This document shows, piece by piece, positions 1 to 48,241 of a DNA stretch of 48,241 nucleotides (position 1 is its first letter; each line of letters starts with the position of its first letter). Origin of the DNA: a virus. The translations under genes were made by a program, and so were the position numbers. Where the stretch lies: the IMG/VR virus record IMGVR_UViG_3300013101_000016, positions 1 through 48,241 of that record; one strand, written 5' to 3'. A model generated the notes under the pieces. That model was not told the DNA's origin, did no database searches, and saw nothing but the letters and a program-made list of their open reading frames with translations.

Positions 1-26
1 GGTCCCAGTCCGAAAAGGAGGATTGA

Positions 27-104
27 ATGGAATTTGTGCTGTTCTGCGTACTCATGGTTGGTCTCGGAGTGTTTTGGGAGTGGAACCGGGGGAGGCTTGA
101 CTGA
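27..104 (+). CDS. Small single-pass membrane peptide, 25 aa
   Basis: An ATG follows a strong Shine-Dalgarno sequence (AAAGGAGG, about 14-22) with ideal spacing. The reading frame gives 25 residues, and residues 2-17 are almost all hydrophobic (MEFVLFCVLMVGLGVFW...), ending in a short charged tail (EWNRGRLD). This fits a single membrane helix. The stop shares bases with the next start (TGATG), so the two genes are probably coupled. It would be the first gene of the rightward transcript if the map is closed into a circle. Function unknown; a small inhibitor or membrane anchor is possible but not shown. Confidence 0.6.
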   Translation: MEFVLFCVLMVGLGVFWEWNRGRLD

Positions 105-451
105 TGGAGCTAGGAAAGATTATCATCAAGACAGGGAATAAACAAGAGGACGACTACATCGAGTTCACCCCGGAGGAGGCGAAGGAGATGCAGAAGTTGC
201 TCAACGACCTCTTCCCTGGAGAGATTGTTGATGAGAGCAGCAACTACCTCAAGGCACTGCGGGAGATCATCAGGGAGGAGATGCCGAAGGACCATCCGTA
301 TCCGTACTACCCCATCTGGCCGCACTACACGGACTGGTACCGGCAGAGGCCATGGATTGAGTGGACCATCACCGACGCCAAGGGCTACGAAGGAAACACG
401 ACTGACATTACGTATACGACAGGGGAGTGTGAAAATGCTATTTCTCCGTAG
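104..451 (+). CDS. Hypothetical phage protein, 115 aa
   Basis: The ATG overlaps the upstream stop. The N-terminal half is acidic and helical (residues 1-60, rich in E/K). The middle is aromatic and proline rich (around DHPYPYYPIWPHYTDWY, residues 63-79), a composition seen in small phage head or packaging accessory proteins, but no family is recognised. It overlaps the next gene by 17 bases. It lies in the block of small genes before the terminase and probably shares their promoter. Confidence 0.65.
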   Translation: MELGKIIIKTGNKQEDDYIEFTPEEAKEMQKLLNDLFPGEIVDESSNYLKALREIIREEMPKDHPYPYYPIWPHYTDWYRQRPWIEWTITDAKGYEGNTTDITYTTGECENAISP

Positions 452-686
452 GGACCGGGAGTATTTGCATAAGATGGATGATCGGATTCGCCATCTGGAG
501 AACGGGGCCGAATACACCATTGCTGAGCCATCTACCAATCGCTATAATGCCTGCTACCAAGATGTGCCGCTTAGTGACATTGTGCGAGGGATCGTAACAC
601 ATCTAGGCATCAAGCTGAAATATGAGCCTGCCAGGGGGTCACATGTGAGGCTCAGCAGCAAGGTGCTGTTTGAGGAGAAAGAGTAA
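435..686 (+). CDS. Hypothetical protein, 83 aa
   Basis: The start at 435 is chosen because AGGGGAG (421-427) sits 7 bases upstream; an in-frame GTG at 429 is too close to that site, and longer upstream extensions run inside the preceding gene. The protein begins MLFLRRDREYLHKMDDRIRH and is basic at its N terminus. Its C-terminal half (residues 45-83) resembles a small mixed alpha/beta fold without known motifs. Its stop overlaps the next ATG by one base (TAATG). Confidence 0.65.
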   Translation: MLFLRRDREYLHKMDDRIRHLENGAEYTIAEPSTNRYNACYQDVPLSDIVRGIVTHLGIKLKYEPARGSHVRLSSKVLFEEKE

Positions 687-874
687 TGCCAATCTACGAT
701 TACAAGTGCCAGTACTGTGACAATGAGGAGAAAAACATGATTCTTCCAATTGATCACGGAATACAGTATTGTGATAAGTGTGAAATGCCAATGAATCAAC
801 AGCTATCCCCTCCGCACATCACCTTCAAGGGGCAGGGCTGGACACCAAATTCAGGGATTGTGAGGAGAAAATAA
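686..874 (+). CDS. FmdB-like zinc-ribbon protein, 62 aa
   Basis: The protein starts MPIYDYKCQYC, the hallmark opening of the FmdB/CxxC-CxxC putative regulatory family. Cys8, Cys11, Cys29 and Cys32 form two CxxC knuckles expected to bind one zinc ion. Proteins of this family are common in bacteria and phages and are usually 60-110 residues long; their molecular role is not settled. The C-terminal segment (ITFKGQGWTPN) also matches the family, where a GxGW motif follows the ribbon. Start and stop each overlap the neighbouring gene by one base, so translation is probably coupled. Confidence 0.8.
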   Translation: MPIYDYKCQYCDNEEKNMILPIDHGIQYCDKCEMPMNQQLSPPHITFKGQGWTPNSGIVRRK

Positions 875-1194
875 TGGACAGGAAATGGGGTGGATTGGTT
901 CGGGACGCGCAGTACAACCCGGAGGAGTGCCCACGCGTGGACTGTGGTAGCCCCTTTGGTGCCTTGCGTGATGCGGGCATGGCTAAGGCTCTACATGGTG
1001 GGCTGGGGGCACTGCCGACGTATGCGGACTTCTACACGTACCTTGACTCGGTGTTTCAGTGTATTTGGGCTGCAAGGCAGTCCTGGGAGAAGGGCCTTAA
1101 CGGGCCGCTTGCTGGGCATATTGACGACGCCGAGACTGCGATGCAGCGCCTTGATGACTTCATGTACGAGCAACTTGGAAAAGGAGATCTGTGA
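874..1194 (+). CDS. Hypothetical protein, 106 aa
   Basis: The ATG overlaps the previous stop (AATAATGG). The N terminus carries two cysteines in a short loop (CPRVDCGSPFG, residues 16-26). The rest looks helical with aromatic residues (YADFYTYLDSVFQCIWAARQSW) and ends in another helix (AMQRLDDFMYEQL). No known family is recognised. The gene ends in a one-base overlap with the next. Confidence 0.6.
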   Translation: MDRKWGGLVRDAQYNPEECPRVDCGSPFGALRDAGMAKALHGGLGALPTYADFYTYLDSVFQCIWAARQSWEKGLNGPLAGHIDDAETAMQRLDDFMYEQLGKGDL

Positions 1195-1505
1195 TGCACG
1201 TCATAAAAGAGGGACAGAGCGAGCCGGAAGAGCGTGAGATCTACGAACTGCACATCTTTCCAGGGGCAAAGACCGCCGAGAACATGAAGTTTACTATCGG
1301 CGTCAACGGCCTGGAGTCGATGGGCCTGGCAAACGGAGTGGTGAACCTCATATACGAGGATGACGACATGCACAGCATCTTCATCTCCGGGACTGACATG
1401 GTGTACACAAAGCACCGGAAGGTCAAGACCCCGCTGATTCTTGTGCCTGACATGGCCGTTCCGAAGAATGTGGTGGAGTTCTCTGGGGAAACCGGTGCCT
1501 CGTAA
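1194..1505 (+). CDS. Hypothetical protein, 103 aa
   Basis: The ATG at 1194 is preferred over a GTG three bases earlier because AGGAG (1182-1186) is 7 bases from the ATG. The sequence is beta-rich and acidic (EPEEREIYELHIFPG near the start, NLIYEDDDMHSIFISGTDMV in the middle), suggesting a small beta-sandwich or barrel. No catalytic motif is seen. The last 11 bases overlap the next gene. Confidence 0.6.
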   Translation: MHVIKEGQSEPEEREIYELHIFPGAKTAENMKFTIGVNGLESMGLANGVVNLIYEDDDMHSIFISGTDMVYTKHRKVKTPLILVPDMAVPKNVVEFSGETGAS

Positions 1506-1878
1506 GGACAAAAAGCTCTGTAGCTACCGGAATTGTAAGAATGAGCGCAAAACTGGCTACAAATGGTGCTATGAACACCACATGGCCCGCTGGGATGAGT
1601 CAGAACTAACCATAGACAGAGGGGTTATGCGCGAGGTTATCGGGAAAGTACACCTTTTGGCGGCCTGGAATGAGCAATCATCCGAGTATATCCATGATTT
1701 GTGTATAATATTGAAGAGGATGCTGATTGAGGCCGAATCTACCGCCCAGCGGTCGGTGGACCCGACGTGGATGTTCTTGTTTGAGGCCGAAAAGTGGCAA
1801 GATAGCCTATTTGACGACGCCAACTCCGCGCTTGATCACATCACTGGCTTAATTTACCCAGAAGGGAAGGGACGCTAA
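1495..1878 (+). CDS. Hypothetical zinc-finger-like protein, 127 aa
   Basis: The GTG at 1495 is the start with the least overlap of the previous gene, and a GGGGA site lies just upstream; no good ATG is available. Cys9, Cys14, Cys25 and His28 (motif CSYRNC ... WCYEHH) form a likely zinc knuckle close to the N terminus, resembling HNH-associated or small phage zinc modules, but no HNH catalytic core follows. The remaining 95 residues appear helical. The start codon is the main uncertainty. Confidence 0.6.
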   Translation: MPRKDKKLCSYRNCKNERKTGYKWCYEHHMARWDESELTIDRGVMREVIGKVHLLAAWNEQSSEYIHDLCIILKRMLIEAESTAQRSVDPTWMFLFEAEKWQDSLFDDANSALDHITGLIYPEGKGR

Positions 1879-2072
1879 TGGCAGATACAATCAAATCACT
1901 GAAAAAGGAAGTAAATGGGCGTATTGAGTCCATAAATGAGATACTCGACAACCACAAGAAGGCGTATGCCAACTTGAAGAAGGCGCTTGAGGACCACCTG
2001 TGGGAGCCTGACGCTCACCACCCGGCATTCCTGGCTACTCAGCTTAAAGAGGCCCGGAAAGCTAAGAAGTAG
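1878..2072 (+). CDS. Small coiled-coil protein, 64 aa
   Basis: The ATG overlaps the upstream stop (TAATG), with GAAGGGAAGGG upstream as ribosome site. The 64 residues are lysine and glutamate rich with heptad-like spacing (residues 5-45), so a coiled coil is likely. The tail ends LKEARKAKK. It is the last gene before the internal promoter at 2075. Function unknown. Confidence 0.6.
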   Translation: MADTIKSLKKEVNGRIESINEILDNHKKAYANLKKALEDHLWEPDAHHPAFLATQLKEARKAKK

Positions 2073-2074
2073 TG

Positions 2075-2104
2075 TTGACACCCGATCTCATTTTGTGATA
2101 GTAT
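2075..2104 (+). promoter_or_regulatory. Extended -10 promoter ahead of the terminase genes
   Basis: TTGACA (2075-2080), an 18-base spacer and TAGTAT (2099-2104), preceded by TGA as an extended -10 element. The predicted transcription start is about 2111, only two bases before the ATG at 2113. The block TAGTGTTGAC ... TGTGATAGTAT recurs with changes at 48202-48234 and, on the other strand, at 41325-41297. Confidence 0.75.
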
Positions 2105-2112
2105 AGTTCCAG

Positions 2113-2319
2113 ATGAAAAAGAGGGAAACCCTAGAATGCATTGACGATCAGATAACAATCCTCGAACGAGAGTTAAGGGAACTACGTGCCAGACGATATC
2201 CAATGGAGCAGGCCAGCAGGTCAGAAAGCAAGCGAATCGCAATCCAAAGACGCCTTACAGACCTCAAAGGAGATTACCAGCCAGGGGAGGCCGGATCTAT
2301 CGTGCGGGGTACGGGATGA
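2113..2319 (+). CDS. Charged coiled-coil protein, 68 aa; possible 5' part of the small terminase
   Basis: The frame begins two bases after the predicted transcription start, so its message would be essentially leaderless. The first 50 residues have natural coiled-coil composition (MKKRETLECIDDQITILERE..., then ELRELRARR). The frame ends at TGA 2317-2319. A +1 shift at that stop (GGA T GAG) would enter the frame that encodes the small terminase, giving one fused protein of roughly 240 residues. Alternatively this is a separate small gene overlapping the terminase. The N-terminal composition supports real coding; the relation to the next frame is an inference. Confidence 0.5.
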   Translation: MKKRETLECIDDQITILERELRELRARRYPMEQASRSESKRIAIQRRLTDLKGDYQPGEAGSIVRGTG

Positions 2320-2830
2320 GTTCTTTGGAGAGATTAATCGACCTCCGCTTAAAGGCTGCACACCCAAGGTTTCACAGCTTTTTCGGAGCGTCCTCGCCTG
2401 CCGATTCGCGGGTCACACCGTCAAAGAGGCCTGTACCATGCTGGGCACGACACCCGGCGAACTTAATAAGCGAAAGAGAAATTTCCCCGAGGGGTGGCAG
2501 GCGGCTCACCAAGAGATCAAAGAGGCTGTCCTACAGAACCTCGCAGCAAACGTCTGGATCACAAGGTCTGCACTATCCGACGTGGCTCCCCATGCTGTTA
2601 GATGCCTGTACGACCTCATTACCAGCAGAACCACCAAGGACTCCATCAAAAAAGATGCAGCAGTCCAAGTCCTCAAGCTCCTGGATATCGACGGATCGGC
2701 TAGTCTCGGCGCAACGATATCAGAAGCCGCTTACGCTTTTAAGGATCTGGCAGACGCCACAAGAGAACGATTCGAGAACGACAATATCATCCCGATCATC
2801 GAAGCCGACGATTACGAGGAGTTAGAATGA
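2186..2830 (+). CDS. Terminase small subunit, putative
   Basis: Recognised from its position directly before the large terminase and from a helix-turn-helix-like N domain (LFRSVLACRFAGHTVKEACT, then MLGTTPGELNKRKR) followed by long helices (residues about 105-205) and an acidic tail (IIEADDYEELE). Small terminases bind the packaging site and regulate the motor. The start is uncertain: the open frame begins at GTG 2186 with a fair AAGGGA site, but the first 45 residues look like out-of-frame sequence, and no ATG, GTG or TTG lies between there and the conserved part. A +1 frameshift from the gene at 2113-2319 is one explanation. The stop overlaps the next ATG. Confidence 0.65.
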   Translation: MPDDIQWSRPAGQKASESQSKDALQTSKEITSQGRPDLSCGVRDEFFGEINRPPLKGCTPKVSQLFRSVLACRFAGHTVKEACTMLGTTPGELNKRKRNFPEGWQAAHQEIKEAVLQNLAANVWITRSALSDVAPHAVRCLYDLITSRTTKDSIKKDAAVQVLKLLDIDGSASLGATISEAAYAFKDLADATRERFENDNIIPIIEADDYEELE

Positions 2831-3030
2831 TCGTTACATGGGAATACCCAAAGGAGTTGTACGAGACCGATTTCGCTATTTCGTATGGGCTTGAAGGTGG
2901 CGCAAAGTTGCTGTCTGTGGACTACGACTACACGGCCGATGCCGTCATCTGCGAGTTCGAAGTAGAATCAGAGGATGTTGACAAGATACCGGACTCCGAC
3001 CACACTGGCACCCTCTTGAATATTGGCTAA
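2827..3030 (+). CDS. Hypothetical protein, 67 aa
   Basis: A GAGGAG site lies 5 bases before the ATG, and the start overlaps the stop of the small terminase. The product is acidic and beta-rich (SVDYDYTADAVICEFEVESE, residues 31-50). It is sandwiched between the two terminase genes, which suggests a packaging-related role, but no family is recognised. Its last 8 bases overlap the TTG start of the large terminase. Confidence 0.6.
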   Translation: MIVTWEYPKELYETDFAISYGLEGGAKLLSVDYDYTADAVICEFEVESEDVDKIPDSDHTGTLLNIG

Positions 3031-4663
3031 CTGCAAGCTCTGCGAGTCTCAAGGTCTGGACCACGACAAGATCGTGGCAGCCTGTGAATCCTCACCCTAC
3101 TGGGTGGGGCGACTCATTATTGGGTTCGATTGGTTTGAGAATCCGTTTCACAAGCACCTGTCAGACTGGTTCACCACCAGGCTAGCGGAGGGAAAGAAGC
3201 GATTCTTCATCATGACCCCGCGCGATCACCTGAAAACGTCCCTGTTTGGCATCTCTTTGCTGACATGGCGGGCTCTGGTAGAGCCGGAGGACCGACTTCT
3301 GTACATCATGGCTAACTGCACCGAGGCCGAAAAGACCCTGCGTGTGGTCCGTGATCTCTTCATGAACAACGACAAAATCGCCCATTTCTTCCCCAAACGC
3401 ACAATTAACCCCAATATGATGCAATCCATGGGTGCCGAAAGCCTTCACCAGCGATCCACCGGTCAATTTTTAGGCCTCCCACGGGAGGGCGTGTACCGCG
3501 AAGGATCAGTTGAAGCCCGTGGAGTCGACTCGCGCATGACTGGCGGCCACTTCAACTGGCATGTCTTTGATGACCTCATTGATGAGCAGATGGCTAACTC
3601 CGTCGTAACTCAGAACTCAGTGGTGGACTTCGTTAAACGATCAGACGCCCTGTTCGTTCAGCCTGCGGAGGATGTCGAGATCATCATCGGCACCCGCTGG
3701 CCCGGCCCGTTCTACAAGTGGCTGATTGATGAGAGCGGGCTTATTGACACCTACGAGACCGCCATCCTTGGGTGCTACGTGGACGACAGATATCGCAAGT
3801 TCCTTGCCGAGATGGGCAAAACCACCATCCAGGAGGACGGCGACCCAATATGGCCGGAGCATTTTACTAAGGAAGCTCTTGAGCGAATTGCTCTCCGCGC
3901 TGGTCCCTTCGACTTTGCCCACCAGTGGCTCAACCTCCACGTTGCCGAAGAGGACCGCAGGTTCAACCGCGAAGATTTCCACTACTACAATATCGACCCG
4001 CAGCGCGACAAGGTTCACTTCAAGGTGGACGGCATCACCCAGTCCGTGTATTTCAAGGACATGTACATCAGCATGACAATCGACCCGGCTACTGGCGAGG
4101 GAGAGCGCACTGATGAGAGTGCAATCACTGTGTGTGGCTACGACAGTAATACCGGCGCAATCTTCTGTCTGGAGGACTGGAGCGGCAGAGCACTCCCGTT
4201 CGAGTTAATAAAGAAGATTTGCCAAATAGCCAAGCACTGGCCCACCTTGGCGGCAATTTCGCCAGAGGATGTTTCGTACCAGAAAACCCTCAAACATTTC
4301 CTCCGGGCTGCGTTGATTAAGAATAGGATTCATGTCCCTGTCCGGCCTGTCAAGCCCGGAAGCAAGAAGGGCAAGGGCACCAGGATCCTCGATGCCCTCC
4401 AGCCGTTCGTGGCAAACCACCAGTTCTTCGTACAGCGCAAGATGATTAAGCTCGTTGACGAGCTAGTGAACATGCAGGTCGTAGATGGCAAGGTTGTCGG
4501 AAGATCCCCCAACCTCGCTGACTCCCTGGCGTATCATGCTGTCAACTGGCGGGCTGGTTTTTCTTACCAACTCGATGAGAATGAGTCTGAGATTGAATAC
4601 GTTGATCCGTTCTGGACACCAGAGCCGACCGGACCAGCATATGGATTGGAGTGTTCGACCTAA
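3023..4663 (+). CDS. terL: Terminase large subunit (packaging ATPase and nuclease), 546 aa
   Basis: The motor protein that pumps DNA into the prohead and cuts it. A variant Walker A (TPRDHLKTS, residues 65-73) and a Walker B (HVFDDLID, 180-187) mark the ATPase domain. The RNase H-like nuclease domain has acidic positions in MTIDPATGE (about 353), ISPED (about 411) and NLADSLAYHAVNW (about 495). An N-terminal CxxC (Cys4, Cys7) may bind metal. The frame opens after TGA at 3017, so TTG 3023 is the only usable upstream start; no clear ribosome site precedes it, and translation may depend on coupling with the overlapped gene. Length fits the family. Confidence 0.92.
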   Translation: MANCKLCESQGLDHDKIVAACESSPYWVGRLIIGFDWFENPFHKHLSDWFTTRLAEGKKRFFIMTPRDHLKTSLFGISLLTWRALVEPEDRLLYIMANCTEAEKTLRVVRDLFMNNDKIAHFFPKRTINPNMMQSMGAESLHQRSTGQFLGLPREGVYREGSVEARGVDSRMTGGHFNWHVFDDLIDEQMANSVVTQNSVVDFVKRSDALFVQPAEDVEIIIGTRWPGPFYKWLIDESGLIDTYETAILGCYVDDRYRKFLAEMGKTTIQEDGDPIWPEHFTKEALERIALRAGPFDFAHQWLNLHVAEEDRRFNREDFHYYNIDPQRDKVHFKVDGITQSVYFKDMYISMTIDPATGEGERTDESAITVCGYDSNTGAIFCLEDWSGRALPFELIKKICQIAKHWPTLAAISPEDVSYQKTLKHFLRAALIKNRIHVPVRPVKPGSKKGKGTRILDALQPFVANHQFFVQRKMIKLVDELVNMQVVDGKVVGRSPNLADSLAYHAVNWRAGFSYQLDENESEIEYVDPFWTPEPTGPAYGLECST

Positions 4664-4992
4664 TGCCTGAACCAAGTAAGATTAAGACGAAAATGATCCA
4701 GAAGTGGTGGGATGACGCCATGGAGGGCAACATCACTAATCCGTGGTTGCGCGAGGACATCGGGGATGACCTGGACCTCAAGGAAGAGTTTATCTTCGAA
4801 AAGATGCTCCCGCTATTCGAGCCCAGCCAGGGCCTGCGCGGGAAGATGCGCATGGACTGGGCGGCAGAGCGCGACCAGGCGCAGGGCGCACAGCCCACGC
4901 CGCCTCCCGCTCCTACCCCCATGATGGATGACATCTTGCGTGAGCAGATTGGCCTTGCCGGATCTAGCGGCGCTGGCTACCAGAACCAATAA
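4663..4992 (+). CDS. Hypothetical protein between terminase and portal, 109 aa
   Basis: The ATG overlaps the terminase stop (TAATG), with GGAG a few bases upstream. Residues 1-70 are helical and charged. A proline-alanine linker follows (QPTPPPAPTPMMDD, about 78-91), with a short C-terminal helix after it. A linker of this sort is common in head-associated accessory proteins. No family is recognised; position suggests a role in packaging or portal assembly. Confidence 0.65.
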   Translation: MPEPSKIKTKMIQKWWDDAMEGNITNPWLREDIGDDLDLKEEFIFEKMLPLFEPSQGLRGKMRMDWAAERDQAQGAQPTPPPAPTPMMDDILREQIGLAGSSGAGYQNQ

Positions 4993-5008
4993 TAATTAGG
5001 AGGCTTGT

Positions 5009-5275
5009 ATGAGAACCCTTGGAGACACAATTGAAACCCTAAAACAGTGGCACAGCTCTGATTCGGTAGGGAACCTAATTCTCTATCGGTACCCAGGAGC
5101 GCAGCTAATCGAAACCATTGAGGAGCGAGTCGTGAAGGTTAAGGAGATGGAGCCAGAAGTGGCCGAAGCTTTTAATCTGTTCATGGACAAACTTGGAATC
5201 GAGCGCGGGGAGGTCTTCCGAAATAGCAAGGGAGAACCGGACCGCGTGAAGCTTACTAGGAGAATTGATGTATAG
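5009..5275 (+). CDS. Hypothetical protein, 88 aa
   Basis: A perfect AGGAGG (4998-5003) precedes the ATG by 5 bases, predicting strong translation. The product is a mixed alpha/beta protein (MRTLGDTIETLKQW..., then a helix EPEVAEAFNLFMDKLG). No motif is recognised. It lies directly before the portal gene and its 3' end carries candidate start sites for the portal. Confidence 0.65.
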   Translation: MRTLGDTIETLKQWHSSDSVGNLILYRYPGAQLIETIEERVVKVKEMEPEVAEAFNLFMDKLGIERGEVFRNSKGEPDRVKLTRRIDV

Positions 5276-5294
5276 AATCGAAGGAGAGCGCGAC

Positions 5295-7328
5295 ATGGTA
5301 CGTCGCGTTGACTTCTCCGGCAGCAAGAAGGAAGAACTCAGAGACTTCTTGTTCAAGGAGTATGACAAGGCCAAGAACGCTAGAGATCCAGTTCTTCGGA
5401 AGTGTGAGCTTTGGCAGGCCCAGGCAAACTCCAGGCGCAAGCGTAACGATGCGCGGACGGGAGACTCCAACGTAGACATGCCGCTGACTCGCAAGCGCAT
5501 GATCCAGAACTCGGCGCGGCTCACCAACCCGGTTCTACAGCAGGACCAGTTGTACACCAGCAAGCCCCGCAACGCTACTGAGAGGGCCGATAATCTAGCC
5601 CGCGAGGTTGAGAAGGCCCTGGACTATGTGTGCGACCAGTTCAACTTCCGCGAGCTTTTGGACGATTGGATTGAACAGTTCCAGATCTTCCCCTTTGGTG
5701 TCGTCAAGACCCCGTTCGTGTACGAGCAGGAGCGGTTTGTAACCTGGGAGGAGATCGGCGCACAGGAGTACTTCCAATACGAGGGCGACCCCACAATCAA
5801 GACCATCCGAAAGACCTTCGACGCCGGAGAGACCAAGTACTACGCCGAGGTTGACCAGACAGTTGATGTCCGTAAGGGCGCATTCCCGGAGGTCATCCCA
5901 TTCGAAGATTTCATCGTCCCGCAGGGGACTGGGGATGTCGAAGATGCAGACATCATCTACCACCGCACCTGGCAAACCAAGTCCTCAGTCAAGCGCAAGG
6001 TTAAGGAGGGGATCTACGACAAGACTGATGGCGACCAGGACACGCTGGGAAGAATAGCTGAACCTTCTGCGCAGCGCACCCGTCTCCTTACTCCTTACGC
6101 CGATGGGAAGAACATGGGCTACGAGGATGACGAGAGCAGATTCTACGAAATCGTAGAGACCTACCTGGAGTATGAAATAGATGACAGTGGTCAGGAATTT
6201 GAGATTATTGTCACTTTTGATGCCCGTAGCAAGACCATCCTCCGAGCAGTCCACAACTTCTATCAGTCCTATCGACGCCCCTTTATTGTACATCAGTACA
6301 AGCACGTTATTGCTTCCATCGAAGGAAACCCCCTCACATATATCCTTGAGCCGCTGCACATTGCTAACTCAGCTTCGTTTAACCAGAGGCTCGATGCTGC
6401 GTCACTAGCCAACGAGACGCTTATTTTGGTACCGCCTGGTAGTGGATTCAAGCGCGCCCTTGATCGTAGTGAGATCAGGACCGGCATTTATGAAGTCAAT
6501 TTTCAGCCAGGCGAAATTGAAAAGTTCACTCTCTCTCAGCCCTTCAACCAACTTCCTGAACTGGAGGACAAATTTGAAAAGTCTGCCGATGAAGTATCCA
6601 GCCTATCGCCGCATTCTTTCGGATTTGAACAAGTCGACCGCCCCACCATGGGCGGGACCGCTCAGCTTATTGAAGAGGCCAAACAGCCTCAGTACGGGCA
6701 GTTGGAGCGATTCCGTGATAAGCTTGCGCTTCTTGCCAAGCACATGCTGTCCAGACTCCGACAGTTCTTCCCAGAAGGACTAGAGTACTACATCGCACAG
6801 CAGGACGACGAGGGGCGCGAAACGCTCAAGCGCGAGTTCCTCGAATGGCCTGCACATATTATTGAGAAGGACGTCGTGATCGAGACGAAGGTCTCGTCCG
6901 CTACCATGAGTAAGATGCTGCGGAAGCAAGAGATGTCCGCAGTCGTTGAGCGTATGTCGCAGATCATCGGTGAGATCATGAATCTCGCTACGGTGGCGAC
7001 AGACGTTATGAACCCGGCAGCGGGGATTGCATTCCAGTTGCTTAACAGTTACCAAGAAGCGGTGAACCGCATGATGGTCGAGTTTGACATGATCGACAAA
7101 GAAAAGTTGAACCCGCAACTCATGGAGGTCAGCCAATTCGTACAGCAATTCCAGCAAGAAATTCAGAGGTTGCAAGGTGAAGTGGCTCAGAGAGACCAAA
7201 TGCTCGCCAGTATCGTTGGACAAAATCCTGGAGGAATGCCCCATGGACCTGGAACTCCTCCGCAGGGTGGCGGCGGGCAAGGCATGGGACCAGGTGGTGG
7301 CCCTAGTAACGGCCCACCGGGACGCTGA
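5295..7328 (+). CDS. Portal protein, 677 aa
   Basis: Identified by position after the large terminase, size and composition: an alpha/beta body (residues 1-480), a long helical region near the C terminus (about 540-640, QFVQQFQQEIQRLQGEVAQR) typical of a portal stem or barrel, and a disordered Gly/Pro tail (about 645-677, PPQGGGGQGMGPGGG). Portals form the 12-mer ring at one capsid vertex through which DNA passes. The start at 5295 has AAGGAG 8 bases upstream and avoids the previous gene; ATG 5268, with AGGAG at 5258, would add nine residues and is a real alternative. The tail overlaps the next gene in another frame. Confidence 0.82.
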   Translation: MVRRVDFSGSKKEELRDFLFKEYDKAKNARDPVLRKCELWQAQANSRRKRNDARTGDSNVDMPLTRKRMIQNSARLTNPVLQQDQLYTSKPRNATERADNLAREVEKALDYVCDQFNFRELLDDWIEQFQIFPFGVVKTPFVYEQERFVTWEEIGAQEYFQYEGDPTIKTIRKTFDAGETKYYAEVDQTVDVRKGAFPEVIPFEDFIVPQGTGDVEDADIIYHRTWQTKSSVKRKVKEGIYDKTDGDQDTLGRIAEPSAQRTRLLTPYADGKNMGYEDDESRFYEIVETYLEYEIDDSGQEFEIIVTFDARSKTILRAVHNFYQSYRRPFIVHQYKHVIASIEGNPLTYILEPLHIANSASFNQRLDAASLANETLILVPPGSGFKRALDRSEIRTGIYEVNFQPGEIEKFTLSQPFNQLPELEDKFEKSADEVSSLSPHSFGFEQVDRPTMGGTAQLIEEAKQPQYGQLERFRDKLALLAKHMLSRLRQFFPEGLEYYIAQQDDEGRETLKREFLEWPAHIIEKDVVIETKVSSATMSKMLRKQEMSAVVERMSQIIGEIMNLATVATDVMNPAAGIAFQLLNSYQEAVNRMMVEFDMIDKEKLNPQLMEVSQFVQQFQQEIQRLQGEVAQRDQMLASIVGQNPGGMPHGPGTPPQGGGGQGMGPGGGPSNGPPGR

Positions 7329-7443
7329 GATTCGTAGATGGATAGGAGGAGCTATAGACGAGAACTTACGCGGTAGAGCGCAGGCGTATGAAGCGTTACG
7401 AAGAGATCTAATCAGTTTCAGAGATAGAAAACAGGAGGATTAA
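7243..7443 (+). CDS. Hypothetical helical protein, 66 aa
   Basis: GGAGGA about ten bases upstream supports ATG 7243, so the gene starts inside the 3' end of the portal gene and overlaps it by 86 bases in a different frame. The protein is helical and arginine rich (MDLELLRRVAAGKAWDQVV, then RRWIGGAIDENLRGRAQAYEA). It abuts the scaffold gene exactly. Longer versions of this frame lack a good ribosome site. Function unknown. Confidence 0.6.
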   Translation: MDLELLRRVAAGKAWDQVVALVTAHRDAEIRRWIGGAIDENLRGRAQAYEALRRDLISFRDRKQED

Positions 7444-8388
7444 ATGGTAGATAAAATCAATGATCCTACCGCTCAGGGGGCCGCAGTGCTCCCGCCATCT
7501 GATGCTTTGATTAAGGAGACCCCAGTAAATGTCCCGGCATGGCCCGTTGCGCCACCGCCGGGATTCCAAGTGGAACCTCCTACTCAGCAGACAGTCGAGC
7601 CGGTAGTCACAGCAACCCAGCCGGAGGTCCCGGTCGCTCCCCCGTCATGGATTGACGGAGTTGGTGCGCCAGTAGCTCCGCAGTACCAGGCACCGCCGCA
7701 GTATCAGCCCCCGCCGCAGCCTTACCAGCCGCCGCAGGGACCGCCGCAGGACTACACTGCGCCGCCCGCAGCGGTAGGTGGGATGGACCCGAACGATAGG
7801 GCGCTCTATGAGCTTGTCCATCGGCCGGAGGACTGGGTTCGCGGGATGACCAGAACAGAAGTGCAGAACACCGTTGCTCCTGTCATTGGGCAGGTACAAG
7901 AAGCTACTGCGCAGATGCACAACTACATTAAGACGCAGGCTGACGCGAACGAGCGTGCGGCCAAGAACAACGTAAAGGCACTCTATAGCGAAGTTATAAA
8001 TCAGGATGAGACGTACAATTCCAACCCGCAGGTCAAGGCTGAGGTTGATAGAACTATCCAGAATATGCTGGGTAACAGTATCCACGCGGCACGCAATGGT
8101 GACTTCGGGGATGTTTCGCGCATGGCCGCAATGACGCCGCTTGAAGCAAGGGCGACATTGAACGCAATCAAGACCGTACATGGAGAGCTTGGGACCCAGG
8201 TTCTCGCACCACAGGTTGGGACAGCAGTAGTCGAGCGCCCGACCGCAGCGGCACCTGGACCGTCTGTACCGCTTGACGCCGACGAAGAGGCAGCAATTGC
8301 ATGGCGTGAGCGCGTAGACCCGACATTCAGAGCCCGCTATATCGATGCCAAGAAAGTCGCACTACAACGTGGCGACTGGCAGTTTTAG
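7444..8388 (+). CDS. Scaffolding protein, putative, 314 aa
   Basis: AGGAGG lies a few bases before the ATG. The N-terminal third is disordered and very rich in Pro and Gln (residues 75-110, PPQYQPPPQPYQPPQGPPQD). The C-terminal part is helical (about 135-225, with NTVAPVIGQVQEATAQMHNY). A disordered N terminus followed by coiled coil, placed between portal and capsid genes, is typical of head scaffolds, which shape the prohead and leave before DNA fills it. No sequence family is recognised, so the role rests on context. Confidence 0.65.
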   Translation: MVDKINDPTAQGAAVLPPSDALIKETPVNVPAWPVAPPPGFQVEPPTQQTVEPVVTATQPEVPVAPPSWIDGVGAPVAPQYQAPPQYQPPPQPYQPPQGPPQDYTAPPAAVGGMDPNDRALYELVHRPEDWVRGMTRTEVQNTVAPVIGQVQEATAQMHNYIKTQADANERAAKNNVKALYSEVINQDETYNSNPQVKAEVDRTIQNMLGNSIHAARNGDFGDVSRMAAMTPLEARATLNAIKTVHGELGTQVLAPQVGTAVVERPTAAAPGPSVPLDADEEAAIAWRERVDPTFRARYIDAKKVALQRGDWQF

Positions 8389-8399
8389 GAGGATAACTC

Positions 8400-8927
8400 A
8401 TGGGAACAATTAAATCGCATCTTCCGAGCGTAGAAGATTGGCTCAAGGAAGACCTTATTAGTTCAGCGGGGACCAAAGGGTGGAACCCGCTTCAAGACTT
8501 GCCGAGATTGCTTTGGGAAAAGATCCCGGACCTCAGACAGTTTAAGATCGGATTCTGCTCTGAGGCCGACATACCGATTTGGAAAACCATAGGGTGGGCT
8601 CACATGAGGCGAGACCACTTTGAGGTTGAGAACTTTAACCAGGCCATTGGCCTCGGACTTGGGCTTGACGACTCTGGCGGCATTATCAAACATGGTGAGA
8701 ATTACCTGATGATCATGCCCAAGGAGTATCGCAAGCGCGTGCAGGCGAAGAGGGACGAAATCTTTGAGGACTCGTATAAGCGCATGAGCGAAAGAACTGG
8801 GACCATCGTTGACCGCAACGACCCCCAGAGCGAGGAAATGCTTGAGGACGCTGAGAAGTTTGATTACGGTCTCAAGGAGGAACAGTTCTCTGCTGGCCCT
8901 GCACCCAAGAAGCGAGGAAAGGCCTAG
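8400..8927 (+). CDS. Hypothetical head-region protein, 175 aa
   Basis: AGGAGG upstream (about 8389-8394) supports the ATG. The protein has a globular N-terminal part (residues 1-105; it begins MGTIKSHLPSVEDWLKEDL) and a charged helical C terminus (MPKEYRKRVQAKRDEIFEDS) ending in a basic tail (APKKRGKA). It sits between scaffold and capsid genes, so a head role is likely. No family is recognised. Confidence 0.65.
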   Translation: MGTIKSHLPSVEDWLKEDLISSAGTKGWNPLQDLPRLLWEKIPDLRQFKIGFCSEADIPIWKTIGWAHMRRDHFEVENFNQAIGLGLGLDDSGGIIKHGENYLMIMPKEYRKRVQAKRDEIFEDSYKRMSERTGTIVDRNDPQSEEMLEDAEKFDYGLKEEQFSAGPAPKKRGKA

Positions 8928-8939
8928 AAAGAATAGACA

Positions 8940-9464
8940 ATGGCAGTTACTACCTTGTCGGGGAGCGACCCCCGTCAACCCAAAATCTACCGTGGCGGCA
9001 CTCAGGTAACTGAGATGCAGTACGGTTCGAATGTGGAGATGGATAATGGCACTTTTGCCATAGGCAATTTTGTGTACTCCGTGGCTGACACGAACATCAT
9101 CACCGTCTCCGACAGCGATACTAAAATTCTCGGCCTCGCCGGGAAGGCTAGTTCTGCTGCCGCAACCGGCGCACTCTCCATCCCAGTTCAGCTTATTCTT
9201 CCTGGTGATATGCTTATGATCCAGGTTGAGGATGGCAGTGGGAACGTTGAGGCGTCTGACACCACCTGTGTGGTCGGCAACTCATATGCTATTAAAGACT
9301 ACGCAGCAAACACTCCTTCTCGGATTGACAGCGCCAGCGCTGGCACCGAGGAGCAGTTCGTTTACCTCGGCCCCGTCTACGATGCGGCTGGAGACTCAAG
9401 TTATTGGGGCTGGTTCAGTCCTGATATCGTCGGAACCTATATCCAGACTGCGGACGGGAACTAA
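8940..9464 (+). CDS. Putative capsid decoration protein, 174 aa
   Basis: The protein is rich in beta-prone residues, small residues and threonine/serine (LAGKASSAAATGALSIPVQL around residues 62-81), with a barrel-like pattern. It lies immediately before the major capsid gene, where decoration or stabilising proteins are usually encoded. The ribosome site (AAAGAA) is weak. Its stop lies two bases before the capsid start. A decoration role is inferred from context and composition only. Confidence 0.55.
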   Translation: MAVTTLSGSDPRQPKIYRGGTQVTEMQYGSNVEMDNGTFAIGNFVYSVADTNIITVSDSDTKILGLAGKASSAAATGALSIPVQLILPGDMLMIQVEDGSGNVEASDTTCVVGNSYAIKDYAANTPSRIDSASAGTEEQFVYLGPVYDAAGDSSYWGWFSPDIVGTYIQTADGN

Positions 9465-9466
9465 TA

Positions 9467-10369
9467 ATGAATAACACTTTTACGTTTGCTAAGTCCGTCG
9501 CCCTTGTTGACTACATGGACCCCTTCCGTCAGAAGGAGTCCCAGGTCACTTGGAACCACGCTGCGATTAGCTCGACCAAGAGCACGAATCGTGCAACTGA
9601 GAAGGTCTTCTCGTTCAGCGGGCTGCCTGCCGCGCAACAGACTAAGGAATTGCAGAGCATCTTCTACTCCGACATGGGCGAGCAGGCGGCGACCACGTTC
9701 ACCGTCAACAAGTTCACGCTGGCTACGATGTTCTCCCACGAGTTCCTCAAGGACTCTTGGCATCTGCCCGATATGATGAAGGAGGCTGGCGCTGCCGCAG
9801 GCGAGTCCCACTCCTTCATTCTTGACCAGGCGATGGCCGCTCCGCTTAACCGTGCGTTCAATAGCTCCTACACCATGTATGATGATGTCGAGCTTTGTGG
9901 TACGCACACCATGGCCGATGGCACTAGCTACGACAACGATCTTGCGCCAGCCTCTCTGACGTATGATAACGTCTGGCTCGCCGTCAACCACTTTGAGACC
10001 GCTCCCGTGTCTCATTCCGGCATCTACCTGGCCGACAAGCCCGACTGCCTCGTGTACCACCCCTCGAAAGAGAAAGAGGTACAGGCAATCCTGAAGTCCA
10101 CGTTAGAGCCTGGTACTGCGGACAACGACAAGAACACCTTGCAGAGCTACAGCTTGAAGGCCGTTCCTAACCGTTTCCTCAGCACCACGACCAACTGGTT
10201 CCTCACCGGGACTCGGTTCAAGAACGACTTCATCCGTATCGTGCGTGAGCCCGTGAACACCGCGACCCAGGATGACTTCGACAGGATGGGCATGAAGTTC
10301 CGTAGCTACCAGCGGTTCGCTGTTGGTATCCGTGACTTCCTGTGGATCGTCGGGAACCCCGGAGCGTAG
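9467..10369 (+). CDS. Major capsid protein, 300 aa
   Basis: A protein of 300 residues with the features of an HK97-fold shell protein: an N-terminal arm (MNNTFTFAKSVALVDYMDPF), a spine-helix region (HEFLKDSWHLPDMMKEAGAA, about residues 90-109), a peripheral domain with the long helix LDQAMAAPLNRAFNSS, and a C-terminal region ending FLWIVGNPGA. It lies after scaffold and decoration genes and before a hairpin that may limit readthrough. Hundreds of copies form the head. The ribosome site (GGGAACTAATA) is modest, so coupling with the previous gene may matter. Confidence 0.8.
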   Translation: MNNTFTFAKSVALVDYMDPFRQKESQVTWNHAAISSTKSTNRATEKVFSFSGLPAAQQTKELQSIFYSDMGEQAATTFTVNKFTLATMFSHEFLKDSWHLPDMMKEAGAAAGESHSFILDQAMAAPLNRAFNSSYTMYDDVELCGTHTMADGTSYDNDLAPASLTYDNVWLAVNHFETAPVSHSGIYLADKPDCLVYHPSKEKEVQAILKSTLEPGTADNDKNTLQSYSLKAVPNRFLSTTTNWFLTGTRFKNDFIRIVREPVNTATQDDFDRMGMKFRSYQRFAVGIRDFLWIVGNPGA

Positions 10370-10389
10370 CTCTGACCATTAACAGTTAT

Positions 10390-10414
10390 CCGGCCTTAAC
10401 CGAGTTAGGGCCGG
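10390..10414 (+). terminator. Hairpin after the major capsid gene
   Basis: An 11-bp stem (CCGGCCTTAAC pairing with GTTAGGGCCGG, one G-T pair) closes a 3-base CGA loop. It is followed by TTGCTT rather than a clean T run, so it may be a partial terminator or an RNA-end stabiliser that sets capsid mRNA levels against downstream genes. Confidence 0.6.
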
Positions 10415-10483
10415 GTTGCTTCACAGTGCCCCATGGCTTGTCTCGGCACGCTGTACCGGAAGGGCGGGGCGAAAGGAATTACA

Positions 10484-11449
10484 ATGACTACAGTTAAAGA
10501 TGGCCTCTATCAGTATGGTGGAGTGCCCGTTGGTGGCCTGCTCTCGCAGGGCAAGGCATACCATATCAAGCCCCGCACCGGCGCATCCGGTGGCGGCGGT
10601 TTGAAGCTCAATGATGCAATCTCTACCGTGTCGGGCGCACACGCGCTCATGACGGCAGACCAGAACGACGTTGCGTACTTCTATTCCGAGGACAACTCGG
10701 CGTCTGGTTGCACTGATTACCAGTCCAGCGCTCTCACCTGGAGCAAGGACTGTACCCATCTTGTCGGTGTGAACTCTGGTGGGATCATGGGCCAGCGCTC
10801 TCGAATCGCCCAGCTTTCCACTGCTACCGCAGTTACTCCCCTGGTTACTTGGAGCGCCAGCGGCGGCTCAATGAGCGGAATACATATCTTCCACGGGGTG
10901 GCCGATGCTACCTCGAAACAGTGCTTCTCAGTTACCGGAGAGCGTAACTACTTCTCGCGCTGCCACTTCGCTGGAATTGGTAATACCCTAATGGACGTGG
11001 CGACTGCCGCATCACTTGTTGTCTCTGGTGATGAGAACTTGTTTGAGGATTGCGTGATCGGTCTTGATACTATCGGGCGCGGCTCTGCTGCTAACTCGGA
11101 GATCTTGTTTACAGGCCAGGCAACCCGCAACGTGTTCCGTAGATGCATTGTGCCTACATTCGCTGATGCGAATACTCATCAGTTTATTATCGCAGGGGCA
11201 AGCTCTCTCGACCGCTACGCGCTGTTCGAGGATTGCTTGTTCGTCAACCCTGTTGACTCAACTGCCACCTCCATGACAGAGGCTATTGATGCCAGTGCCA
11301 GCGCAGGTGGTTCAATCATCCTTCGGAACTGCACTCTCGTTGGTGCTGCCGACTGGGAGGCGAACGTTGAGTCGGGGATCACCCTCATCGACGGTGCTGC
11401 GCCTACCAATAACACTTCCGGCCTCGCGGTTAACGTCGAAGCCACCTAA
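10484..11449 (+). CDS. Parallel beta-helix virion protein, 321 aa
   Basis: GAAAGGAATTACA before ATG 10484 gives a good start; an in-frame extension to 10433 lacks a ribosome site. The C-terminal two thirds contain repeated rungs in which short strands end in N/E-x-F-x-x-C turns (ENLFEDCVIG, RNVFRRCIVP, YALFEDCLFV, SIILRNCTLVG at about residues 188-300). This is the signature of a right-handed parallel beta-helix, common in capsid-attached fibres and tailspikes. No catalytic triad is evident. It lies just after the capsid gene between two hairpins, so a surface decoration or fibre attached to the head is a reasonable guess. Confidence 0.65.
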   Translation: MTTVKDGLYQYGGVPVGGLLSQGKAYHIKPRTGASGGGGLKLNDAISTVSGAHALMTADQNDVAYFYSEDNSASGCTDYQSSALTWSKDCTHLVGVNSGGIMGQRSRIAQLSTATAVTPLVTWSASGGSMSGIHIFHGVADATSKQCFSVTGERNYFSRCHFAGIGNTLMDVATAASLVVSGDENLFEDCVIGLDTIGRGSAANSEILFTGQATRNVFRRCIVPTFADANTHQFIIAGASSLDRYALFEDCLFVNPVDSTATSMTEAIDASASAGGSIILRNCTLVGAADWEANVESGITLIDGAAPTNNTSGLAVNVEAT

Positions 11450-11460
11450 TCAGAAGTAAT

Positions 11461-11478
11461 GGGGGGCGCAAGCCCCCC
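11461..11478 (+). terminator. Perfect 7-bp hairpin with GCAA tetraloop
   Basis: GGGGGGC, loop GCAA, GCCCCCC. The loop is of the stable GNRA class. No T run follows (GTTGCAATT), so it may act as a weak terminator or protect the 3' end of the upstream message. Confidence 0.6.
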
Positions 11479-11496
11479 GTTGCAATTGGAGTTTAC

Positions 11497-11724
11497 ATGC
11501 CCCACAGCCTAGAACTTTATGTAGAAGCAGGGGACGGGCACCCAGCGTGGGGTGTTCTCCACATTGAAACGGAACTCTCTGTAATAGAGTTCCAGAAAGA
11601 AGCTGAAAAAGAAAAGTGGATTGTAGTCCAATGCTGCCGAGGGAAGAAATGCATCTTGCAAGCAGAGAAGGTGTGGAGAATTCAGGAAGCAAACTTCGAC
11701 GTGTATGATCCAAGTGAGGAATAA
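11497..11724 (+). CDS. Hypothetical protein, 75 aa
   Basis: TTGGAG lies upstream of the ATG. The protein is compact with a beta strand start (SLELYVEAGDGHPAWGVLHI), a charged helix and two adjacent cysteines (QCCRGKKC). It directly abuts the next start codon (TAA then ATG). No family recognised; context suggests a minor structural or assembly role. Confidence 0.55.
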   Translation: MPHSLELYVEAGDGHPAWGVLHIETELSVIEFQKEAEKEKWIVVQCCRGKKCILQAEKVWRIQEANFDVYDPSEE

Positions 11725-12120
11725 ATGAGTATTCAAAAAACTAATCATCCAGTAATCCAGGCTGCGGTTGCTGTTCCGGTGCTAAAGACGGCCAGCGCGC
11801 GCACCGAGTGGTATGATCTCAATGGGTGGACGGATAAGGTCGTTTCGTACGACATCACCGACTCCGCAACAGTTGACATTAATATAACAATGGAGGTAAG
11901 CCCGCAGGGTGCGCACGAGCTTAACGCCAAGACGTGTACAACGAAGGATTACACCTCGGTGCAAATCGTTCAAACTCACACTGCCGAGGTCCTGGTGCGT
12001 GTGGACTCAGATGATGTAGACGACCTGAAACACCCAATTCGGTCAGCGCGGTTCTTCCTCGAAAATGACGAGGGGAATACCACATCGACGTTTAACGTAT
12101 GGGTTGAGGGCTGGAGCTAA
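11725..12120 (+). CDS. Hypothetical virion-region protein, 131 aa
   Basis: GAGGAA precedes the ATG. The protein is predicted beta-rich (EWYDLNGWTDKVVSYDITDS, then DINITMEVSPQ and RSARFFLEND), resembling a small beta-sandwich. It lies in the block between capsid and fibre genes and overlaps the next start by one base. No specific family is recognised. Confidence 0.55.
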   Translation: MSIQKTNHPVIQAAVAVPVLKTASARTEWYDLNGWTDKVVSYDITDSATVDINITMEVSPQGAHELNAKTCTTKDYTSVQIVQTHTAEVLVRVDSDDVDDLKHPIRSARFFLENDEGNTTSTFNVWVEGWS

Positions 12121-13157
12121 TGCCTTCGCTGATGCCCCTTCTGCATGAAGTGGTTGTCGGCGGTGGTCCAGCTCCAGTATACGAGATAACCGGGAACATA
12201 GTAGACGACAATACTGATCCGGTATCCGGGGCTACTGTCACCCTTACTGGTGATGCCTCCGACAGCACAACCACTGACGGTAGCGGAGACTATGAGTTTC
12301 TTCTTCTCCCTGATGGGAGCTATACTGTAACTCCGACTAAGACAGATGAGACATTTACCCCAGCCAGCAGAAATGTTACAGTATCAGGGTCGTCTCAGAC
12401 AGCAGACTTCGAGCAGGACGCTGCGACGTTCGCCGCGTTCGAGGTCAACTTCATTGACATGACTGATGGGGAACTCCCAACCAATGGCGAGGTCACAGAT
12501 CCTACCCATCCGACCCCAACGGTGAGTACAATACTTGTCCAGAGTATAGACAATAAGGAGCTTAGCGGAGGGTATAATAGAACACTGCTAATTGCGGGGG
12601 ACGATGCCAATTCACCGTCCTACACATGGGATGTCAGGGACTTTGGCAACGGCCTCGACCTTCCTCCAGATGGATTCAAAATTCAGGCATATGTCACTAC
12701 CAAGCCATCAGGCGACACAAGAGAGTTTGGATTGCATGTGTCTGCGACAAAGATAAATGGCACGCTAATAGCAACTGTAGAAGATGACAATGATGGACTT
12801 TTTTGGGCGCATACTGGAAGTGCCTCTGACTCAACGTCGAAGTTTGGGTACAGAACTGAAAACACGACAGTTAAGACCATAGACCAAACGGATTCTCCAT
12901 CTGGCAAGGGGACATGGTGGTATAGATACCACCTCCAATACACAGCTAGCGGTAAAACGGGAGACATGTCGTGGTTCAAGATTTCTGATTCTAGTACTGA
13001 TCCAATACCACAGCAGACAGTTGTGCCAACAATTGAAAACATGAGATATATTACATTTGTTAGGTGGCCCAACGGGTATGGTCAGGATCTAATTCTTCAC
13101 AGCTTTTGGGTTGGGAATATAACAGATGACTGGCCCGCCAACAGGACGCTTGTGTAA
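12120..13157 (+). CDS. Virion surface protein with a Cna-B/carboxypeptidase-regulatory-like domain, 345 aa
   Basis: Residues about 18-100 match the carboxypeptidase-regulatory or Cna-B style beta-sandwich: YEITGNIVDD, PVSGATVTLTG, TTDGSGDYEFLLLPDGSY, TVTPTKTDETFTP, RNVTVSG. Such domains often sit on phage surface proteins and bind host surface polymers or extend stalks. Residues about 110-345 form a second beta-rich domain, possibly lectin-like (KGTWWYRYHLQYTASGKTGD). The ATG overlaps the previous stop. A role in adsorption or head decoration is inferred. Confidence 0.6.
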   Translation: MPSLMPLLHEVVVGGGPAPVYEITGNIVDDNTDPVSGATVTLTGDASDSTTTDGSGDYEFLLLPDGSYTVTPTKTDETFTPASRNVTVSGSSQTADFEQDAATFAAFEVNFIDMTDGELPTNGEVTDPTHPTPTVSTILVQSIDNKELSGGYNRTLLIAGDDANSPSYTWDVRDFGNGLDLPPDGFKIQAYVTTKPSGDTREFGLHVSATKINGTLIATVEDDNDGLFWAHTGSASDSTSKFGYRTENTTVKTIDQTDSPSGKGTWWYRYHLQYTASGKTGDMSWFKISDSSTDPIPQQTVVPTIENMRYITFVRWPNGYGQDLILHSFWVGNITDDWPANRTLV

Positions 13158-13161
13158 TAAC

Positions 13162-13449
13162 ATGACACTTAACAGAGACATAGGCATAAAAGAGATAATC
13201 GGCGTGTTCGTTCTCATTGGTGCTATCTATGGTGGGATCATTGGGATCGCATCCATAGCAAGTACGGTATCATTGAAGCAGATCGACGAACACACGATTG
13301 TAACAGAGCAGAAGCACGTTGATCAGTTCAACGAGCTAAGATCGGAACAGGCTCTCATGCAAACTGATGTGGCAGTTACGAAAGAGCGCGTCAAGACCAT
13401 GGGTGAAGACATAACTGAAATCAAAGAAATGCTAAGGGATGCTCGATAG
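13162..13449 (+). CDS. Membrane-anchored coiled-coil protein, 95 aa (holin-like or haemolysin XhlA-like)
   Basis: Residues 12-36 form a hydrophobic membrane segment (EIIGVFVLIGAIYGGIIGIA), followed by a charged amphipathic helix (about 48-95). A membrane helix next to a coiled coil is seen in XhlA-type proteins and some holin partners. ATG 13162 is preferred because upstream codons lie within the previous gene and lack a ribosome site. Its stop overlaps the GTG start of the fibre gene. It is distant from the lysis genes, so a structural or adsorption-related membrane role is also possible. Confidence 0.5.
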   Translation: MTLNRDIGIKEIIGVFVLIGAIYGGIIGIASIASTVSLKQIDEHTIVTEQKHVDQFNELRSEQALMQTDVAVTKERVKTMGEDITEIKEMLRDAR

Positions 13450-16400
13450 TGACTGACTTTGTTCGTGCCCCGTCAAAGGGCTCGCTCCTTACGATGCTTA
13501 AGAAGGCTAGGGAAATTGACTCCAAGCTTCTAAGCAAGCTCTTTGATGGAGTTATGTTCAAGGGCGAGTACCAGGCCGGTATAGAGCAACAGATAGTAAC
13601 TGTGATCAATAACGGATCTGGTAGCGGAGGTCCGGTAAACATAAACCACCGAGACACAAAGTACTTGTTGGATGATGACCACAAACAGTACCTGTTGCTA
13701 ACTGCTGGGTCTGGCAGGCCGCTTACTGGCGACCTATACCTTGAAGGATCAAATCCATACCTTGTGATGCGTGACGCTGATGGTGACTCAGGTTCTCACT
13801 TTATCCTCGTTGACACAGCTACTGAAACTGGCTCGATAACAAAGACGACAGCAACCGGCGACTCATCAATAACCATGGATGCGAAGCCCTCAGACGGAGT
13901 AAGCGAAGCCAAGTTTAGAATGTTCCGTGGCACAGATACAACTGGCGAGAACAGCGGACTGTATATCCACCTTGGCAATAACAGCGATACCGAACAGCAC
14001 ATACTGTACGCTAAGGGTGGTGCGGACTTCTGCCGGGACAGCGGGTGGGTTTCCGTGGACGGCGACGACGTTGTAACAGCCTCCCGCTGGCTACAGAACG
14101 GATTCCCGGATTCGACCGAGGTTAGCATATCATGGGATGACGGCACGCGCACGCTGACCCTCGACTCCGTTGGGGCTAGCTTCAACTACTACCTGTCTGG
14201 CGTGCTGTACAACGAGACCGGTGCATTAACTGCCACCATCCCGAGCGTCGGCGTTGGGGACGAAGAGGGGTTATGGGTATTCTACCTTGATTCAGAGGGG
14301 TCAATGACCGCTGCCCTTAACCCATCTGAGTCTGACATTGACACTGTCATAGAAGATTATGCCATTGTTGCCTACGTCCAATGGGATGACACCAACCTTG
14401 ACGGAAGGCTCATGTATGAGGTTCATGGGTCCAGAATGTCGCCAGCTACTCACCACTGGATTCACGATAACATGGGGGCTCAGTACAAGGAGGGGATGGC
14501 GCTATCGGACTTTGTTATAAGCACCGGTAGCGATGACGAGGATGCGCAATTTAGTATAGCTGCTGGTGAGTTCTATGACGAGGATATCGAGCATGACCTC
14601 GCAGCCTTCCTTAAAACTGAGGGCGTAGAGATATGGTATCTCGACGGCTCTGACTGGCGCTGGGGCGAGACCGTCCTCACCGGCACCGACTTTAACATTA
14701 AGGTCGCCGGAAGCGGAAGGATGGCGTGGAATAGCTCGGGCTCGCAGGTTGAGGCAGACGCAAACAAGTATGTGCTGTGCCACATCTTTGCAACCAACAT
14801 AACAGACGATGCCGGTGCTGGCCCGCTGTACATATCAATCCAGGGGCAGGCAGTATACAACACAAAGGCGCTGGCTAGAGAGGGAGCGGATTCCGAGATC
14901 AACAATCTCGTGTATGGCACGCTCCCGCTGCAAGAGGTTATACCTGTTGCCACTGTGATTTTCCAGACGGGGAATTATTCCAACAAGGTTAAGAGCCGGG
15001 TGGTAACAACCGATTCCGGAGACAACTGGGTTGATTGGCGCTCTAGTGACTTAAAGTCAACAGGCGGGACCATTAACGATCATGGCTCTCTCGCCGGGTT
15101 GGAAGATGACGATCATCAGTTGTATCTCCTTGCGTCAGACGCTACAGACCGCGCCACCTTTGCCTCCAACTGGACCGACCTGACTGATGGTGGCGATACT
15201 GCGTTGCACATCCATGACGCCAGGTACTATACTGAGACCGAGATAGACAACTCGCTTGCTCTGTACCTCCCGCTGACAGCATCGCACACTGCGCCGCTCA
15301 CAGGCGATCTTTACATTGAGTCTGCTTCTGCCCCCTCGCTGTTCCTTGACAAGAGTGGGAGCGATACAGACTTCACATTCTTCCAGAACAACGGAGCAGG
15401 AACTACAAACTTCGGGACCAGGACTGCTACTGGAGATACCAACGTATCTATTTACACCATCACTGGAGACGGAGCGGGTGATGGATACGTTAGCATTTTC
15501 GGAGGAACCAGCACAACTGGAGACAACTTTTTCAGGCTGTATACTGGGCAGGCAGGCTCAGCCGTACAGCACATGTTTGATTGTAGTGGCGGCAACGTAG
15601 AACTTTGCAAGGTCGGCGGGTACGTCACCATTGAAGAGGGCAACCTTCTCATAGACAAGACATCTGGCCCGCAGCTTCAACTCAGGGAAGCGGCTAGCGC
15701 GACAAGCTATTCGGTTGTGACAGACCTTGGTGATACACTTTACATTCAGAAGATTGAGCCGACCGGGGCAATAATCGGCCTCGTGCCTGTTCCTGCGGAT
15801 AATAGCTCTGATGCCGAGATCCACCTCTTCAACGGTTCAGCTACGACCGGCGACGTCATGCTCAAAATCTACGAGGGGGATGCTGCGCCGCTTGTTCAGC
15901 ACCTATTCTATGGGTCTGGCAACGCAGAGCTTTGCAAGGTTGCTGGGTCGCTAACGGTAGGAGGAACAACCGTGTCTCTCGTCGGGCATACGCACGATGA
16001 TAGGTACTACACCGAGACCGAGATCGATACAGCCCTTGATCTGTACCTTCCGCTTACTGCCGGAGCGGGGCAGCCACTAACCGGCGATCTTCATGTGGAA
16101 GATGGCTCATCCAATGATCAGCACACGCTTGCCGCATCAGCAACCGGAGACGCCAACCTATGCATACAGGGCGGCCAGGTTACAATCGGCGGTACCGGTG
16201 GCACTCAATTGCTAACTGTAGTAGACGGCGCTCTCGGAGTTAGTAACGGCTGGGCCTTCCGAGGGCAGAACAACGGGGGAACCTACATTGATCTGCTCAA
16301 GGTTGAGTCTGGTGGGTACAGAGTCCTCATGGGCACCACTGGTGCCAGGATGAAGCTACTGTCGAACGACTCAGCGCTGTACCCAGTGCCAACGTCTGCG

Positions 16401-16526
16401 GTGTCAGACGCTAACCATAACAACGGATTCATGACATTTTGGGTTGACGAGAGCGGAAATACAATAAACTTTAAGGTAAAATACAGCGGTGGAACTGTTA
16501 AGTCTGGATCTGTCGCACTAACATAG
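13449..16526 (+). CDS. Tail fibre protein with internal repeats, 1025 aa
   Basis: A long, Gly/Thr/Asp-rich, beta-prone protein. The N-terminal 60 residues form an anchor-like helical part (LTMLKKAREIDSKLLSKLFD). A module of the type YLPLTAGxGxPLTGDLYIE appears about residues 77-100, 600-630 and 860-885; two copies are preceded by HxHDxRYYTETEID, a phage-fibre motif. A further unit with TTGD/TTGE and QHxxxxxG recurs near 160, 690 and 800. This points to a trimeric stalk with repeated bead domains. Start GTG 13449 shares bases with the preceding stop. No C-terminal chaperone domain or spike enzyme is recognised. Confidence 0.8.
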   Translation: MTDFVRAPSKGSLLTMLKKAREIDSKLLSKLFDGVMFKGEYQAGIEQQIVTVINNGSGSGGPVNINHRDTKYLLDDDHKQYLLLTAGSGRPLTGDLYLEGSNPYLVMRDADGDSGSHFILVDTATETGSITKTTATGDSSITMDAKPSDGVSEAKFRMFRGTDTTGENSGLYIHLGNNSDTEQHILYAKGGADFCRDSGWVSVDGDDVVTASRWLQNGFPDSTEVSISWDDGTRTLTLDSVGASFNYYLSGVLYNETGALTATIPSVGVGDEEGLWVFYLDSEGSMTAALNPSESDIDTVIEDYAIVAYVQWDDTNLDGRLMYEVHGSRMSPATHHWIHDNMGAQYKEGMALSDFVISTGSDDEDAQFSIAAGEFYDEDIEHDLAAFLKTEGVEIWYLDGSDWRWGETVLTGTDFNIKVAGSGRMAWNSSGSQVEADANKYVLCHIFATNITDDAGAGPLYISIQGQAVYNTKALAREGADSEINNLVYGTLPLQEVIPVATVIFQTGNYSNKVKSRVVTTDSGDNWVDWRSSDLKSTGGTINDHGSLAGLEDDDHQLYLLASDATDRATFASNWTDLTDGGDTALHIHDARYYTETEIDNSLALYLPLTASHTAPLTGDLYIESASAPSLFLDKSGSDTDFTFFQNNGAGTTNFGTRTATGDTNVSIYTITGDGAGDGYVSIFGGTSTTGDNFFRLYTGQAGSAVQHMFDCSGGNVELCKVGGYVTIEEGNLLIDKTSGPQLQLREAASATSYSVVTDLGDTLYIQKIEPTGAIIGLVPVPADNSSDAEIHLFNGSATTGDVMLKIYEGDAAPLVQHLFYGSGNAELCKVAGSLTVGGTTVSLVGHTHDDRYYTETEIDTALDLYLPLTAGAGQPLTGDLHVEDGSSNDQHTLAASATGDANLCIQGGQVTIGGTGGTQLLTVVDGALGVSNGWAFRGQNNGGTYIDLLKVESGGYRVLMGTTGARMKLLSNDSALYPVPTSAVSDANHNNGFMTFWVDESGNTINFKVKYSGGTVKSGSVALT

Positions 16527-16536
16527 GGAGGTCGAG

Positions 16537-16683
16537 ATGACATTCGAAGAGAGAATTAAACAGTTGGATGTAGAGAAGGAACATCTTATCGCTCAGTTGA
16601 ACGCCATGATTGGGAAACAAGCGGTGCTTGCTGAGTTGATTGAGGAGCGTGACAACTTCGAACTGGAGACTGAGGAGGACTAA
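16537..16683 (+). CDS. Small coiled-coil protein after the tail fibre, 48 aa
   Basis: GGGAGG lies 6 bases before the ATG, and the product is entirely heptad-like and charged (MTFEERIKQLDVEKEHLIAQ, then EERDNFELETEED). It lies between the fibre gene and the next structural gene and overlaps the latter by one base (TAATG). Its position suggests a fibre chaperone or a small assembly factor, but nothing in the sequence proves this. Confidence 0.6.
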   Translation: MTFEERIKQLDVEKEHLIAQLNAMIGKQAVLAELIEERDNFELETEED

Positions 16684-17501
16684 TGGGAACACGCCGAGTC
16701 CCTGCCACCGGGATGCAGCTAGACCGCTGCGACGTATGTGGAAATGAGATTCACCGCAGGGATCTTGTGCGTACCCAGGTTGAGTACGGCATCCCCGAGG
16801 CGTACAACTACCTGTCTTACTCGTCTTACAATACGAGTGGATGGGAAGTAGACACAGCCTCAGACGCAGGTTCAATCTCATATGGGAATAGGTGCGATCA
16901 CGCCAGGACTCAGGTGCCACCGGACCAGCCCACTGCGGTTGGTACGATGGACATGGTGAGCGGCGTGCAGACCTGGGAGGGAGACGGGGTGTTTAGAGCT
17001 AATACCCTTTCCCCGGCCGCTACGGGGCCTACAACTGTCCTTACCTTTTCAGGGGTAGTAGGACCGCACCTTGAGAACGAAACGCCTACAATGACCGTTA
17101 AAATGGGCGTGACGAACAGTGACGGGTCAGTTAAGCAAGTCGTCAGGACATGGACCCTGTGCGGGCAGAAGCGCGTCTGGTGTGCTGAAACAGCATCAAC
17201 GCTCGAAGGCTATGGGTTAGGGTCTGGCACTCAGCAGTACTACTATATAGAGATCACCAATGACGGCAAATGGTGGATAGACGAACTACAGCTTGAAGAG
17301 GACACGGCAACTGGCGCACCCGAGGTATTCGCCGCCACATCTGGCGCAGCGTACTCCCAGACGGCAGATTCCGCTGGGATCTCATCCAGGAAGGTATGCC
17401 CAAGTTGCTTCGAGTACGTGTTCAAGAAATCACAGATCTACGGGCGTACGGATGAACCTCAGATGGACTATCCGGTAGCGTCACACGCACAGGAGTTTTA
17501 G
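16683..17501 (+). CDS. Virion-associated protein with terminal zinc knuckles, 272 aa
   Basis: GAGGAGGAC precedes the ATG. Residues 16-19 (CDVC) and residues about 239-242 (CPSC) form two CxxC pairs far apart in sequence that could together hold one zinc ion. Between them is a beta-rich domain with jelly-roll-like pattern (ATGPTTVLTFSGVVGPHLEN ... YYYIEITNDGKWWIDELQLE, about 115-200), similar in style to carbohydrate-binding modules. Position upstream of the adaptor suggests a tail or neck protein. Confidence 0.55.
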   Translation: MGTRRVPATGMQLDRCDVCGNEIHRRDLVRTQVEYGIPEAYNYLSYSSYNTSGWEVDTASDAGSISYGNRCDHARTQVPPDQPTAVGTMDMVSGVQTWEGDGVFRANTLSPAATGPTTVLTFSGVVGPHLENETPTMTVKMGVTNSDGSVKQVVRTWTLCGQKRVWCAETASTLEGYGLGSGTQQYYYIEITNDGKWWIDELQLEEDTATGAPEVFAATSGAAYSQTADSAGISSRKVCPSCFEYVFKKSQIYGRTDEPQMDYPVASHAQEF

Positions 17502-18167
17502 ATGGCAAGGCTTACAGCCGATGACATGATTGATATCGTCCGCGACTGCTGTGGCGGCGAGACCAGCGAGACCTTATCTGATACAAGGATACTCAGGTTT
17601 CTTAACGAGGCCGCGCTGAACCTGGCGTCGAAGTACACGTTTGATCAGTTGAGTGCTACCACTCCCATCACCACTGCGGACGGGACCGCTGAGTACACGA
17701 TGGCTGTTGATGACGTTGTTGAGTTCACGGGGATTGTCAACGGCACCAAGAACTTCGAGCTATATCCCATGAATGAGGACCAGTACCTAAGTTTCACGCA
17801 GGGCGATGCTCAGAGCGGAGATCCTAACTATTGGTACGTTGATGGCACCAGCGGCGGCGCATACGTACTGAGGCTCTGGCCCACGCCCAGCAGCGCAGAC
17901 ACCCTCACGGTACACTACACCAAGCTTGAGGAGTTGAAGACCTCTCCGACCGCGACCAGCCTCACCATACCTCGCGTTTGGGACAAGGTGGCGTACCTGT
18001 ACGCAGCATCCTCCGCATGGGAGATGCTTGGTGATTCCGAGCGAGCGGAAACGTTCGTGAAGATGGCAGCACGAAACGAGGCCCAGGCAGCAAAGACGGT
18101 CAAGGTGCCGTCGTACATTCCTGGGTTCCTTGGCTCGCCCGTAGGAGGGGCGATGAAGAATGCCTAA
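17502..18167 (+). CDS. Head-tail adaptor (tail tubular A-like), 221 aa
   Basis: AGGAG lies 7 bases before the ATG. The N-terminal helices (DDMIDIVRDCCGGETSETLS, DTRILRFLNEAALNLASKY) followed by a beta-rich middle (ITTADGTAEYTMAVDDVVEF) and C-terminal helices match the adaptor proteins that dock under the portal, such as T7 gp11 or P22 gp4 types. These form a 12-mer ring between portal and nozzle. The gene directly precedes the large nozzle-like protein and overlaps it by 8 bases, as expected for such pairs. Confidence 0.75.
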   Translation: MARLTADDMIDIVRDCCGGETSETLSDTRILRFLNEAALNLASKYTFDQLSATTPITTADGTAEYTMAVDDVVEFTGIVNGTKNFELYPMNEDQYLSFTQGDAQSGDPNYWYVDGTSGGAYVLRLWPTPSSADTLTVHYTKLEELKTSPTATSLTIPRVWDKVAYLYAASSAWEMLGDSERAETFVKMAARNEAQAAKTVKVPSYIPGFLGSPVGGAMKNA

Positions 18168-21100
18168 CATCAAGTATCACTACATCTCTCTTGGTGATGC
18201 AACGATAATACAGCGTCGTCACCCAAGGGAGATTGAACCGCCTGGGATGGTGAACATAGAGAATGCCATTACCTCAAGATCCGATTCCTCTATAACCATG
18301 AGGCCACCGTGGGTTAGGGTTTATGATGATGTATACGGGTTCTCGTCAGTACTAAATACTGATGATACGGCAGAGCTTAGAGATGCCGTAAACTCTGCCA
18401 CCGGGCTGTACGGCTCTGGTCAGGTATTGTTCTTAACTTCATACATACCATATGGGATCAACAGTGGATCCCCGGCCGTGTTGAGCGACACGCACGGCAA
18501 CGGGTCGTGTTCTCTTATCGAGGGTGAAAATACGGTTGTTGGAACAAACACCGACTTTTATAAAAGGGTGTACAGGGGGGCCATAGTTCGCTTTGAGGGT
18601 CTAAACACGTCATACACCGGGGCTCCGTATCTGTGGCTAATCTCAACCAATACGGATGAGTGGTACATGACAGATCAGGACGAGAACGAGGTTCCGCTTC
18701 AAGGCTCATACATCAGGGCCATCACCGGCGCTTCCCTGTATATGAGGTACGGTGAACCTGGGTCCATGGCCTACTATGGACAAATTGGCGAAGGCGACGA
18801 AGATGCCCTTGGATTTGATGCACTCTATACGAGACTCAGTGGAGACCCGGCCCAAAGAGCCGGAGACTCTTCAAAGTTGTTTAATTTGCAGATGGGAACT
18901 AACATTTCCGGAGCAAAGTACATGTGGACCGATAGCCCAACAACCCCGAACGAGTATTACATGACGGCCAGGGACACCACCGAGCCGGATCTTGTCCCAG
19001 ACTCATGGTCAGGAAGTTCTAGTACCCCGTCGTACATTCGCGTAGTGAACTCTGACAATAGGAGCTATGCTCATCCATTTAATACTCCACTGGATCAGAT
19101 TGGTGCGCCAACTGGGTTTAATTCCGGAGACGTAATAGACTACGGAGAGGTTGAGTCGCTTGCAGACGAGGAATGGGGAATCGGGGATGCCGACTCGCTA
19201 GGGTTCAATACTGTATACTACAGGCTTGATGCGGGAGACCCTGATGCATTGCTTGCCTCGGTTGGATCATCCAGGTGGGACGGCGTTACTGGCGAAGTTT
19301 TAAGCTGGCCGCAGTCAATGGTTTTGAGTGGGTACAAAGACGTTTCTACTAGCGCGACGTACACATGGCAGCAATCAGCAAAAAGTAGAAACACGGGTTT
19401 CTATCTTCCCGGTACAGACACTCCCGTAACCGCATACCTGTACTATCTCAAGATTTCCTCCGGAGATCCAGGCATCCCACACCCGGAAGATATCTATATG
19501 AATGGGAGCAAGCCAAGAAGGAGGAGTGTTGAACTTCTCAAGCCCGGACTGTGGGATGATCAAGAATGGGGATATGGAAATCACACGCTTGATAATCTAG
19601 GATACGATACTATCTATGCTGCCACTTCGTGGGACGGGACAATGGCAAGCGTAGATGTAGAGATCATAATGCCGTTCAGCTACCAATTCTCAGACTACGG
19701 GTGGGCCGCGTCTGCTACATCCGATGAGTATTACATGGTTCAGCAGGATGGGTCAACTGAGATTACAGCGGACTTTAACGAGCCTCATAATGTTTCGCGC
19801 GGGGTAGACGGGAAAATGATACAAGGAACCGTTGGCTCTCTTAGTGATGGCGAATGGGGGTTTGGCAAACTTGCCGGTGATTCCCTTACGTACGATACTA
19901 TCTATGTGGGACTCGACGCAGGAAATCCGGATGACATAGGAATGCAAATGGTTGCCGAGTATGACTTCCAAATCTACTCCAGCAAATACAAGTGGACGGA
20001 GAGCGGTACCTCAGATATGTGGTACATAACGCTATCAGATGGCTCTGACCCAAGCATATCCCTGCCAACGAATCTCAGCCTTGACGGGTATGAGTATACC
20101 TACGTAACCATGCAGATTCTTAGCCCGAATGAATGGACATACGGGAACGAGGACTCGCTTGGTTTCAATACGATATACGTGTATGCAGAGTCCTCCCCGG
20201 ACGGGGCCATCGGGACCGGCGAAAACGATGAGACTAAGCCAGTCAAGATTGTTATCAAAGACGCATCTTCTGACTTTGACTACTACATGGTTGACAAGGT
20301 AAATGGTAACGACGATCTTCTCATATCAGGATTGGCCGTATCGTCCATCAGCGATTCAAAGCCGGTATTCTACTACAACCACAATCCGTATCGGTCTAAA
20401 TACAAATTCAACATCCAGTCATACACGCAAGGGCTGATCTACAATACGCCAAGCAATGAAGGAGATGTCAACCGAGAGGACATCAGCGGGCCGTTCTACG
20501 CCGGTCTTCAAAAGGGAGACTGGAAGTACCAGTCGAAGGTGCTGATTGACAAGGAGTTTGAGGGAACTGGAGTAACCTTCAATGTTCAGCCTCTTCTTGC
20601 TGGAAGTGGATCCTCGTACTTACAGGCTTTTCAGTGGATACAGGATGAGGCTGACGATTCATTCTATATCGCGCGCAATTTCCTTGCACTATCGTATGGC
20701 CTTTCCGGTCCGTGGGAAAAGGCTTACATAAATACGCATGGCGACCAAGAAGGCACTCTGATTGAAATAGATGGAGATTACCAAAGCAAGGTCGTATTCA
20801 ACGGGATGAAGGCGTATGGGTCTACATACATAGCTCCAGTCATTGATTGCAACCTTGACTCGCCAGCGACATCTTCACTTCCAGGCTATGCGCACTCCAC
20901 TGACGCCTTTGGCCTTGAGTGGGACATGCATACAGATAGCGCATATGAGTGGAGCACGGCAGGCAGAGCGAAGGTGCCTGCTGACTGGGAGCCAATTGCC
21001 GTTGCGTGGAATGGAGACTCGCCAGGAAGGATTGTCCTTCTTTACTGGCAATCAACTACCAACAGGGTTACGGTTAGATATACTGACGACGATGGGACCA

Positions 21101-23586
21101 CCTTCAACGACGCCGCCGTGGGAGGAGCGCCCAATTACTTCGTTGGCGATGAGACCAGCCGTGTTGATTATTTTGGTGGTCAGTTCATAATCACAAGGTC
21201 TTCTGGCTTGTATTATGGAGACGGCACGACATTCACAGAGAAATCACTTACCGGGAGTGATTACACATCAGTAGCATACAGCCCAACACAGGGATATGCG
21301 GCCCTTGACAGGGCAGCTAAGAAGGTTAATACAGCACTAGATGTTTCTGGCACCTGGACACTTACAGATCTTCCTGTCCCGGAGTATGCTGGTGCCGTTG
21401 AGTGGCTGATGTGGGATACCTATGGAGAAAGGTGGGTTGTAAACTTAACCGGTGGGATGATGTGGACAAGCACACTAGATGTAGATGATCTTACGGGATA
21501 CCCGCCGTGGCTGTCGGAGCCAATCCTGGACTCGGGAGAGGGCGCGTCACAGAAGGAACCAACCAACATGGTGTCTGACGCCGGTGGCCTGCTGTGGTGT
21601 ACGTACGATGGCGGGGCATACTATTTCAGACATATCAGATCAACTAGGTACTCGTACTACTGGTGGGATGTTGAAAAGTTTGTGCCGCTCAGTAAAGATT
21701 TCAGGGCACAGACATTTTCTGTTCTTGATGGATACGTTGTCCTCATCGGCACCAGCGAGAGAACATGGGATAACATAGACTATGACAAAACAGAATCGCT
21801 GTCACCTAACCCGTCGTTTGACGACGAGGAGAAGGACTTCACCTTTGCTGCGATGACAAGCCTTGGTGATCATGGCATAAAACCAGAGACCGTAGTTGCT
21901 ACCGCGACCCTGACCGATGGCACCATTGAAGAGATAACTGATGACGGGGCCGGAGTCCTCAAGGGAACCGTAAGCGCAACCGGAACAATCAGCTATGAAA
22001 CCGGCATCATGGTTGTCATCTTTAATGACATCACTGCGGCGACCGGCAGCACCTTTTCAGTCAGATACACTTATCTGATAGAGGGCGACACAACCGGATG
22101 GGAGTACCACCCGAGGCGCATCAGGTGGACGGCCCCCAAAACGTATGATGACTTTGAGGGCGTGGGATCTGGTACTGGAGATGCCAGCGGAGACGGAGCG
22201 TTTCTTGATTCAAGGCCGGTCAATGGAAGGATAGTCGTCTTTGAAACAAGTGCAATAACATCCATTGTGCCCAGGGGTGACGTCTTTGATCCGTGGGATT
22301 TCGATACCATAAGGAGCGGAGTGAAGCTTCTTAGCAACCCAGTTGTGGTTGATGACAAGTGCTACTTCATAGCGACTGACGGACTTCTTTGGGAGACTAA
22401 CGGGATAGACGCCAAGGAATCAGGGTCGTCATATGACGCAACACTATATGATGATTTCAATGAAGAGGGACCGGTCTTTCTTGATTACTCAGTTGAATTG
22501 AACTCTTTACTTGTCTACCACTTCGACCTGGCCGCAGATGTTCCTGCTGTTTACACAATTAGCTTGGCTGTAGGAACCGTAACCAAGTCGTCCCTACCGT
22601 TCATTCCTGATGATGGCGTACTGGCAAAGAGGGCGGCAAGCGTGTTCGCGGTATCTAATTCAGACGACGAGACCATCTACGGATCTCACCACCCGACAGA
22701 CTCAAACGATGACAAGGTTGTTCTGTACTCTTTGTCTACAGGATTTGGAGTAACCGGGGAGGACATCCCAATGTCTGGTGTTGAATCCTATTATCACTCA
22801 ACGATTGAAACCGGCGAGTTGTATCTAAACCCGGAAGGCAAGAAAACGTCACTAAAGAATGTTACTGTTAGGACATTCGTTAGCGACGACGAGGGGGCAG
22901 GCCTACCAGTTATCGCGCTTGAAGTAAAATCAAATGAGGATGCAGACTGGACCAGCGAGGGAGATACTGCCGGGACCACAACTATTAGCACCACGACGTG
23001 TACCGGTGCCTCTACCGCATGGAGCAACCTGATTGCTGGTCCGAACTCTGGCGACACGCAGCAGAAGTGTAACGGTGTTACCGTGCTCTTCACCCTCCCG
23101 TGTCTCGCAAAACAGGCAAGGATATACCTTGACAGCACACTTCTCGTGGAGGGCACAGACTACGCCAATGGTGCCACCAACTCAATCTCGTTTGGCGGCG
23201 CTTACACCCCCCCGGCCGCAGATGAAACTCTCTACGCATACTGGGACGTGATGCCCGAAATCAGGGTAGCTGTCGGGGATGTGTACAAAAGCTCAGAGGG
23301 GTTCCATAGAATAGAGTCTATCGAATCTGCGCAGGACATCACCCTTGACCACTACATGTCTACAGGGTCGGATGCTGCGCCAGTCCACTACCCAACCACG
23401 GAGATGCCGGTTGGTAACGCTGAAACGAAGCTTGGGCTAAACAAGCTAGTCGAGGGTGTCTCAATTCGTTTATACGTTATACCAAAGTACAACACTGATC
23501 CAACCCCCGAGATTGTAAAAGTAACGGGGATTTCTATCGGACACATCCCCCAGGGAAGCAAGATACTACAGGCAACAGGGAGTTAA
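18160..23586 (+). CDS. Giant nozzle-like tail protein with repeated modules, 1808 aa
   Basis: Follows the adaptor directly, the place of the tail nozzle in podoviruses. T7 gp12 is about 800 residues, so this protein is more than twice as long. Five copies of a motif of the form EWGxGxxDSLGFxTIYxRL occur near residues 207, 337, 466, 561 and 656 and mark inserted or tandem beta domains that probably stand out from the tail tube. The N terminus (DATIIQRRHPREIEPPGMVN ENAI) and a propeller-like region (about 920-1500, with YWWDVEKFVPLSKDFRAQTF) resemble nozzle proteins. The C terminus (VSIRLYVIPKYNTDPTPEIV) is beta-rich. The exact family is not assigned. Confidence 0.7.
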   Translation: MPNIKYHYISLGDATIIQRRHPREIEPPGMVNIENAITSRSDSSITMRPPWVRVYDDVYGFSSVLNTDDTAELRDAVNSATGLYGSGQVLFLTSYIPYGINSGSPAVLSDTHGNGSCSLIEGENTVVGTNTDFYKRVYRGAIVRFEGLNTSYTGAPYLWLISTNTDEWYMTDQDENEVPLQGSYIRAITGASLYMRYGEPGSMAYYGQIGEGDEDALGFDALYTRLSGDPAQRAGDSSKLFNLQMGTNISGAKYMWTDSPTTPNEYYMTARDTTEPDLVPDSWSGSSSTPSYIRVVNSDNRSYAHPFNTPLDQIGAPTGFNSGDVIDYGEVESLADEEWGIGDADSLGFNTVYYRLDAGDPDALLASVGSSRWDGVTGEVLSWPQSMVLSGYKDVSTSATYTWQQSAKSRNTGFYLPGTDTPVTAYLYYLKISSGDPGIPHPEDIYMNGSKPRRRSVELLKPGLWDDQEWGYGNHTLDNLGYDTIYAATSWDGTMASVDVEIIMPFSYQFSDYGWAASATSDEYYMVQQDGSTEITADFNEPHNVSRGVDGKMIQGTVGSLSDGEWGFGKLAGDSLTYDTIYVGLDAGNPDDIGMQMVAEYDFQIYSSKYKWTESGTSDMWYITLSDGSDPSISLPTNLSLDGYEYTYVTMQILSPNEWTYGNEDSLGFNTIYVYAESSPDGAIGTGENDETKPVKIVIKDASSDFDYYMVDKVNGNDDLLISGLAVSSISDSKPVFYYNHNPYRSKYKFNIQSYTQGLIYNTPSNEGDVNREDISGPFYAGLQKGDWKYQSKVLIDKEFEGTGVTFNVQPLLAGSGSSYLQAFQWIQDEADDSFYIARNFLALSYGLSGPWEKAYINTHGDQEGTLIEIDGDYQSKVVFNGMKAYGSTYIAPVIDCNLDSPATSSLPGYAHSTDAFGLEWDMHTDSAYEWSTAGRAKVPADWEPIAVAWNGDSPGRIVLLYWQSTTNRVTVRYTDDDGTTFNDAAVGGAPNYFVGDETSRVDYFGGQFIITRSSGLYYGDGTTFTEKSLTGSDYTSVAYSPTQGYAALDRAAKKVNTALDVSGTWTLTDLPVPEYAGAVEWLMWDTYGERWVVNLTGGMMWTSTLDVDDLTGYPPWLSEPILDSGEGASQKEPTNMVSDAGGLLWCTYDGGAYYFRHIRSTRYSYYWWDVEKFVPLSKDFRAQTFSVLDGYVVLIGTSERTWDNIDYDKTESLSPNPSFDDEEKDFTFAAMTSLGDHGIKPETVVATATLTDGTIEEITDDGAGVLKGTVSATGTISYETGIMVVIFNDITAATGSTFSVRYTYLIEGDTTGWEYHPRRIRWTAPKTYDDFEGVGSGTGDASGDGAFLDSRPVNGRIVVFETSAITSIVPRGDVFDPWDFDTIRSGVKLLSNPVVVDDKCYFIATDGLLWETNGIDAKESGSSYDATLYDDFNEEGPVFLDYSVELNSLLVYHFDLAADVPAVYTISLAVGTVTKSSLPFIPDDGVLAKRAASVFAVSNSDDETIYGSHHPTDSNDDKVVLYSLSTGFGVTGEDIPMSGVESYYHSTIETGELYLNPEGKKTSLKNVTVRTFVSDDEGAGLPVIALEVKSNEDADWTSEGDTAGTTTISTTTCTGASTAWSNLIAGPNSGDTQQKCNGVTVLFTLPCLAKQARIYLDSTLLVEGTDYANGATNSISFGGAYTPPAADETLYAYWDVMPEIRVAVGDVYKSSEGFHRIESIESAQDITLDHYMSTGSDAAPVHYPTTEMPVGNAETKLGLNKLVEGVSIRLYVIPKYNTDPTPEIVKVTGISIGHIPQGSKILQATGS

Positions 23587-23587
23587 T

Positions 23588-24067
23588 ATGCAGTATCCAC
23601 CACAGAATCAGAGAGGGCCGGGAGGTCAGATGGGCGGCGGCGGCGGTGCGCCACAGGGTGGTCCCGCGCCGAGACAGGCAGGCCCGCAGATGGGCGGTCC
23701 TCCACAGGGCGGCCCTGATCAAATGCAGATGTCACAGTTCAGGCAGGGCCAGTACAGCCCGCAGGGCGGGGTAGACGAACTACAGGCACAGTTTGCCAGG
23801 GCACAGGCTACCGGAGCAAGCCCGCTTGTCCTTGCCGAGCTACAGCAAAAGCTCAGCATTGCTCAGCGCGGGATGGAGCAGTGGCAGAATCGCAAGTACG
23901 GCGAAGAGATGGGCAGACTCACCCAGCCGCAGGGTGCAGGCAGCGTGGGCAGCGGTGGTCGCGGCGGCAGACCTGCACAGTCGCAGCTACAGCAGAACCC
24001 CTACCTTGAGATGCTTCTCCGTAACCGTCTCGGCATGGGTGGGGGCGGTGGTAGAGGGGCCTGGTAA
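23588..24067 (+). CDS. Gly/Gln/Pro-rich disordered virion protein, 159 aa
   Basis: GGGAGTTAAT precedes the ATG. Residues 1-60 and 115-159 are low-complexity (QMGGGGGAPQGGPAPRQAGP; GGRGGRPAQSQLQQNP), with a helix in between (VDELQAQFARAQATGASPLV, then LAELQQKLSIAQRG). Composition resembles the C-terminal tail of the portal and the N terminus of the scaffold. It lies in a row with other likely ejection proteins between the tail gene and the largest internal protein. Role unknown; such proteins could travel through the tail channel. Confidence 0.6.
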   Translation: MQYPPQNQRGPGGQMGGGGGAPQGGPAPRQAGPQMGGPPQGGPDQMQMSQFRQGQYSPQGGVDELQAQFARAQATGASPLVLAELQQKLSIAQRGMEQWQNRKYGEEMGRLTQPQGAGSVGSGGRGGRPAQSQLQQNPYLEMLLRNRLGMGGGGGRGAW

Positions 24068-24594
24068 TGGGTACGTTCAACGATAACATGTACACCAACC
24101 CAGGGTCTAACCAGGCGATGTACCGCTCGCCATGGTACACGACCGGATCCAGTGGGTACTCTGAGACTCCCCAAATCGGGCAGGCCGGGCAAGCTGCCGG
24201 TGGGGAGAGTGATCCGTATGCTGGTAACAGCTACTTCGAAATGCTACTCAAGGGCATCATGGACACTGGAGAGTACGGGCCTACGCAGGATGCCGCTGCT
24301 CGCGGCAAGGCCTCTGAGCAGGAAGATGCCATGCTGCGCTACAAGATGGGCAGCAAACGAAAGAAGGGCAAACATGAACAGATTCCTGACGGCTCGCTCG
24401 CGCTGTCTAACTATCCTGGTTTGCGCAACGCTGTTGACTGGGCCGCTACTGGCAACATGCCTAGCGGTGTGGGATCAGGTAGTGCGCACGGATGGCTCAA
24501 GGAGCAGAACGATAGAGAGTATGGAGATAGAATGAGACAGGGGCGTAAAGACTGGGCGCAGAATCAAAAAGACGCCCTTGGTTGGAGGTACTAA
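24067..24594 (+). CDS. Putative internal virion protein, 175 aa
   Basis: The ATG overlaps the previous stop. The N terminus is disordered (Ser/Gly/Tyr-rich, NMYTNPGSNQAMYRSPWYTT) and contains NSYFEMLLKGIMD (residues 57-69), which resembles NPYLEMLLRNRLG near the end of the preceding protein. The C-terminal half is charged. The shared YFEMLL/YLEMLL motif suggests the two proteins bind the same partner. The stop overlaps the next start. Confidence 0.6.
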   Translation: MGTFNDNMYTNPGSNQAMYRSPWYTTGSSGYSETPQIGQAGQAAGGESDPYAGNSYFEMLLKGIMDTGEYGPTQDAAARGKASEQEDAMLRYKMGSKRKKGKHEQIPDGSLALSNYPGLRNAVDWAATGNMPSGVGSGSAHGWLKEQNDREYGDRMRQGRKDWAQNQKDALGWRY

Positions 24595-25511
24595 TGCCAG
24601 GAACAACTCCAGTGTTTGGCGGGCAGAACACCAATAGTCCGACACAGCAAGGACACAACCTCGGTAACACTGGCTGGGGTCCAGCATCCCAGATGCGTGA
24701 TTGGCTTGACAACTTTCAGCCAGACCAAATGGGATTTCAGGGCGGGGGGCAGAGCGCCTGGGGTGGCCCAATGGGGCATCTTGGACACGCAGGTCAGGAC
24801 TTCCAGTATAATCCGCGCACAGGAGAGTACGGGTATCAGGACAAGGCCGGGTTAGGCCTTGAGGGTGGTGAATCCATCTGGCGCATCGACCCGGTAACCG
24901 GCGACAAGGTTATCAACCCTGCGGCGATGATGCAGTTCATGCAGGGCGGTGGTGATGGCGGCGGTGGCTACCAGAAGTATCAGATGACCGACTATCAGGG
25001 TGGCAATGTCACTCCGGGCTCAGGCTACGAGGCCTTTGACTATGACACCATCGGATCAGGTATCGATCCACAGGCCGTTATCCAGGCGAACGAATACAAG
25101 CTCAAGGAAGGCATGGAGGGCGACTTCGCCCAGGCCGGGGCAAGAGCCGGGCAGAGCGGGTTTGACATGAGCACCCCGTACATGGGTGAGCTTGGTGCAG
25201 CCGCACGCAAGGCTTCGCAGGACCGTAACGCCATGTCGATGAAGTACCAGTTCCAGGCAGCAGAGTCGCAAGCCGCAAGGGATCTCGCGCAGCAGCAGCA
25301 GGCCGCTTCGCTTGACTTCGGTGGGTGGCAGGCTGGCTACCAGGGTGATCTCCAGTCGCAGATGTTCAACGCGGGGCAGGGGTTTGACAAGTGGGCCATG
25401 GAGAACCAGTTCGGGTTTCAGGATAACCAGGGGCAGAACCTCTATAACCAGACGAACGAAATGAACAGTCAGAACAACATGATGTCCATGCTCCAGCAGA
25501 TGATGGGATAG
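24594..25511 (+). CDS. Putative internal virion protein, 305 aa
   Basis: ATG 24594 overlaps the upstream stop and follows TTGGAGGTACTA. The first 150 residues are Gly/Gln-rich and disordered. Residues about 150-300 form a long glutamine- and alanine-rich helix (LGAAARKASQDRNAMSMKYQ, then AESQAARDLAQQQQAASLDF). Long Ala/Gln helices are typical of ejection proteins stored in the head core and released through the tail. The NMMSMLQQMMG ending is methionine rich. The role is inferred from place and composition. Confidence 0.6.
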   Translation: MPGTTPVFGGQNTNSPTQQGHNLGNTGWGPASQMRDWLDNFQPDQMGFQGGGQSAWGGPMGHLGHAGQDFQYNPRTGEYGYQDKAGLGLEGGESIWRIDPVTGDKVINPAAMMQFMQGGGDGGGGYQKYQMTDYQGGNVTPGSGYEAFDYDTIGSGIDPQAVIQANEYKLKEGMEGDFAQAGARAGQSGFDMSTPYMGELGAAARKASQDRNAMSMKYQFQAAESQAARDLAQQQQAASLDFGGWQAGYQGDLQSQMFNAGQGFDKWAMENQFGFQDNQGQNLYNQTNEMNSQNNMMSMLQQMMG

Positions 25512-25514
25512 GCT

Positions 25515-26894
25515 ATGGGAATACTTGGACCGAGCCCCGATGAACTAAGAGCGAGAATAATGCAGATGGCCCAGCCCATGGGCGTAGGCCTTGAGACTGA
25601 GGACGAGCGCAGAAAGCGACGTGCCGCAGAGCAGGTACGCAAGGCCCTTGAGGACCAGATCGTAGCCAACTCTCAGCCGATGATGCGCTCCCCGTGGCAG
25701 ACAGCAGGGGCCGCCCCTGCGGCAGTGGTTGCAACTGCGGAAGGTGTCGAGGAAGAAAGAGCTAAGATCGGCGTGCCGTGGAACCCGAGCCAACTAACGG
25801 CAGGGGTGACAGAGCAAGTCCCTCTGACCATGAACCTCACCCCGATGGGCGAGAGGATTTTTGGAGCTAACGCCCAAGAGGATACGGTGAGCCCAGAGTC
25901 CGTTGCTGGCGCACAGGAGGCAGCAGAGCGCGACCCACGGGCTAAACAGTATGAGCTTGACAGGCTAAAGGAAATCAAGACTACCCCGTCCGAGGCCATC
26001 AACCTCCCGGAGACTGAGATAGACGTGGCGGGGCTGACCATCGACCAGCAGGGCGAGGACAGCTTCAATACCACCGAGGTAGTTAATAGGCTCGCAGACG
26101 AGGACAAGCTACTCCAGATCAGGGCAGAGGCCAGGATGAAGGGGCGCATGGGTTCGCTCTCACACGAGGACATGGACCCAAGCATCTACGACTTCCTCCC
26201 CGAAGGCCCGGCCGGAGATCCGGCCAAGGTTACGGGCGGCTCATTCTCGCAGCAGGCCATGACCCCGGAGATCCAGAAGCGCCTTGACGATAACATGCTC
26301 TACGCTGCTCAGTCCGATGAGCAGTTCGCTAGCTGGATGTTGCAAACTCCAGAGATCAGAGAGCGCATGAAGTGGGATCCGTCTGCCATTGGCGAGGGCC
26401 TGCGTAGGATCTCTGAGCAACAGACAGAGGACGCACGCAAGACACTCGGCATGAGGCTGATTGAGCTTGGCACTGGGCCGTCTGGCAAGATGTCACCTGA
26501 GACCGCATCTGCATATCAGATATGGACAGGCGAGGCACCACCGGATGGCATCGTTGGGATCAGCAGGCTTGATGCTGCCCAGGAAATCTTTAGCATGAGA
26601 AACCGTCTCGATATGCTGGTTAACCAGGCAGGCTTCGGGCAGTCCGCTATCATGAACGACTATAGACGCCAGGCCGTGCCAATGTTCCGAAGGGCGCAGG
26701 CTGCGCTTGAGGCCGGGGCAGACCCGGACATGGTTGTTCAGCGATTGGCAGCAGAGGTTAGCGCACTCGAAGGGCGCACCGGTGTTGGTCAGCAGCAGGA
26801 GAACCAGAAGTCTATTGATCAGATGTCTGTTAGGGGCGCATCTCCGTACGGATCAGTTGGCGTCGCCTCAAGGGAACGTAACGTAGGAAGGTAA
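25515..26894 (+). CDS. Putative ejection (internal virion) protein, 459 aa
   Basis: A helical, charged protein with many Ala, Glu and Gln residues (for example RRKRRAAEQVRKALEDQIVA near residues 32-51 and RLDAAQEIFSMRNRLDMLVN near 350-369). Proline-rich interruptions occur around 55-110. It begins three bases after the previous stop with only a weak GGGAT ribosome site, so coupling is likely. It lies between other likely core proteins and the 1110-residue protein, which suggests that they form one ejectosome. No enzyme motif was found. Confidence 0.6.
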   Translation: MGILGPSPDELRARIMQMAQPMGVGLETEDERRKRRAAEQVRKALEDQIVANSQPMMRSPWQTAGAAPAAVVATAEGVEEERAKIGVPWNPSQLTAGVTEQVPLTMNLTPMGERIFGANAQEDTVSPESVAGAQEAAERDPRAKQYELDRLKEIKTTPSEAINLPETEIDVAGLTIDQQGEDSFNTTEVVNRLADEDKLLQIRAEARMKGRMGSLSHEDMDPSIYDFLPEGPAGDPAKVTGGSFSQQAMTPEIQKRLDDNMLYAAQSDEQFASWMLQTPEIRERMKWDPSAIGEGLRRISEQQTEDARKTLGMRLIELGTGPSGKMSPETASAYQIWTGEAPPDGIVGISRLDAAQEIFSMRNRLDMLVNQAGFGQSAIMNDYRRQAVPMFRRAQAALEAGADPDMVVQRLAAEVSALEGRTGVGQQQENQKSIDQMSVRGASPYGSVGVASRERNVGR

Positions 26895-26897
26895 TAA

Positions 26898-29800
26898 ATG
26901 GCGGTAAAGGTAACACTTACTGACGGGAAGATAATCTTCCTTCCAGATAGCTGGACCGACGACCAGATAGATGCCCACGTTGCTGGCCTGGGTGATCGTG
27001 AGCCGGAGTCAGACTACGGCGCTGCGTTCATGCGCGGGCTTGGCAAGCACGCACCCGACATCATAGACCTGGGTGCTGGCATCACCGGCATAGCGGCCGA
27101 CATCACAGGCCTTGAGTCCCTTGACAGGACCGAGGCTAGCATCCGTGACTTCTCTGACAACGTACGCACCCATGTGGGCGGCGAGGCCATGCGGGATGTG
27201 TCAGATACCTTCGGTGAGAAGGTGGCAGAGGGCTTCGGTGCAATCCCAGGGATCACAGCATCATTCGCCCCGACGCTAGCCATCCCAGGTGGAGGGGTGA
27301 TTGGCTCAGCAGTGAAGTTCGGTGCGCACGGTGCGGCCATGGCTGGTGGAGAGGGACCGGGATCTCCTATCGGTGGTGCGCTACAGGGCGCAGCCATGGG
27401 CGCTGCATTCGGCGCAATGGGTGGTGTGGCAAGTGGCATCAAGAACCCCATCGGAAGGCGTTTAACGCACGGTATTGGCACCACAGGGCTAGTAACTGGG
27501 ACAGGTGTTATAGGTGGTGAGGATCCAGAGGACGCGTTTGCCATGGGGCTGTCGATGGGCGCTGTTGGCGCACTGGGTAAGAACCCGTACAAGGCAGACA
27601 TTCTGCGGCAGCAGAAGATCAAGAAGATCTTGGACCAGGTACGCAAGGAGAACCCGAGGCTCAACAGGGATGAGCTTGACCAGATCGTTGCTCTCAGGTT
27701 CAATGAGCAGCAGAGGCTGGACTTCGATGCGGCTGGTGGCAAAGAGCAGATCTTCTCAGAGCTTGGGTTAAGCATTGATCCAAAGTCTAAGCCCTTTATA
27801 GACGAAGCGTTCGCTGAACGTGTCAACATGATGAACTCTGTGCGTGACAGGATCAAGGCAGTCGGGCACGAAGAGGCACTCAAGAGTATGCCAGAGGAGC
27901 AGGTCAAACAGTTGTTTACTGCTGACCCGTACTCTCTCGCTGAGGCGGCAGAGGCAGTAAGAAACTACAGCCCGACAAAGATCCGCGAGCTATCTGACAA
28001 GTGGGGCGTCAAGGGGCAGATACTTGGCGAACATGAGATGATCAAGATCAACCTCCTTGGCAAGATGATGATCCGAGACTTCGCTGATTTGTACATGAAG
28101 AGAAAGACCGAGCTTGAGATAGACGTACAGCGAGGAGCAAGCAAGGTAGATATCGAGAAGAGGCAGGGCGAGCTTGAGAACATCAGAGATAGCTACACCC
28201 TTGAGATAGCTGACTGGGTTGGGCTTGGTACTGAGATGGGCCGTGCGTTCCATGCCCGCCAGGTGGTTGCAGAGTCAACCCCAATCGGAGAGCGTGCGCT
28301 TGAGAGGATGATTGCTAAGAGCAAGAATCCCATCCCCGCCCACCTTGTCGAACGCATCCTTGAGAACCCTGATGACTTCTCAGCAGCGCACGATGTCGTG
28401 CGTGCTTCCGTCAACCCCAAGAAGGTAGACTATTTGTACGAGGTATGGATCAACGGGCTACTCTCCGGTCCTCCGACGCACGCAGTGAACATGCTGTCTA
28501 ACACCGTTACACAGTTCATGTCCACCGCTGAGCGGGGAGTTGCAGGCACGCTGGACTTTGTTACCAGCACAGGCAAGACCAGGGCACAGCGTTCCCGCTT
28601 TGCCGGTGAGCTATTCGCTGACATGCGTGGGTACTGGCCCGGCATCCAGGCTGGCATACGCGAGGCGTCACAGATCCTACGCAACGAGCAGTACGGATAC
28701 GAGATCTCAAAGCTGGACAAGCCGATGGCTAACATCCAGGGCTTGAAGGGTCAGATGATCCGCGCACCGTCAAGGGTGCTTCGCATGGCAGACGTGTTCT
28801 TTAAGAACGTTGGTGCGCAGCGTGAGCTATACGCTACAGCCTACCGTCACGCCCAGCGTGGCACGAACAAGGACGGTAGCGCATTCACCAAGGCACAAAA
28901 GACCAAGAAGATCCAAGAGATCATAGCTGAGCCTAGCGAGCTAGTGCTTGAGCGCATGAACGCCGCTGGCAAGATGGAAAAGAAAACCCTAGGCCCCAAG
29001 CCTGGCACGGGGCTAAAGTCCTCGTGGATGGATGAGGCTGGGCAGATCAGCACGTTCACCAACCCGCTCACTGGCATGTTTAAGAAGGGTGCAGAGCTAA
29101 GAGACATCCCAAGCATGCGCTGGGTCATGCCCTTTGTGCGTACCCCGATGAACATCATGAAGTACGGGGTGAAGAGAACCCCACTCAATATCCCTCACGC
29201 CCTCCATACCTACGGCCGGTACAGGAACGGCGAGATCAACAAGAGCGCAGTGGTAGAGGAAGCTGCGGCAACCCTGATGGGTACTGCAATCGCCGGTACT
29301 ATCTACATGGCGGCCAAAGAAGGACTCGTAACAGGCGGTGGACCATCTGACTGGCAGGAGGAAATGAACCTCCGCGAGACGGGATGGAGACCGTATTCAC
29401 TCAAGACTGGCGGCGGCAAGTACCTCTCGTACTCTCGCGTCGAACCACTTGCTACCATCTTCGGCATGGCCGCTGATGCATCTGAGATCCACTACGATGA
29501 CCCGGATGCAGCAGATAAGATCATCGCCGCAATTAAGGAGAACCTTACCAACAAGACCTTCATGGTCGGGCTGGAGAATCTGGCTAAGGCGTGGGCTGAC
29601 CCGGATAGGTTTGCAGAGGGCTATGCCAAGATCATGCTTGGTTCGTTCGTCCCCTCCGCTCTCGGTCAGGTGTCTAACATCACTGACCCGTACGTACGCA
29701 CTGCTGACTTGCGTGAGACAGTACATGGTATCCCCGAGGCCATGGCTCGCAGGATCCCAGGACTCAGCGAGCAGTTGCCCATCCGGTACAACCCGATGGG

Positions 29801-30230
29801 TGAGCCGGTAGAGCGCAGGGAGAGGCACAACCTCTTCGTGCTGCCAGAGAACATAGCGCGTGGGGCCTCGGCGTTCGAGGTCGGGACGTATGACCCGTCC
29901 AAGTTCGTAGAGGAAGAGATGGCGAACCTGTCTCAGTATCAGGGGATGCCGCCGTCCATGCCTACCACCAGTGTCACCATCAACATGACGGACTCGCCGT
30001 ATGGTGACACCATTAAGCTCACAGACGACGAGTACGCTATATACCACCAGTACCACAGGCAGGCACGCCAGCACATGGGAGAGGCTATCCTCAGCCCGGA
30101 CTGGGCAGCAATGACACCTGACATCAAAGCGAGTATGCTTGGCAACATCTACCGTGGCTACCAGAGACAAGCCAGAGAGGTGATCAAGCAACAGGTGTAC
30201 AACCGCATAACTGGTGTTGACATCCAGTAA
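26898..30230 (+). CDS. Large internal virion / DNA ejection protein, 1110 aa
   Basis: GGAAGGTAATAA precedes the ATG. Residues 1-35 form a small domain starting VKVTLTDGKIIFLPDSWTDD, a motif often placed at the front of phage core proteins. Residues about 110-220 are Gly/Ala-rich and hydrophobic (ITASFAPTLAIPGGGVIGSA; AAMGAAFGAMGGVASG), fit for membrane insertion. The rest is helical, with the segment LWINGLLSGPPTHAVNMLSN-like at about 510-540 and a hydrophobic stretch near 795-810 (AATLMGTAIAGTIYMAAKEG). Such giant proteins are ejected into the host envelope to form a DNA channel. No transglycosylase motif was seen. Confidence 0.7.
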   Translation: MAVKVTLTDGKIIFLPDSWTDDQIDAHVAGLGDREPESDYGAAFMRGLGKHAPDIIDLGAGITGIAADITGLESLDRTEASIRDFSDNVRTHVGGEAMRDVSDTFGEKVAEGFGAIPGITASFAPTLAIPGGGVIGSAVKFGAHGAAMAGGEGPGSPIGGALQGAAMGAAFGAMGGVASGIKNPIGRRLTHGIGTTGLVTGTGVIGGEDPEDAFAMGLSMGAVGALGKNPYKADILRQQKIKKILDQVRKENPRLNRDELDQIVALRFNEQQRLDFDAAGGKEQIFSELGLSIDPKSKPFIDEAFAERVNMMNSVRDRIKAVGHEEALKSMPEEQVKQLFTADPYSLAEAAEAVRNYSPTKIRELSDKWGVKGQILGEHEMIKINLLGKMMIRDFADLYMKRKTELEIDVQRGASKVDIEKRQGELENIRDSYTLEIADWVGLGTEMGRAFHARQVVAESTPIGERALERMIAKSKNPIPAHLVERILENPDDFSAAHDVVRASVNPKKVDYLYEVWINGLLSGPPTHAVNMLSNTVTQFMSTAERGVAGTLDFVTSTGKTRAQRSRFAGELFADMRGYWPGIQAGIREASQILRNEQYGYEISKLDKPMANIQGLKGQMIRAPSRVLRMADVFFKNVGAQRELYATAYRHAQRGTNKDGSAFTKAQKTKKIQEIIAEPSELVLERMNAAGKMEKKTLGPKPGTGLKSSWMDEAGQISTFTNPLTGMFKKGAELRDIPSMRWVMPFVRTPMNIMKYGVKRTPLNIPHALHTYGRYRNGEINKSAVVEEAAATLMGTAIAGTIYMAAKEGLVTGGGPSDWQEEMNLRETGWRPYSLKTGGGKYLSYSRVEPLATIFGMAADASEIHYDDPDAADKIIAAIKENLTNKTFMVGLENLAKAWADPDRFAEGYAKIMLGSFVPSALGQVSNITDPYVRTADLRETVHGIPEAMARRIPGLSEQLPIRYNPMGEPVERRERHNLFVLPENIARGASAFEVGTYDPSKFVEEEMANLSQYQGMPPSMPTTSVTINMTDSPYGDTIKLTDDEYAIYHQYHRQARQHMGEAILSPDWAAMTPDIKASMLGNIYRGYQRQAREVIKQQVYNRITGVDIQ

Positions 30231-30268
30231 CACCGTGTGTTAGAGTGGTTCCAGCACAAGGAGGAACT

Positions 30269-30667
30269 ATGCCTGTATTCGGTAAGAGGTCGCTGGCCTG
30301 TCTCGAAACATGCACCCAGGATGTCCAACTCCTGTGTGTAGACGCAATTAACTTCATTGACTTCGCAATAACTACCGGGCACCGCACCGACGAGGAGCAA
30401 CACCGGCTCTATGAGCAGGGGCGCACCATGCCCGGACGTATCGTAACCCGCCTTGACGCAGGAGAGAGCGTCCACAATAACTTCCCCTCACCAGCATTCG
30501 ACTTCTGCCCATGGCCCGTAGACTGGGAAGATCTAGTGCAGTTCGGTGTGGTAGCAGGGGTGCTGCGCTATTGCGCATGGAGGAGGGACATAGATCTGGC
30601 CTGGGGTGGCGACTGGAATCAGTTCGTCGATTATCCACACATGCAGATAAGGAGTTCGAATGGGTAG
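30269..30667 (+). CDS. Endolysin, M15-family peptidase, 132 aa
   Basis: AAGGAGG sits 5 bases before ATG 30269. The sequence has the peptidase M15 zinc triad: His69 (SVHNN), Asp78 (AFDFCPWP) and His124 (YPHMQI), plus the Arg39 region (TTGHRTDEEQHRLYEQG) typical of L-alanyl-D-glutamate or related peptidoglycan peptidases such as T5 endolysin. At 132 residues it matches the catalytic domain alone, with no wall-binding domain and no signal peptide, so it needs a holin for release. It opens the lysis region and overlaps the phosphoesterase gene by 8 bases. Confidence 0.88.
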   Translation: MPVFGKRSLACLETCTQDVQLLCVDAINFIDFAITTGHRTDEEQHRLYEQGRTMPGRIVTRLDAGESVHNNFPSPAFDFCPWPVDWEDLVQFGVVAGVLRYCAWRRDIDLAWGGDWNQFVDYPHMQIRSSNG

Positions 30668-31523
30668 AACTGTCAAGAAGATCTGTCCCGGATGCGGCAA
30701 GAAGAAAGAGATACGCAGGGACAGAACTTATTGCTCAGTACACTGCGCAAATCGTCACATAGCATCAGAGAAGAAAGCAAACCAAACAGCATTAGTAATC
30801 GGAGACGCACACGTACCGTTTCATGATCAATATGCCACGGAGCTTGTACATGCGTGGATAGAAGAGTACAAGCCCAGCGCCGTCTACTTCAATGGTGATA
30901 TCATGGACTGCTACACGATATCAAGGTTCGCACAGCCCGGCCTGGGCGTAGGAGGGTTCTCGGTTGAAGTCGAAGAAACGATGGCGTGGCTCGAAGAATT
31001 CAGAAGAGTATCTCCGCACTCCAAGATGGTATACATCGAAGGGAACCACGAGTTCAGGCTGCGCGCGCTCCTTAATAATGAGTCGGCGGTCCTTAACGGA
31101 GTGCGTGGACTCACTATTCCAGAGCAACTTGATCTCGAAAGACTCCGCATTGATTACATTTCATCGCCCGGCGATAGATGGTTCAGTACTTACGTTCGAG
31201 CATTCCCCGACATTCTGGTAGGACACTTTGCAAAGACCAACAAGCACTCAGCTTATACAGTTAAGAATCTCATTGATACCTACGGAATTAGCCTCGTCAC
31301 CGGGCACAACCACTCGGCGGGCCTACACCATAGAACCTTCGTGGACGGTGATATCATCGGAATCGAAGGTGCCTGCCTATGCGACCTCAGGCCCTTGTAC
31401 TGCGAGCCACACAACTGGACACACGGATTTACCGTGCTTAACCACAGAGACGGAGTGACCTACCCAGAAGCCGTACGCATTACTGATCACAGATTCTACT
31501 ACGGCGGCCGTCTGTATTCTTAA
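30660..31523 (+). CDS. Metallophosphoesterase with N-terminal zinc ribbon, 287 aa
   Basis: A calcineurin-like phosphoesterase: GDAHVPFHD (Asp49, His51), NGDIMD (Asp80), GNHE (Asn129, His130), His189 (VGHF) and GHNH (His216, His218) form the full two-metal site. The N terminus has CPGC and CSVHC (Cys9, Cys12, Cys25, Cys29), a zinc ribbon that may guide it to nucleic acid. Phage members are thought to act on nucleic acids or nucleotides; the substrate here is unknown. It is co-transcribed with lysis genes. The last base is shared with the next start. Confidence 0.88.
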   Translation: MGRTVKKICPGCGKKKEIRRDRTYCSVHCANRHIASEKKANQTALVIGDAHVPFHDQYATELVHAWIEEYKPSAVYFNGDIMDCYTISRFAQPGLGVGGFSVEVEETMAWLEEFRRVSPHSKMVYIEGNHEFRLRALLNNESAVLNGVRGLTIPEQLDLERLRIDYISSPGDRWFSTYVRAFPDILVGHFAKTNKHSAYTVKNLIDTYGISLVTGHNHSAGLHHRTFVDGDIIGIEGACLCDLRPLYCEPHNWTHGFTVLNHRDGVTYPEAVRITDHRFYYGGRLYS

Positions 31524-31735
31524 TGGAGGTAGTCTTGGAAACCACTATCACGATTGATGTTGAACAGGACGGGGGGCTATGGTATGTCTTTGTCGTGGGC
31601 AAAAGAATTGGTATTGGCTCTCTTACTAGATATGTTGCTCAGGAGAGAGCGTCCTGGCTCGCGGACGGGATCCAGGATCTCGTCGAAGCTGCGGACTTGA
31701 TGCATGATAGGGCGTGGAAGGAAGCGGGGAAGTGA
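31523..31735 (+). CDS. Hypothetical protein, 70 aa
   Basis: The ATG overlaps the upstream stop (TAATG). Another possibility is TTG 31535, which has GGAGGT 5 bases before it. The protein has a beta hairpin-like start (TTITIDVEQDGGLWYVFVVG) and a helix (RASWLADGIQDLVEAADLMH). It resembles small phage proteins next to lysis genes, but no family is recognised. The next gene begins one base after its stop. Confidence 0.55.
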   Translation: MEVVLETTITIDVEQDGGLWYVFVVGKRIGIGSLTRYVAQERASWLADGIQDLVEAADLMHDRAWKEAGK

Positions 31736-31736
31736 A

Positions 31737-31967
31737 ATGCTCGAACATGGTAAGAGGAAGCTTATCGCTGCTCTTGTTTACACCATTGGCGTGTTTATTA
31801 GCTGCGGGATTCTGGTGTGCGTTAACAAGATTAGCGGTGAGGAGTACGTACAAGGATTGGCAAGCGCGAGCTATGTGGTAATGGCACTAATGGGTGCCAA
31901 CGTAGCCAAGGGATACATAGATAGGGGGAACAATGCTGCCGGTGATGTTGATACCGACGATCATTAA
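31737..31967 (+). CDS. Holin candidate with two membrane segments, 76 aa
   Basis: ATG 31737 follows AGCGGGGAAGTGA. The protein has a short basic N terminus (MLEHGKRK), a first hydrophobic segment (residues 9-28, LIAALVYTIGVFISCGILVC), a loop (NKISGEEYVQ), a second segment (about 40-56, LASASYVVMALMGANVAKGY) and a charged tail (DTDDH). This two-helix topology, small size and the place between endolysin and spanins fit a class II-type holin that releases the peptidase. Its end overlaps the i-spanin start by 35 bases. Confidence 0.65.
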   Translation: MLEHGKRKLIAALVYTIGVFISCGILVCVNKISGEEYVQGLASASYVVMALMGANVAKGYIDRGNNAAGDVDTDDH

Positions 31968-32400
31968 GTGGGCCACTGACCCGAGGGTTATCAAGGGGGC
32001 AGCAATCGCCCTTGCCCTTAGCATCATCTTCGGTGCTGGGTGCAGGACTCAGGCCGCGCTGGATGAGGCAAAGATACTGAGACTCAACAACAAGATACAA
32101 ACACTTGACGAGAACAATGACCTGTGCCTTGAGAATCTTGAAAGGGTTAAGTTGAATTGGACTGACTTGAAGGAAGCGGTCGAGACGACCAATGAGGAAG
32201 TTCGGAAGATGGGCGAGGAATACAACGCAAGGGTTGTACAGTTGGAGGAGCTTAACCGTGCAGCGGTTAGCCATCTGGTAGCCACGCACACCGAAGCGAT
32301 GCGCGATATGGTTGAAGAGGCTAATGCTTTACGGGAGAGGATGGCCGACATGAGTGCCGCCGAGGCGTGCCACGAGGCCATGTTGGAGATAGTCAAATGA
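31933..32400 (+). CDS. Inner-membrane spanin (i-spanin), 155 aa
   Basis: GGGGGAA lies 3-4 bases before the ATG. One hydrophobic segment (about residues 20-36, KGAAIALALSIIFGAGC) is followed by a long charged coiled coil (residues 40-150). This is the Rz layout: N-terminal anchor, periplasmic coiled coil that binds an outer-membrane lipoprotein. The next gene overlaps by 4 bases (ATGA) and encodes such a lipoprotein. The pair destroys the outer membrane at lysis, implying a Gram-negative host. Confidence 0.75.
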   Translation: MLPVMLIPTIIKWATDPRVIKGAAIALALSIIFGAGCRTQAALDEAKILRLNNKIQTLDENNDLCLENLERVKLNWTDLKEAVETTNEEVRKMGEEYNARVVQLEELNRAAVSHLVATHTEAMRDMVEEANALRERMADMSAAEACHEAMLEIVK

Positions 32401-32750
32401 AGGAAAAGGGTGAGTGGTTCTTAGGCGGGTGTCTGGCTGGTGTGGTCGTTCTGATGTACGTGTTCTCGTGTTTGGGGTGTGCTACTACTAAGTGCCCGCC
32501 CTGCGTGCCTGAACAGGAGGTTGTCACCATAGAGGTGCCTGTGCTGTCCTGTCCCGTGCCTGCGCAGTTACCGCCCCTGTCCTACCCTGAATGGCCTAAA
32601 CCCCCTCAGATCGTCACAGAGGGGGCTAGAAAAGGATTCTATGCCGATACCGCTGCTACTCAGAAGGCTCGTGAGAAGATTCTTCTTGATCGGATTGGTG
32701 TTCTCGAAGGACAACTGAATCAATACCGTGGAGAGGACACCCCCCACTAA
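32397..32750 (+). CDS. Outer-membrane lipoprotein spanin (o-spanin), 117 aa
   Basis: The N-terminal 28 residues make a lipoprotein signal (MKEKGEWFLGGCLAGVVVLM, then YVFSCLGC), with Cys25 or Cys28 as the lipidated residue. Downstream is a Cys/Pro-rich segment (TTKCPPCVPEQ; LSCPVPAQLPPLSYPEWPKP), typical of Rz1-like o-spanins, and a C-terminal helix. It overlaps the i-spanin gene by 4 bases. It is the last rightward gene and its 3' end is overlapped by a leftward gene (32656-32895). Confidence 0.75.
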   Translation: MKEKGEWFLGGCLAGVVVLMYVFSCLGCATTKCPPCVPEQEVVTIEVPVLSCPVPAQLPPLSYPEWPKPPQIVTEGARKGFYADTAATQKAREKILLDRIGVLEGQLNQYRGEDTPH

Positions 32751-32895
32751 CCCAAAACCCTGGCTCATCCTGACCGGGCCAGGGGAATCCCTTGCCGTGA
32801 CAGTTATCTAACACCGGGCAGGTGCATCCCTTGTCAAGAGCCTCAATGCTTCCTGGGTTGGGCGGTTTGTCTACGTGCCTAGTAGGGCATTCCAC
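32656..32895 (-). CDS. Small conserved phage protein with GCTCPVLDN and CPLH motifs, 79 aa
   Basis: The central motif NPGSIEALDKGCTCPVLDN followed by HGKG and, later, FWVSGGCPLHG is one I recognise from small uncharacterised phage proteins with GCTCPVxDN ... CPLH; the two cysteine pairs may bind metal. GTG 32895 is chosen because AAAGGA lies 8 bases upstream, and it overlaps the previous stop. The gene runs into the o-spanin gene, so the two transcripts converge and overlap by 95 bases. The hairpin at 32758-32784 lies inside this gene. Confidence 0.65.
   Translation of the reverse strand: MECPTRHVDKPPNPGSIEALDKGCTCPVLDNCHGKGFPWPGQDEPGFWVSGGCPLHGIDSVVLREHQSDQEESSHEPSE
32758..32784 (-). terminator. 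Hairpin in the convergent region, possible leftward terminator
   Basis: CCCTGGC (32758-32764) pairs with GCCAGGG (32778-32784) around a 13-base loop. On the minus strand TTTT follows the stem. It lies within a predicted leftward gene, so it may only slow polymerase or stop part of the leftward transcripts. Confidence 0.3.
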
Positions 32896-33271
32896 GGTAC
32901 TGATCCTTTCCAAGCTGGTCGGCCCGGCATTTATTACACATGGTAGAGACCCATCCGTCGTCCCTTGTCTCCCCTTCTTCTCCACATACCTCACACGTTA
33001 CAGAGGACTCAAGCTCTGCCTCGTCGATTAGATCCCACGCCTCATCGGTTGCGCTGTGGACATAGAAGCGCAGCGTGCCGTACTTCTCCTTAACCTGAGA
33101 CGCAATCACGCCCAGCGGTTCCAGCTTAGCAGACAGGCGGTTGATGATATCGAACCACCCATCCCCACACTCAAACCCAAAGGCCATGCACGAGTTTTTT
33201 GGATCAGCACCAAGATCACGGTACAGTCTTGGGTACATGTCCGCTAGGTAGTTGGTGTTCTTGAAGTTCAT
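32879..33271 (-). CDS. Conserved hypothetical protein with C-terminal zinc ribbon, 130 aa
   Basis: Motifs GFECGDGWFDIINRLSAKLE (residues about 32-51) and QVKEKYGTLRFY (59-70), then CEVCGEEGETRDDGWVSTMC and NKC, define a widespread phage and prophage hypothetical family in which the C-terminal cysteines form a zinc ribbon. GAGG lies about ten bases before ATG 33271. The stop overlaps the GTG start of the next leftward gene. Function unknown. Confidence 0.7.
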   Translation of the reverse strand: MNFKNTNYLADMYPRLYRDLGADPKNSCMAFGFECGDGWFDIINRLSAKLEPLGVIASQVKEKYGTLRFYVHSATDEAWDLIDEAELESSVTCEVCGEEGETRDDGWVSTMCNKCRADQLGKDQYRGMPY

Positions 33272-33456
33272 GGTCTATAATCCTCATGTTCTGCGTAGTC
33301 GTAGTCCAGTTGTTTCTCGTATTCATCCTTGTCCATCTTGCCGCTCTTGTACTCAACGAACCTGTCCATGTCGTCGATGACATAGCATGTCTTGCACATG
33401 GAGAGGGCTATGTAGTCCCAGTACCGAAGTTCTTCTCCGCATCCCTTACACAGCAT
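33268..33456 (-). CDS. Small zinc-ribbon protein, 62 aa
   Basis: Cys3 and Cys6 (CKGC) with Cys21 and Cys24 (CKTC) form a four-cysteine zinc site; the remainder is acidic and helical (EYKSGKMDKDEYEKQLDYDY). The start overlaps the previous gene by 11 bases and the end overlaps the next by 4 (ATGA). It belongs to the string of small leftward genes. No defined function. Confidence 0.6.
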   Translation of the reverse strand: MLCKGCGEELRYWDYIALSMCKTCYVIDDMDRFVEYKSGKMDKDEYEKQLDYDYAEHEDYRP

Positions 33457-33811
33457 CTTTTACCCACCCGTATCCGTTGCATTTTTCGCACTGCTCCCCT
33501 TGTTCGCATATATCGCACCGCTTGATGCCGATCTTGTCTGCTGGAATCATCGGCTTGTCTCGGCCCTCGATATAGACTCGTTGATCCCACGCCGCGTCGA
33601 TCTGCTCGTCGGTGATGTGGTGGCCTTCTGATAAAACACGCGCCATCTCAGTATTATATTTTTCTACCTCCTCCGCGCGGGCTTGCAGCCGCCCGATCTT
33701 GTCGGCAGCATCGGTGAGCATGGATTCCTCTGTCGCAACACTCATGCACAACTCGGTCGAATCTGGATATAAGGCTTTGGCAAAACGCTTGATGTATTCT
33801 GGATCACTCAT
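33446..33811 (-). CDS. Hypothetical protein with C-terminal CxxC knuckles, 121 aa
   Basis: ATG 33811 is preferred over GTG 33817 because AAGGAG lies 5 bases from the ATG. The N-terminal 75 residues are helical (LTDAADKIGRLQARAEEVEK). The C terminus holds CDICEQGEQCEKCNGYGWV, a compact cysteine cluster resembling a DnaJ-type or rubredoxin-like knuckle. The start overlaps the upstream stop by 4 bases. Function unknown. Confidence 0.6.
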   Translation of the reverse strand: MSDPEYIKRFAKALYPDSTELCMSVATEESMLTDAADKIGRLQARAEEVEKYNTEMARVLSEGHHITDEQIDAAWDQRVYIEGRDKPMIPADKIGIKRCDICEQGEQCEKCNGYGWVKDAV

Positions 33812-34944
33812 CTCCACTCCTTATTGAGATCGCGTACGGCTCTCATCCCCCCGAACTCTTCGCCAGTTTCCCTGTCCACTATGGAATAGCCGGTGTCATA
33901 CACCGGTGCAATCTCCAGATCCCACACGAACGCCAGCCTTACTCCCATAACGAATAGGTTATTAATTCTCTCATAGATTATATCGTATTGGTTATCTTTC
34001 TTTGATGTGCCCGTCTCTGACACTATGAATCTATTGGCAGGCAGGCCTGTTGCCTCCATAGCATATCGGAGAGTGTCCTCGGGATTTCCGGCCATATCGT
34101 ACACCGATAGGCCGATGAAATCTGGTGGTCTATCCATGCGGGGAATAACGTTGCCCAGCACTGTAAAGAACTGCCAGTCTTTGTTACCATAGAAGTTTAC
34201 CTCCACCGTGTGCCACACCCTGACAGTGGCGTTTGGATGTGCTGCCCTTGCTGCCTCTGCCGCCGCCTGCCTCTCGTTGAACAGGCGCAGTAGGTACTCG
34301 GCCCGCTCTAGCTTCTCCTCGTCACACGCCATGATCTGGCACGACGTCCACGACAGATAGTCCATCGTCGGAGTCCAACCACACATCGGATCCTCGCAAC
34401 AGGCGAGGTAGCTCTGATAGCTCAGCCCGCCGATACACTCGTCCCTAGCTCTACACCCTACGCCATGTGCCTGCCAATCAGACTCAAGGTTGATGATAAA
34501 TATATCCTTGTCCTGTCCTGAGTAGTACCTGTACATGTCATCGTAGATTGAGACTGGGTACCCTTCCCACAACAGTCCAAGGCTACCATCACACCGCTCA
34601 TCTATTACACCCCAGTGTTCAGGCCTGATAACGATGGACGTTATGCCTGGTAGCCTGAACAGCTTACGGATGTTCTCGTCCTGATTCTCTGTTGGATGCG
34701 CCCTGAGCATGAGGGCTACTGCGTCTATGTCATACCTATTACGCACGTACTGTACATGTTCCCAGTTGGGCTTTCCGTACGGTGCCTCTGCTGCCCACCA
34801 GCGGTATGGAGTTGTGGTCTTGTCAATGACCTGTATATTAACCCCCACCGTGCGCTTGACTAGGTTGTACCGCACCGGCTTAACTCGGCCGGTTGGGTAT
34901 AGCACCTGGCTTAGCACCAGGATGAGTGGGATGAGCCAGTTCAC
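33808..34944 (-). CDS. Exported glycosidase-like TIM-barrel protein, 378 aa
   Basis: The N terminus is a signal peptide or anchor (MNWLIPLILVLSQVLYP). The body resembles the (beta/alpha)8 glycoside hydrolases: FIINLESDW (Glu154), VWHTVEVNFYG (Glu248), FIGLSVYDMAG, FIVSETGTSKK (Glu310, strand-end acid) and FVWDLE. Glu248 and Glu310 are the best candidates for the acid/base and nucleophile. Several cysteines (163-207) suggest disulfides, as in secreted proteins. Substrate unknown; envelope polysaccharide is a guess. Sits in the leftward operon, not with virion genes, so a host-modifying role is possible. Confidence 0.55.
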   Translation of the reverse strand: MNWLIPLILVLSQVLYPTGRVKPVRYNLVKRTVGVNIQVIDKTTTPYRWWAAEAPYGKPNWEHVQYVRNRYDIDAVALMLRAHPTENQDENIRKLFRLPGITSIVIRPEHWGVIDERCDGSLGLLWEGYPVSIYDDMYRYYSGQDKDIFIINLESDWQAHGVGCRARDECIGGLSYQSYLACCEDPMCGWTPTMDYLSWTSCQIMACDEEKLERAEYLLRLFNERQAAAEAARAAHPNATVRVWHTVEVNFYGNKDWQFFTVLGNVIPRMDRPPDFIGLSVYDMAGNPEDTLRYAMEATGLPANRFIVSETGTSKKDNQYDIIYERINNLFVMGVRLAFVWDLEIAPVYDTGYSIVDRETGEEFGGMRAVRDLNKEWR

Positions 34945-35132
34945 CCGTAGTACCTATTGTATAGCTTCGTGATCCCGTGCGCGCAGATGAACACCAGGCT
35001 AATAGGCCACAGAACTACGGCGGCAGTGACTTCGCTATCTCCCCAATCGTTATAGATTTCCATTGCAAAGAATATGGCTGCCAACAGCCCAATCACGTAC
35101 ACTCCAAGCGCGATCATAATCATCCCGATCAT
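34941..35132 (-). CDS. Two-pass membrane protein, 63 aa
   Basis: Two hydrophobic segments (residues 2-24, IGMIMIALGVYVIGLLAAIF; 35-52, VTAAVVLWPISLVFICAHG) are joined by an acidic loop (EIYNDWGDSE). The ATG overlaps the upstream stop and the stop overlaps the start of the exported protein, so the two may be made together. Function unknown; a membrane partner of the exported protein is a guess. Confidence 0.6.
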   Translation of the reverse strand: MIGMIMIALGVYVIGLLAAIFFAMEIYNDWGDSEVTAAVVLWPISLVFICAHGITKLYNRYYG

Positions 35133-35341
35133 TTGATCTTCTCCACTCTCTTGTGAAACGTGTGCCTCTTCCCACGCTTCTTGTTGCTTACGAACATGTC
35201 GCAGTCAGGGCCATCATCGGCCCGAGGGCTACCATCAATGAAGAACGCCTGCCCTATCTTAACCGGAGCAGCAGTGTATCGGAAGCACCACTCACGAGAC
35301 GGGCATTCATCGTCAATGCACATGTTGAAGTCTTTGTCCAT
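35129..35341 (-). CDS. Small cysteine-rich protein, 70 aa
   Basis: The pattern CIDDECPSREWCFRY and a later CDMF resembles small phage proteins of the form CxxxxCPxxxxCxR...CDxF, which I know as uncharacterised. The four cysteines (8, 13, 19, 47) could bind zinc. The C terminus is basic (KKRGKRHTFHKRVEKIK), suggesting nucleic-acid contact. Its 3' end overlaps the next gene by 4 bases and its 5' part is overlapped by the secreted protein gene by 88 bases. Confidence 0.6.
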   Translation of the reverse strand: MDKDFNMCIDDECPSREWCFRYTAAPVKIGQAFFIDGSPRADDGPDCDMFVSNKKRGKRHTFHKRVEKIK

Positions 35342-35826
35342 GCGTACAACCCCTCCTTGTTCTTCTTCTTGGTAACACAGAACCTTTCCACTGCCTCGGT
35401 TGAGTGCTCAAAGTACTCACCGCTGGCGTCATCAACAACCTGCCAGAAGGTAGTCCACGTTTCCTTGCCGATCTTATCACTGTTCGTCAGGATGGTGGCG
35501 GTGACATAGCTAAAGTCAAGCACCTCCCCGTTCCTTTTGAGTAGTACATCGACGGTGAACCCGGCGGCAACAGTGAAGTCATCGTCACCCTGTAGCGGCA
35601 TTACGTCAACGAACAGTGTCATGTTCCCGCTCTCAACGTCCGGGTTGTAGAACCCCTCGTATGCATTCAGCCCCGTGAGGAGTGCATCACATAGCTGCAC
35701 CTCTACTGCCTTGTCACTGTCTGCCCCACACCTAAATACCAGGGGCCTACTCTCCTGTGCAGCTAGCGGGAGGGCTAACAACATCGTCAAGGCCGTTAAA
35801 GTAATAGTTGTCAATCTCTTCATCAT
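35254..35826 (-). CDS. Secreted or periplasmic protein, 190 aa
   Basis: ATG 35826 follows GGGAGGAAGCAT. The N terminus is a clear Sec signal (MMKRLTTITLTALTMLLALP with cleavage after LAA at about residue 23). The mature part is beta-rich (ALLTGLNAYEGFYNPDVES; FTVAAGFTVDVLLKRNG) with three cysteines. No enzyme motif is seen. A secreted protein in the early-type leftward operon may act on the host envelope or block superinfection; not shown by sequence. Confidence 0.6.
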   Translation of the reverse strand: MMKRLTTITLTALTMLLALPLAAQESRPLVFRCGADSDKAVEVQLCDALLTGLNAYEGFYNPDVESGNMTLFVDVMPLQGDDDFTVAAGFTVDVLLKRNGEVLDFSYVTATILTNSDKIGKETWTTFWQVVDDASGEYFEHSTEAVERFCVTKKKNKEGLYAWTKTSTCALTMNARLVSGASDTLLLRLR

Positions 35827-36058
35827 ATGCTTCCTCCCAATCGTATCGTTCAATGATCACTTTCTTCTCGCCCGGCTTGATGTGTAGCTCACCGTAGTTC
35901 CGCTGGAACTCGGGGTAGCCAATGTCAAGCTCGGCTATGTCATTCTCTGCTGCCCATATGCCCGCTGACATGCTCAAGCTATTGCGCAACGAGATATCCC
36001 AAAAGGCAATGGGGTATTCACTATCGAACTTGTCCCTGGTCACGATGTACTTACGCAT
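35747..36058 (-). CDS. Hypothetical protein, 103 aa
   Basis: ATG 36058 follows GGAGACTCA. The product begins MRKYIVTRDKFDSEYPIAFW and is acidic toward the C terminus (YDWEEAYDEEIDNYYFNGLD). It overlaps the end of the integrase gene by 8 bases and the next gene's signal region by 80. Its C-terminal extension beyond 85 residues may not matter for function. No family recognised. Confidence 0.55.
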   Translation of the reverse strand: MRKYIVTRDKFDSEYPIAFWDISLRNSLSMSAGIWAAENDIAELDIGYPEFQRNYGELHIKPGEKKVIIERYDWEEAYDEEIDNYYFNGLDDVVSPPASCTGE

Positions 36059-37046
36059 TGAGTCTCCTCTCGACGCTCTCAATGACCGCCTGTTTAAGCT
36101 CAAGCCTGCCGTACTCAGCAGAATACCGAGACACGATATCGGTTCGAGCATGTCCTGTTACTAATGCTATCGTATCTTGGGTGAACCCTGCGTCCTCTGC
36201 CCAAGTAACCAAGGCGCGCCGTGCGGGCTGGAACCCTGACCATGAGTTATCAAACCCCTTGGTCGCATTGCGTAGCTCCAGCCGTACGACTGACTGAGAT
36301 GGAGTAATAATGGTCGACCCCCCTGGGTATTTCCCAGGGCCACCTATAGCACCACCAAGTGATGCCACCACCGGGACGATATTACCTACTCCATTCTTCC
36401 TGATCTCTGCTGGTATGCTCAGCGTGCCATCTGCCGGTGAGTAGTGTTCTCTCTCTACCCTGTATACCTCTGCGTCCCTGAGTCCGGCGAGCAAAGCCAG
36501 GAGCAGGCCCAACCTTGAAGGAGGGGATAGGTCATTCACCAAGCTGCGCACCTCTCTGTCTGTCGGCACTGCGCGTACCTGCCTCGGAAGTCTGCTGAGT
36601 GACTTCGGCGTGTGCCATCGAGCAGGTATCGCGTTGTATTTCAGTGCTGAACGTAGAGAGGATAGCTCCTTGGCAATTACTCGGCCTGCTCCCTGAACTC
36701 GTCTACTTGTGACATATCTGTTGATATCCTGTTGCGATACCAGTGGAGAATCCGTTTGCAATCCTCGAAGTACTGTTGATAGCATACGACTGTATTGCTC
36801 ATGTGTAACTGATTTGACTGTGCCTTCCGTCGCTTCGAGATAGTTGTGTACAACTCCTTCGATGCTTCGGGGTGTTCTTCGAGGTAGCCCAGCAAGCTGA
36901 CGCTCCCTCTGGACAAGCCACTCCTTGGCGTTAGCATAGTTCTCCTCGCTTGATCCCTTCGAGAATGTAGTCTGAACGCGTGAGCCGTGGAACATCATCC
37001 GGGCTGTCCATTTGTGTCCACTTTGTTTTAAGCCTACCGTCGTCAT
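36051..37046 (-). CDS. Tyrosine recombinase (integrase-like), 331 aa
   Basis: Catalytic-domain motifs: Arg190 (AGLRDAEVYRVE), Lys217 (IRKNG), the box-II position GFQPARR (Gln273 in place of the usual His, Arg276), His299 (VTGHARTD) and the nucleophile Tyr308 (SRYSAEYG). The N-terminal 60 residues contain an arm-type segment (ARMMFHGSRVQTTFSKGS) and the middle a core-binding helical domain. Such enzymes integrate phage DNA or resolve multimers. No att site is recognised and no clear CI-type repressor is present, so integration is likely but not proved. Confidence 0.85.
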   Translation of the reverse strand: MTTVGLKQSGHKWTARMMFHGSRVQTTFSKGSSEENYANAKEWLVQRERQLAGLPRRTPRSIEGVVHNYLEATEGTVKSVTHEQYSRMLSTVLRGLQTDSPLVSQQDINRYVTSRRVQGAGRVIAKELSSLRSALKYNAIPARWHTPKSLSRLPRQVRAVPTDREVRSLVNDLSPPSRLGLLLALLAGLRDAEVYRVEREHYSPADGTLSIPAEIRKNGVGNIVPVVASLGGAIGGPGKYPGGSTIITPSQSVVRLELRNATKGFDNSWSGFQPARRALVTWAEDAGFTQDTIALVTGHARTDIVSRYSAEYGRLELKQAVIESVERRLNA

Positions 37047-37350
37047 CTAAGAACCTCGCAGTAAAGTCGTTGAGACTCATGGCTACCATGCTATCTCCGT
37101 ATGGCGTGCCCTTCTTGTGGGCTACAACGATGGGCACCTGATACGCGTTGCTACTCTTCTTTGCCTGATCCATGGCGTCAATGTAGAATGCATAGCCAGG
37201 CACCACCTTCCAGTGCTTGACCTCCGGCGAGAGGTCGGGGTGGTCTATGTCTGCTGAGTCACCACGTTGCCTGCCACTGACAGGTATGCGTTTGCCGTGC
37301 AACATCTCAGCGATGACTCTCTCCGCACGCTTCCATCCCTTTTCAGTCAT
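36931..37350 (-). CDS. PD-(D/E)XK nuclease, putative Holliday-junction resolvase-like, 139 aa
   Basis: Motifs: a conserved Glu10 in KRAERVIAEML, RIPVSGRQRG, acid at Asp34-Asp36 (DIDHP) and EVKHW (Glu43-x-Lys45), the canonical PD-(D/E)XK core. The GKRIPVSGRQRGD...DI signature is familiar from archaeal-type and phage resolvase-like nucleases. It probably resolves branched DNA before packaging. The start follows AAGGACA. The 3' end overlaps the integrase by 116 bases, unusually long for this operon, and suggests that one N or C terminus here may be extended. Confidence 0.72.
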   Translation of the reverse strand: MTEKGWKRAERVIAEMLHGKRIPVSGRQRGDSADIDHPDLSPEVKHWKVVPGYAFYIDAMDQAKKSSNAYQVPIVVAHKKGTPYGDSMVAMSLNDFTARFLDDDGRLKTKWTQMDSPDDVPRLTRSDYILEGIKRGELC

Positions 37351-37600
37351 TGTCCTTGAATGTTTCTAAGTACATCTGCAAGCACTTGATTGCCTTCTGT
37401 ATGTCACCGATTGGGTTTTGCTTGTGCTGATGCCGGAAGATGTACTTGACTGCGCTGCCAAGCAGATACCCAGGCTCAGCACCAATGTCATGTATGTACT
37501 CAATGCACTCCTTGCTACCAAATGTGTAGTGTCCGGGTGCCTCAATTATGTCAACGCCTGGCTGCCTGCGCTCCATCTCCGTCTTGCATGAACTAACCAT
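37343..37600 (-). CDS. DUF3310 protein, 85 aa
   Basis: The segment HYTFGSKECIEYIHDIG, then YLLGSAVKYIFRHQHKQNP and DIQKAIKCLQMYLE match DUF3310, a small helical phage family often linked to DNA metabolism (annotated in some phages as nucleotide kinase-associated, without proof). AAGGATACTTGA precedes the ATG. It lies between a nuclease and the gene after the helicase, consistent with a replication role. Confidence 0.75.
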   Translation of the reverse strand: MVSSCKTEMERRQPGVDIIEAPGHYTFGSKECIEYIHDIGAEPGYLLGSAVKYIFRHQHKQNPIGDIQKAIKCLQMYLETFKDND

Positions 37601-38066
37601 TCAAGTATCCTTCCACCAGACAGTCAGACACCAGCGACCTGAGTGAGCGTGCCCTGTCTGGATGCACGTCTACCTCGTACCACTTCTCCTTGAGCCAATC
37701 AAGGATGGGTTGGTACCTGTAACTACATACGACGGGCCAGTACAGCGGGGCCATTGTCTCAGCCCACTGCCTCGCTTCCATCGTGCGCTGCACTGTCTTG
37801 CCCGCTGACCACCTGGCCCTGTACCGTGTGCGATTAGTACACTCGTCACCATCAGAGGGGAGCGGCGGCATGACCACGTTCATGGAGTGCAGGCTGTCGA
37901 TGATGGCGCGGAAGATGATGTTCTCCATTAGCTTGCCACCCGATGCAGTGAAGTGTTCGCTGTCTCTGGCATGGAAGGGTGGCCCAATTGCAGATCTGTG
38001 CCTTGCTATGCCCTCGCCCTCGTAGTCACGGGCCACCTCGCCGTGTTCAACCATTGCGCATTCCAT
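37593..38066 (-). CDS. Hypothetical protein next to the helicase, 157 aa
   Basis: ATG 38066 is preferred to ATG 38072 because AGGGAG is 7 bases from it and only 1 from the other. It overlaps the helicase stop. The protein has a helical, Trp- and Arg-rich middle (ARWSAGKTVQRTMEARQWAE) and a C-terminal part with SLRSLVSDCLVEGYLNG. No family recognised; context suggests a replication accessory role. Confidence 0.55.
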   Translation of the reverse strand: MECAMVEHGEVARDYEGEGIARHRSAIGPPFHARDSEHFTASGGKLMENIIFRAIIDSLHSMNVVMPPLPSDGDECTNRTRYRARWSAGKTVQRTMEARQWAETMAPLYWPVVCSYRYQPILDWLKEKWYEVDVHPDRARSLRSLVSDCLVEGYLNG

Positions 38067-39319
38067 TACCATGCTCCCTTGCTGATGAACTTAGTTGTAT
38101 CAGAGTCGAAGTGAAACTCCTCGGCACCAAGCTCACCGCTTCTGTTCTTCTCAATAAAAACTTCGATCTTATCCTTAGCCGACGTTGGGTGCCACAAGAA
38201 AAGAACTGAGTCGGCGTCTTGTTCGAGCTGCCCCGAACCGCGTAAGTCTGTTAGCTCTGGTCGCTTGCGGTTCTGATACATCATGGCGCGGGATAGCTGG
38301 CTGACTGCAAGGACTGGCACATCAAACGTCTTGGCTATACCCTTGAGTGCCTTGCTAATACCAGTCACTTCCTCTTTGCTATCATCGCCAGCACATAGAA
38401 GCTGTAGGTAATCAACGATGATGAGATCGAGTCCGGTCTTTGACTTCATGCGCCGTGCCTTGAGGCGTAAGAGCGCAACGGTCTGATCCGGCGAGTCATC
38501 AATGACAAGCGGGAGAGTTCGCGTTCGTTCATACGCCTCAACTACAGCGAGCTTCTCACTCTCGGTCATGGAGCTAGGCTTAGAGATCTTCTTGTATGCC
38601 ACCCCACTCTCGACCGATAACATGCGCTGCGTTAGCTGCGCCTCGGTCATCTCTGGTGATACATAAAGTACTGAGTGATTCCTCTTTGCCACACTGGTGC
38701 CCACTTGTAAAGCGAACGCCGACTTCCCAATGGACGGGCGGGCGGCGAGTATGATGTAGTCACCACCGCTTAGGCCACCGAGTGGGTCATCGAGACCATC
38801 GAACCCAGTCTTGACACCATCCTGAACGTCAACACCGCTGCTCACGCGGGCCACGATACCCGCAGCTACGTCGCCTATGAGTACTTCCCGAGTGGCAACA
38901 GAGGAGTTAGACAGATCGGATAGCAATCCAAACGCTGTCTCCATACGACCGGTGGGGTCAGAGGTTTCATCCATCATGCCCCGACCAATTCGCACTAGGT
39001 CACGAGATGTTGATTCCCCCTTTACCTCCTTTGCATACTGCATCACATTTGCTACGTCAGGCAGTGAGTCTAAGAGCGATGAGATGTAAGAGGCACCGCC
39101 AGCTCTGGTTAGTGCCTGCTTACCACGCAGCAGATTGATGACGCTCAATACATCAACCCGTTCCCCATTAGAAACGACTGTCTGTATGGCACGCCATATC
39201 ATGCGATGCTGTTCTTTGTAGAAGTCCCTCTCTACTAGAGTGGACGAGACGGTGCCGAGTGCATCTTCGTCAAGAATGCACGCTGCTAACACCGCCGCTT
39301 CATTGGAGTCGTCTACCAC
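38066..39319 (-). CDS. DnaB-like replicative helicase, 417 aa
   Basis: Clear two-domain DnaB architecture: an N-terminal helical domain (NEAAVLAACILDEDALGTVS ... MIWRAIQTVVSNGERVDV, residues 5-60) and a RecA-like motor (about 160-417) with Walker A ARPSIGKSA (193-201, Lys199), Walker B LIIVDYLQLL (299-308), sensor Gln341 in AVSQLSR, and arginine-finger region DLRGSGQLEQDAD (358-370). It unwinds the fork, and since no phage DNA polymerase is found, it probably recruits the host replisome. The GTG start overlaps the previous gene's stop. Confidence 0.92.
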   Translation of the reverse strand: MVDDSNEAAVLAACILDEDALGTVSSTLVERDFYKEQHRMIWRAIQTVVSNGERVDVLSVINLLRGKQALTRAGGASYISSLLDSLPDVANVMQYAKEVKGESTSRDLVRIGRGMMDETSDPTGRMETAFGLLSDLSNSSVATREVLIGDVAAGIVARVSSGVDVQDGVKTGFDGLDDPLGGLSGGDYIILAARPSIGKSAFALQVGTSVAKRNHSVLYVSPEMTEAQLTQRMLSVESGVAYKKISKPSSMTESEKLAVVEAYERTRTLPLVIDDSPDQTVALLRLKARRMKSKTGLDLIIVDYLQLLCAGDDSKEEVTGISKALKGIAKTFDVPVLAVSQLSRAMMYQNRKRPELTDLRGSGQLEQDADSVLFLWHPTSAKDKIEVFIEKNRSGELGAEEFHFDSDTTKFISKGAW

Positions 39320-39579
39320 TTAGATTTTTCCTGCGTCTCGCCACCGTACTGGTTGGCATAGCCCTGCTCAGTACGTTCGCCCTCCGTTCTTTCCTTCTTC
39401 TCGTATGTATTCTCGAAACAGTTGAACCAGTCATCGAACATGTTCAGCCGGATGGAGAAACTGTTCTTCTCTTCGTTAAACAACAGCGTGCCAACGGGAT
39501 TCCATCGGCGTTTATTGTTACCATCTTTGTCACGGTATTCGTCGCCAGCTTTCACAATATTCCAAGTTTTATACGGCAT
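39313..39579 (-). CDS. Small phage protein, 88 aa
   Basis: AGGAGAGTAAGT precedes the ATG. Residues 8-48 (IVKAGDEYRDKDGNNKRRW, then NPVGTLLFNEEKNSFSIRLN) match a common phage motif in which W/V-x-G-T-L/I-F precedes a strand of SIRLN; such proteins often sit next to single-strand-binding or annealing genes. The C-terminal part is a charged low-complexity tail (KKERTEGERTEQGY). No activity can be assigned. Confidence 0.6.
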   Translation of the reverse strand: MPYKTWNIVKAGDEYRDKDGNNKRRWNPVGTLLFNEEKNSFSIRLNMFDDWFNCFENTYEKKERTEGERTEQGYANQYGGETQEKSKW

Positions 39580-39581
39580 AC

Positions 39582-40241
39582 TTACTCTCCTAATCCTGCA
39601 AGTTTCTCTCTCTGTCCATCAATAAAGATGACCAAAGCATCAATGTTTGTCACATCTTTTAGTGACGGGTTCTCTCCATCTACTCGCTCAACTCCACACA
39701 CATTGTGCAGCATGTTGCAGTGCCATGTCATGTAGTCATCCATCTTATCAGACAACTTCTCAGCCAGGTCAGCCGCTTGCTTGCGCAACAGGCCGGGGTC
39801 AGGCACATTAACCTCTGGGTCATGCTCCTTAACAGTGGGCGGCTCATGAATAATCTCTTCCTCGTTGCTGGTCCATGCATCACCCATCCCCTGCTGTTTG
39901 AGTGCGTTGACTAGCTCATCAGCAGAGCAGTACTCCTCACCCCCCCACCCGGCAGCAGCAAGGGCGCGGCCGATGGCCGACGTCTCTGCGTTCTCAAGTG
40001 CAGAGGACTTGTTCACTTTGCCGTCTCCCCAAAACTCAATGGCTGACCCAGTCGCCACCTCTTTCTCGGCGGGGTCATAGATGCCAGCTACTACCACTGC
40101 GTGGTGTTCGGTACATTCTATTATGTTAGTGACAAGCCCCCATCCCGCAGTGATGGGACACTCAAGCCTGAACTCAGTCACTCTAAGTGCTACTGTCTTG
40201 TACTCTTTGCCGCCGATGTTAACGATGCCCTTAGTTGACAT
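39582..40241 (-). CDS. Putative single-strand annealing or DNA-binding recombination protein, 219 aa
   Basis: GGAGGAACGGC precedes ATG 40241. The N-terminal domain has VALRVTEFRLECPITAGWGL and the conserved run NKSSALENAETSAIGRALAA (about residues 82-101), which I associate with phage proteins encoded beside RecE-type exonucleases and proposed to bind or anneal single strands. The C terminus is charged and disordered (EEEIIHEPPTVKEHD) followed by a helix. Context with the exonuclease two genes upstream supports a recombination role. Confidence 0.55.
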   Translation of the reverse strand: MSTKGIVNIGGKEYKTVALRVTEFRLECPITAGWGLVTNIIECTEHHAVVVAGIYDPAEKEVATGSAIEFWGDGKVNKSSALENAETSAIGRALAAAGWGGEEYCSADELVNALKQQGMGDAWTSNEEEIIHEPPTVKEHDPEVNVPDPGLLRKQAADLAEKLSDKMDDYMTWHCNMLHNVCGVERVDGENPSLKDVTNIDALVIFIDGQREKLAGLGE

Positions 40242-40449
40242 GCCGTTCCTCCAGTTCATGCTCATTCGCAGCCGCTATTGCCTGGTTGATTGAATCAACG
40301 AGTGCCTGCGCCTGCGGAGGTTCCATGATGGCACCGTGTTCACCCGTACTATCAAGGAATGTGATGATCACTTGATCCTGATATGAGAATACAGACACCA
40401 CATCCACATCAATCGGGACCTGTTCGCTTTCGTACTCAGTCATGTCCAT
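40231..40449 (-). CDS. Hypothetical protein in the recombination block, 72 aa
   Basis: AAGGAG lies 5 bases before ATG 40449. The product is acidic with a beta N terminus (VDVVSVFSYQDQVIITFLDS) and a helical C terminus (QALVDSINQAIAAANEHE). It lies between the exonuclease and the annealing candidate and overlaps the latter by 11 bases. Function unknown. Confidence 0.6.
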   Translation of the reverse strand: MDMTEYESEQVPIDVDVVSVFSYQDQVIITFLDSTGEHGAIMEPPQAQALVDSINQAIAAANEHELEERHVN

Positions 40450-40458
40450 CTATTCTCC

Positions 40459-41277
40459 TTAGCTATTCATTACTGCTGTTCGTAGCCTGCCTAGTTGCTT
40501 GATGTACTCTCTCCTCCCATCGTTCTTCCATGCGCTGGTCAGAGTGTGTGATACCACATCGTATGGCTCGTTGGACTGTACACATAGGAAGTTGAATGCA
40601 TCACATCGCACGCCAGCAGTGTTGAGTATGTCAGTATAGAATGAATCTTGTATGTAGTAACCGAACTTTCTAACACTATACTTGAATCCCTTTTGGTACT
40701 TACCCTTGCCCTCCCAGTGCGGGTTGCTTGTAGTCTTCAGGTCAACGATGGCACATAGCTCGGGGTCATACACGTCGGGCCTGATCTTACATAGTATGCT
40801 GCTGCTCGCCTCGTATGCCCACACAGATGACTCACGTACCAGCTTGTCATCCTCCCATAGCCAGTCGTACCCATTAGCCGCGAGTGAGTCACGCATGCCA
40901 ACACACCGCTCATACATCTTAGTTGTAATGATCTCCTTGCCTGATGTATCAAGCGGGTCATCAGGTGTGTGTTCTTCTACGAACTCATCCCATTGCTTAC
41001 CTCTACGTACCTTGCCTGGGTACACAACGTACTCCATATCAAACCACTCAGGCTGTATGATAAAGCAATGTGCTGCTGAACCAAGCAGCTTAGCATCGCT
41101 CGGCTCATGCGGTAGCGGACCACGCATGTACTGATCAACGTCATCTGCTATGTCCCTGATGTTACTACTGCTTACGCCGGGCAGTGCGTGATAGTCATCG
41201 TTACCAACCTCGGTGAACATGACGTCCTTCACCTGTCCGTAACACCCGTGAGCTATATTGTATGGTGCTGCTATCAT
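40459..41277 (-). CDS. RecE-like PD-(D/E)XK exonuclease, 272 aa
   Basis: TGGAGGATAG precedes the ATG. Motifs: HALPGVSSSNIRD, LGSAAHCFIIQPEWF (His70), KIRPDVY (Asp168), IVDLKTTSNPHW (Asp179, Lys181) and YYIQDSFYTDIL (Gln210, Tyr214) make up the RecE/lambda-exonuclease class (DUF3799-type). Such enzymes digest one strand of double-stranded ends to prepare for annealing. A promoter with extended -10 lies directly upstream (41297-41325), so this gene heads its own unit. Confidence 0.85.
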   Translation of the reverse strand: MIAAPYNIAHGCYGQVKDVMFTEVGNDDYHALPGVSSSNIRDIADDVDQYMRGPLPHEPSDAKLLGSAAHCFIIQPEWFDMEYVVYPGKVRRGKQWDEFVEEHTPDDPLDTSGKEIITTKMYERCVGMRDSLAANGYDWLWEDDKLVRESSVWAYEASSSILCKIRPDVYDPELCAIVDLKTTSNPHWEGKGKYQKGFKYSVRKFGYYIQDSFYTDILNTAGVRCDAFNFLCVQSNEPYDVVSHTLTSAWKNDGRREYIKQLGRLRTAVMNS

Positions 41278-41296
41278 CTATCCTCCAAGTGTGAAC

Positions 41297-41325
41297 ATCT
41301 TACCACACCAGTCAGCCCATGTCAA
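41297..41325 (-). promoter_or_regulatory. Extended -10 promoter for the recombination and replication genes
   Basis: On the minus strand: TTGACA (41325-41320), a 17-base spacer ending TGG (TGTGG) and TAAGAT (41302-41297). The upstream TAGTG preceding TTGAC and the TGTGGTA element match the two rightward promoters at 2075 and 48206. The start point would be near 41290, leaving a short leader with GGAGG before the exonuclease ATG. Confidence 0.75.
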
Positions 41326-41327
41326 CA

Positions 41328-41543
41328 CTACATTCCAGGCAATACAGCAGCGGCTGCATCAAGTCTCTCCAACTCTATCCTAGTATAGTGCCCTTCCCAC
41401 CATCCGTCGCATGTCTCATCCCACTCTGCTATCTTCTTGAACTTGCCACACGCACCCCACTCGCCTGATGCATCCTCACACTGGGGCATACACAGCACGT
41501 ATGATCCACAGTTAGTACAGATCTTGCCTTCGTTGGTTCTCAT
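41328..41543 (-). CDS. Cysteine-rich protein, 71 aa
   Basis: AAGGGGG before ATG 41543. Seven cysteines occur in the first 45 residues, in the order CTNC, LCMPQC, ACGKF and ETC, suggesting one or two zinc sites. The C terminus is helical (YTRIELERLDAAAAVLPGM). It ends right at the promoter for the exonuclease. Function unknown. Confidence 0.6.
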   Translation of the reverse strand: MRTNEGKICTNCGSYVLCMPQCEDASGEWGACGKFKKIAEWDETCDGWWEGHYTRIELERLDAAAAVLPGM

Positions 41544-41552
41544 TGCGCCCCC

Positions 41553-41759
41553 TTAAAATTCCACTATCCCGTGGTCAGCGAGAAAAGTTTCTATCTGTTT
41601 CTTACCCATTTCCATGGCCTGATGGAGAGAGGCTAGCTCATCCATTCCTACCGCTGTTGTAGTTTCCTTGTTGGTCAGTACCTCTATCATGTGGTTTGAC
41701 AGGCGATTCAGTGTATGATGTATCTGTCTGCACGCTACCCGAATGTTCTGATCATTCAT
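41553..41759 (-). CDS. Helical hypothetical protein, 68 aa
   Basis: ATG 41759 is chosen because GGGAGGAGG lies 6-8 bases upstream; ATG 41765 would touch that site. The protein is helical (QIHHTLNRLSNHMIEVLTNK; MDELASLHQAMEMGKKQIET) with heptad spacing, so a helical dimer is likely. Its start overlaps the upstream stop region by 8 bases. Function unknown. Confidence 0.55.
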   Translation of the reverse strand: MNDQNIRVACRQIHHTLNRLSNHMIEVLTNKETTTAVGMDELASLHQAMEMGKKQIETFLADHGIVEF

Positions 41760-41931
41760 CGTCATCCTCCTCCCGTACTGACATCTCCATGAGTGCCTCG
41801 TCCACGTACCCAAGGTCCTCATCTAGTTGATCGTTGATCTCCTTGCACGCACGGCACAGGTACACCCCGCCTCTGATGCGGATCACCTCGTCACCCTCGT
41901 CGGTTGATGCCAAACAGATTTCGCACTCCAT
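41752..41931 (-). CDS. Acidic zinc-ribbon protein, 59 aa
   Basis: ATG 41931 follows GGAGTCAAAG; TTG 41943 would also be in frame. Cys3-x2-Cys6 (CEIC) and CRAC (about residues 26-29) form a likely zinc ribbon, then an acidic tail (EEDDDE). It overlaps the membrane-protein gene upstream by 41 bases. Function unknown. Confidence 0.55.
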   Translation of the reverse strand: MECEICLASTDEGDEVIRIRGGVYLCRACKEINDQLDEDLGYVDEALMEMSVREEDDDE

Positions 41932-42043
41932 CTTTGACTCCAATCCAGGCGTACATTAGCGGGAACATGCACAATACAACGCCTATGATAAGGTGCATGA
42001 CGGGGAGTGAGACACCAAGCGCAGTCACTACCCAGTTCAACAT
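41891..42043 (-). CDS. Small membrane protein, 50 aa
   Basis: The ATG follows AAAGGATGGTGACAC. The product begins MLNWVVTALGVSLPVMHLII and continues with GVVLCMFPLMYAWIG, giving one long or two short membrane segments, then a basic tail (KDGVRNLFGINRRG). It overlaps both neighbours (7 bases upstream, 41 bases downstream). It lies just downstream of the amidoligase cassette. Confidence 0.55.
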   Translation of the reverse strand: MLNWVVTALGVSLPVMHLIIGVVLCMFPLMYAWIGVKDGVRNLFGINRRG

Positions 42044-42336
42044 GTGTCACCATCCTTTAGCTTATACGCCGCAATTAACTCTGCCTTTGCCTCGCTAATA
42101 CTGATGCCCATGTTGCACAATAACATACCGAATAGCAGGTACATTTTGCGCAGTAAGTCTGTCCTTTTATTAACGCCATCATCGAACAATGCCTGCACCA
42201 CACCACGCGCTGGATCACCATCATGAGGCAACATTAGCGTAAGAATACCACTAACATATCGCTTCATGTCATCATCGTGTAGGTCGTGCATCACTGCATA
42301 GATTTCATCGACCGCACTCTTATAGTTATCATGCAT
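42037..42336 (-). CDS. Hypothetical helical protein, 99 aa
   Basis: ATG 42336 has AAGGAG 8 bases upstream. The protein is helical with a hydrophobic patch (LRKMYLLFGMLLCNMGISIS, residues about 62-81) and acidic loops (HDLHDDDMKR). It overlaps the upstream gene stop by 8 bases. It directly follows the zinc-ribbon protein of the amidoligase cassette and may belong to it. Function unknown. Confidence 0.55.
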   Translation of the reverse strand: MHDNYKSAVDEIYAVMHDLHDDDMKRYVSGILTLMLPHDGDPARGVVQALFDDGVNKRTDLLRKMYLLFGMLLCNMGISISEAKAELIAAYKLKDGDTC

Positions 42337-43423
42337 TGAACTCACTCCTTACATATTTCATGACGTCATCGACGCTGGTATCGTCCATCATGTCATTGAT
42401 AATTCCCAGCAGTTGGTACCTCACATCATGCGCAGTCATGGCACGAGCCAAGCGGTTGAACCCCCAGTCCACGCTCCCGGCGTATGTAATGTTTTGAAAT
42501 ACCATATGCGTGTGTATCATTGTGTTGTACAGTGGGACCGCAAGCTCCTCAAGGTAGTCCGTTCTCTTGGTAAAGAAGAAGCGGCACATCTCCTCGCTGT
42601 TGCGAAAGGACTGAGCTGCAATGTACTTCTTCCTTAGATCGTTAAGACAATTGGCATCTCCGATGAGTACTGACTGTTCTCTATTTGCCATAAGCCTCTC
42701 TCCGTACTCCTCAATGAATGCTATGTATGCATCGAACGAGTTGTTTCCTATGATAGTACTGCACTCAACCCAATCCGCACGAGTCATGTCTGTAAGCTCA
42801 AAGAACTTCTTGCAATTGAGTATACGTTTGAACCTGTGCCCAGTAGCATTATCGAAGTGGATATCAGGCAACCAGAACGCAAGACCGTTCCCGCCCTCAC
42901 ATATACCGACCTTCCCATCCCTCGCAAGAAGGAGGAGCTTGGTAATGTTGTTCATCAGCACATCGACACCAATTGGGTTTCCCATGAGTGTGTTACCATC
43001 AAGGTGGGCGTATCCATCTTCTACACCAGCACCACCAAAGTAAGCACCACATGTTTGGCATGACTGAACACCAATTGATATCCTGCTACACGCAGGGCAC
43101 ATGGCGGCCGTCCCGTCACATCTTGCTACCCTGGATAGGTAGCTGGTCATGCCATTTACGTCCTCGAAATTCCCATCAAAGATCTTATCCCATGCGGAAA
43201 TGAAGTCTCGATACAACTTCTCGCCATCCGCATTATTAAGCAACTCCTTGACGTTGGTTGGCTGTCCATCGCCGTCTTCTCTACAGTACTGCATTCTGTC
43301 AATATCCCATCTATTAGATGGGGTAGAGTACATTAGTATGGCACCAGTAATGAAGTCATACGTGTACAGGTAGTTGTCGAACTGATTGCCGCGCACCCTA
43401 ACATGTCCGCATTGGTTAGGCAT
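42329..43423 (-). CDS. Unknown zinc-ribbon protein of the amidoligase cassette, 364 aa
   Basis: AAGGAGGTGACG precedes ATG 43423. A four-cysteine ribbon (CPACSR ... CQTCGAYFGG) lies at about residues 107-127, followed by a large helical and mixed domain with recurring Asn/Asp (VLMNNITKLLLLARDGKVGI; WVECSTIIGNNSFDAYIAFI). No catalytic motif is recognised. It is joined to the amidotransferase gene by an 8-base overlap, so the products are expected in similar amounts. It may supply or bind the substrate of the ligase, or be the protein that is modified; this is an inference from context. Confidence 0.6.
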   Translation of the reverse strand: MPNQCGHVRVRGNQFDNYLYTYDFITGAILMYSTPSNRWDIDRMQYCREDGDGQPTNVKELLNNADGEKLYRDFISAWDKIFDGNFEDVNGMTSYLSRVARCDGTAAMCPACSRISIGVQSCQTCGAYFGGAGVEDGYAHLDGNTLMGNPIGVDVLMNNITKLLLLARDGKVGICEGGNGLAFWLPDIHFDNATGHRFKRILNCKKFFELTDMTRADWVECSTIIGNNSFDAYIAFIEEYGERLMANREQSVLIGDANCLNDLRKKYIAAQSFRNSEEMCRFFFTKRTDYLEELAVPLYNTMIHTHMVFQNITYAGSVDWGFNRLARAMTAHDVRYQLLGIINDMMDDTSVDDVMKYVRSEFNA

Positions 43424-44429
43424 CGTCACCTCCTTCTACTGTTTCGTATCCGTAGTAATCAAGGTACTCATTGATCTCATCGTCGTTGAGCTTGCCTCGA
43501 ATGTGCTTCCCCTCTGCCCATATCCCATTTTCACCTATGCCAAAGGTGGTCTCGGGACTGAGACAGCACGGGCATTCAGGATGTGTGTGTCCGTCTCTCT
43601 TGTACCAGTTTTCTGACTCCAGCCATGTGAAGTCATGCCTGCACTGGTAGCAATAGAACCTATCATACTCAAGGAATGGAGGCAGCTCACCACGGGGGAA
43701 TGGGATAAAATCCTCAAGCTCATCATCCTCCCCCGCCGCCTCCTCATCCTTGAACTTTTCCCATTTGCTTTCAAGATCGTGATCTCTGTCCTCGTCCACG
43801 TCATTGGTCTCTTCGTAGTAATTGTCGGGATCATAGAACGAGGACCGATCAAGCTTATCGTCGTACGCCCATCCACTCCTGCTATATGTTGCCTTCCAGA
43901 ACGAGTTGCTGAACCAGCACCCGTTGTCTTCCCACTGGCCCGCACCCTCATTGATGATAGATAGATGACCTTCCCTGTTTAGGAATACCAGTTTGTTAGA
44001 CTGGCCTATGTAATCCTCCATCATGAGGCGAATGCCGCTGTTGGATAGGAAATTTCTCGGCAGTTGCTTTAAGACGTACCTGTTGAACACTTGTGTATCG
44101 GAGATCGTACTGAATTCCTTTGTGAAATCCATCACCCCGTTATGAGCAAACACAAGCTGTTGCGGGAACACCCAAAATGGATGAGTGTTCTCCTCGTTGA
44201 TGCCACCATGGGTAGCGATGCGGAAGTGAACGATGGCTGGTATCTTACTCCAGTCTCTTGATTCCCAAAATCCCTCAAAGGAATCCCACTCCATGAAGCC
44301 CTTCTCAATGAAGATCTTCCCTTTATCACACCATGCTACCCCGGCACCCTGGTTGTTAGAATCCCAACATTTATGAAGTGTTTTAATATCCAGGTTAGAG
44401 CCTATCGGCTTTGCAATCACTACACACAT
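43416..44429 (-). CDS. Class II glutamine amidotransferase, 337 aa
   Basis: AAGGAAGGATAGTTA precedes the ATG. Met1 is followed by Cys2, the N-terminal nucleophile of Ntn glutamine amidotransferases. Other class II motifs: NNQGAGVAW (25-33), VHFRIATHGG (67-76), FAHNGVM (94-100) and SDTQVF (110-115). Such domains release ammonia from glutamine. A second part (about 190-337) is acidic and ends in a CxxC ... CPCC ribbon (FYCYQCRHDFTW; HPECPCCLSP) that may tether it to the ligase. It lies directly downstream of the amidoligase gene, the expected partner. Substrate unknown. Confidence 0.82.
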   Translation of the reverse strand: MCVVIAKPIGSNLDIKTLHKCWDSNNQGAGVAWCDKGKIFIEKGFMEWDSFEGFWESRDWSKIPAIVHFRIATHGGINEENTHPFWVFPQQLVFAHNGVMDFTKEFSTISDTQVFNRYVLKQLPRNFLSNSGIRLMMEDYIGQSNKLVFLNREGHLSIINEGAGQWEDNGCWFSNSFWKATYSRSGWAYDDKLDRSSFYDPDNYYEETNDVDEDRDHDLESKWEKFKDEEAAGEDDELEDFIPFPRGELPPFLEYDRFYCYQCRHDFTWLESENWYKRDGHTHPECPCCLSPETTFGIGENGIWAEGKHIRGKLNDDEINEYLDYYGYETVEGGDDA

Positions 44430-44447
44430 TAACTATCCTTCCTTTCT

Positions 44448-45647
44448 TCACCGCAACTCGGCAAGCATTGGGGCGAACATGCTACAGAACGCCGGGTAAA
44501 TCTTGCGGTTATCATTAGCATACCGCACAAAGTTCTCGACTCTCATATCCCTCAGCCCGTTGTGTCTGGAGAATTGGAACGCAGCTTCCATGAACTCCAT
44601 GTTTGCGAAGAACCCTGTTGGTGACAGGGTGCCTCGGAAGATCCGACACTCTATAGTGTTATCAGGACAGAAGTTAATAGCGTGATACCTGCCCTGAGAT
44701 GCGTTATTCCGACTCAATACCATAGCAGACAGCTTGCATGAGAGCTTGGTCTTTGCCCACTGCTCCAAGCGGTCGGGCCTGCGTCTCGATACCGAAAGCA
44801 CCATATCCTCATTCTCGTAGAACAAGTTGGCGAATTTGTATCTATGCAGTCGAGACACGAAACCGAACCGCCCTAAGTGGACATGCATACCGCACTCCTG
44901 GGCTGAGAATGACCGCGCTAATCCAAAGCGCTCCAGGCTGAACATGTTATCAAACCTTTTCTTGTTTTTGTTCATCCAGTTAAAAGTGAATGGTAGCGTG
45001 GCTATCTCGAACCCGTTGCAGACTGAACCATCTTCCATGTAGTACAAGAACTCATCTTCATTACCCTCATCCAGAATGTCAATACATTCCTGAATTTCAT
45101 TCGTGACAAGCTCTACTTCTACTCCATACGTGGCAATGCCTTTTTTTGGCGGTTCTGAGGTAACAGATGTACCACCGGCACCATCAGCGTAGAACCGAAT
45201 TGTAGGAGCGTAATTCCACGAACGAATGCCCTCACTCCCGCTCTCACTGTAGCAGTAATCACATAGAATTTGGTCATCTCTACAATAGACATCTTCCCTG
45301 TAGATTATAGCCTCACAGTTGTCACAATAGCAGTAGATCTCTTCGAAACACTCCTGGCAATAATAATCATAATTGTGAGACACTGAATCATCGATCCAAA
45401 TTTCCTCATTGCAATTATCGCAGAAGACCACGTTTTCCTGATAGCATGAGTCGCACATGATATCATTGTCGAAAGAATGTGTGCCCTCGGTCTCGACCTC
45501 AATACCGCAGCCATCGCACGAGCAAACGAGGTCACTTAGGCAGCATTCACAAACTGTCTGCTCAAGTATCTCAGAGTACTCCAATTCATCTTCCGGGTAC
45601 TCCTCCTCACATACTTCACAGATTGGTAGACTTTCCTCATCAGGCAT
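44448..45647 (-). CDS. Amidoligase (COOH-NH2 ligase) with N-terminal zinc-ribbon array, 399 aa
   Basis: ATG 45647 follows AAAGGAGTTGCCT. Residues 1-135 contain repeated CxxC knuckles (CEVC, CECC, CSCDGC, CDSC, CDNC, CQEC, CYCDNC, CDYC), probably several zinc ribbons. Residues 170-399 match the Amidoligase_2 family of the glutamine synthetase-like fold: YGVEVEL (174-180), MEDGSVCNGFEIATLP (204-219), ECGMHVHLGR (251-260), RYHAINF (320-326) and TIECRIFRGT (331-340). These residues bind ATP, metal and the carboxylate substrate in relatives. The enzyme likely makes an amide bond using ammonia or an amino donor; the neighbouring amidotransferase could supply ammonia. Own promoter at 45673-45701. 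Confidence 0.82.
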   Translation of the reverse strand: MPDEESLPICEVCEEEYPEDELEYSEILEQTVCECCLSDLVCSCDGCGIEVETEGTHSFDNDIMCDSCYQENVVFCDNCNEEIWIDDSVSHNYDYYCQECFEEIYCYCDNCEAIIYREDVYCRDDQILCDYCYSESGSEGIRSWNYAPTIRFYADGAGGTSVTSEPPKKGIATYGVEVELVTNEIQECIDILDEGNEDEFLYYMEDGSVCNGFEIATLPFTFNWMNKNKKRFDNMFSLERFGLARSFSAQECGMHVHLGRFGFVSRLHRYKFANLFYENEDMVLSVSRRRPDRLEQWAKTKLSCKLSAMVLSRNNASQGRYHAINFCPDNTIECRIFRGTLSPTGFFANMEFMEAAFQFSRHNGLRDMRVENFVRYANDNRKIYPAFCSMFAPMLAELR

Positions 45648-45672
45648 AGGCAACTCCTTTCTCCACCCTACT

Positions 45673-45701
45673 AGGGTAGCAGATTGAAAGCACATTGTCA
45701 A
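45673..45701 (-). promoter_or_regulatory. Promoter of the amidoligase cassette with a palindrome at -10
   Basis: On the minus strand: TTGACA (45701-45696), a 17-base spacer ending TGC, then TACCCT (45678-45673). A perfect 13-base palindrome, ACCCTACTAGGGT (45665-45677), covers the -10 box and is a likely operator. TGCTACCCT is also present at the sites at 46.36 and 47.01 kb. Confidence 0.65.
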
Positions 45702-45746
45702 GTACTTCCTCAGATACCCTGCATAAACAGGGCATCAGAGGATTTA

Positions 45747-45974
45747 CTACTTATCAATTAGGGCCGCAAGATCTTGTAGGATGCCAGAGTATGATTTTCT
45801 CGACTCTGGAGACATTCCGAACAATCTATTGGAACCATCCTCGGCCTTACAAATAAGCTGGTATGCGTCCGTGATGAGATCTCTGGCTGTTTGGATGCTT
45901 ATCTCGGCATCATCGAGACAGCTAGAAGCTTCGTCCACGCCCTTTCTTGCCTGTCCAAAGTAATTGCTTTCCAT
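45747..45974 (-). CDS. Helical hypothetical protein, 75 aa
   Basis: GGGAGGACTC precedes ATG 45974. The protein is a helical bundle-like sequence (ISIQTARDLITDAYQLICKA) with a C-terminal ILQDLAALIDK. It is first after the long leader from the promoter at 46225 and stands alone before the amidoligase promoter. Its small size, position and strong ribosome site suggest an early regulatory role, but no motif confirms it. Confidence 0.6.
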   Translation of the reverse strand: MESNYFGQARKGVDEASSCLDDAEISIQTARDLITDAYQLICKAEDGSNRLFGMSPESRKSYSGILQDLAALIDK

Positions 45975-45984
45975 GAGTCCTCCC

Positions 45985-46196
45985 TTCTGAGACGAGGTCC
46001 CGAGATTTGCTCGGTCCAACCCCGCGTAGCGGGGAAGGTATCATCTCTATTCAAGGTCACTAATCAGAGCCGACGACGGTACCGGGAAACCAAATCACAG
46101 GTTTTACGCCGACCCTGAATACTGAACTCGAATCAGTAGAGCTTTCGCCAATGTGTTGAGAGGGTATCAATAGTCTTGATCCCTACCAACAGAACT
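45985..46196 (-). other. Long structured 5' leader without an ORF
   Basis: About 200 bases between a predicted transcription start (near 46190) and ATG 45974. Hairpins: CCGAG/CTCGG (46000-46014), CCCCGC-GTA-GCGGGG (46020-46034), a 6-bp stem with a 7-base loop (46120-46138), and an 8-bp stem with a single bulge (46162-46183). No tRNA fits. A regulatory leader or small RNA is possible. Confidence 0.45.
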
Positions 46197-46225
46197 ACTA
46201 TAACAGATAGTATTTCCATTGTCAA
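46197..46225 (-). promoter_or_regulatory. Strong sigma-70-type promoter, leftward
   Basis: On the minus strand TTGACA (46225-46220), 17-base spacer ending TGT (extended -10), TATAGT (46202-46197). This is the closest match to the bacterial consensus in the window. The -35 box overlaps the stop codon of the 35-residue gene 46222-46329. An inverted repeat GACCAC ... GTGGTT lies just upstream. Confidence 0.75.
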
Positions 46226-46329
46226 CCACTTTTATCGTGGTCAATCATGTCAATAATCATTGCAAGGTATATTTCAATCCCGCGGAGTCTATTGAGCAAT
46301 GCAGTTAATGAACTCTCAAATGCTATCAT
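46222..46329 (-). CDS. Small helical peptide, 35 aa
   Basis: AGAAGGGGG precedes ATG 46329 by 5 bases. The peptide begins MIAFESSLTALLNRLRGIEI and ends YLAMIIDMIDHDKSG, an amphipathic helix-like pattern. Its stop TGA lies inside the -35 box of the downstream promoter. It is too short for confident assignment but has a good ribosome site and a candidate upstream promoter within the 46344-46364 repeat. Confidence 0.45.
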   Translation of the reverse strand: MIAFESSLTALLNRLRGIEIYLAMIIDMIDHDKSG

Positions 46330-46343
46330 CACAACCCCCTTCT

Positions 46344-46364
46344 TAGACTGTTGCGAGGGTAGCA
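46344..46364 (+). repeat. Left copy of a 21-bp inverted repeat flanking one gene
   Basis: TAGACTGTTGCGAGGGTAGCA; the exact reverse complement occurs at 47009-47029. On the minus strand it contains TGCTACCCT, a candidate extended -10 for leftward transcription of the 35-residue gene. The -35 is weak. Confidence 0.8.
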
Positions 46365-46373
46365 CGATTATGT

Positions 46374-46386
46374 GCTACACTGTAGC
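46374..46386. repeat. Palindrome GCTACACTGTAGC
   Basis: A perfect 6-1-6 palindrome that covers the stop codon of the gene 46375-46989. The inner 11 bases (CTACACTGTAG) recur at 47182-47192. Confidence 0.7.
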
Positions 46387-46989
46387 GTTATGGATATAAT
46401 GTAAGAGGTTTAGTAAGTTTTCCTCGTCGCGCACATCCTCTATCGTAACCTTTTTCTCATATTTGCCATTAGAGAGTAGACACTTTGCAGTGTAGTGCTT
46501 CCCGTATGGTTGCATACTGGCACGTACAACTGTCCATCCTCGACACGACACGGACTCACAAGCACCGCCCAACATATCCAGTTGAGTGTTATCCTCTCCT
46601 GTATGGGCTTTTACCACCGGCTCTGCCTTCGTTTTCTTGGACACCTTGACCTTCCGCAAGGGAACGTCATCATTCCAAGATACCATTTGGTACCTGAGAT
46701 CGTGACTTGAATGTTTTTTCAAGCGTCGAGACCTCGAACGGGAGTTGATACTCGTTATCATGTAATCCTCGTTGGGTACTACAGTAGGCAGAATCACCGG
46801 GCGATCATCGCAGCCACGAGCAACATGCGTGCCCTCTACATTGAAGAAGGGTATTGTGGTCTCAGATTCACGAGACACGAGCTTAGAATTGAGCCTCGCG
46901 GTCCTGGGCCATGAGCAGTGGTTCCCTCGACGACGGTTAACCTGTGATCCGTCCATTCCTTGTTGCGTTGGTGATCCGGTGACAGGCAT
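46375..46989 (-). CDS. Unknown basic protein between the inverted repeats, 204 aa
   Basis: AAAGGATCTCAA precedes ATG 46989. The N-terminal 120 residues are basic and low in structure (SRSRSRRLKKHSSHDLRYQM; PLRKVKVSKKTKAEPVVKA). The C-terminal 60 residues look like a small folded domain (GWTVVRASMQPYGKHYTAKC ... VTIEDVRDEENLLNLLHYIH). No helix-turn-helix is evident. The basic composition and its position between two identical 21-base sites suggest a nucleic-acid-binding regulator, but the sequence gives no direct proof. The stop codon overlaps the palindrome GCTACACTGTAGC. Confidence 0.5.
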   Translation of the reverse strand: MPVTGSPTQQGMDGSQVNRRRGNHCSWPRTARLNSKLVSRESETTIPFFNVEGTHVARGCDDRPVILPTVVPNEDYMITSINSRSRSRRLKKHSSHDLRYQMVSWNDDVPLRKVKVSKKTKAEPVVKAHTGEDNTQLDMLGGACESVSCRGWTVVRASMQPYGKHYTAKCLLSNGKYEKKVTIEDVRDEENLLNLLHYIHNATV

Positions 46990-47017
46990 TTGAGATCCTT
47001 TCTCACCATGCTACCCT
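46990..47017 (+). promoter_or_regulatory. Putative rightward promoter within the right repeat
   Basis: TTGAGA (46990-46995), a 16-base spacer ending TGC, then TACCCT (47012-47017). It points away from gene 46375-46989 and overlaps the 21-base repeat. What it transcribes is not clear. Confidence 0.45.
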
Positions 47018-47029
47018 CGCAACAGTCTA
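47009..47029 (-). repeat. Right copy of the 21-bp inverted repeat
   Basis: Reverse complement of 46344-46364. It overlaps the -10 box of the putative rightward promoter and lies 20 bases upstream of the ATG of gene 46375-46989. Confidence 0.8.
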
Positions 47030-47181
47030 GAATTTAACCCCTTGTCATTGTCCTACAAGGTTATGTCTGTAAAGGCGTCGGAATTGGAGCACCAACCCAC
47101 TATCGTACCCGCTAGCCTTAAACGATTCTCACCATTGCGCAAATCTCGAATCCGTGTCCTTGGGGCCGCTCCCCTCGACTT

Positions 47182-47192
47182 CTACACTGTAG
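47182..47192. repeat. Palindrome CTACACTGTAG, second copy
   Basis: A perfect 5-1-5 palindrome identical to 46375-46385. With the 21-base repeats it marks symmetrical sites on both sides of the gene 46375-46989. Confidence 0.65.
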
Positions 47193-47328
47193 TATTGCAA
47201 CCCCTGTGCCAATTATGCCAGTCTCAATCGACTATTTCGTAACATGTTGATTCTAAATGGATTGAATTTACCAGTCTCTTTTAGGATGGAATACTGTGTC
47301 TCAATAAGGAGTCAGGTTTACAAATAAT

Positions 47329-47439
47329 GTGACGCTCTACGGTACCTGTTAATGTATACTCACTCCTGATAAGGGCTAACTCTAATGGTATCAATAGCTT
47401 ATGAGTGACGCTGTACGTCATTGGTGTGACGCTATACGC
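47329..47439 (+). repeat. Three iteron-like repeats, GTGACGCTNTACG
   Basis: Copies at 47329-47342, 47405-47418 and 47426-47439, all in one orientation. The last two start 21 bases apart, two turns of the helix. Candidate binding sites for an initiator or repressor. Confidence 0.65.
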
Positions 47440-47469
47440 CACCATACCGTGCCAATGATGCAAGGTGCT

Positions 47470-47483
47470 ACATGCCAGCATGT
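47470..47483. repeat. Inverted repeat ACATGC-CA-GCATGT
   Basis: A perfect 6-bp dyad with a 2-base centre, located between the two TGCAAGGTGC direct repeats. Likely a protein-binding site rather than a hairpin, given its short loop. Confidence 0.5.
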
Positions 47484-47608
47484 TACGCGTTGCAAGGTGC
47501 ATCATAGTATTGAGACTGTGCCATAATGGGACACGCTATCTACTAAGGGTTTAGTAGGTGGGGATATGAGAAAGGGAATCGCTGCTATTAACGACATCCT
47601 CGATATAT

Positions 47609-47671
47609 AGGAATCATTCCTATTATGTACGGCCCGCGTTATCAGTAACGTTACCTAGAATCATTCCTATT
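47609..47671 (+). repeat. Palindrome AGGAATCATTCCT and 14-base direct repeat
   Basis: AGGAATCATTCCT (47609-47621) is a perfect 6-1-6 palindrome. GAATCATTCCTATT occurs at 47611-47624 and 47658-47671, 47 bases apart; a partial copy (TAGGAATCA) lies at 47783-47791. Confidence 0.6.
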
Positions 47672-47910
47672 CAACGCGGCATGGCTACGTGGTAGTAGTA
47701 ACCGCTACTATTATCAATAGCTTGCGGCCGGACTAACAATCCTCATACCTGGTATCAACCATGCGCTACGCGCCGATGAGACTAGGAATCAACCCCGTTG
47801 GCCCCCCTGGCGCTTCGCGCTATTAATAATACCCCCTCACATATCCCACGCACAAATTAAACCTAAAACCCCCCTAGTCCTCACAGAACCACACCTCCCT
47901 CTCATTCTGA

Positions 47911-47930
47911 CCCCACACCCCACCCATCCC
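47911..47930 (-). other. G-quadruplex motif on the minus strand
   Basis: The minus strand reads GGG-AT-GGG-T-GGGG-TGT-GGGG, which fits four G runs with loops of 1-3 bases. It sits inside a stretch where the plus strand has very few G bases. Confidence 0.6.
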
Positions 47931-47983
47931 TACCATTTGACCCCTTCGCGGCCTTAGAGGGCCTTGTACGCCCCCAAGTACAG

Positions 47984-48047
47984 TATAGAAGCTATTAGTA
48001 CTATTAAGTACTCTCCTAGGTACTTAATAGTAGTAATAGGTTCTATA
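47984..48047. repeat. 28-bp imperfect inverted repeat with 8-base loop
   Basis: Arms 47984-48011 and 48020-48047 pair at 26 of 28 positions around the loop TCTCCTAG. The stem is AT-rich and carries several AGTACT/TAGTA units. It could form a cruciform or a strong RNA hairpin. Confidence 0.75.
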
Positions 48048-48092
48048 CGCTACAAGTAGGTATGATGTAAGATGTAATACTGTTTCATCGCA

Positions 48093-48191
48093 AATAGTAC
48101 TTATAGTACTATTCCTATTAAAGAGCTCTATATATAGTATAGTACTAAACGCGCGCCCGCGCGTAGCAAGTTCCGTGCCAACTCGTGGCAC
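48093..48191. repeat. Cluster of three perfect dyads
   Basis: AATAGTACT-TAT-AGTACTATT (48093-48113), ACGCGCG-CC-CGCGCGT (48149-48164) and GTGCCA-ACTCG-TGGCAC (48175-48191). They lie just upstream of the rightward promoter at 48206 and may be operator sites or small hairpins. Confidence 0.6.
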
Positions 48192-48205
48192 CTGGGAAGG
48201 TAGTG

Positions 48206-48234
48206 TTGACTCAGATCCCACCATGTGGTAGTAT
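48206..48234 (+). promoter_or_regulatory. Promoter for the rightward genes, reading across the map ends
   Basis: TTGACT (48206-48211), 17-base spacer ending TGG, TAGTAT (48229-48234). Together with TAGTG upstream it closely resembles the promoter at 2075-2104. If the ends are joined through the shared GGTCCCA, the transcript starts about seven bases after the -10 box and gives a short leader with AAAGGAGG before the ATG at 27. Confidence 0.7.
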
Positions 48235-48241
48235 GGTCCCA

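Follow-up and report, generated by a model that had tools for sequence, protein, structure and literature searches.

In the window, the 48,241 bases of DNA analyzed here (IMG/VR virus record IMGVR_UViG_3300013101_000016), two adjacent genes encode a putative divergent amidoligase and a class II glutamine amidotransferase, and together they make up a recurrent two-gene unit. The chemistry of the two protein families indicates that the pair would form amide bonds from ATP and glutamine-derived ammonia. Our main reading, to which we give a probability of about 45%, is that of a two-gene amidation module in which a zinc array on the ligase docks a macromolecular substrate, probably a protein, and which probably works at an early stage on a target of host or phage origin.

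Genes and genomic setting

The record appears to belong to a phage with podovirus-like gene content. Its plus strand carries the terminase, the portal, and an internal virion protein. The ligase, the amidotransferase, and a third gene are consecutive on the minus strand (positions 42329 to 45647; Table 1), and their junctions are tight, as the preliminary description had noted: a gap of 18 nt separates the ligase from the amidotransferase, the latter overlaps the third gene by 8 nt, and the third gene in turn overlaps the next open reading frame (ORF). That description had closed the cassette at the third gene, but further genes of the block follow on the same strand: a 102-aa ORF and those for exonuclease VIII, DnaB, a RusA-like resolvase, and an integrase. 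The ligase/amidotransferase pair thus stands at the head of a replication and recombination block. It also lies beside replication genes in phages MEP401/402 and in three fetched loci (L013, L023, and L026).

The span first proposed, 42329 to 45701, contains the three genes, but its last 54 positions (45648 to 45701) are upstream sequence: the ligase begins at the ATG at 45647, preceded by AAAGGAG, and the TTG at 45701 is the start only of the longest ORF. A promoter specific to the cassette, also part of the earlier account, was rejected. The site next to the ligase combines TTGACA with a −10 element matching at only 3 of 6 positions, and the best promoter-like site (46225 to 46197; 11/12 matches) precedes another ORF and has a score reached in 0.17 of simulations, which is not rarer than chance.

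Table 1. Coordinates of the ligase, its partner, and neighboring features in the window
Feature	Position	Strand	Remarks
Ligase, 399 aa	44448..45647	-	ATG start; N-terminal LIM-like array and predicted C-terminal glutamine-synthetase-type carboxylate-amine ligase domain (~170-399)
Zinc-knuckle array of the ligase	45251..45620	-	CxxC at residues 10, 33, 44, 65, 76, 97, 108, 129
Class II (Ntn) glutamine amidotransferase, 337 aa, Cys2 nucleophile	43416..44429	-	GATase_4, 1.7e-6; C-terminal zinc ribbon
Third protein, 364 aa	42329..43423	-	Accessory, outside the recurrent module; a single zinc ribbon with CxxC at residues 109 and 122
102-aa ORF	42037..42345	-	Overlaps third gene by 17 nt; conserved in a syntenic phage (29% identity, E 1e-13 to L013:9115-9441)

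A divergent amidoligase and a class II amidotransferase

The Pfam model of Amidoligase_2 (PF12224) did not match the window ligase in a direct search, and its membership in the family, proposed earlier, therefore rests on intermediates and on the fold. The family phrog_16683 matches the ligase at 4e-21, and one of its members, from Clostridioides phage AR1086-1 (L003), matches PF12224 at 1e-11. The same Pfam model matched 38 of the 39 members of the ligase alignment. The motifs YGVEVEL, CGMHVH, and IECRIFRG, on which the preliminary description had relied, were confirmed and vary little or not at all among the 39 relatives. Residues G175, E177, E179, D206, S208, E214, H255, H257, and R289 are invariant in this alignment, and N325, T331, E333, and R335 are nearly so (E333 and R335 in at least 90% of the rows), giving the ExE, HxH, and ExR active-site motifs of Amidoligase_2. 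An AlphaFold model built from the 39-row alignment reached a mean pLDDT of 90.6. Its Foldseek matches in the PDB were glutamine synthetases, YbdK, GmaS (gamma-glutamylmethylamide synthetase), PafA, Dop, and LIM proteins (LMO2 and PINCH). The glutamine synthetases, YbdK, and GmaS matched at E values of about 1e-4, pointing to the glutamine-synthetase/GCS-type ligase fold, although this likeness is remote (TM of about 0.3 over the whole ligase chain). Among viral models, the best match was a phage amidoligase (4e-27). One matched phage protein in that set was already named "LIM domain containing protein." We regard the assignment of the ligase as a predicted divergent relative of Amidoligase_2 as well supported. 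The family members of phages tf, CW02, and AR1086-1 share the glutamine-synthetase-type fold and the three motifs. In contrast to these phage proteins, the window ligase escapes detection by Pfam and has a LIM-like zinc array, which the ligases of L003, L007, and L008 lack.

This array comprises eight CxxC knuckles (residues 10 to 132), with a first spacing of 23 residues followed by alternating spacings of 11 and 21, that is, a period of 32 residues. At least two N-terminal CxxC were present in 83 of the 88 ligases of the fetched loci. The spacing is unlike that of classical LIM domains; the LIM profile PF00412 matched 4 of the 39 alignment members, and the LIM structures among the Foldseek matches had low TM-scores. 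LIM-like arrays usually bind proteins, which points to a protein substrate; the LIM-like fold of the model suggests, but does not prove, such binding. Zinc-type CxxC pairs occur in all three proteins, as had been remarked before: beside the eight of the ligase, there are two in the C terminus of the amidotransferase and two in the third protein. In the earlier account, these ribbons may hold the three proteins together as one complex.

The 337-aa neighbor had been described as a Cys2-nucleophile amidotransferase, and its predicted identity as a class II glutamine amidotransferase is well supported. The GATase_4 match exceeds the Pfam cutoff (27.6 versus 23 bits), and the catalytic residues C2, R70, T73 (THG), HNG, and D111 are kept. 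A profile of 30 relatives matched GlmS at 6e-13 and PurF at 9e-11 in the PDB. The glutaminase domains of these two enzymes have in common with the window protein the N-terminal Cys, the R, the HNG, and the D, as well as the class II profile, whereas the window amidotransferase is a separate polypeptide with a zinc ribbon (CxxC at residues 260 and 286) and has a glutamine-synthetase-type ligase as its partner. About half of the distinct lineages lack the ribbon.

A recurrent pair and a variable third slot

Scans of viral contigs with each single window protein gave no matches, and diverse amidotransferases, once aligned, varied too much to serve for scanning; only the ligase alignment succeeded as a query. 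It retrieved 577 stretches in viral contigs that encode a relative of the ligase, and 265 such stretches were found in genome contigs. Of 82 mostly viral loci in which enough sequence follows the ligase, 71 have the amidotransferase directly downstream; in bacteria, mostly Clostridia of the Oscillospiraceae/Ruminococcus kind, 64 of 73 loci have it nearby. These counts cover nearest relatives only (the best 80 of the 577 viral-contig stretches were taken for loci), and the full set of 577 may show a different rate. In 53 distinct lineages, the two genes are separated by a median gap of 2 nt and the distance matrices of the two proteins are correlated (Mantel r = 0.78; permutation maximum, 0.12). 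The pairing seen earlier in the single sequence thus holds across the nearest relatives, and ligase and amidotransferase form a well-supported recurrent two-gene unit. No fused ligase-amidotransferase protein was found among the fetched loci. The amidotransferase may not be obligatory, since L003, L019, and L079 have no detectable one near their ligase relative.

The pair is found on phages and beside serine recombinases in bacterial elements, and one locus (L038) carries several adjacent pairs. No third partner recurs across the loci, which most often have serine recombinases or small lineage-specific genes as neighbors. None of the PADLOC families matched, and a defense-system reading was rejected on this ground. 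Direct homologs of both window enzymes occur in the Mycobacterium phage Marvin group (phrog_22302 and phrog_25883) and in MW202733.1, where a zinc-finger amidoligase is directly followed by a class II amidotransferase; these pairs differ from that of the window in having fewer zinc knuckles, identities of about 24 to 30%, and no third gene of the window type. The related pairs of OM43 phages MEP401/402 and of Marvin have been described as amidoligase and GATase of no assigned role.

The third protein had been counted as a member of the system. No relative of it was found in 50,697 phage records (tblastn), in the pattern scan of viral contigs, in the fetched loci, or in 35 whole related virus records. 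Its best family match was phrog_4203 (9e-4), a family of no assigned function, and its AlphaFold model, from a two-row alignment, was unusable (pLDDT of 30). IMG/VR contig 3300028920_000110 (L013; G001 among the whole records) is a collinear relative of the whole window phage, with identities of 33% for the ligase, 38% for the amidotransferase, 50% for DnaB, 54% for the terminase, and 75% for one protein. The same slot in this contig holds a gene of similar size (355 aa) with the same kind of overlap with its neighbor but without sequence similarity to the third gene of the window, and as a query this counterpart retrieved only itself. Homology between the two, suggested by a gapped alignment with 22% identity, was rejected: the score was at the level of shuffled sequences (z = −0.26), while the homology of the flanking genes is clear. 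This leaves two readings: very rapid evolution of the third gene, or a slot whose occupants are exchangeable. Because the searches found no relatives of it and it shows no similarity to the same-slot gene in the closest related phage, the third gene is, as judged from these comparisons, a lineage-specific local companion and not part of the conserved module, which outside the lineage of the window phage consists of two genes.

Possible substrates and role of the pair

Ligases of the glutamine synthetase type activate a carboxylate as an acyl phosphate, and class II amidotransferases supply ammonia. From this family chemistry, the pair is best read as a glutamine-dependent amidating enzyme. The N-terminal cysteine of the amidotransferase would hydrolyze glutamine and pass the ammonia to the ligase, whose active site would use ATP to activate a carboxylate and convert it to an amide. 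The profile of the amidotransferase resembles the ammonia-channeling GlmS and PurF, and the structural matches of the ligase include two enzymes whose substrate is a protein carboxylate, PafA and Dop. The role of the LIM-like array would be to dock the substrate, a macromolecule and most likely a protein; the amidotransferase may be held by it as well. Action on the host or phage target would probably be early, since the pair heads the replication and recombination block. The preliminary description had proposed a peptide-like metabolite or the modification of a protein or of the envelope; the identities of the enzymes and their pairing stand, and the amide chemistry follows by family as a prediction.

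A different substrate is suggested by the published cassettes of phiEco32, LUZ24-like phages, Pseudoalteromonas HP1, and phiM6, which combine an amidoligase, an amidotransferase, an ATP-grasp ligase, and a gamma-glutamyl cyclotransferase (GGCT), and for some of which peptidoglycan remodeling has been proposed. As in phiEco32, LUZ24, phiM6, and StenR_269, amidoligase and class II amidotransferase share one block in the window, which might then hold a minimal cassette of this type: the ligase would alter peptide side chains of peptidoglycan precursors, thereby blocking superinfection, and the amidotransferase would supply ammonia or trim. Glutamine-dependent amidation of peptidoglycan by MurT/GatD of Staphylococcus aureus offers a precedent (PMC3267633). 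We nevertheless consider this role doubtful. The two further enzymes of these cassettes were not found in the window: GGCT (PF06094) was absent from 43 of the 44 virus records with a zinc-array ligase (the window and 42 of the 43 others) and present in 4 of 4 control phages without the array, and an ATP-grasp ligase of the phiM6 or StenR_269 type was absent from the window and the fetched loci in a single-sequence search of limited sensitivity with two phage queries, which matched only each other. A zinc array would also be unusual for a lipid II substrate. Because of the absence of GGCT from these records, a gamma-glutamyl peptide pathway is not indicated.

The resemblance of the ligase model to PafA and Dop would also fit a reversible conjugation: a PafA-like ligase would join an amino acid or an amine to the carboxylate of a protein, and an amidase of the amidotransferase fold would take it off again or release a gamma-glutamyl group. 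Proteins with the class II amidotransferase fold can be gamma-glutamyl hydrolases, as is EgtC in ergothioneine synthesis. However, the amidotransferase profile matched GlmS, PurF, and other class II chains, and no chain named EgtC was among its PDB matches up to an E value of 10. We hold this scheme to be unlikely. Equally improbable, in our view, is a small peptide-like metabolite or another small-molecule amide directed against host defense or serving host takeover. The synthesis of peptide metabolites has been predicted for amidoligase families (Iyer et al. 2009, as cited in PMC10580990), the unit is located on phages and beside serine recombinases, and the adjacent pairs of L038 might build more than one amide. 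Against this stand the lack of a recurrent extra partner beyond recombinases and lineage-specific small genes and the lack of ATP-grasp, GGCT, and PADLOC matches in the searches above.

The amidation of a docked macromolecule can be taken further, into a phage-borne system for glutamine-dependent protein amidation (or conjugation) in which the LIM-like array selects a host protein and the carboxylates of that protein undergo amidation early in infection; hundreds of phages and mobile elements would carry such a system. This extended version is speculative, and we would not expect it to hold in full. In such a system, the unrelated genes of the third slot could encode adaptors or targets that change rapidly.

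The zinc-array ligase is common in viral and genome contigs, and its nearest relatives almost always have the amidotransferase. The pair is a widespread variant of the phage amidoligase/GATase kind. If its substrate is a protein, it would represent a phage-encoded modification chemistry that can be tested with two purified proteins, and a protein-targeted branch set apart from the cell-wall hypothesis that is repeated for all phage amidoligases.

Structural module and third-gene slot

The 300-aa protein, which lies where a major capsid protein would be expected, shares 75% identity with its counterpart in the collinear phage (contig 3300028920_000110, L013), far above the 25 to 55% typical of most of the rest of the genome. 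Conservation of the 1808-aa ORF of the structural module in that phage is about 34 to 38%. Downstream of the amidotransferase gene, the two phages share the third-gene slot and its overlap type, with genes of similar length, and no sequence similarity was detectable between these two genes. Judged from this sequence comparison, the slot appears to be hypervariable or exchangeable. Upstream of the ligase, the 90-aa ORF matched DUF3813 weakly (E = 0.003), and no clear counterpart was found beside the ligase in L013.

Features of the window and of related loci
Locus	Position	Feature
Window	9467-10366	300-aa protein
Window	18160-23586	1808-aa ORF, very large; structural module
Window	42329-43423	Third gene
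Window	45747-46019	90-aa ORF, behind strongest promoter-like site
Window	46225-46197	Strongest promoter-like site
L013	8096-9160	Slot gene
L038	1793/2944, 5713/7128, 10776/11504; then 12319	Adjacent amidoligase/amidotransferase pairs
L038	7999-9273	ORF after second pair; RtcB-like by eye
L026	4364-7836	Two tandem zinc-array amidoligases, then one amidotransferase

Ligase multiplicity and possible mobility

Ligase genes are also repeated in another locus (L026), and on a single viral contig (L038, IMGVR_UViG_3300035698_009306, 1793-13068) there are four ORFs for amidoligases and three for amidotransferases, arranged in adjacent pairs. Each of the Ruminococcus flavefaciens and Butyricicoccus pullicaecorum genomes behind loci L127, L132, and L146 contains the zinc-array ligase in several paralogous, near-full-length copies, and serine recombinases occur in the neighbourhood of the ligase in 14 of 60 ligase lineages, which together point to a mobile element.
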